32,321 nucleotides of DNA from a bacterium. Lineage in GTDB: Bacteria > Bacteroidota > Bacteroidia > B-17B0 > Aurantibacillaceae. The stretch covers positions 1 through 32,321 of the forward strand of contig JAQSCW010000022.1 of the NCBI GenBank assembly GCA_029945625.1, read 5' to 3'. The notes beneath the pieces are model-generated. The model was not told where the DNA came from, did no database searches, and saw only the letters and a program-made list of their open reading frames with translations. The position numbers were made by a program, and so were the translations under genes. Positions 1 to 32,321 of the stretch are shown here, piece after piece (the first letter of the stretch is position 1; the number at the start of each line of letters is the position of its first letter).

Positions 1-110
1 AATTCCCGGTTTTTCTGCTTCAGGGGTCGCGCTTTCCGTTCCAAGTCCTCGCCACGCAAAGAGACAGGCGTGGCTGTGGGCTTTCCACTACAATCGCTCA
101 CGCAGCAAAC
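1..110. repeat. Intergenic repeat relic, cut by the window edge
   Basis: This non-coding stretch holds a segment (6-26) repeated exactly at 2593-2613. It also holds two related pieces around GCTTTCC (31-37 and 79-85), each followed by a CAA-rich and then a CTC-rich segment. A 7-bp hairpin lies between them, GCCACGC (51-57) with GCGTGGC (68-74). No reading frame crosses it convincingly. I interpret it as part of a dispersed Bacteroidota-type intergenic repeat. The family name and copy number are unknown, and the left end lies outside the window. Positions 111-244 are AT-rich upstream sequence without a clear promoter match. Confidence 0.5.
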
Positions 111-244
111 TAGTTGTTTCCATTTATAAAAAAAATCTATGGTTTAAATAAAATGCATTTCGCCAACAATTCCGATTGATCCATGTTTTCAAGTAACAGT
201 TGAGGGTACAACAGATATGTTTATATTTATCGTCCAATTCCTCC

Positions 245-1123
245 ATGGCACACTTCACCGAATCCGAATTAATTCTTACTCCCGATCACAGGGTTTACCA
301 CCTCAATATACTGAATTCGGATATTGCCGATACCGTGCTTTTGGTGGGTGACCAAAACCGGGTAACTGAAGTTTCAAATTACTTTGATAAAATCGATTTT
401 AAGACCCAACACCGCGAATTTATCACCCATACAGGAACATATAAAGGAAAACGAATTACCGTGCTCAGCACCGGCATTGGAACCGATAACATCGATATTG
501 TACTCAACGAACTCGATGCCGCCGTAAACATCGACCCCCATAAAAGAGAATTAAGAAAAACAAGACGCCGGCTCAACCTCATCCGACTTGGCACCAGTGG
601 CGCTCTGCAGCCCGATTTGGAGGTGGATTCATTGGTGCTCAGCAGTCACGGCATTGGAATGGATGGCCTTTTGCATTTTTATGCGGGTCTTGAGAAAATA
701 GAAGAAAAAGCCATCAGCACCGAATTTATACGTCAAACGAATTGGTCACCTTCTCTCCCAAAACCTTATTGTATCGCCGCTAGCGTCGAACTTCTCGAAC
801 ACTTTTTGCCAATTGCCCACTTAGGAATTACGGCCACGGCACCGGGCTTTTATGCTCCGCAGGGCCGACAAATTCGTTTGAAAGCTGCCATTCCCCAACT
901 GAACAAAAAATTAGCAGATTTCAGACATGGCAAGCTTCGAATTGCTAACTTTGAAATGGAAACTTCGGCGCTTTACGGCCTTGCAAAATTGCTGGATCAC
1001 CGATGTGTAACTCTGTGCGTGGTGATCGCCAACAGAGCGCAAAAGAAATTTAGCAGGGACCCGCAAAAAAGTGTCAGGCATTTAATTGAAACCGCGTTAG
1101 ATAAAATAGCAGAAATAGTATGA
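245..1123 (+). CDS. Nucleoside phosphorylase (uridine phosphorylase-like)
   Basis: This 292-residue protein belongs to the PNP/UDP phosphorylase superfamily. Such cytosolic enzymes cleave nucleosides with phosphate to give the free base and pentose-1-phosphate. The phosphate-binding GDxxR motif is visible at residues 35-39. Other superfamily hallmarks are STGIGTDN, RLGTSGAL near residue 115, and the nucleoside/ribose-binding NFEMETSALYGLA near the C-terminus. I take the ATG at 245 as the start because the frame upstream opens only with a TTG at 200, and those 15 residues do not resemble the family N-terminus. The stop overlaps the pyrF start by 4 nt (ATGA), so the two are probably translationally coupled. 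Uridine is the likeliest substrate given the pyrimidine neighbour, but substrate cannot be fixed from sequence alone. Confidence 0.85.
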   Translation: MAHFTESELILTPDHRVYHLNILNSDIADTVLLVGDQNRVTEVSNYFDKIDFKTQHREFITHTGTYKGKRITVLSTGIGTDNIDIVLNELDAAVNIDPHKRELRKTRRRLNLIRLGTSGALQPDLEVDSLVLSSHGIGMDGLLHFYAGLEKIEEKAISTEFIRQTNWSPSLPKPYCIAASVELLEHFLPIAHLGITATAPGFYAPQGRQIRLKAAIPQLNKKLADFRHGKLRIANFEMETSALYGLAKLLDHRCVTLCVVIANRAQKKFSRDPQKSVRHLIETALDKIAEIV

Positions 1124-1929
1124 CCCGCGACGAACTAATAAAACAGATCTATTCGAAGAAAACATTTTTGTGTGTTGGATTAGATCCGGATACAGAGAAA
1201 ATTCCTAAACATTTAATGGAAGAGGAATTTCCTATTTATGAGTTTAATAAATCCATCATCGATGCCACGGCCGAACAATGTGTGGCCTATAAGCCCAACT
1301 CGGCATTTTATGAGGCATACGGACTTAATGGATTAACTGCCTTGGAAAAAACCATACGCTACATCAAAACAAATTATCCCAAACATTTTGTGATCGATGA
1401 CGCCAAACGGGGCGACATTGGGAATACCAGTGCTATGTATGCCAAGTCATCCTTTAAACGACTCAATGCCGATGCCATCACAGTGGCTCCCTATATGGGA
1501 AGAGACTCCGTAAAACCCTTTTTACAGTTTGAAGATAAATGGGCCATTGTTTTGGGATTGACGAGCAACGAAGGCTCTGCCGATTTTCAGCACTTGAACG
1601 TGGACGGACAGGAATTGTATTTAAAAGTTATTGAAACCTGTGCCTCCTGGGGGACAAAAAATAACATGATGTTTGTGGTGGGCGCCACACAAGCAGCTAT
1701 GTTTGCCAAAATTCGCAAAATTATACCCGATCATTTTCTGCTGGTGCCCGGCGTTGGTGCCCAAGGTGGAGACTTGCAGGAAGTGTGCAAACACGGATTA
1801 AACAAAAATATTGGTCTGCTAATCAACTCAAGCCGAGGGATCATTTATGCTTCTTCCGCTGAGGATTTTGCTGAAAAGGCGGGAGAAGAAGCACTCAAAA
1901 TTGCCACCCAAATGAAATCCTATTTTTAG
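1120..1929 (+). CDS. pyrF: Orotidine 5'-phosphate decarboxylase
   Basis: This 269-residue enzyme converts orotidine monophosphate to UMP in the last step of de novo pyrimidine synthesis. The active-site signature DAKRGDIGNT is present, with D94, K96 and D99 as the catalytic charged network. An early FLCVGLDPD strand and the phosphate-binding end LVPGVGAQGG followed by NSSRGIIYA fit the longer type-2 branch of the family (about 270 residues, as against about 230 in E. coli-type PyrF). The ATG overlaps the stop of the upstream nucleoside phosphorylase, so salvage and synthesis of uridine nucleotides appear to be made from one message. The rest of the gap to the next gene carries a new promoter candidate, so the transcript probably ends here. 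Confidence 0.95.
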   Translation: MTRDELIKQIYSKKTFLCVGLDPDTEKIPKHLMEEEFPIYEFNKSIIDATAEQCVAYKPNSAFYEAYGLNGLTALEKTIRYIKTNYPKHFVIDDAKRGDIGNTSAMYAKSSFKRLNADAITVAPYMGRDSVKPFLQFEDKWAIVLGLTSNEGSADFQHLNVDGQELYLKVIETCASWGTKNNMMFVVGATQAAMFAKIRKIIPDHFLLVPGVGAQGGDLQEVCKHGLNKNIGLLINSSRGIIYASSAEDFAEKAGEEALKIATQMKSYF

Positions 1930-1957
1930 CTTGGTAGACGAATTAACAGAAATTAAA

Positions 1958-1987
1958 TTTTGGAATAAAAACTATTGCCTACTTTAG
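1958..1987 (+). promoter_or_regulatory. Candidate Bacteroidota promoter for the DUF3467 gene
   Basis: TTTTG at 1958-1962 is followed after 17 nt by TACTTTAG at 1980-1987. This matches the phylum's -33 TTTG and -7 TAnnTTTG boxes with one mismatch. It would start a message with a leader of roughly 50 nt before the ATG at 2044. Confidence 0.4.
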
Positions 1988-2043
1988 AATAATAATAACA
2001 AGATCTGAACGCCACCCGTTCATAAAGATAAAAAAACAACAGT

Positions 2044-2358
2044 ATGGAAGATAATCAAGCACCCGCACAACCTCATTTAGATATTGAATTAAGCGAAGAA
2101 ATTGCCGAAGGAATTTATTCAAACCTCGCTATCATCACACACTCTCAAAGCGAATTTGTGATTGACTTTATTAAGATCATGCCGGGCGTTCCCAAAGCGC
2201 GTGTAAAATCACGCATCCTTCTAACGCCGCAACATGCCAAACGACTGGTAAAAGCGTTGGCCGAGAACATTCAAAAGTTCGAACAAGTTAATGGTAAGAT
2301 CAAAGATGTAGAGACGGGTTTCCCCATGAATTTTGGTGGTCCAACGGCACAAGCTTAA
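2044..2358 (+). CDS. DUF3467 domain protein
   Basis: This acidic protein of 104 residues matches my recollection of the DUF3467 family, which is small, widespread in Bacteroidota and of unknown function. Recognisable elements are an SEEIAEGIYSNLA segment near residues 17-29, a central FVIDFIKIMPGVPKARVKSRI stretch, and the helix TPQHAKRLVKALAENI. There is no signal peptide or membrane segment, so it should be cytosolic. It stands alone behind its own promoter candidate and is followed by a structured repeat instead of a partner gene. I do not assign a function. Confidence 0.85.
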   Translation: MEDNQAPAQPHLDIELSEEIAEGIYSNLAIITHSQSEFVIDFIKIMPGVPKARVKSRILLTPQHAKRLVKALAENIQKFEQVNGKIKDVETGFPMNFGGPTAQA

Positions 2359-2464
2359 TTGCCTTGCATCTTTAATTTACAAGTGATTTCCGGAATTGTC
2401 TTCCTATTTATTCTTCTAAATTTTTCAGAATCTGTTTTTAACCGCTGACCTCCCCGTGAGTGAT

Positions 2465-2614
2465 GCGAAGGGTTTAGCTCTTCCCAAGCCCTTCGCTTGG
2501 GAAAGCCGAGGCGAAGCCCAGCCTCCCTCCATTCGTCGGGATAAACTACACAGCACGGCCCCCTGAAGCGAAAAACAACTCAGATGTTGACGCCGGTTTT
2601 TCTGCTTCAGGGGG
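2465..2614. repeat. GC-rich multi-hairpin intergenic repeat
   Basis: Most of the 378-nt gap between 2358 and 2737 is a strongly structured, non-coding, GC-rich element. Stem 1 pairs TTCCCAAGC (2481-2489) with GCTTGGGAA (2495-2503). An alternative, mutually exclusive stem pairs GCGAAGGG (2465-2472) with CCCTTCGC (2489-2496). Stem 2 pairs GAGGC (2508-2512) with GCCTC (2521-2525). Stem 3 is a long imperfect inverted repeat, 2559-2576 with 2596-2614. The right arm of stem 3 includes a 21-nt segment (2593-2613) found again, same orientation, at 6-26. It looks like a REP- or MITE-like dispersed element. No U-tract follows, so it is not a typical intrinsic terminator. Confidence 0.6.
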
Positions 2615-2736
2615 GCACGCCCACAAAAAAATATAACTCCGTATTCTCATTAATTTAAACTGAAACACTTCTCAATTGTTGAAAATTCAACCTTAATAAA
2701 TCTTTAAACCTCACTATTTTTAAACAAAGAAAATCT

Positions 2737-4983
2737 ATGAACGAATCAGGCCTCCACATAAAGATTGCCGCATTATTAAACCTCACCGTAAGAGACGTTA
2801 CTGCCACTGTTAATTTATTGGATGAAGGTGGTACCATTCCCTTCATTTCACGCTACCGTAAAGAAATGACGGGGAGTTTGGACGAAGTTCAGATCATGCA
2901 GATTCGCGATGAAATAGAACGACTGCGACAACTAGAGCAGAGACGCGAAACAATTCTAAAATCAATTGAATCACAAAATAAACTCAGTGAGGAATTACGC
3001 GAACAAATTCTTGCCGCCGAAACTTTGAGTAAGCTCGAAGATTTGTATTTGCCTTATAAACCCCGTCGAAGGACCAAAGCCACCATTGCTAAAGAAAAAG
3101 GTCTGGAACCACTTGCTCACTTTATTTTGGAACAAAAAAACAATGCCGTGCAGGAAGAGGCAGAAAAATTTATTTCACTTGAAAAAGAAGTTCCCGACGC
3201 CGGAGAGGCTCTTCAAGGTGCACGCGACATCATTGCAGAGATCGTAAGTGAAGATGCTATTGTGCGTGAAACGATGCGGGAATTATTTAAAAAAACTGCT
3301 ACCATAAAGAGCAGGCTCATAAAAGGTAAAGAAGAAGCCGGGGAAAAATTTGAAGATTATTTTGAATGGGAAGAAAAACTGATGACTTGTCCTTCGCACC
3401 GCATACTGGCCATGCGCCGGGGCGAGAAGGAAGATATTTTGATTTTAGATATTAGCGTGGATCCTGCAGAAGCGATTACTTTGATTGAACGCAAAATGAT
3501 TACCGGTCGCGGTGCTGCAGCCGATCAAGTAAAGGAGGCCATTGCCGAAGGATACAAACGTTTATTGCAACCGGGCATAGAGGCCGAAATGCGCGTGCTT
3601 ACCAAACAACAAGCCGACGAGAAAGCAATCACGGTATTTGCGGATAATTTGCGTGAATTATTATTGGCGTCTCCACTCGGACAAAAAACAATTTTGGCGT
3701 TGGATCCCGGATTCAGATCAGGATGCAAAGTAGTGGTGCTGAACAAGGAAGGAAAACTATTAGAAGATACGGTCATCTATCCGCATGAGCCGCAACGCAA
3801 AGTCACCGAATCGGAAATGGTGATTCTCGCCTATTGCCAACGCCACGCTATTGAAGCCATTGCCATTGGCAACGGAACTGCTTCGCGTGAAACAGAACAG
3901 TTTATAAGAAACATTGATGTGTTGCCAAAATCAATTCCTGTAATTGTAGTGAGTGAAGCGGGTGCTTCCGTTTATTCTGCCTCCGATGTGGCACGTGAAG
4001 AATTCCCAAATAAAGATGTGACGGTGCGCGGTGCAGTGTCCATTGGACGACGACTGGCCGATCCTTTGGCGGAATTGGTGAAAATAGATGCCAAGTCTAT
4101 TGGCGTGGGTCAGTACCAGCACGATGTGGATCAAACGCATTTGAAAAATAAATTAGATGAAGTTGTGGGATCATGCGTGAACGCGGTGGGTGTAGAACTA
4201 AATACAGCTTCTAAGGAATTATTATCCTATGTTTCTGGCATTGGACCAGTGTTGGCACAAAACATTGTGCAGTACCGCAACGAACATGGTGCGTTTATCT
4301 CACGCAAACATTTGTTGGAAGTACCGCGCATGGGTGAAAAAGTTTATGAGCAATGCGCAGGTTTTCTAAAAGTGCGAAACGGCAAGCATCCTCTTGATAA
4401 GAGTTCGGTGCATCCCGAGAGTTATCATATTGTGGAAAAAATGGCCGGCGATTTAAAATGTGGTATTGACGAACTCATGGAACAGAAAGATTTGCGCAAA
4501 AAAATTACCTTAACAAATTATGTCACAGAAACGGTTGGTTTGCCTACACTCAAAGACATCATGACGGAGTTGGAAAAACCCGGACATGACCCACGAAAAA
4601 GTTTTGAGATCTTTAGTTTTGATGAGCACGTTCATGAAATAAAAGATCTGCGGGAAGGCATGCGCCTACCGGGCATTGTCACTAATGTAACCAATTTCGG
4701 AGCCTTTGTGGACGTGGGAGTTCATCAGGATGGATTAGTACATATTTCACAGTTGGCCGATGAATTTGTAGATGATCCCAATAAAATTGTAAAAGTGGGT
4801 CAACAAGTCTGGGTGAATGTGACAGAAGTAGATGCGAAACGAAAACGGATTGCTTTGAGTATGAAAGGAGAAACGCAGCAGATTAAAGTTTCAAAACCAA
4901 AAGTAGTTGTGGAAGCCGAACAATACGATCCCAATGACATTACCAGCGCCTTAAACGCATTAAAAAACAAATTTAAGAAGTAG
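2737..4983 (+). CDS. tex: Tex-family RNA-binding transcription accessory protein
   Basis: This 748-residue protein has the full Tex (YhgF) architecture. It begins with an N-terminal helical region, then a YqgF/RNase H-like domain starting at LALDPGFRSG near residue 319. Helix-hairpin-helix segments follow around 495-545 (SGIGPVLAQNIVQYR and VPRMGEKVYEQCAGFLKV). An S1 RNA-binding domain lies at about 641-712 (GIVTNVTNFGAFVDVGVHQD). Members act on RNA and transcription complexes in the cytoplasm and are near-universal. The ATG at 2737 gives the family's standard N-terminus. aroE follows 39 nt later on the same strand and may be co-transcribed. Confidence 0.95.
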   Translation: MNESGLHIKIAALLNLTVRDVTATVNLLDEGGTIPFISRYRKEMTGSLDEVQIMQIRDEIERLRQLEQRRETILKSIESQNKLSEELREQILAAETLSKLEDLYLPYKPRRRTKATIAKEKGLEPLAHFILEQKNNAVQEEAEKFISLEKEVPDAGEALQGARDIIAEIVSEDAIVRETMRELFKKTATIKSRLIKGKEEAGEKFEDYFEWEEKLMTCPSHRILAMRRGEKEDILILDISVDPAEAITLIERKMITGRGAAADQVKEAIAEGYKRLLQPGIEAEMRVLTKQQADEKAITVFADNLRELLLASPLGQKTILALDPGFRSGCKVVVLNKEGKLLEDTVIYPHEPQRKVTESEMVILAYCQRHAIEAIAIGNGTASRETEQFIRNIDVLPKSIPVIVVSEAGASVYSASDVAREEFPNKDVTVRGAVSIGRRLADPLAELVKIDAKSIGVGQYQHDVDQTHLKNKLDEVVGSCVNAVGVELNTASKELLSYVSGIGPVLAQNIVQYRNEHGAFISRKHLLEVPRMGEKVYEQCAGFLKVRNGKHPLDKSSVHPESYHIVEKMAGDLKCGIDELMEQKDLRKKITLTNYVTETVGLPTLKDIMTELEKPGHDPRKSFEIFSFDEHVHEIKDLREGMRLPGIVTNVTNFGAFVDVGVHQDGLVHISQLADEFVDDPNKIVKVGQQVWVNVTEVDAKRKRIALSMKGETQQIKVSKPKVVVEAEQYDPNDITSALNALKNKFKK

Positions 4984-5022
4984 GTCTTTAAATAGTACCG
5001 GTTTGTAAAAAAACCAAAATAT

Positions 5023-5772
5023 ATGAAACAATTTGGTTTAATAGGCCGCTCGCTCAGTCACTCCTTTTCAAAATCGTACTTTGAAAAAAAATTTAATGAC
5101 CTGCAATTAAAAGATCATAGTTTTGAAAACTTCGAATTAGCGACTATTGAAGATTTTAAACCCCTCCTAAAAAATAATCCAAACCTGAATGGAGTAAGTG
5201 TCACCATTCCTTATAAGGAAACGATTATGCCTTTCCTTGATGAGCTGAGTATGGAGGCAAAGGAAATTGGCGCCGTGAATTGCATCAGTTTCAAAAACAG
5301 AAAACTCATGGGGCACAATACCGACGTGTATGGTTTTTCGCAAAGTATTAAGCCGTTTCTCGACGCCAATCACGAACGTGCGCTGATTCTGGGGACAGGA
5401 GGCGCAAGCAAGGCGGTGGCGTATGCACTTAAAAAGGTGGGCGTAGAAGTTTATTTCGTGAGTTCATCGCCGAAGAAAACAGAGAATACATTTTCCTATG
5501 CCGAAATTAATGATCGCATCCTAAATGCTTTTAAATTAATCGTGAATACCACGCCTTTGGGAACATTTCCAAAAACGAATGAATGTCCTCCCCTGCCCTA
5601 TGAATTCCTTACCCCGCTTCATTTAGCCTATGATCTAGTGTACAATCCGGCAGAAACTTTGTTTTTGAAAAAAGCAAAAGAACAAGGAGCCATTTCGGTA
5701 AACGGTGTAAGTATGTTGCATTTGCAAGCTGAAAAAAGTTGGGAGATTTGGAATTCTTCCAATGAATATTAA
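5023..5772 (+). CDS. aroE: Shikimate dehydrogenase
   Basis: This 249-residue NADP-dependent enzyme reduces 3-dehydroshikimate to shikimate in aromatic amino acid synthesis. The N-terminal shikimate-binding motif GRSLSHSFSK is intact. The catalytic pair is K65 in VTIPYKE and D101 in NTDVYGF. The Rossmann nucleotide-binding loop GTGGAS starts at residue 124, and the C-terminal GVSMLHLQAEKSWEIW helix is typical. It is slightly shorter than the E. coli enzyme (about 270 residues), which is usual for this phylum. It follows tex at a short distance, and no terminator is visible between them. Confidence 0.95.
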   Translation: MKQFGLIGRSLSHSFSKSYFEKKFNDLQLKDHSFENFELATIEDFKPLLKNNPNLNGVSVTIPYKETIMPFLDELSMEAKEIGAVNCISFKNRKLMGHNTDVYGFSQSIKPFLDANHERALILGTGGASKAVAYALKKVGVEVYFVSSSPKKTENTFSYAEINDRILNAFKLIVNTTPLGTFPKTNECPPLPYEFLTPLHLAYDLVYNPAETLFLKKAKEQGAISVNGVSMLHLQAEKSWEIWNSSNEY

Positions 5773-5785
5773 TTGATGAAATACT

Positions 5786-6125
5786 CTTTGGTTTCTGACT
5801 CTTTTTTAGCCACAGAGGGCACAGAAAAAATCACAAGGGACACAGAGAAGAACAAAAAATCTCTGTGAGTGCTTTGGTTTCTGACTTTTTTTATACAGGG
5901 CCGCAGAGAATTCAATTATGACACAGAAGAACAACTCTTTTGTTTTGTTTTCGCCTCTACTCTTTGGCCTTTGAGTTTTTGTTCCCCTCTGTTTACTCCG
6001 TGTTTAAAGCATATCAATTTTTTAAACGGAGACATATAGTAATGAGGGCACGTTTAATATTCTTTCGTGTTTTACCAAAAAGCTCAGTGTACCTCTGTTA
6101 CTCTGTTGCCTATGTGTTGAGAACT
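5786..6125. repeat. Non-coding region of degenerate CACAGAG motifs
   Basis: The 409 nt after aroE contain no convincing gene. A 15-nt segment occurs twice exactly, at 5786-5800 and 5872-5886, each followed by a T-run and then a CACAGAG- or GCAGAG-like block. CACAGAGA at 5841-5848 pairs with TCTCTGTG at 5860-5867 to make an 8-bp hairpin. Reverse-oriented CTCTGT motifs return at about 5985-5995 and 6090-6110. The array is therefore partly self-complementary at long range. A 62-codon frame across 5940-6128 is compositionally poor and was not called. Confidence 0.5.
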
Positions 6126-6181
6126 TAAAATTTTCTTTAGCACAGTATCTCAAAAACCTGTCCTCTTCACGAAAATCCTTT

Positions 6182-6916
6182 TTAATTCTCCGCATTCTCC
6201 CTTAATTTCAGAGGCTGATGTCTGCCCTCCGCTTTCCAATGGTGGTAACAGTCCATCACCTTGGAATACAATTCAATGCCATCGTGAGAAATTATATAAA
6301 AATCGTTTACATAATAGCAGTATTTTCGAAAGGCCATGTAATCAATGTTTTCGTCGCCGGTGAGTCGCACCAAAATTTCCCTGCTCAATTTCTTTTGCAC
6401 TTGCTCCTCAATCATCAGGTCTTCAAATATTTGTGCCAATTTCCGGATCTGTTTTCCCTCTTTGCTGTACTGCATGTACAAGGCGCTGAACGGACTTTGA
6501 AAATAGCTGATGGATTTGATTTTACTTTGTTCGATAATGCTATTCATGTATTCGCGCTCATAGGGCTTTAACTTAAACGAGGTCACGGTAACGGCATTTA
6601 AATTTATCATTATTGGCACAAGTACTAATTTAACCTCTCCCTTGGAATTTCGCTTTAAAGTTTCAACCGGTATGTAGGCCTTTAAAAAACCCACATACGA
6701 ACAAATAAGAGTATCTCTGGGCTGCACAATCAAAGAGAACTTCCCATCGTTATCACTCATGGTCCCGTTTCCGTTACTTTTGTTAATGATGTATACAAAG
6801 GGCATCACCGAAACACTGTCGTTCTCCACCACGAAGCCCCTAATGATCTGCTGCGAGTACAACTCGTGAGTTGCCAGAACTGAGAGCAGGACTATGAGAA
6901 CCTTTATTTTCAACAT
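6182..6916 (-). CDS. Exported protein with carboxypeptidase-regulatory-like domain
   Basis: This 244-residue protein starts with a clear signal peptide (MLKIKVLIVLLSVLATHELYSQ) if the ATG at 6916 is used; an upstream ATG would bury it behind 12 extra residues. The next ~90 residues (IIRGFVVENDSVSVMPFVYI, then DNDGKFSLIVQPRDTLICSYVGF) match the carboxypeptidase D regulatory-like beta-sandwich. This domain often opens TonB-dependent receptors and other periplasmic Bacteroidota proteins. The C-terminal half (YEREYMNSIIEQSKIKS onwards) is helical and basic, with no recognised domain. It is divergent from dnaX and transcribed alone. Location is probably periplasm or outer membrane; function unknown. 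Confidence 0.75.
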   Translation of the reverse strand: MLKIKVLIVLLSVLATHELYSQQIIRGFVVENDSVSVMPFVYIINKSNGNGTMSDNDGKFSLIVQPRDTLICSYVGFLKAYIPVETLKRNSKGEVKLVLVPIMINLNAVTVTSFKLKPYEREYMNSIIEQSKIKSISYFQSPFSALYMQYSKEGKQIRKLAQIFEDLMIEEQVQKKLSREILVRLTGDENIDYMAFRKYCYYVNDFYIISHDGIELYSKVMDCYHHWKAEGRHQPLKLRENAEN

Positions 6917-7031
6917 TCTAAAAGTAAGTGGTTCTAATATACTTATAAACACGTAGTTAATAATTTAACCTTTTTTAATCACAAGTATTTTTTCTTAAGC
7001 CCTGCAATAAACGTATTTTTAAAACTTATAA

Positions 7032-8759
7032 ATGGACGGATTTATTGTATCGGCGCGTAAGTACAGGCCTCAGAACTTTAGCACAGTTGTGGGACAGAGT
7101 CATATCACGAACACGCTTAAAAACGCCATCATCTCCAAACAACTCGCTCAGGCCTACTTATTCTGCGGTCCGCGTGGGGTTGGCAAGACCACCTGTGCCA
7201 GGATTTTTGCTAAAACCATCAATTGTTTCAATATTTCTCCAAATGGCGAAGCTTGCGACCACTGTGAATCCTGCTTATCCTTTAATTCGGGCGCATCATT
7301 GAATGTTTACGAACTCGATGCTGCCAGCAACAATTCCGTGGAAGATATCCGCAACCTAGTTGATCAGGTACGTTTTGCTCCTCAATTAGGCGAATACAAA
7401 GTGTACATCATTGATGAGGTGCACATGCTCAGTACCGCCGCGTTTAATGCCTTTCTCAAAACGTTGGAAGAACCACCTAAGCATGCCAAATTCATTCTTG
7501 CCACTACCGAAAAGCACAAGATCATCCCAACTATACTTTCACGCTGTCAGGTTTTTAATTTTAACCGCATCAAAACGGAGGACATCAGCAGTCATCTGGC
7601 TTACATGGCAGGCGAAGAAGGTGTAACGTATGAACCGGAAGCCCTGCATGTGATTGCGCAAAAAGCCGATGGAGGACTGCGCGACGCCTGCTCCATTTTT
7701 GATCAAATGGTGGCCTTCACCGGAAACCATTTAACCTATAAACAAGTGGTTGAAAACCTCAACGTACTTGATTATGATTATTATTTCAAAATCACCGATG
7801 GTTTTTTGAGCGCAGACCTTCCCGGCATCCTAATGATTTTTGACGATATTCTGAAGAAAGGATTCGACGGTCATAATTTTTTGGTGGGGCTTGGCGAACA
7901 CTTACGCAACATTTTGGTGAGTCGCGATCCACAAACCATCACCCTGCTGGAGGTAAGTGAAAATCTTAAACAACGCTATGCGGTCCAGGCCCAGAAGTGC
8001 AGTCTTTCTTTTCTGCTGAAAGCTCTCAGCGTCATAAGTAAAACAGACGTTAATTACAAAAGCGCCAAAAATCAACGCCTGCTTGTAGAAATGGCACTCA
8101 TGCAAATGACCTATTTGACCGCATCACTCGATGCGGAAAAAAAAAAGGATGAACTAGAGGAATCCGTTTCGGGTCTTCCTGAAGCAACTCCGGCTAGTCA
8201 TCCCATAGCCCTGTCACAGATTACTGCCTTGCAGGAAAAAGAAATAAAATTCGCCACCAAACCCAGTCTACCCTTTGATCAACTAAAAATCAAAACATCC
8301 TTCAGTCTCAATGAAGTAAAGAATTATAGTGGTAGCGCCCTTAAACAAATCGACACACGTGTTGCGGAGATCAATGAAGCAAAAATTCAAAATGCAGAAG
8401 TTACCCTGGTAGATGTGAAGTCGTCAATTTTGAGGTACGCCGATGAAAAACAAAATCAGGGCTCACGGCAACTGGCCACCATCTTCAAAACCTCAGAAAT
8501 AACGTTTGTCGATAATACGGTGACGCTCACACTTAATAACGAAACCCAAAAAGAGCAATTGCTCATGATCAAACAAGAATTTGTGGATGAACTACGTCGC
8601 TTGCTGCAAAACACATCGGTAGGATTTAACATTGAGTTATCGCAAGCTGTCACGCAGGTAAGGGCCTATAAACCACATGATGTTTTTAAAGCGATGAGCG
8701 AAAAAAATCCGGCTCTTCTTGAACTAAAAAAACGTTTTGATCTTGAAATTGATTATTAA
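7032..8759 (+). CDS. dnaX: DNA polymerase III subunit gamma/tau
   Basis: The clamp-loader ATPase of the replicative polymerase, 575 residues. Visible features are Walker A GPRGVGKT (46-53), the zinc-binding cysteines C65, C75, C78 and C81, Walker B with D128-E129 in IIDEVHML, and the sensor/arginine-finger motif ILSRCQVF. The conserved ATPase and collar domains end at about residue 365 (LLVEMALMQMTYL). The rest is a low-conservation tau-type tail. At codons 369-372 the gene runs through ten A residues inside a hairpin-flanked site, described separately, that could yield a truncated gamma form. An M16 protease gene follows after 12 nt and is likely co-transcribed. Confidence 0.96.
   Translation: MDGFIVSARKYRPQNFSTVVGQSHITNTLKNAIISKQLAQAYLFCGPRGVGKTTCARIFAKTINCFNISPNGEACDHCESCLSFNSGASLNVYELDAASNNSVEDIRNLVDQVRFAPQLGEYKVYIIDEVHMLSTAAFNAFLKTLEEPPKHAKFILATTEKHKIIPTILSRCQVFNFNRIKTEDISSHLAYMAGEEGVTYEPEALHVIAQKADGGLRDACSIFDQMVAFTGNHLTYKQVVENLNVLDYDYYFKITDGFLSADLPGILMIFDDILKKGFDGHNFLVGLGEHLRNILVSRDPQTITLLEVSENLKQRYAVQAQKCSLSFLLKALSVISKTDVNYKSAKNQRLLVEMALMQMTYLTASLDAEKKKDELEESVSGLPEATPASHPIALSQITALQEKEIKFATKPSLPFDQLKIKTSFSLNEVKNYSGSALKQIDTRVAEINEAKIQNAEVTLVDVKSSILRYADEKQNQGSRQLATIFKTSEITFVDNTVTLTLNNETQKEQLLMIKQEFVDELRRLLQNTSVGFNIELSQAVTQVRAYKPHDVFKAMSEKNPALLELKKRFDLEIDY
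8119..8180 (+). promoter_or_regulatory. Putative frameshift/transcriptional-slippage site in dnaX
   Basis: A perfect 7-bp hairpin, CCGCATC (8119-8125) with GATGCGG (8130-8136), abuts a run of ten A at 8137-8146, read as GAA AAA AAA AAG. A second stem-loop at 8158-8180 (AGGAATCCG, loop TTT, CGGG, two-base bulge, TTCCT) starts 10 nt after the A AAA AAG heptamer. Gain of one base, or a -1 ribosomal shift, gives Lys-Lys-Lys-Gly then TGA at 8150-8152. Loss of one base gives Lys-Lys-Arg-Met-Asn then TAG at 8155-8157. Both products end at about 373 residues, just past the collar domain. dnaX of E. coli (ribosomal -1 shift at A AAA AAG) and of Thermus (slippage on an A-run) make gamma this way. That it operates here is inference. 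Confidence 0.6.
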
Positions 8760-8771
8760 TTTTAAATTTTC

Positions 8772-11720
8772 ATGATACTACTAAGTCGAATTCATAATCT
8801 GTTCTTGTTGACGCTCGTCGCTTTTTCGTTTTCCGGCTGGGGCCAATCTGTAAGTATGGGGATTTCCACCGGCGAAAAAACGGGCAGTCCCTACGAAACA
8901 GCGCTAAAGGACCCGCTTTATGCCCGCATCTATACCCTTTCAAATGGAATGAAAGTCTATATGTCGGTATATAAAAACGCCCCAAGGATCCAAACCTATA
9001 TTGCCATAAAAGCAGGCAGCAAAAATGATCCGGCCACAGCAACCGGACTGGCCCATTACCTCGAACACATGGTTTTTAAAGGCACCGATGTATATGGGAC
9101 AAAGGATTACAAAAGTGAACGGGTTGAATTGGCCAAGATTGAAAATCTTTATGAGTTGCATCGTAAAACAAAAGATGTGGCTCAACGCACAAAAATCTAC
9201 TATCAAATCGACAGCATCAGTGGGGTGGCTGCAACTTATGCCATCGCCAATGAATACGATAAGATGCTTGCCAATATTGGCGCCACCGGTACCAATGCGT
9301 TTACCTCCTTTGATCAAACTGTGTATGTAAATGACATTCCCTCCAATCAAATTGATAACTGGTTGAAAATAGAAGCCGAACGATTCAGAAAACCTGTATT
9401 ACGGTTGTTTCACACGGAACTGGAAGCAGTATACGAAGAAAAAAACAGAGGGCTTGATAATGATGAGGAAAAAGTGTGGGAAGCACTGTTTGCGGGACTT
9501 TTTAAGAATCACACCTACGGCACGCAAACCACCATTGGTACCATTGAGCACCTCAAAAATCCTTCCATGTTAGAGATCAATAATTATTACCAAAAATATT
9601 ATGTGCCTAATAATATGGCCATTATTATGAGTGGCGATTTTGATCCCGACAAAGTTGTTGTGGACATTGAAAAACATTTTGGCAATTATCAAATCAAAAC
9701 GGTGGAGCCGTATCAGTTCCAGCCCGAATCTCCCATCAAAGAAAAAGTGGTGAAGGAAGTCTATGGGCCCGATCCTGCTCAAGTAGCCATGGCGTGGCGA
9801 TTTTCGGGCGACGGCACAAAAGATGCCGATATTTGCACACTGCTTTCCGGCATGTTATCTAACGGAACGGCAGGCCTCATGGATCTCAACCTCAATCAGG
9901 CTCAAAAAGTGTTGAGCAGCAACGTCTTTTTTTATCCACTTAAGGACTATAGCGTTTTTTATGCCGGAGGCGAACCCAAAGAAGGACAAAGTTTAGAAGA
10001 GGTTGAGAAACTGATTCTGTCGCAGATTGATTTGATTAAAAAAGGAGAATTTGAACCCTGGCTGACCGATGCCGTGATTACCGATTTAAAATTAAAGAAA
10101 ACAAAAGAACTCGAAAGCAACAGCTCACGCGCCGATGCCATGTTAGGCGCCTTTGTTGATGATGTTAAATGGCAAACTTATGTCAATACACTCGAACGGG
10201 TATCGAAGATCAGCAAGCAGGAACTCATGTTTTTTGTGAACAAAAATTTTTCGGCCGGTAATTATGCGGTTGTTTATAAGAGAACCGGTGAAGACAAAGC
10301 GGTGGTGAAGGTCGAAAAACCAATAATCACACCCGTTGAAGTGGACAGAGACAGCAGTTCTCAATTTGTGAAAAGTCTTCAAAAATCAATCCCTCCCGCC
10401 ATTGAACCCAAATTTCTGAATTACGAAAAAGACATTATTCAAACCACCATGAAGTCAAATATTCCAGTTCTGTATAACAAGAATGTGGAAAACAATTTGT
10501 TTGAATTGTATTATAAGTTCGACATGGGAAGCAACAATGGCAAAATTTTTCCGATTGCTATAAAATACATTCCCTATCTGGCAACCGGCACCATGAGTGC
10601 ATCACAAATCAAAGAAGAATTGTACAAATTGGGATGCTCATTTAAGGTGTTTTGCGATAACGAGAACATTTGGGTGAGTCTCTCCGGACTCACTGATAAT
10701 TTTGGAAAGGCCCTTGAACTGTTTGAGAAAGTGATGACCGATCCTATTGTGGAAGAACCGGTTCTAAAAAATCTCATCGCCGACCTCATCAAAGAACGCA
10801 ACGATAACAAATTAGAGAAACGCATCATCCTGAATAAAGCCATGACTAATTTTGCCCGATATGGGCCACGCAATCCATTCTCCTACGTATTCAGCGATGA
10901 AGAACTTAATTTAATAACTCCATCTCAACTAAAAGAGGTGATCACGACCTTGCCCAAGTATGAGCACAAAATACTCTACTATGGTCCGAAAGAACTTGGA
11001 CTGGTAAAGGCTGCCTTAAATCAATTTCACACGGTGCCTGAGAAGCTAGATCCTGTTCCCTCTCCGGAAGTCTTTATTGAAAAATTTCTCGACAAAACAG
11101 TGTACCTGATGGATTATGACATGAAACAGGTAGAGATCCTACTGCTGTCGAATGGTGAAAATTACAGACCTGAAATGGTGCCAATTATCAATTTATACAA
11201 CAGCTATTTTGGCGGTGGAATGAGCAGCATCTTGTTCCAGGATTTAAGAGAATCAAAGGCGCTTGCCTATTCTACGTTCTCGCGTTACAACCAACCTAAT
11301 AAACTCGGTAAGAGTTATTACAATGTGTCCTACATAGGATCGCAAGCCGATAAACTGGAAGAAGCCCTTAACGGCCTGAGTAATTTATTGAATAATATGC
11401 CCGCCGCGGATGGCACATTTTCTTCCGCAAAAGAACTCATACTTCAGGAAATGCGTTCACAGCGCATCACGAAGGCGGAGATCCTATTTGATTTTTTGAG
11501 AGCCGGGCAATTGGGAAATGCCACCGACATAAGAAAGGATATTTTCGAAAAGGTTCAGAATTTCACATTTGAGGATGTCGATAATTTCCAAAAACAAAAC
11601 ATAAAAGGAAAACCCACCACGGTAGTAATATTGGGTAAAAAAGAGAATCTCAATCTAAAGATCCTTGAACAATACGGAACCCTGAAATTCTTATCTTTGC
11701 AGAAAGTATTCGGCTACTAA
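8772..11720 (+). CDS. M16 family zinc metalloprotease (pitrilysin-like)
   Basis: This 982-residue protein has a hydrophobic N-terminus resembling a signal peptide (to about residue 26), so it is probably periplasmic. The inverted zinc motif HxxEH is H95-Y-L-E98-H99. The third ligand is probably one of E222/E223 in AVYEEKNRGLDND. The N-terminal half is the catalytic M16 lobe. The second half (from about residue 560) lacks HxxEH but keeps the characteristic Arg-Tyr pair region LFQDLRESKALAYS, as in the inactive partner lobe. The gap between HxxEH and the downstream Glu is longer than usual, because of a charged, helical insertion near residues 105-155. Substrates are unknown; relatives degrade peptides. 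It follows dnaX by 12 nt. Confidence 0.9.
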   Translation: MILLSRIHNLFLLTLVAFSFSGWGQSVSMGISTGEKTGSPYETALKDPLYARIYTLSNGMKVYMSVYKNAPRIQTYIAIKAGSKNDPATATGLAHYLEHMVFKGTDVYGTKDYKSERVELAKIENLYELHRKTKDVAQRTKIYYQIDSISGVAATYAIANEYDKMLANIGATGTNAFTSFDQTVYVNDIPSNQIDNWLKIEAERFRKPVLRLFHTELEAVYEEKNRGLDNDEEKVWEALFAGLFKNHTYGTQTTIGTIEHLKNPSMLEINNYYQKYYVPNNMAIIMSGDFDPDKVVVDIEKHFGNYQIKTVEPYQFQPESPIKEKVVKEVYGPDPAQVAMAWRFSGDGTKDADICTLLSGMLSNGTAGLMDLNLNQAQKVLSSNVFFYPLKDYSVFYAGGEPKEGQSLEEVEKLILSQIDLIKKGEFEPWLTDAVITDLKLKKTKELESNSSRADAMLGAFVDDVKWQTYVNTLERVSKISKQELMFFVNKNFSAGNYAVVYKRTGEDKAVVKVEKPIITPVEVDRDSSSQFVKSLQKSIPPAIEPKFLNYEKDIIQTTMKSNIPVLYNKNVENNLFELYYKFDMGSNNGKIFPIAIKYIPYLATGTMSASQIKEELYKLGCSFKVFCDNENIWVSLSGLTDNFGKALELFEKVMTDPIVEEPVLKNLIADLIKERNDNKLEKRIILNKAMTNFARYGPRNPFSYVFSDEELNLITPSQLKEVITTLPKYEHKILYYGPKELGLVKAALNQFHTVPEKLDPVPSPEVFIEKFLDKTVYLMDYDMKQVEILLLSNGENYRPEMVPIINLYNSYFGGGMSSILFQDLRESKALAYSTFSRYNQPNKLGKSYYNVSYIGSQADKLEEALNGLSNLLNNMPAADGTFSSAKELILQEMRSQRITKAEILFDFLRAGQLGNATDIRKDIFEKVQNFTFEDVDNFQKQNIKGKPTTVVILGKKENLNLKILEQYGTLKFLSLQKVFGY
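11665..11699 (+). promoter_or_regulatory. Candidate promoter for proline dehydrogenase
   Basis: TATCTTTG at 11692-11699 is a perfect TAnnTTTG -7 box. A TTG at 11665-11667 lies 24 nt upstream, at the long end of the accepted spacing. The site lies inside the last codons of the M16 protease gene, about 70 nt before the putA-type ATG at 11772. Confidence 0.45.
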
Positions 11721-11771
11721 TTTAAATCAAACACATCCCTTTTAAAAAATTATAATAATCCTCAACTATTT

Positions 11772-12935
11772 ATGATATCATTTGATAATACCGAAAATGC
11801 ATTTAAAGGAAAAACAAACGCTGAACTTCGTCGCTCATATTGGCTCTTTAAACTAATTGGAAGTCCTTTTTTGGTAAAAATAGGAGCCGAACTTGGTCCT
11901 GTTGCGTTGAACTTAGGACTAAAAGGAATTCTGAAATCAACCATCTTCAAACAATTTGTAGGCGGTGAAACCATTCACGACTGTTCAGCAGCAATTAAGT
12001 TACTGGCCGATCACAAGGTGGGAACTATATTAGATTATAGCGTAGAGGGAAAAGAAAGTGAAACAGATTTTGATACCTGTCGCGATGAAACCATTGCCAC
12101 CATTCACAAAGCAAAAACCGATAAAAATATTCCATTCTGTGTCTTCAAAGTTACGGGCCTAGCCCACCTTCAGCTTTTACAAAAAGTAAGCTCCAACGAG
12201 GTGCTCGCGCCTGCCGAAAAAGAACAGTGGGACCGCGTGAAAAACCGCGTGAGCAAAATATGTCAAACAGCGTATGAAAATGATCAGCCCATTTTTATTG
12301 ATGCCGAAGAAAGTTGGATTCAGCCCGCTATCGACGAACTAGCCAATACAAACATGGCACTGTGTAACAAAACGAAGGTCATTGTCTACAATACGTTCCA
12401 ACTCTACCGTACCGACCGGCTGGAATACCTCCGCAGTTCATTTCAAAACGCCATCTCACAAAGTTATTATCTGGGAGCAAAATTGGTTCGTGGGGCCTAT
12501 ATGGAAAAAGAACGCGAACGCGCCGACGAATTAAACTATCCTTCGCCCATACATACAAACAAAGAAGGTACCGACAGAGATTACGATCTGGCTCTTAAAT
12601 TCTGTGTCGAAAACATCAACAACATGGCACTTTGCGCCGGTTCTCATAACGAGTCCAGTAGCTTGCACCTGCTTGAATTGATGAAGCAGCATAATCTCTC
12701 AGCCTCAGATCCAAGAATCTATTTTTCTCAACTTCTGGGCATGAGCGACCACATCAGCTTTAACTTGTCAACAAACGGGTATTGTGTTGCCAAATACGTA
12801 CCCTATGGTCCCATTCACGAAGTACTTCCCTACCTCATTCGACGGGCACAGGAAAACACCAGTGTAGAAGGACAAACGGGCAGGGAACTGAACCTCATAA
12901 TGAAAGAAAAACAACGACGCAGGGCTCTTAAATAG
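11772..12935 (+). CDS. Proline dehydrogenase
   Basis: This 387-residue FAD-dependent enzyme oxidises proline to pyrroline-5-carboxylate, the first step of proline catabolism. It is a stand-alone PRODH domain (TIM-barrel) without the P5C dehydrogenase half found in bifunctional PutA. Diagnostic stretches are DAEESWIQPAIDELA, VYNTFQLYRTDRLEYL, KLVRGAYMEKERERA and the C-terminal YVPYGPIHEVLPYLIRRAQEN. The last carries the substrate-carboxylate-binding arginines in RR. The length fits the monofunctional Bacteroidota enzyme. It appears to have its own promoter within the end of the upstream gene, and the partner dehydrogenase is not in this window. Confidence 0.92.
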   Translation: MISFDNTENAFKGKTNAELRRSYWLFKLIGSPFLVKIGAELGPVALNLGLKGILKSTIFKQFVGGETIHDCSAAIKLLADHKVGTILDYSVEGKESETDFDTCRDETIATIHKAKTDKNIPFCVFKVTGLAHLQLLQKVSSNEVLAPAEKEQWDRVKNRVSKICQTAYENDQPIFIDAEESWIQPAIDELANTNMALCNKTKVIVYNTFQLYRTDRLEYLRSSFQNAISQSYYLGAKLVRGAYMEKERERADELNYPSPIHTNKEGTDRDYDLALKFCVENINNMALCAGSHNESSSLHLLELMKQHNLSASDPRIYFSQLLGMSDHISFNLSTNGYCVAKYVPYGPIHEVLPYLIRRAQENTSVEGQTGRELNLIMKEKQRRRALK

Positions 12936-13031
12936 GAGATCTTTCACGCTTTTTAAACCGCAATTAGACAATAGGAGCCTTCTTTAAGGCGATTAACTGT
13001 CTTAGTGCGGTTAATCCCGAATAAGTGTTTG

Positions 13032-13175
13032 TTAGGGTTTCGAATCTTTTAATAACAATTAAACCCTTACAAACTCGTACATCGCAGGCAGATGCTTTTT
13101 CAACGCATGTTTAGGGTTAAACGCATATTTTCAGATTCAATCCCGAATGATTTTTTAGTCGTTTTGAACCCTAAA
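13032..13175. promoter_or_regulatory. Repeated TTAGGGTT motif upstream of cca
   Basis: In the 259-nt gap before cca, TTAGGGTT occurs at 13032-13039 and 13111-13118, and its reverse complement AACCCTAA at 13167-13174. The last two extend to a 9-bp inverted repeat (13110-13118 with 13167-13175). A near copy, AACCCTTA, lies at 13062-13069. AACGCAT flanks the middle copy on both sides (13102-13108 and 13120-13126). The downstream copy sits in the -33 region of the cca promoter, so an operator or a pairing RNA/DNA structure is possible. No known factor is recognised. Confidence 0.35.
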
Positions 13176-13179
13176 ATTG

Positions 13180-13187
13180 TATTTTTG
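13180..13187 (+). promoter_or_regulatory. -7 promoter box of cca, leaderless context
   Basis: TATTTTTG is a perfect TAnnTTTG box, and the ATG at 13195 lies only 7 nt beyond it. Transcription would therefore start on or within a few bases of the start codon. A TTTTG at 13162-13166 is 13 nt upstream, too close for the normal -33 spacing, so the -33 element is uncertain. Confidence 0.55.
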
Positions 13188-13194
13188 CAGCGCC

Positions 13195-14592
13195 ATGTAT
13201 CCATTCTTACACCGGGAAATTTTTAAACTTATTCGCACCTGTGCCGACGAGCTGGATGCCGATGCCTATGCAATTGGTGGTTTTGTTCGCGACCACTTTT
13301 TGAACCGGCCCTGCAAAGACATTGATCTTGTTACCATTGGTAAAGGCATTGACCTGGCGACACTCTTACATAAAAAACTTGGTAAACAATCGCACCTTTC
13401 CACCTTCAAAAATTTTGGTACGGCCCAGGTAAAATTTGAGGAATACGACATCGAGTTTGTAGGTGCACGCAAAGAAAGTTATAACCGTCATTCCCGAAAA
13501 CCGGTGGTGGAAGATGGCAGTCTCGAAGATGATCAAAACCGACGTGATTTCACCATCAATGCTCTGGCAATCGGAATTTCAAAAAATAATTTTGGAAAAC
13601 TCCTCGATCCCTTTGATGGGCTCAAAGACCTTCAAAACAGAATCCTTCGAACCCCCCTTGATCCGGATCTCACATACAGCGATGACCCTTTGAGAATGAT
13701 GCGGGCCATTCGTTTCGCATCGCAATTGGATTTTACCATTGAGACTAATTCCTTTCTCGCCATTTCAAAAAATAAAGAACGTATTGGCATCGTTTCCAAA
13801 GAACGGATCAGTGATGAACTAAATAAAATTATTTTATCACCCGTTCCTTCAAAAGGGTTCAAGCTCCTTTCAGATACCGGACTTCTTCAACTTATTTTTC
13901 CCGAAATGGCAAGATTGCATGGCACCGAAACCATTAATGGCCTTTCACATAAAGATAATTTTTATCATACGCTGGAAGTACTCGATAATGTTTCTATAAA
14001 GACCAATAATCTTTGGTTACGCTGGTCGGCCATTTTGCACGACATTGCGAAGCCCGCCACCAAACGTTTTGAAGAAGGTCACGGATTTACCTTTCACGGT
14101 CATGAAGACAAAGGCGCTCGCATGGTGCCAAAAATTTTTGCCAACTTAAAATTGCCTTTGAACGAAAAAATGAAATACGTTCAAAAATTAGTGGAACTGC
14201 ATTTGCGTCCCATTGTTCTTGCAAAAACAGAAGTTACGGATAGTGCTGTGCGGCGACTTTTATTTGAGGCCGGAGATGATATAGATGACCTTATGCTTTT
14301 GTGCGAATCAGACATCACCACCAAAAATCCAAACAAAGTAAAGCGGTATATGTTGAATTTTGAATTGGTTCGCAAAAAATTAGTAGAGCTGGAAGAAAAA
14401 GACAAGATCCGCAATTGGCAGCCACCCATCAAAGGCGAGGAAATTATGGTATTGTATGGATTGGGCCCGGGCAAGCACATAGGGATTTTGAAGAATGCAC
14501 TCAAAGATGCTATTTTAGACGGCGAAGTGGAGAATAATTATGAAAACGCCAAACTCTTTCTCGATAAAAAATTCAAAGAATTGGAAGAGTAG
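13195..14592 (+). CDS. cca: CCA tRNA nucleotidyltransferase / poly(A) polymerase family
   Basis: This 465-residue class II nucleotidyltransferase probably adds or repairs the 3' CCA of tRNAs. The catalytic signature AIGGFVRDHFLNRPCKDIDL supplies the metal-binding D42 and D44. The other family motifs are RRDFTINALAI and DPLRMMRAIRFASQLDF. An HD-type domain follows (LRWSAILHDIAKPATK, then HEDKGA), as in many CCA enzymes with phosphatase-like HD regions. The ATG at 13195 is chosen because the -7 box lies just before it; an upstream TTG at 13177 falls within the promoter region. Poly(A) polymerase is the main alternative, since the families are hard to separate by sequence. GSCFA follows after 8 nt. 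Confidence 0.9.
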   Translation: MYPFLHREIFKLIRTCADELDADAYAIGGFVRDHFLNRPCKDIDLVTIGKGIDLATLLHKKLGKQSHLSTFKNFGTAQVKFEEYDIEFVGARKESYNRHSRKPVVEDGSLEDDQNRRDFTINALAIGISKNNFGKLLDPFDGLKDLQNRILRTPLDPDLTYSDDPLRMMRAIRFASQLDFTIETNSFLAISKNKERIGIVSKERISDELNKIILSPVPSKGFKLLSDTGLLQLIFPEMARLHGTETINGLSHKDNFYHTLEVLDNVSIKTNNLWLRWSAILHDIAKPATKRFEEGHGFTFHGHEDKGARMVPKIFANLKLPLNEKMKYVQKLVELHLRPIVLAKTEVTDSAVRRLLFEAGDDIDDLMLLCESDITTKNPNKVKRYMLNFELVRKKLVELEEKDKIRNWQPPIKGEEIMVLYGLGPGKHIGILKNALKDAILDGEVENNYENAKLFLDKKFKELEE

Positions 14593-14600
14593 CCATCCAC

Positions 14601-15548
14601 ATGAAATTTCACTTAAACCATAAACCCCTGCTCTCTGATGATAAGATCAGTCACCGGACTCCTGTTTTTCTAATGGGCTCCTGCTTCACCCAAAATATAG
14701 GTGCAGCCCTAACAGAACATAAATTTAAAACCTGCATCAACCCGAATGGCATCTTGTTTAACCCACTCAGTATCGACAATTCATTGCGGAGCCTGATTTA
14801 CAAGCTCCCGTTTGACGAAAAGCAGGTACTTGAACGCGATGGTATTTTTCTGAGCTATCACCATCACTCGTCAATATCGGCCGCCTCTAAAGATGAACTG
14901 ATCACTAAGATCAACTCAGAAACAAATCAGAGTTCGATGTTTTTGAATAAGGCCAAATTTCTGATTATTTCTTTCGGAACTGCGTTTACGTATTTCCACA
15001 AAGATCTTTCTCTCGCCGTGGCCAATTGTCATAAACAAGATGCTTCTTTGTTCGAGAAACGACTTTTGAAAGTAGAGGAAATTGTGGATTCATACACACA
15101 ACTTATCAGCGATCTCCACGCATTTAATCCTGAATTAAAAATAATTTTTACAGTGTCTCCCGTAAAACATCTTCGTGATGGCATTGAACAAAATAATCTC
15201 AGTAAAGCAACGCTTCTCTTGAGCATCCACCAGATCCTCAAAAAACAGGCCACTTGCTTTTATTTTCCTGCTTTTGAACTCATAAACGACGACCTCCGCG
15301 ATTATAGGTTCTACGAGGAAGACCTGGCTCATCCCAACAAACTCGCCCTGGATTATGTTTGGAAGAAATTTTCGGAATGTTATTTTAGCGAAGCCACTCT
15401 GCAACTCAATAAACTTATCGGGAAATTGAACCGGGCCCTTGATCACAGGCCAATCCACGGGAGCAGCACCGAACAATCCAAACTCGAAGAGTACGTTGAT
15501 GCACGTAAAACGGAGATTAAGAGCCTGTTTCTGGAGATCGAATTTTAG
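14601..15548 (+). CDS. GSCFA domain protein
   Basis: This 315-residue protein opens with the family's name-giving motif, here [10 protein letters not shown] at residues 25-34, within an N-terminal GSCFA domain. The central [12 protein letters not shown] and [25 protein letters not shown] stretches are also typical. The glycine-serine start and the DLAHPN aspartate-histidine pair resemble an SGNH/GDSL-like hydrolase fold, but no substrate is established. No signal peptide is seen. It is separated from cca by 8 nt and from aspS by 47 nt on the same strand, so it probably shares their transcript. Confidence 0.87.
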
Positions 15549-15595
15549 AAATTAAACAAAAAAAACACCTAATTTTAGGAAAATTTAAAGGGCAT

Positions 15596-17374
15596 ATGCT
15601 ACGTACCAACACTTGCGGTGAATTAAGAATTGAAGATGTAAATAAAAACGTAACACTCTGCGGTTGGGTTCAAAAAACACGAAAACTGGGGGGCGCCACA
15701 TTTATTGATTTGCGCGACCGTTACGGTATTACGCAGTTGATTTTTTCAGACGATGATCAGGCCGGTGCAAAATTTGGCGAAGAAGGATTCTCGCGTGAAA
15801 TGGTGCTAAAAGTAACAGGTACCGTGATTGAACGTCTAAGTAAAAACAAAAATTTACCTACGGGTGATATTGAAATTAAATTACAACATGTCGAGATCTT
15901 GAACCGCTCTCTCACGCCTCCCTTCACCATCGAAGATGAGACCGACGGCGGGGATGAGCTGCGCATGAAATACCGCTACCTTGATCTTCGCCGAACTGTA
16001 GTGCGCAAAAATCTGGAACTGCGACATCGTATGGCCATTGAGACCCGCAATTACCTCGACAAATTAGATTTTCTGGAAGTAGAAACTCCCGTGCTCATTA
16101 AATCCACTCCCGAAGGTGCCCGCGATTTTGTAGTACCGAGCCGTATGAACCAGAACCAGTTCTATGCCTTGCCTCAAAGTCCGCAAACTTTTAAACAATT
16201 GCTCATGGTGAGCGGCTTCGATCGTTACTATCAAATTGTGAAATGTTTTAGAGATGAGGATCTGCGTGCCGACCGGCAGCCTGAATTTACTCAGATAGAT
16301 TGTGAAATGAGTTTTGTGGAGCAGGAAGATATTTTACAAACCTTTGAAGGACTTACCCGTCATTTATTCAAAAAAGTGAAAGGTATTGATATCCCTACAA
16401 TTCCAAGATTAAGTTATGCCGATGCCATGAAGTATTATGGTAATGATAAACCCGATACACGGTTTGACATGAAACTGGTTGATTTCAAAGCCCTCGTTAG
16501 TGGAAAGAGTTTTAAAGTTTTTGAGGATGCTGAAACTGTTCTCGCTATTTCTGCAAGTGGCGCATCAGAATATACGCGCAAACAACTCGATGAACTAACC
16601 GAATGGGTGAAACGTCCGCAACTAGCTGCCACCGGTTTGGTTTACGCCCGGTATACTGCCGACGGTACTTTGAAGTCAAGCGTTGATAAATTTTACAACC
16701 AAGAAGAATTAAAAAAATGGGCGCAAGCCTGTGATGCAAAACCCGGTGATTTGATCTTGATCCTGGCGGGCGGTGAAAATAAAACCCGAAAAGCCATGAG
16801 CGAATTGCGTTTGGAAATGGGAAACCGTTTGGGTTTACGTGATAAAAATAAATTCTCTTGTTTGTGGGTGGTCGATTTCCCATTGCTTGAATGGAACGAA
16901 GGCGACCCCAATCTATTGGCATCACTGGCCGGACGATGGCATGCCAAACACCATCCTTTTACTTCTCCCAAACCCGAAGATATTAATTTGTTGAACACCG
17001 ATCCCGGTGGGGTAAGAGCAAACGCCTACGATATTGTGATCAACGGCGTGGAAGTAGGTGGCGGAAGTATTCGAATTCATAACCGTGATTTGCAGGCAAA
17101 ACTTTTTGAAGTTCTCGGCTTTAGTAAAGAAGAGGCGCAAAAACAATTTGGGTTTTTAATGAATGCGTTTGAATATGGCGCTCCTCCACATGGCGGCATT
17201 GCTTTTGGATTCGATCGCCTGTGTTCTTTATTTGGAGGTGCTGAAAGTATTCGTGACTTTATTGCCTTTCCGAAAAATAATTCGGGACGTGATGTGATGA
17301 TTGATGCTCCTTCTGAAATAAGCGAAGAACAATTAAAGGAGCTGGGCATCCACTTGTCAACAGAAAAATCATGA
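15596..17374 (+). CDS. aspS: Aspartate--tRNA ligase
   Basis: This 592-residue class IIb synthetase charges tRNA(Asp). An N-terminal OB-fold anticodon-binding domain (to about residue 105) precedes the catalytic core. The core has motif 2 at [20 protein letters not shown], a bacterial insertion (GAD-like) domain around residues 280-420, and motif 3 in [17 protein letters not shown]. Length and the bacterial insertion fit the long bacterial type. The stop overlaps the start of the downstream permease by 4 nt (ATGA). Confidence 0.97.
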
Positions 17375-18180
17375 TCATTCTTGGTTACATCGCTTTTCTT
17401 ATTATTGGGTTGATCCTTGGTTTAATTGGTGGCGGTGGATCCATACTGGGCGTTCCTGTGCTCGTGTACATCATGAGTTACAGTGCCGAAGAAGCTACTG
17501 CTTATTCCCTTTTTATTGTCGGAATAACTTCGCTCATTGGAGCCATGGCCTACTTACGAAAAGGCGAGATCAGCGCGGAAGCGCTGGCACAATTCGCTTT
17601 GGCCTCACTCATCACGGTATTTTGTGTCCGTAGGTACGTCATGCCTGCTATCCCGCCGGAGTTCTCTCTGTTTTCCTTCAGGGTATCCAAAGATGCATTT
17701 ATCATGATTCTGTTTAGTTTGCTTATTTTTTTCTCGTCGCTCAGTATGATCCGAAAACGCAAGCCCAATAGGGTAAGTGAGGCAAAATGGGATGAGTTTG
17801 CCCGAACCCCTTTTGGAATCCCCTTTGTTATATTTCTGGGCATCCTAGTTGGATTCATTACGGGTTTCGTGGGCGCGGGAGGAGGTTTTATCATCGTACC
17901 GGTTCTCATATTTTTCCTTCGCTTGAATTTTAAAAAAGCAATCGGTACCTCATTGTGCATCATTGCGCTCAATTCCCTGATTGGTTTTACAGGAAACATC
18001 GGTATGCTTAAGATTGATTGGACGTTCCTACTCAGTATTTCCGGCACGTCTATAGTGGGCATCATCCTGGGCAGTCGGTTTGCCGGAAAGATCCCCTCAC
18101 AAAAACTAAAACCTGCTTTCGGTTGGTTCACCCTTGTGGTGGGAATATCAGTGCTTATTAAGGAACTTTTTTTTAATTAA
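17371..18180 (+). CDS. TauE/SafE family permease
   Basis: This inner-membrane protein of 269 residues has about eight hydrophobic segments. It carries the duplicated glycine-rich signature of the family: [17 protein letters not shown] near residues 17-33 and [18 protein letters not shown] near 165-182. Members are proposed to export sulfite, sulfoacetate or other organosulfur anions. The substrate here is unknown, and no sulfur genes are adjacent. Its start is embedded in the aspS stop, suggesting translational coupling, which may be a local accident and need not reflect shared function. It converges with arsC; the 118-nt gap between them has only weak inverted repeats. Confidence 0.88.
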
Positions 18181-18298
18181 GAGAAGCATTTCAAAACACA
18201 TTCTCCTTCCCCATTTTTAATTCTTAAGATCGTACAACGGCGAAAAAAAAAGTATTATCATTTCTTGTTCCTGCTTTAACGTTGAACAAACCGAATAA

Positions 18299-18646
18299 CT
18301 ATTTCTTTTTCAAAAAATTAATTACCAACTCAGGAGGTCTCCCAATAATTGCTCTTTTTTCGTCAATGACTATTGGTCTTTGAATCAGAATTGGATATTT
18401 TGCCAGCACATCTATCCACTCACCATTACTGAGCTCCTTTTCTTTAAACTTTTCAAGATAAAGGGCTTCTTTTTTCCGTACTAAATCAATGGCTTTACAG
18501 CCCAATTTCTCCAGCAGTTCTTTTAATTCCTTTTTGCTAGGGGGAACTTGCAGGTAGTCACGAATCTCGAACTTAATTTTTTTCTTCTCCAGAAGCCCCA
18601 TAACTTCTCTGCTGGTGCTGCAACGTGGGTTATGGTAAATGATCAT
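18299..18646 (-). CDS. arsC: ArsC-type (glutaredoxin-dependent) arsenate reductase
   Basis: This 115-residue thioredoxin-fold protein of the ArsC/Spx family has NPRCSTSR with catalytic C9 at the N-terminus. R57, R90 and R103 match the three active-site arginines of E. coli ArsC in spacing (48, then 33, then 13 residues from one to the next). This supports a real arsenate reductase over an Spx-like regulator. It would reduce arsenate to arsenite in the cytoplasm using glutaredoxin. No ars transporter or ArsR is nearby, and it is the last gene of a three-gene overlapping operon whose other members are unknown. A role other than arsenic resistance is therefore possible. Confidence 0.85.
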   Translation of the reverse strand: MIIYHNPRCSTSREVMGLLEKKKIKFEIRDYLQVPPSKKELKELLEKLGCKAIDLVRKKEALYLEKFKEKELSNGEWIDVLAKYPILIQRPIVIDEKRAIIGRPPELVINFLKKK

Positions 18647-18876
18647 TCTTCGGTACTTCTTAATTGTAAAAACATCTCATTAAACCGCCTCCGCGTCGTT
18701 TCAATAAATTGGTGATCCAGTTTTTTCTTCAGATTCTCAACACTTTTTACATCCTCGATTCGGAATTTGAAGATCTGCTCCATTTGACCGGCCTCAAATC
18801 TCACTTGAAATTTGTCATTCATCTGAAAGATGCTGATTGTCATACTTTCATGCGGTATGGTATCTACAATCCTCAT
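18643..18876 (-). CDS. Small hypothetical protein, middle gene of arsC operon
   Basis: This 77-residue soluble protein has no family I recognise. The first half (ISIFQMNDKFQVRFEAGQ) reads as alternating beta strands. The second half (VKSVENLKKKLDHQFIETTRRRFNEMFLQL) is a charged amphipathic helix. Its ATG overlaps the upstream gene's stop (18873-18876), and its stop overlaps the arsC start (18643-18646), both as ATGA. The three genes are thus tightly coupled and probably made in fixed proportion. Confidence 0.75.
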   Translation of the reverse strand: MRIVDTIPHESMTISIFQMNDKFQVRFEAGQMEQIFKFRIEDVKSVENLKKKLDHQFIETTRRRFNEMFLQLRSTEE

Positions 18877-19316
18877 TCTTTTTTGAAAGCTTTTTTAAAA
18901 TTAAGCATGTTTTTCAGTGCACCTATAGGACTCACATTATAATCGCCATCCTGATGAATTCTGCTTTGGATAGCATGAGCCAGCAAAACATAGTTCTCCT
19001 TTTTTATCTTTTTCAAAAATTCTTCTGCCTTATCATCACCATTGATAATATTGGCCACTGCCGCCCACTCAAAGGCCTTGGCCTTCATCAAAAATTGGAA
19101 AGCTTTTTCATCATCCCAAACTGCGTTTACAAAAGCAGCTAGGATGACATGTTTATTTGCGATGAGGTATTGAAATGCTTTCTTGTCATCACGCACGGCG
19201 TCGAGTGTGGCAATAAACTCCTTACACCCATTATTCATCAACCAATTAAAGCCGGCGGTATCACCCAGCACATAACGGGTAAAATGATCGATGGAAGTTA
19301 AGGTGTACTTTTTCAC
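18873..19316 (-). CDS. Helical repeat protein with four 25-residue units
   Basis: This 147-residue cytosolic protein starts at GTG (19316). Residues 19-119 consist of four consecutive units of 25, 25, 25 and 26 residues, beginning at D19, D44, D69 and D94. The shared pattern is D-x-K-A-F-x-(F/Y/W)-L, then about six variable residues, then an alanine-rich helix ending in (V/I)-x-(D/G). The clearest units begin DKKAFQYL and DEKAFQFL. Each unit can form a short helix pair, giving a small solenoid. The family is not recognised. It is the first gene of the arsC operon, with a -7 box immediately before the start codon. A scaffold or binding role is plausible but unproven. Confidence 0.75.
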   Translation of the reverse strand: MKKYTLTSIDHFTRYVLGDTAGFNWLMNNGCKEFIATLDAVRDDKKAFQYLIANKHVILAAFVNAVWDDEKAFQFLMKAKAFEWAAVANIINGDDKAEEFLKKIKKENYVLLAHAIQSRIHQDGDYNVSPIGALKNMLNFKKAFKKE

Positions 19317-19320
19317 GACA

Positions 19321-19328
19321 CAAAAATA
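19321..19328 (-). promoter_or_regulatory. -7 promoter box of the arsC operon, leaderless context
   Basis: On the minus strand, TATTTTTG is a perfect TAnnTTTG box that ends only 4 nt before the GTG start at 19316. The transcript should begin at or next to the start codon. No clear TTTG -33 box is seen at the normal distance. Confidence 0.5.
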
Positions 19329-19500
19329 GAAAAAAATACTAAGTGATATTTTTCAGGGAACTCTTTATAAGAAACTTTACTCTCTCTTTTCTTCACAAAT
19401 CCTAAGTGTTATTCTTTGCTTAACCGCACCGCGAGCTCATACATAAGTCCTCAAGTTCTCCTTGGTAAAAACCTCAAATATGCCTCGAAAAGTCTCGAAT

Positions 19501-19560
19501 GTTGAACGTTTACGCTGAGCTCCCGACCTGAGTTTATCGAAGGGTGTCGAAGCGTTGAAC
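19501..19560. repeat. Degenerate CTGAG...TCGAAG intergenic repeat
   Basis: The gap 19317-19590 contains CTGAGTTTATCGAAGG at 19528-19543 followed by GTGTCGAAG. It resembles the CTGAGCYTGTCGAAG motif I recall as common in bacterial intergenic DNA. GTTGAAC occurs on both sides (19501-19507 and 19554-19560). No gene is visible. The rest of the gap is AT-rich and unremarkable. Confidence 0.35.
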
Positions 19561-19590
19561 CATCTGCACTTTTAAACTTAAAACCCTAAA

Positions 19591-20730
19591 CTATTTAAGA
19601 ATCTCCCTCGCAATCACCAATTTCTGAATCTCACTGGTTCCTTCTCCAATGGTACACAATTTACTGTCGCGGTAAAATTTCTCTACAGGAAAATCCTTGG
19701 TATAACCATAACCTCCAAAAATCTGAACCGCTTCAGTACTCGCTCTTACCGCCAATTCACTGGCATAATACTTCGCGAATGCACTTTCTTTGGTTACTTT
19801 TTTATGTTTATTTTTCAAATCGGCCGCCTGCATGGTTAATAATTCAGCTGCTTCAAATTCTGTTGCCATGTCGGCTATCTTAAACGCAATACCCTGGAAA
19901 TTCGCAATGGGTTGCCCAAATTGCTGCCGTTCTTTTGCATACTTAATACTGGCATTCAACGCTCCTTTGGCAATTCCCAAACTCAACGCGGCAATACTAA
20001 TCCTTCCTCCATCAAGTACCTTCATCGCTTGCACAAATCCATCTCCTACTTCTCCCATCACTTGCGACTTATGGATCCGGCAGTTTTCAAATATAAGTTC
20101 GGCCGTTTCACTGGCACGCATCCCTAATTTGTTTTCTTTTTTTCCTCCGCTAAAACCCGGTGTTCCGCGTTCTACAATAAATGCAGTTATTCCTTTGCTA
20201 TCCAGCAATTCTCCGGTACGCGCCAATAGCACCACCACGTTTCCGGAAATACCATGCGTGATCCAGTTCTTTGTTCCATTTATGATCCAGTAATCGCCAT
20301 CCTGAACCGCCGTGCAACTCATCCGCATGGCATCACTTCCTGTATTGGCTTCTGTTAATCCCCAGGCTCCTATCCACTCGGCCGAAGCCAGTTTTGGCAA
20401 ATATTTTTTCTTTTGTTCTTCGTTTCCAAATTGTAAAATATGTCCTGTACACAAGCTATTATGCGCTGCCATCGACAAAGCAATGGATCCGCAAATACTT
20501 CCTAATTCGGTGATTGCCGTAACATATTCGGTATAGCCAAAACCTGATCCACCGTATTCTGTGGGAACCAATACGCCCATTAAACCCAATTCGCCCAGCT
20601 TTTTAAAAACTTCCAAGGGAAATTCCTGGCTCTCGTCCCAAATCATCATTTTTGGTAAAATATGTTCCTTGCCAAACTTGCGAATCATATCAGCGATCAT
20701 CTGCTGATTTTCACTTCTGTTGAAGTTCAT
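19591..20730 (-). CDS. Acyl-CoA dehydrogenase
   Basis: This 379-residue flavoprotein catalyses alpha,beta-dehydrogenation of acyl-CoA in fatty-acid or branched-chain amino acid oxidation. Signatures are WGLTEANTGSDA (FAD/substrate loop), TKNWITHG, and the C-terminal QIFGGYGYTKDFPVEKFYRDSK with IGEGTSEIQ. The last lies in the region holding the catalytic base in the short-chain branch. The ATG at 20730 is preferred over the one at 20763. It gives the standard family opening MNFNRSENQQMIADMIRKFG and the usual ~380 length, and it avoids a 19-nt overlap with apt. With this start the gap to apt is 14 nt, so the two are probably co-transcribed despite unrelated functions. Exact chain-length specificity is undetermined. 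Confidence 0.92.
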   Translation of the reverse strand: MNFNRSENQQMIADMIRKFGKEHILPKMMIWDESQEFPLEVFKKLGELGLMGVLVPTEYGGSGFGYTEYVTAITELGSICGSIALSMAAHNSLCTGHILQFGNEEQKKKYLPKLASAEWIGAWGLTEANTGSDAMRMSCTAVQDGDYWIINGTKNWITHGISGNVVVLLARTGELLDSKGITAFIVERGTPGFSGGKKENKLGMRASETAELIFENCRIHKSQVMGEVGDGFVQAMKVLDGGRISIAALSLGIAKGALNASIKYAKERQQFGQPIANFQGIAFKIADMATEFEAAELLTMQAADLKNKHKKVTKESAFAKYYASELAVRASTEAVQIFGGYGYTKDFPVEKFYRDSKLCTIGEGTSEIQKLVIAREILK

Positions 20731-20744
20731 TCCTATTTCATTCT

Positions 20745-21272
20745 CTAATAGTGTACCAGACATGTTATGTTATTTGTATGATTAGTTAATTTATCTATTC
20801 CGTTCAAAAAATTAAGTCCTATTACAAAATTAAAACCCACTACAATAGCTCCCGCTTTTTCCACCAATTTTGCGGCTGCTTCTGCCGTGCCGCCGGTTGC
20901 CAACAAATCATCATGTATCAGCACCTTCCACCCTTTCTTCAAAGCATCTTCATGGATTTCAATTTTAGAAGTTCCATACTCCAAATCATATTCCTCACTT
21001 AGTGTGGTATAAGGTAACTTTCCTGCTTTTCTCACCAATACAAAGGGGAGATTTAATTTATTAGCCACCAAAAAACCGAACAAAAATCCCCTGCTTTCAA
21101 TTCCCACAATGGCATCGGGCCTTTCCCCCAGCCGTTCAATGAACCCATCTACAATGTTGCTGCACAATTTCTGATTGTACAATACAGGAGTGATGTCCCT
21201 AAAAAGAATTCCTTTTTTTGGAAAATCAGGCACATCCCTAATCTCTTTTTTGATCGCTTCTTCTAAGTTCAT
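20745..21272 (-). CDS. apt: Adenine phosphoribosyltransferase
   Basis: This purine-salvage enzyme of 175 residues makes AMP from adenine and PRPP. The family opening IRDVPDFPKKGILFRDITPVL is present, followed by GIESRGFLFG and the PRPP-binding loop VLIHDDLLATGGTA. Length is normal. A textbook Bacteroidota promoter lies 13-42 nt upstream of the ATG. It is the first gene of a likely two-gene operon with the acyl-CoA dehydrogenase. Confidence 0.96.
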   Translation of the reverse strand: MNLEEAIKKEIRDVPDFPKKGILFRDITPVLYNQKLCSNIVDGFIERLGERPDAIVGIESRGFLFGFLVANKLNLPFVLVRKAGKLPYTTLSEEYDLEYGTSKIEIHEDALKKGWKVLIHDDLLATGGTAEAAAKLVEKAGAIVVGFNFVIGLNFLNGIDKLTNHTNNITCLVHY

Positions 21273-21285
21273 TTTTCACGAATTA

Positions 21286-21314
21286 CAAACATAGTTCTTT
21301 TTTTTATGTTCAAA
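21286..21314 (-). promoter_or_regulatory. Canonical Bacteroidota promoter of apt
   Basis: On the minus strand, TTTG (21314-21311) is separated by exactly 17 nt from TATGTTTG (21293-21286). Both boxes match the TTTG / TAnnTTTG consensus without mismatch, and the apt ATG follows 13 nt later. Confidence 0.75.
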
Positions 21315-21530
21315 CAGGTTTTTGCTCAATTAGATTGGCCAGAAGCCCGTTAAAACTCCGTCTTTTGTTATCGCCAATTGAGGCTGTTCGTCTAAAAAAA
21401 ACCTCCTTTCGGTCAATAATTTTGGTCCAATAACAGCTATGCTCATATGACCATAAATCCTTTATCAAAATAAAAAGCCAACTCAATTTTTATCCATCTC
21501 TTCCAACACTCTAACAAATCAAACCCTCAT

Positions 21531-21557
21531 AAAAAAAGGAAGACCCCGTCTTCCTTT
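21531..21557 (-). terminator. Rho-independent terminator of gap
   Basis: A 10-bp perfect stem (21535-21544 with 21548-21557, core GGAAGAC/GTCTTCC) has a 3-nt loop. On the minus strand it is followed by a T-run, seven T in all, three of them in the stem. It lies 28 nt past the gap stop codon. The sequence 21294-21530 between it and apt shows no gene. Confidence 0.85.
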
Positions 21558-21584
21558 AAAAATGTTCTTTCGCAAATCGCGCGA

Positions 21585-23048
21585 TTAATAATACACCGGG
21601 CGACGCACTTCAGCAATATGTTTACTGAAACGGATTACCTGACGTGTATAACCATATTCATTATCATACCAAACATAAAGTACTACGCTGCGTTTGTCGG
21701 GAGAAACAATCGTGGCCTGACTGTCGAACACACTCGAACACGGATTACCAATCACATCCGTACTTACCAGTTCGTTGCTGAATGCGTATTGGATCTGCTC
21801 AATCAATTTCCCTTCAAGTGCGTATTTACGAATAATCTCATTCACCTCGTCACGCGTCACTTCTTTATTGATGTTCAAATTAAGAATCGCCAAACTTACA
21901 TTCGGGGTGGGGACCCTCACCGAGTTGGCAGTAAATTTACCACTCAAATGCGGAAGCACTTTCTTCAAAGCACTTTCAGCACCGGTTTCAGTAATTACCA
22001 TATTTAAGGCCGCGGAACGACCACGGCGGTATTTCTTGTGGTAATTATCCAAAAGATTTTGATCATTGGTATATGAGTGTACCGTCTCAATATGCCCTTT
22101 TTGAATTCCAAGTTCTTTGTCGATCACATATAAAATCGGCATAATGGCATTAGTAGTACAACTGGCGGCCGAAAATATTTTTTGTGTTTTCAAATCCACG
22201 GTTTCATGATTCACACCATGCACCACATTTGGCACATTGCCTTTGGCAGGCGCCGTTAGAAGAACTTTATCAATTCCTTTCGCTTGTAAGTGGCGACTTA
22301 ATTCTTTATCATCTCTAAAAACTCCGGTGTTGTCAATTAACAAAGCATCCTGAATGCCGTATTTAGTATAATCCACATCTTCCGGATTTTTCGCGTCGAT
22401 CATGTGTACAGTGTGGCCGTTAATGATCAGGGTCTTGTTTTCAAGGTCTTCTATCACAGTTCCCGGAAAAGTACCATGCACTGAATCGGTGCGCAGGAGG
22501 TCGGCTCGTTTCACAATCTCTTCACTGCTGTTGCCGCGTGTAACAATGGCACGCAACCGCAATTGTTCGCCTTTTCCTGCCAAGGTGATTAGTTCGCGTG
22601 CAGCTAATCGGCCAATACGCCCAAATCCGTACAACACCACATCTTTCGGAGTAATAGAAGTAGTGTCTCCCATCAATTCCTTTAATTTATCATTAATAAA
22701 GTCGAGTTTACTCTTAAAATTGTTCTGTTCGGTATGCCATTCAAATGCCAGTTTTCCAATATCTATCCGCGCAGGACCCACCTTTGAAAGCATGATCTCC
22801 GCAGCAAGTGACATGGTTTCATAAATGCTAATGGGCTTTTTTACGATGTTCTTGGCGTACAAATGCAAATTCAATATCTCACTGGCACTGCGATCTACTA
22901 ATTGATTGTGAAATAAAATAAGTTCGATCGACCTTTCAAACCACAGTTTTCCAACAATGTTGATGAGGTCTAATGCCGCTTTTTCGTGTTCAATCCAATC
23001 ATTCAATTGCGATTGGTAGTCTCCATGTACATTCTCGAGAGTTTTCAT
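21585..23048 (-). CDS. gap: Glyceraldehyde-3-phosphate dehydrogenase, long form
   Basis: The 487 residues comprise a ~135-residue helical N-terminal extension followed by a complete GAPDH. The NAD(P)-binding GFGRIGR is at 141-147. The catalytic C297 lies in SAASCTTN and its partner H324 in ETVHSYTND. The C-terminal WYDNEYGYTRQVIRF is intact. Ordinary GAPDHs have about 335 residues. The longer form occurs in Bacteroidota, often as a second paralogue whose direction (glycolysis or gluconeogenesis) is not clear from sequence. The ATG at 23048 is used because the frame upstream opens only with a TTG inside the promoter. The gene has its own -7 box and its own terminator. Confidence 0.93.
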   Translation of the reverse strand: MKTLENVHGDYQSQLNDWIEHEKAALDLINIVGKLWFERSIELILFHNQLVDRSASEILNLHLYAKNIVKKPISIYETMSLAAEIMLSKVGPARIDIGKLAFEWHTEQNNFKSKLDFINDKLKELMGDTTSITPKDVVLYGFGRIGRLAARELITLAGKGEQLRLRAIVTRGNSSEEIVKRADLLRTDSVHGTFPGTVIEDLENKTLIINGHTVHMIDAKNPEDVDYTKYGIQDALLIDNTGVFRDDKELSRHLQAKGIDKVLLTAPAKGNVPNVVHGVNHETVDLKTQKIFSAASCTTNAIMPILYVIDKELGIQKGHIETVHSYTNDQNLLDNYHKKYRRGRSAALNMVITETGAESALKKVLPHLSGKFTANSVRVPTPNVSLAILNLNINKEVTRDEVNEIIRKYALEGKLIEQIQYAFSNELVSTDVIGNPCSSVFDSQATIVSPDKRSVVLYVWYDNEYGYTRQVIRFSKHIAEVRRPVYY

Positions 23049-23075
23049 GCGCTTTTTTTTTGATAAAAATTTTTG

Positions 23076-23083
23076 CAAAGGTA
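23076..23083 (-). promoter_or_regulatory. -7 promoter box of gap
   Basis: On the minus strand, TACCTTTG matches TAnnTTTG exactly and lies 27 nt before the ATG. The short leader is almost pure A/T and includes nine A in a row (23061-23053). No convincing TTTG -33 box is seen. Confidence 0.5.
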
Positions 23084-23213
23084 TTAAATTCGATTAATTG
23101 CCTCCATTTTGTGCGGAGATTGTTTATAAAATATGAGGTTTTGAACGGTCGCAATTAACAAACTATAACCTGAAATCCGGCTGAAAAACCCTACTTTTAT
23201 GTGCCTTAATACA

Positions 23214-23438
23214 ATGAAAGACATTATTTGGACCCTCATCATCATTTGGTTGATCTATAAGGTAACCGACGTTTTTAAAGGTTTCTCAAAAAAGAATGTG
23301 AATTCACAGGAAGATGTTAATCACGAAGAAAACCTGCGAACTCATACAAGTGCTCATAACGACCAGGACATCAAATCAGCTGTAAGAAAACACCTTAATA
23401 CAGAAGGTGAATATGTTGATTTTGAAGAAATGAAATAA
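23214..23438 (+). CDS. Small membrane-anchored protein, possibly DUF4834-like
   Basis: This 74-residue protein has one N-terminal hydrophobic segment (IIWTLIIIWLIYKVTDVF) followed by a charged, soluble tail ending in EGEYVDFEEMK. The layout resembles the small Bacteroidota DUF4834 proteins, but I am not certain of that assignment. The ATG at 23214 places the hydrophobic segment at the N-terminus. An earlier in-frame ATG at 23199 overlaps a TACTTTTA (23192-23199) that may be the -7 box. It lies alone between two minus-strand genes. Function unknown. Confidence 0.65.
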   Translation: MKDIIWTLIIIWLIYKVTDVFKGFSKKNVNSQEDVNHEENLRTHTSAHNDQDIKSAVRKHLNTEGEYVDFEEMK

Positions 23439-23588
23439 ACCTTTTCCCGTCATCGATTTTTGGGATTTATTCGGCGCAATCTGTGTAATCTGCGGCGGTT
23501 TTCCTATGGAGAAAAGGTTGATGGGATTGATGACACCAATTTGACTTATTAAATTCGTATATCTCATAGCTATCGGATTTGTGTCTGC

Positions 23589-24704
23589 TTACGGACGCGA
23601 ACTCTCCATATTCTTCACAAACTCATCAAAAAGATAGCGGGAATCGTATGGCCCGGGATTTGCCTCGGGGTGATATTGTACAGAAAATGCCTTGCGATCC
23701 TTGAGACGAATACCCTCAATGGTGGCGTCGTTCAAATTAATATGGGTCACCTCTATGTTTTTATTGTTCGTGATGTCTTTTTCGTTCACCGTAAATCCAT
23801 GATTCTGCGAGGTGATCTCACATTTACCGGTAATCTGGTTTCTTACCGGGTGATTAATTCCCCGGTGACCGCTGTGCATTTTATAAGTCCCGATTCCCTG
23901 CGACTGCGCCAACAGCTGATGCCCCAAACAAATGCCAAACACCGGTGTGCCTGTTAAAACCAACTCTTTCACCACCTCAGTTTCTTTTTTCATCACCCCC
24001 GGATCGCCCGGTCCATTACTTAGCATGATTCCGTTGGGTTTAAAATCGAGAATCTCAGTCACACTCGCCGTCGTTGGAAACACCTTCAGGTAACAACCTC
24101 TTTCGGCCAATGAACGAAGAATATTGGTTTTTGCGCCATAGTCCATCACCGCCACTTTAAACCTGGCCTTTGCATCTCCATAATTGTAGGCGGTTTTTGT
24201 GGATACGCGTGAGGAAAGCTCCAGCCCTTCCATGCTTGGCACTTTGGCTAATTGCTCTTTCAAAATGGCCAGATCCATAATTTCTGAAGAAATAATGGCG
24301 TTCATTGCCCCTTTATCGCGGATATGTCGTACCAGAGCCCGCGTGTCAATATCGCTAATGGACACAATGTTCGATTCTTCGAACCAGGTTTGCAGACTTT
24401 TTTGGGCACGGGGACGAGAAAAACCGCTATTGAATTTCTTGCACACCATACCTGCAATCTTAATCGAATTACTTTCCGATTCGGATTCCTCAATCCCATA
24501 ATTGCCGATGTGTGAATTGGTCATCACCACAATTTGCCCAAAGTACGATGGGTCGGTGTAGATCTCCTGGTAGCCGGTCATTCCGGTGTTAAAACAGATT
24601 TCCCCGGAGGTGGTGCCTATTTTTCCGGCGGCTTTACCTTCAAACACCATTCCATCTTCCAGTAATAACAATGCTTTGGGCAGGGGAGAATATTTTAATT
24701 GCAT
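23589..24704 (-). CDS. carA: Carbamoyl-phosphate synthase small subunit
   Basis: This 371-residue glutamine amidotransferase subunit supplies ammonia to CarB for carbamoyl phosphate, feeding pyrimidine and arginine synthesis. The N-terminal CPSase small-chain domain holds FNTGMTGYQEIYTDPSYFGQ. The C-terminal class I amidotransferase domain holds the triad C259 in GICLGHQLL and H345/E347 in QYHPEANPGPYDS. Length is normal (about 360-380). carB is not adjacent, so the subunits are encoded apart or carB lies elsewhere. A -7 box precedes it, and it is divergent from the large surface-protein gene. Confidence 0.96.
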   Translation of the reverse strand: MQLKYSPLPKALLLLEDGMVFEGKAAGKIGTTSGEICFNTGMTGYQEIYTDPSYFGQIVVMTNSHIGNYGIEESESESNSIKIAGMVCKKFNSGFSRPRAQKSLQTWFEESNIVSISDIDTRALVRHIRDKGAMNAIISSEIMDLAILKEQLAKVPSMEGLELSSRVSTKTAYNYGDAKARFKVAVMDYGAKTNILRSLAERGCYLKVFPTTASVTEILDFKPNGIMLSNGPGDPGVMKKETEVVKELVLTGTPVFGICLGHQLLAQSQGIGTYKMHSGHRGINHPVRNQITGKCEITSQNHGFTVNEKDITNNKNIEVTHINLNDATIEGIRLKDRKAFSVQYHPEANPGPYDSRYLFDEFVKNMESSRP

Positions 24705-24731
24705 ATTTTATGAGGCTAAAATTCCAAAGGT

Positions 24732-24739
24732 CAAAGCTA
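24732..24739 (-). promoter_or_regulatory. -7 promoter box of carA
   Basis: On the minus strand, TAGCTTTG matches TAnnTTTG exactly and ends 27 nt before the carA ATG. No clear -33 TTTG is present at the usual spacing. Confidence 0.45.
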
Positions 24740-24797
24740 AGTTTTTAATTCCACCATTTTCCGTGTTGTTGATTTGTTTTTGATAAACTTTGTCGGA

Positions 24798-24893
24798 AGG
24801 AGCCTCACACCTCCAAAGCCCCATTGCAGCTGCAAACCAGATCCTTTACCCTAAGGTGTATTACCGGCAATTAAGGCTCTGAAACCGGCTCCT
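24798..24893. other. GC-richer island with inverted repeat between carA and the surface-protein operon
   Basis: The 349-nt divergent gap is AT-rich except for this stretch. It is bounded by AGGAGCC (24798-24804) and its inverted copy GGCTCCT (24887-24893), 82 nt apart. It also contains a perfect 12-nt palindrome TTGCAGCTGCAA at 24824-24835. It could be a structured RNA, an operator region or a repeat relic. I recognise no riboswitch class. Sequence 24894-25053 is AT-rich upstream sequence of the plus-strand gene. Confidence 0.3.
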
Positions 24894-25053
24894 CACCAAG
24901 ATTTAAAAAGAGTAATTTTCATGCCTTTCCATATTTGTTTAATTAAAATACTCTCTCTATATTTACGAGTTAGTAAAGTCCGCGTTTCAATGAGTGAATT
25001 ATTAATCGTTACAAATCTATTTGTGTAATTTAGCTACATCAAATCCCCTTTCT

Positions 25054-28000
25054 ATGAACAGAGTATTTAAGTATTGTTTTCTTGTTCTTTCGGTGTTTAT
25101 CTTTGGTAAAGTCAGTTCGCAGACATTTAACTTTTCTGTGAACCCCCAAACCCAATGTTACAACGCCTCAAACATATACACGGCAAACGTTGGTCTTTTT
25201 ATTCAATTTCCGGGGGCAACCGATTATACGTGGACCATTCAATCCCCCACCGGCACCTGTGTTCCAACATTTTCACTCGGCCAGCACGGCGCCCTCAACC
25301 CAACTAACACAGGATCTCAAATCGCCATAACGTTTCCTTGCTGCGGTGTTTTTACTATAACCGGCTATGCCTTTAACAATACTGTAAATCCCGGAACTCC
25401 TATCCTCATTGGAAGTCCCAGTGCTCAGCAAGCCACTGTATTTTGTCAATCGAGTGGTAGTGTTGTTACTACCCCCTCCATTCTATGCATTGGCCAGCAA
25501 GCCTTCTATACCGGCTCCGGTGGCGCAGTGGCCACTTCTTATACGTGGGATACGGGCTTCAATGGAAATCCTTTGGTGCTAACTCCTACCATTGGTGAAT
25601 GCCATACTTTTACGGCCACAACGGCCAATGGATGTACCATTTCACCGGCTGCAGCCTGCGTTTCTGTTCAAGCTGTCTCTATGACGGTCAGTCCCACGAC
25701 CCAGACCATATGCGCCAATTCACCCATTTGTTTAACGGCAACGGCCAACGCGGTCACGAACTCCAGCGTCACGGCGGGAACGCTCACGACGGGAATCCAG
25801 TGGTATGCTCCGGGGGGTTTAGCCGTACCTGGTTGTACTACCGGCGCTTTAGCGGGTACCTATACGGCCGTCGTCACCCATACGGGTGCTGCCGGTGTCT
25901 GTACATTTAGTGCGCCTTCGGTGGTCGTCACCAGTACCAATATTTCAGTCAGTATCAGTGCCTCGGCACCATCGGTTTGCCCCGGTGCATCTGTTCAATT
26001 AACAGCGGCTTCTGTGCAAACGGCGGCAACCAGTTATACGTGGACACGTTCGACTGGAGGATTTCCAGTAGTTGGAAACCCTGTAACATATAATCCTTTC
26101 TCTACCACTAACTACACCGTTACAGTTGACTACTTTAATTGTCCTGGTACCGCTACCATTTCCGTGGGAATGTTGACGATTTCACCTACTCTCACCCCGT
26201 CTTCCTTTTCAATTTGTCCCGGTAGTTCCTTTACACTCAGTGCCAGTGGGGGATCTTTATATACCTTCAGGTATTTGAACCCTGCAGGCTTTCCAACGAG
26301 TACGGTAATTGGCACCTCCAATTCCACCGTGGTTACAAGGGTACATACGCCTACGGTTACGCCTAATACTTTTCCTGCGCTTTACAGCGTTTCAAGTACC
26401 AGTAATGGCTGCTCAGGCTCATCCACCATAACTGTATTCACCCGCACGCTTTATCCCACTTTAGTTAATTCCTCACCTTCCGTTTGTCCGGGTACCGAAT
26501 TCACCCTCACTGCAAATGGCGCGGGTGCCGGTACCAATTACACCTTTGTGGCCCCTTATACGCCTTCACTCATTGGGACTCCGAACCCAAGTGTAAATTT
26601 TGCCATACATACGCCTCCTTCACCGATACCGCACACATATACTGTGTTGGCCGATAGTTCGGGTTGTAAAGGATCAGCGCAGGTTACTGTTAATTTGATG
26701 CCGCTTACTCCTACGCTAGTCCCTTCGTCCTATTCAATTTGTCCGGGAACTGCTCTTAACTTTACAGCAACCGGTGGCGCAGGATCTACGTATACCTTTG
26801 TAGGTCCGGCTACTCCGGGGCCATCGAGTGTAATCGCTTCCGGTACTGCCAATATCATCACGTTTACAGCAACTACTACTCCACCCCTCGCCCATACTTA
26901 TACGGTACTCGTTGATAGTGCAGGTTGTAAAGGAACCAATACGGTAGTGATTGGTGTTCTGAATCTCGGGCCATTGCTTAATATTACTGCGTCTTCGCCC
27001 TCCATCTGTTTAGGTACTTCCGTTGATTTCACCGCGGCAGCAGTTGCCGGTCCGGGCAATTATAATTATGTATTTGTGGCTCCGGGTCCAACTACTCTTG
27101 CCCTCACAAGTCCGAATACCGCCACCGACATACCCCTTTCACTGCCCGGCACATATACCGTTTATGCGGACAGTTCGAGTTGTGCAGGTTCAAATACGAT
27201 TACCATCTTTGAAAAGATTCTGAATCCAATTATCGTAGCATCCAATACGCTTGTGTGTAAAGGCACAGCCGTCACCCTCTCGGCTACCAATGTGGGTTAC
27301 GGGCCCATGACAACGTATTTATTCGGAACGCTTAGTCCCACATTTGCACCCATAATTGGGGGCGGACCTACATTTAGCACAGTGGTGCAAAATCCTACTT
27401 TTCAAACTGTTTATACAGTAATAGTTGACAGTGCGGGCTGCAAGGGCAGTATTCTTTCACCGCCAACGGTAACAGTATTTATGCGACCGGATATCACGCT
27501 AACACCTATCGCTTCCAGTGCTTCGGTTTGTCCGGGTACAGCGGCGACAATTAGTGTCTCTGGACCAACCACCAACCTTGCACCGATTTCCTACACCTGG
27601 ACACAAGCAACCGGTAGTGGATCCCTGTATCCCACGCCATCACCTACATCCGCTCTCGCTTTGGCTTATCCGGTGATAAACTCTACCTATTCCATTTCAG
27701 CACTTGATACTTTAGGCTGCATCGGAAGCACAGTTATTGCGGTGGGCGTTGATCCATTGATCTCCTTCCCCGTTTCACTGGGTTCATCAGGTTCCACTAT
27801 TTGTGCCGGACAATCCGTCACCCTGTCCACTACATATACCATCAATACCGTGGGAATAATGACTTATACTTGGTCTCCGCTAACGGGTGTCCTCACGTCG
27901 GTCAACAGTATTTCAGTTGCAGTGTCCCCTTCTGTAACTTCGGTGTATTCAGTGATTGTATCAAATCTTTATGGGTGTATGTCCGGTGGAACTATTAATG

Positions 28001-29925
28001 TTCCTGTTGGTCAATACCCTATTTTATCCGCTCCTCCTTCTGCCGCGGCAGTTTGTGCGGGATTTACTTCCACAATAACTGCATTTGGCGCCAATAGTTA
28101 CACGTGGACAGGAACAACATTTACCAATAGCGTGCCGCAACAGTCCATTTCAGTGGGGCCCGGCTGCTATAAGGTAATAGGTTCGAACGGTGGAGGGTGT
28201 ATCGACTCTTTGTCTATTTGTATTAATACACTTGCTCCACTCAATATTCAGGTGAGTCAATCTAGTCCTACTACCTGTATTGAAAGTAATACGCCAAAAT
28301 TCTCTAAGGCAGTTAAATTAAGTGCCTCTGGAGCCGCTACCTATGTTTGGTTCCCTTACAACCCCAACAACATGACCTATTCACTTGGGCCAACAACCGA
28401 CGTAAGGCCTCCAACAAGTACCTGTTATACCGTAATTGGTTCAACAGCCATTTGTGCAGGACAAACAGTAGTTTGTTTGAATGTGATTCCTCAGTTTAGT
28501 ATGAACGTGATTCCCCCACTACCGGCTATGTGTTTGGGTGATTCACTCAAACTCAGCATCGTTAATATTAGTACACTAGCAGTGGGCCCGGTTTCAAAAT
28601 TCACTTACAGTTGGACTGAAGCTGCCAATGCTCCACCAATTAGTATTAGTAATAATTTAACTCCTACGGTAGTTGTGTTCCCTCAGAATACCACCACCTA
28701 TTCAGTGGAGGTGAGGGATTCAAGACAATGCATTTCTCTTCCGAGATTGGTAACTGTAACCGTATTCCCTAAACCAATAACCGCCATAGCTATTCCAACC
28801 ATTAATTCGGTGGCAACTAACACGGTGTGCTATGTAGGTTTGAACCCGGGAGCGCAGGATGTAACTATTAATTTAATTGCCGCCAATATGAATACCGGTC
28901 TGCAATTTGGAGTAGTGCCAACTTATACCTGGATGTCACCTTATAAAACAAAATACAACTCCATCTTAACGCCGTCGAATAGTGCCGCCGTTACGGTGAA
29001 TGCGCCACTTAAACTCCCTAGTGTAGTAATATACACGGTAATTTCGGGCTACAATGGCATACCGGGTTGTAAGAGAATGGATACCGTAAGTGTGAGGGTA
29101 GTTGACTGCCGACCTGTTAGGGATGTGAAATTTACAACGATCGAAGACAATGATACTATTTGTGCACGCAATTGCATCACCTTTATGAACCTAACGGATA
29201 CCATGGCTGGTGGACCTCAAAAATTAGTCTGGCAGTTTCCGGGTGGCTCACCTTCTACTTCTACCGTAAACATACCAACGGTTTGTTATAATTTACCCGG
29301 TAAATTCAACGTAATTTTAGGTGTGGCTAATCCTTATCCTATCAGTTCAGGTGGAAGTTCACTTACCATTGGGCAATTGAACTATGTGAAAGTGGTAGAT
29401 GTTCCAAATGTAACGATTATACCACCGGGCCAATCACGAAGTGATACCACCGTGAGATTTGGTCAGTCGGTAAGTCTTAAAGGAACCGGAGCTCTTACCT
29501 ACGAATGGTCACCGAGGTATAACATTACGTCGTTAACCAATCCTAATGTTACTGTAAATCCATTTAAAACTACACAATACATCTTAACAGGATATAACAG
29601 CAAACGCTGTGCGTCAAGTGACACCATCAACGTGATCATCATTGATGAATGTGGCGAAATGTACGTGCCAAATGCATTCACTCCAAATGGAGACGGTGCA
29701 AACGACGTATTGTATGTGCGCGGCATTTGTATGCAATCGCTCACCTTCATGGTATTTAATCGTTGGGGTGAGAAGGTGTTTGAAACAAACGATCAGAAGA
29801 ACGGATGGGACGGCACCTATAAAGGTGTTGAAATGAATACCGGCGTTTTCGTCTATCGACTCGAAGGGAAAACATATGACGGCAAGGGATTTAGTTTAAA
29901 AGGTAACGTCACACTAATCAGATAG
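25054..29925 (+). CDS. Large secreted Ig-like repeat protein, T9SS type B cargo
   Basis: This 1623-residue surface or extracellular protein begins with the signal peptide MNRVFKYCFLVLSVFIFGKV. About twelve beta-sandwich repeats of 75-92 residues follow. Each opens with a (V/I)C(P/A/L/K)G-type motif, at roughly 25979, 26214, 26485, 26742, 27006, 27255, 27530, 27802, 28050 and 28531, with more divergent copies at 25709 and 28276. Most close with a GCxGS-like cysteine, suggesting one disulfide per domain. A PKD-like segment (VWQFPGGSPSTS) precedes the C-terminal gliding-motility/T9SS type B sorting domain. That domain runs from VPNAFTPNGDGANDVLYV through FNRWGEKVFETN to the end. The protein is rich in Ser, Thr, Pro and Val. 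Adhesion or gliding-related function is inferred from SprB-like architecture. The ATG at 25054 is chosen for the signal peptide; the frame upstream starts with TTG. The PorP/SprF gene is 7 nt downstream. Confidence 0.9.
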   Translation: MNRVFKYCFLVLSVFIFGKVSSQTFNFSVNPQTQCYNASNIYTANVGLFIQFPGATDYTWTIQSPTGTCVPTFSLGQHGALNPTNTGSQIAITFPCCGVFTITGYAFNNTVNPGTPILIGSPSAQQATVFCQSSGSVVTTPSILCIGQQAFYTGSGGAVATSYTWDTGFNGNPLVLTPTIGECHTFTATTANGCTISPAAACVSVQAVSMTVSPTTQTICANSPICLTATANAVTNSSVTAGTLTTGIQWYAPGGLAVPGCTTGALAGTYTAVVTHTGAAGVCTFSAPSVVVTSTNISVSISASAPSVCPGASVQLTAASVQTAATSYTWTRSTGGFPVVGNPVTYNPFSTTNYTVTVDYFNCPGTATISVGMLTISPTLTPSSFSICPGSSFTLSASGGSLYTFRYLNPAGFPTSTVIGTSNSTVVTRVHTPTVTPNTFPALYSVSSTSNGCSGSSTITVFTRTLYPTLVNSSPSVCPGTEFTLTANGAGAGTNYTFVAPYTPSLIGTPNPSVNFAIHTPPSPIPHTYTVLADSSGCKGSAQVTVNLMPLTPTLVPSSYSICPGTALNFTATGGAGSTYTFVGPATPGPSSVIASGTANIITFTATTTPPLAHTYTVLVDSAGCKGTNTVVIGVLNLGPLLNITASSPSICLGTSVDFTAAAVAGPGNYNYVFVAPGPTTLALTSPNTATDIPLSLPGTYTVYADSSSCAGSNTITIFEKILNPIIVASNTLVCKGTAVTLSATNVGYGPMTTYLFGTLSPTFAPIIGGGPTFSTVVQNPTFQTVYTVIVDSAGCKGSILSPPTVTVFMRPDITLTPIASSASVCPGTAATISVSGPTTNLAPISYTWTQATGSGSLYPTPSPTSALALAYPVINSTYSISALDTLGCIGSTVIAVGVDPLISFPVSLGSSGSTICAGQSVTLSTTYTINTVGIMTYTWSPLTGVLTSVNSISVAVSPSVTSVYSVIVSNLYGCMSGGTINVPVGQYPILSAPPSAAAVCAGFTSTITAFGANSYTWTGTTFTNSVPQQSISVGPGCYKVIGSNGGGCIDSLSICINTLAPLNIQVSQSSPTTCIESNTPKFSKAVKLSASGAATYVWFPYNPNNMTYSLGPTTDVRPPTSTCYTVIGSTAICAGQTVVCLNVIPQFSMNVIPPLPAMCLGDSLKLSIVNISTLAVGPVSKFTYSWTEAANAPPISISNNLTPTVVVFPQNTTTYSVEVRDSRQCISLPRLVTVTVFPKPITAIAIPTINSVATNTVCYVGLNPGAQDVTINLIAANMNTGLQFGVVPTYTWMSPYKTKYNSILTPSNSAAVTVNAPLKLPSVVIYTVISGYNGIPGCKRMDTVSVRVVDCRPVRDVKFTTIEDNDTICARNCITFMNLTDTMAGGPQKLVWQFPGGSPSTSTVNIPTVCYNLPGKFNVILGVANPYPISSGGSSLTIGQLNYVKVVDVPNVTIIPPGQSRSDTTVRFGQSVSLKGTGALTYEWSPRYNITSLTNPNVTVNPFKTTQYILTGYNSKRCASSDTINVIIIDECGEMYVPNAFTPNGDGANDVLYVRGICMQSLTFMVFNRWGEKVFETNDQKNGWDGTYKGVEMNTGVFVYRLEGKTYDGKGFSLKGNVTLIR

Positions 29926-29932
29926 ATCTTTT

Positions 29933-30991
29933 ATGAAAACAAAACACATCATACAATCTATTATTGCGCTTTCTGTGGCTGCTGTTCAAACTGCATCGGC
30001 TCAGGACATCCACTTTTCGCAATATGCCGAGACACCCTCTGCCATTAACCCTGCCTTGGCGGGCGTAATGTACAATACGCGCGCGACGGTAAATTATAAG
30101 AGTCAGTGGACCACAGTGGCTACCAAATACGAAACCATGGGTTTCTCATTTGACCAAACCATCAGGCATAAAAAGTTGAAAAACAACTATTTTGCGGTGG
30201 CAGCCAATGTTTATAAAGACAAAGCCGGTGATGCCTCGTTAAGCACACTCAATCCAAATCTGGGAGTTGCTTACCATCAAAGAGTCACAAAGAAGATGAA
30301 GGTTTCGGGTGGCGTTCAGGGTGGATTTTTTTATAAGACCATTGATGCTACCAATCTTCGTTACGACAAACAATACGATGGCTATAATTACAATCCGAAC
30401 CTTTCAAACGGTGAGCCTGCTCCGCCAAAAAGCGGTTTTGCCTCATTCGACTTGGGCGGTGGAGTTAACCTAAACTACTTGCAAAGTGAGAAGTTTTTGA
30501 GCGCAAAAAATGCGGCAAAGTTCGATGTGGGATTCTCGGCATACCACTACCGAATTGGTAATAATTCGTTTTTGAACAGTAACGAAAAACTTGAGACCAG
30601 AATGTGTGGTTACTTTAACGGAGATTTTAATATTCCAAACTCCACCAATGCGATCATGCCAAGTTTCCTATATATGAGACAAGGATCTAGCAGCGAATTT
30701 ATTGCAGGTGCCTTATTTAAGTTTCTCCTTGGGGATCCTTCCACTTACACGGCTTTGAAAAAGCCAAGTGCGCTGTCTATCGGTGGATACTATAGATACA
30801 GGGATGCAATTGTTCCTTCCCTTCTTTTTCAGTACGACAAATATGCACTCGGTATTTCATACGACATTAACGTTTCTGCTCTCACCCCCGCTTCCAAAAG
30901 AAATGGTGGACTTGAAATCATGCTGCGGTATAACCTGTACCCCGGATATGGCGTAAATTTGGGCCGTACCGATACCAAACCATCTTATTAA
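29933..30991 (+). CDS. Type IX secretion PorP/SprF-family membrane protein
   Basis: This 352-residue outer-membrane beta-barrel protein has a signal peptide ending at TASAQ. The family opening follows directly: DIHFSQYAETPSAINPALAG. Later motifs include YHQRVTKKMKVSGGVQGGF, FDLGGGVNLNY and the C-terminal LEIMLRYNLYP. PorP/SprF proteins are components or cargo-specific partners of the T9SS. SprF in Flavobacterium is needed for secretion of the adhesin SprB encoded next to it. The 7-nt spacing to the large repeat protein and the shared terminator argue for a dedicated cargo-partner pair. Confidence 0.93.
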   Translation: MKTKHIIQSIIALSVAAVQTASAQDIHFSQYAETPSAINPALAGVMYNTRATVNYKSQWTTVATKYETMGFSFDQTIRHKKLKNNYFAVAANVYKDKAGDASLSTLNPNLGVAYHQRVTKKMKVSGGVQGGFFYKTIDATNLRYDKQYDGYNYNPNLSNGEPAPPKSGFASFDLGGGVNLNYLQSEKFLSAKNAAKFDVGFSAYHYRIGNNSFLNSNEKLETRMCGYFNGDFNIPNSTNAIMPSFLYMRQGSSSEFIAGALFKFLLGDPSTYTALKKPSALSIGGYYRYRDAIVPSLLFQYDKYALGISYDINVSALTPASKRNGGLEIMLRYNLYPGYGVNLGRTDTKPSY

Positions 30992-30996
30992 TAATT

Positions 30997-31025
30997 GGCG
31001 TTAGTTTTACTAACGCCTTTTTTTT
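30997..31025 (+). terminator. Rho-independent terminator of the surface-protein operon
   Basis: A perfect 8-bp stem, GGCGTTAG (30997-31004) with CTAACGCC (31010-31017), has the loop TTTTA and is followed by eight T (31018-31025). It begins 6 nt after the porP/sprF-type stop codon. Confidence 0.95.
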
Positions 31026-31060
31026 GCTTGCCATGTTACTGTATCAAATTAAGACAATGT

Positions 31061-31777
31061 ATGTCCAATGATGTTTTTGAATTTAAAAAATTTAAAATAA
31101 AGCAGGATAGGTGTGCCATGCGTGTAAGCACCGATGCCGTGTTGTTGGGAGCCTGGGTGATTCCGAATGGAAGCAAAAGCATTTTAGATGTTGGCACAGG
31201 CACAGGAGTTATTGCCCTCATGCTTGCCCAACGCTCGGAAGCATTAATTACAGCCATTGACATTGACAAAGAAAGCACCGAACAAGCACTTTTGAATGTG
31301 GAAGAATCCACGTACAAAGAAAAAGTTCGCGTACTTCATACGTCATTTCAAGATCTGGTGAACAGCAGTTCCGATAAATTTAATTTGATTGTCACCAATC
31401 CGCCTTACTTTATTGATTCGTTAAAGAGTTCCAGTGAAACCCGTTCCACAGCGCGTCACACCGATTCCCTGAGTTTTAGCGACCTAATTTATGGTGTCAC
31501 AAAACTATTGGATGAAAAAGGAAAATTCTGTCTCATCCTACCTACAAAAGAAGCGGGACTCTTCCGGGAATTGGCGCAATCTAAAGGTTTGTATTTGTCA
31601 AAGTTGCTTCGAATAAGAACCCGCAAAGAAAAAGACTCCGAAAAAAGGCACCTTATGCAGTTTGAATTCAAAGAAACAGAATTCTCTGAATCTACCTTGG
31701 TAATTGAAGCCGATAGTCATAGAAATTATACCGAAGAATATAAAGCTCTCACCAAAGAGTATTATATAAATTTTTAA
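31061..31777 (+). CDS. trmN6: tRNA1(Val) (adenine(37)-N6)-methyltransferase
   Basis: This SAM-dependent methyltransferase of 238 residues methylates A37 of tRNA1(Val) in characterised members (E. coli YfiC). The start region FEFKKFKIKQDRCAMRVSTD is highly typical. The SAM-binding motif I is DVGTGTGV from D43, and the catalytic N6-adenine motif is NPPYF. The ATG at 31061 is used. The longer frame begins with a TTG inside the preceding terminator and adds 22 unrelated residues. The gene stands alone after that terminator, with no obvious promoter match. Confidence 0.9.
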   Translation: MSNDVFEFKKFKIKQDRCAMRVSTDAVLLGAWVIPNGSKSILDVGTGTGVIALMLAQRSEALITAIDIDKESTEQALLNVEESTYKEKVRVLHTSFQDLVNSSSDKFNLIVTNPPYFIDSLKSSSETRSTARHTDSLSFSDLIYGVTKLLDEKGKFCLILPTKEAGLFRELAQSKGLYLSKLLRIRTRKEKDSEKRHLMQFEFKETEFSESTLVIEADSHRNYTEEYKALTKEYYINF

Positions 31778-31914
31778 AATTGTGCTTCTTAGTGCAGGTC
31801 CTTTTTTGGTTTAAAAGGTGAAAATGACAGTTCTGCGCCTGTATAAAATAGATTTAACTGTTTTTCTTTCTTTTTCCTCTTTCATATTCTTAAATTCATT
31901 CATCTTCTTTGTGA

Positions 31915-32058
31915 ATGAAAATTTTGATTTTCTTATACACTTTTCTTTTGTTTAGTCTTTTACAAAGTAGTTATTCCCAGAACGAGGCCAGGATCTGGTA
32001 TTTCGGAAACTGCTTAGGATTGGATTTTTCTGCGGAGATACAATGTCATTTAGGATAA
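31915..32058 (+). pseudogene. Truncated N-terminus of a T9SS-type secreted protein
   Basis: A 47-codon frame starts at ATG 31915 and ends at TAA 32056-32058. It encodes a signal peptide (MKILIFLYTFLLFSLLQSSY), then SQNEARIWYFGNCLGLDFSA. The motif resembles the IWYFGxxAGLDF opening I associate with large Bacteroidota proteins carrying a C-terminal T9SS type B domain. Those proteins are many hundreds of residues long, whereas here the frame stops about 25 residues into the mature part. No continuation is apparent in the sequence that follows. I read this as a decayed or truncated 5' fragment. Sequence 31778-31914 before it is AT-rich and featureless. Confidence 0.5.
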
Positions 32059-32288
32059 GGTATAAAACAAAAATCCCCACTACATTAATGGTGAGAATTC
32101 TTGTCCGCCTTAGTTATTGTGTAGTCTGGGGAGGCATCCCACAGATGCTTTTGAATGCGCGTGAGCGACTTCATAGAGCAGGGTGGTCCCTACCTGAGCG
32201 CCCTTGAGCGCGCGCGTGGGGAGACATACAAACTTTGCTAAATGCAACCCCCCCCCGTATTTCTACGAGGTTTCTTGACTTTTAAAAT
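32059..32288. other. Non-coding spacer next to the rRNA end
   Basis: No gene is visible. The stretch contains a small hairpin GCATC (32134-32138) with GATGC (32144-32148), and GCGTGAGCGA at 32159-32168, whose reverse complement occurs at 94-103. It also holds a GC-rich patch of alternating GCGC, and nine C in a row at 32248-32256. Read on the minus strand, 32270-32253 forms a 7-bp stem with one wobble pair closed by a GAAA tetraloop. It has no U-tract, so it is not a standard terminator. Confidence 0.3.
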
Positions 32289-32321
32289 TGGCATCGACAT
32301 ACTCTCCCGGGCTTTAGACCA
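32289..32321 (-). rRNA. rrf: Probable 3' end of 5S rRNA (partial)
   Basis: Read on the minus strand, the last 33 nt contain CGGGAGAGTATGTCGATGCC. This closely follows the conserved 3' segment of bacterial 5S rRNA (GGGAGAGTAGGTCG-type loop E strand and the final helix). Only this end is inside the window; the rest, and probably 23S and 16S, should lie to the right. The one-base differences from the consensus and the short length leave some doubt. Confidence 0.6.

Follow-up and report, generated by a model that had tools for sequence, protein, structure and literature searches.

The dnaX gene raises a question to which two answers are classical, namely transcriptional slippage on nine A residues in Thermus and ribosomal frameshifting in E. 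coli. Which of these, if either, is likely to operate when an uninterrupted run of ten A residues follows directly on a perfect hairpin and both alternative frames close almost at once? The gene discussed here is arranged in this way. It lies in the window, by which we mean the whole stretch of 32,321 nucleotides that was analysed, and the following features enter the argument.

7032..8759, plus strand: dnaX, full-length tau frame, 575 aa (NCBIfam PRK14971 equivalog, over the cut-off)
8119..8136, plus strand: perfect hairpin (7 bp, 4-nt loop) set directly against the A-run (sequence and folding; covariation in the genus)
8137..8146, plus strand: putative A10 slippage run (sequence; kept in relatives)
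8141..8147, plus strand: A AAA AAG heptamer (sequence; inherent in A10-G at its codon phase)
8147..8203, plus strand: strong downstream stem of the window gene only, role doubtful (folding; not conserved)
8150..8152, plus strand: stop codon TGA of the frame entered by one extra A or by a -1 ribosomal shift, predicted gamma of 373 aa
8155..8157, plus strand: TAG reached with one A fewer, predicted gamma of 374 aa

The dnaX gene of the window and its predicted products

In the zero frame, codons 369-376 read GAA AAA AAA AAG GAT GAA CTA GAG, and the uninterrupted A10 spans codons 369-372 (GAA AAA AAA AAG). One additional A, or a -1 shift of the ribosome, places GGA (8147-8149) and then TGA (8150-8152) after the run and gives a product of 373 residues, while the loss of one A leads to AGG ATG AAC TAG, with the stop (8155-8157) three codons on and a product of 374 residues. 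The Pfam domain DNA_pol3_gamma3 occupies residues 236-370. Both predicted truncations end just beyond it, in agreement with the sequence-only reading, which had placed both ends near residue 373, past the collar domain. The predicted 373- and 374-residue products would thus consist of the clamp-loader core only, without the C-terminus of tau. The proposal that the site serves slippage into a short, gamma-like product is supported as a prediction, and it held on the relatives described below.

As in Thermus, the gamma-coding part ends in at least nine A's (here ten), tau is encoded in a single frame and stops lie close by in both other frames. The heptamer known from E. coli is found at 8141-8147. 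The tau and gamma parts share one open frame of 575 aa, and the gene is not a two-frame gene in the sense of Antonov et al. 2013.

The perfect 7-bp hairpin flush with the ten A's was confirmed, the stem-loop at 8119-8136 being set against the run at 8137-8146. Its sequence is CCGCATC-ACTC-GATGCGG and its last base adjoins the A10. The predicted energy is -10.6 kcal/mol (z -6.8), and none of 200 shuffled sequences folds as well. The host genome contains 52 overlapping A10 matches, which correspond to 42 distinct runs. Among the 28 distinct runs examined, the dnaX run is alone in having an upstream fold near -11 kcal/mol, the next best being -5.7 kcal/mol, and few of the 28 sit deep within sense open stretches. 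One that does (L324, at about 1501; G000:C18:101361-101370) has 166 open codons before it and 322 after it; it has no upstream hairpin and is a possible second slippage or phase-variation site.

The neighbours of dnaX (200-17374) are housekeeping genes, i.e. a phosphorylase family member, OMP decarboxylase, Tex, a shikimate dehydrogenase N-domain, proline dehydrogenase, a poly(A)-polymerase-like protein, GSCFA and a class II aminoacyl-tRNA synthetase, and a gene for an M16 peptidase directly follows dnaX.

The run, the stops and the frame of tau in relatives

The loci compared came from three overlapping sources, namely 60 relatives, an even draw of 149 genomes over the class (146 of which had a dnaX match) and the best 80 of 551 loci from named genomes; many of them come from metagenome assemblies. 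Once 11 duplicates and two truncated entries (L061 and L257) had been set aside, 253 of the 266 loci were left as distinct Bacteroidia dnaX genes. The class draw contributed 142 genomes with a usable distinct locus; two others (G138 and G142) are duplicates of named loci, and the remaining ones had no match or a truncated match only. For each locus the run scored was the longest stretch of A's in the 250 nt that follow residue 349.

A run of nine to thirteen A's is present at the site in 203 of the 253 loci (A9 in 27, A10 in 159, A11 in 15, A12 and A13 in one each). The other 50 loci have A7 (7 loci) or shorter runs (43 loci), and A8 does not occur. As a background, 252,472 bases of upstream dnaX sequence from the same loci contain one A9, four A8 and 32 A7, and 86,802 bases of downstream sequence contain two A9, four A10, 16 A8 and 39 A7. 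In the class draw alone the run is found in 119 of 142 genomes and 54 of 62 families. Over the 203 loci it is found in all three codon phases, and the base that follows it is G in 78, T in 64 and C in 61 of them. The use of all phases, the varied next base and the peak in length together mean that the nucleotides themselves are conserved, with a sharp mode at ten, which bears out the idea that selection acts on the A-run at the nucleotide level.

In a FastTree phylogeny built from the N-terminal parts (253 rows), presence of the run changes 18 times. Many of the 50 loci without it belong to gut Bacteroidales (Bacteroides, Prevotellaceae, Barnesiella; L071, L078, L087, L093, L101 and L111 are among the run-less loci), a pattern that resembles the loss of a slippage site. 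In family f43 (L265-L268) an A9 is found about 20-45 codons later than usual, at the equivalents of residues 390-416, and all four genes would need one extra A to bring tau into frame. Of 40 loci taken from other classes within the phylum, 22 have an A9 or A10 in the searched region, and in eight of these 22 the open frame ends at residue 382-399.

Stops were also found to be enriched in both alternative frames, in line with the sequence-only reading. Among the 155 in-frame genes with the run, a stop occurs within five codons in the +1-A frame of 153 and in the -1-A frame of 123, as compared with fractions (+1 A, -1 A) of 0.39 and 0.32 at control sites in the linker and of 0.41 and 0.39 in domain III of the same genes. 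In the genes where tau is out of frame it is the zero frame that closes within five codons (38 of 39 genes of the +1 type and 4 of 4 of the -1 type).

These out-of-frame genes are a point that the sequence-only reading overlooked: in many relatives the arrangement is reversed, with tau out of frame, and the direction of slip that is needed varies. The frame was assigned by a profile of the C-terminal domain, which was recognised in 242 genes and not found in 11. The C-terminus of tau shares the frame of the gamma part in 199 genes; it lies in the +1-A frame in 39 and in the -1-A frame in 4, so that 43 of 242 genes need the slip in order to make tau. The run is present in all 43 of them, as against 155 of the 199 in-frame genes, and their C-terminal domain is intact. 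On the same FastTree phylogeny (N-terminal parts, 253 rows) the state of the frame changes at least 24 times. Even in the window's genus, where all 36 scored loci have A10 or A11, 32 genes have tau in frame, two need +1 A, one needs -1 A and one is without the C-terminus. Out-of-frame genes make up all or most of several families. They recur within f12 (L051, L223, L227 and L229) and occur in isolates, among them Fluviicola chungangensis (L068; A10, tau needs +1 A) and Jiulongibacter sediminis (L117), whereas the isolates Hymenobacter polaris and Pedobacter cryoconitis have A10 with tau in frame. This recurrence in families and isolates argues against sequencing error as a general cause, and error is still possible for single metagenome genes such as the one with A11 at L035.

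The upstream hairpin in relatives

The hypothesis that the hairpin matters arose from the window gene and was then tested on other loci; the 24-nt window and the cut-offs were chosen by us. Over the 203 loci with a run, the 24 nt before it fold with a mean energy of -5.46 kcal/mol, as opposed to -1.5 to -2.3 kcal/mol at eight other offsets. Perfect stems of at least 6 bp cluster 0-3 nt before the run and fall to the background level by about 6-8 nt. Since the window's genus inflates the raw hairpin counts, we also give counts per family and for a set thinned to less than 75% identity. When each family of the class draw is represented by a single locus (n=54), the mean energy is -4.87 kcal/mol at the site and -1.81 kcal/mol at the control, and a fold of -5 kcal/mol or lower is found in 49% of the families versus 10% at the control. 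The thinned set, in which other classes are included (n=107; 21 other-class loci passed its narrower cut), gives -4.09 versus -1.90 kcal/mol (p 2e-12). When the natural sequence is ranked among synonymous recodings of its peptide, it falls into the best 5% in 23 of 107 cases at the site and in 8 of 107 at the control. The contrast is smaller for perfect stems alone (about 18 of 85 groups with at least 6 bp at 0-3 nt, versus 6%).

Covariation within the genus points in the same direction. Twelve cells are changed on both sides of a pair, where shuffles give 3.9, and the score for covariation stands at 0.175, where shuffles give 0.088; in both cases none of 500 shuffles reaches the value, and in the score all slid versions are lower. 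The version slid by -3 has 14 double-change cells against the 12 of the true register, and pairs with double changes are not unusually numerous in the genus (3 versus 2.0, reached by 135 of 500 shuffles). The fold energies of the relatives and the covariation in the genus thus support the view that the hairpin beside the run is a likely stimulator.

The hairpin is by no means universal. Of 224 genes with the run, 111 have no upstream fold that reaches -5 kcal/mol; such a fold is rarer in the out-of-frame genes of the +1 type (14 of 39) than in the in-frame genes (87 of 155), and rare with A9 (10 of 37). Its presence, at the same threshold, changes 46 times on the N-terminal FastTree tree (253 rows). 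To judge from these sequence comparisons, the upstream hairpin is probably a common helper in the family, not a constant part.

Slippage of the polymerase or of the ribosome

We propose that programmed slippage of RNA polymerase, helped by a hairpin in the nascent RNA, probably makes both gamma and tau. A polymerase that copies the A10 would hold a hybrid consisting of rA:dT throughout, and a hairpin 0-3 nt before the A10 would stand directly behind this hybrid once the last A is copied. Formed in the fresh RNA at that position, it would stall the polymerase or loosen the hybrid, the RNA would slip, and mRNAs with an altered number of A's would arise. Messages with 10 (or 10+3n) A's would yield the full tau of 575 aa; other numbers would bring a stop within a few codons and yield a gamma of 373-374 aa, the clamp-loader core. 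We infer from the comparisons above that it is the polymerase, not the ribosome, that slips, that the hairpin stimulates the event and that both proteins are made. Slippage of RNA polymerase is favoured because mostly 9-11 A's are kept and both slip directions are used, and because of the known hybrid length and the stem-loop of Roseiflexus. According to PMC5009743, the hybrid of Thermus RNA polymerase measures 9-10 bp, nine A's allow efficient slippage, and in an IS630-type element of Roseiflexus slippage is enabled by a stem-loop that lies directly 5' of a motif of 10 nt.

The alternative that fares best, and one that we regard as unlikely, is that gamma arises by -1 ribosomal frameshifting of the E. 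coli type, at A AAA AAG (or A AAA AAA), and that the run and the hairpin are secondary. The heptamer is present in the window gene, yet seven A's would be enough for such a shift and the 253 loci have A7 in 7, A8 in none and A9-A13 in 203 cases. The direction that corresponds to a -1 shift of the ribosome, or to +1 A, is the one needed by 39 of the 43 out-of-frame genes, and G follows the run in 26 of these 39; against this, four genes need the opposite direction, and T or C follows the run in 105 of the 155 in-frame genes. Moreover, a hairpin flush upstream of the slippery site would be within the ribosome when the shift occurs.

The downstream side was examined in the same way. The window gene has a strong stem at 8147-8203 (-26.4 kcal/mol, z -4.1, one of 200 shuffles as good), which starts right after the A-run on the last base of the heptamer and encloses both out-of-frame stops. 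Such a stem would suit a ribosomal shift, but it is not common to the genus, where the mean z is -0.43 and z is -2 or lower in 4 of 37 genes, the window gene included. In the thinned set a downstream fold is weak or absent (p 0.035 for 40 nt, 0.082 for 60 nt and 0.45 for 80 nt), and we reject a downstream stimulator as a general element on the folding of both the genus and the thinned set. The smaller stem-loop (8157-8178) that had been put forward as a second element does not stand out (-7.7 kcal/mol, z -1.0; 31 of 200 shuffled sequences fold equally well). No Shine-Dalgarno-like stimulator was seen by eye, the 22 bases preceding the heptamer consisting of the hairpin and A's. In view of the unconserved stem, the lack of such a stimulator by eye and the A9-A11 that are mostly kept, the picture of a gene that mixes elements of the E. 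coli and Thermus types could not be upheld. The nucleotide-level alignment of related dnaX genes that had been proposed as a check retains the A-run, the stops and, in about half of the genes, the upstream hairpin; it does not retain the downstream stem.

Two further points speak for the ribosome. Among the 30 tRNA matches listed (150 of 225 candidates scored) there is one tRNA-Lys, with anticodon UUU, and none with CUU, though the list is incomplete and no tRNA-Ile appears in it either. In PMC5009743 a sole tRNA-Lys, which in E. coli has the anticodon UUU, is tied to ribosomal shifting in that species, and two are tied to slippage in Thermus; the same source mentions an unpublished observation of E. 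coli-like stimulators in Chlorobium phaeobacteroides. The tRNA-Lys UUU from this incomplete list therefore speaks against the slippage reading, and a ribosomal share in the window species is possible. A combined alternative, in our view quite improbable, is that the mix comes mainly from slippage of the polymerase, with a ribosomal contribution at the same run that is perhaps larger in the window species owing to its own downstream stem. The heptamer within the run, the downstream stem and the single tRNA-Lys among the listed matches would fit it, and the lack of conservation of the stem weighs against it. That no programmed event exists, the run being chance lysine and glutamate codons and the out-of-frame relatives assembly errors or decayed genes, is scarcely credible and was rejected: many loci are metagenomic and homopolymers mutate and mis-assemble readily, but the run is kept in 54 of 62 class-draw families, in all phases and with its mode at 10, the stops are enriched, the hairpin covaries, and out-of-frame genes with an intact C-terminal domain recur in families and isolates.

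It is useful to compare this gene with the known systems, as far as the accessible parts of the papers cited describe them. Firstly, Thermus thermophilus dnaX slips during transcription on an A9 (Larsen et al. 2000, via PMC1088944 and PMC5009743). Both genes have an A-run, a tau in a single frame with stops near in the other frames and a shorter gamma (predicted here). The window gene differs in having A10 and a flush upstream hairpin, which those parts do not mention for Thermus, and slippage is demonstrated in Thermus thermophilus and inferred here. Secondly, E. coli dnaX, which makes use of -1 ribosomal frameshifting at A AAA AAG (PMC3711429, PMC5009743), shares the heptamer and a gamma that ends one codon later. 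In contrast to it, the window gene has a longer A-run and an upstream hairpin, with no Shine-Dalgarno-like element by eye and an unconserved downstream stem. Thirdly, Antonov et al. 2013 (PMC3711429) inferred transcriptional realignment for 17 two-frame dnaX genes, nine of which have 10 A's. The out-of-frame relatives are of this type, as their tau needs the shift, whereas tau of the window gene is in frame; the accessible part of that paper does not mention an upstream hairpin, in-frame genes with the same run or frame flips inside a genus. Finally, the window gene shares with the IS630-type element of Roseiflexus a stem-loop directly 5' of a 10-nt motif, and its dependence on the stem-loop is putative. 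The Roseiflexus motif is T5C5, which loses one C in a transposase gene (PMC5009743), as opposed to A10 in a housekeeping gene; an A10 may also slip by itself, without a hairpin.

Slippage in dnaX is itself already known. A literature search that reached a minority of the subscription papers returned no account of a hairpin set flush before the run in dnaX; within the same scope, and without the supplementary figure of Antonov et al. 2013, it returned none of the breadth of the run in the phylum or of repeated frame flips round a kept A10.

A wider reading, on which our own opinion is evenly balanced, is that in much of the phylum the production of the replicase depends on a built-in stutter of RNA polymerase, which in many lineages would be aided by a hairpin in the nascent RNA that holds the polymerase in place while the A10 fills its entire hybrid. 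Since slippage would then supply all three frames, the frame of tau would be free to drift, flipping many times while the A10 stays. If this is true, hairpin-assisted transcriptional slippage would be a regular and old feature of a cellular housekeeping gene, a large bacterial group would set its supply of gamma relative to tau through programmed transcription errors, and the frame of an essential gene would have gained the freedom to drift through slippage. Out-of-frame dnaX genes in this group should then not be labelled as broken in annotation. With and without the hairpin, with A9 to A13 and with tau in three frames, these genes would offer a natural series for studying the rules of hairpin-stimulated slippage and the need for gamma.
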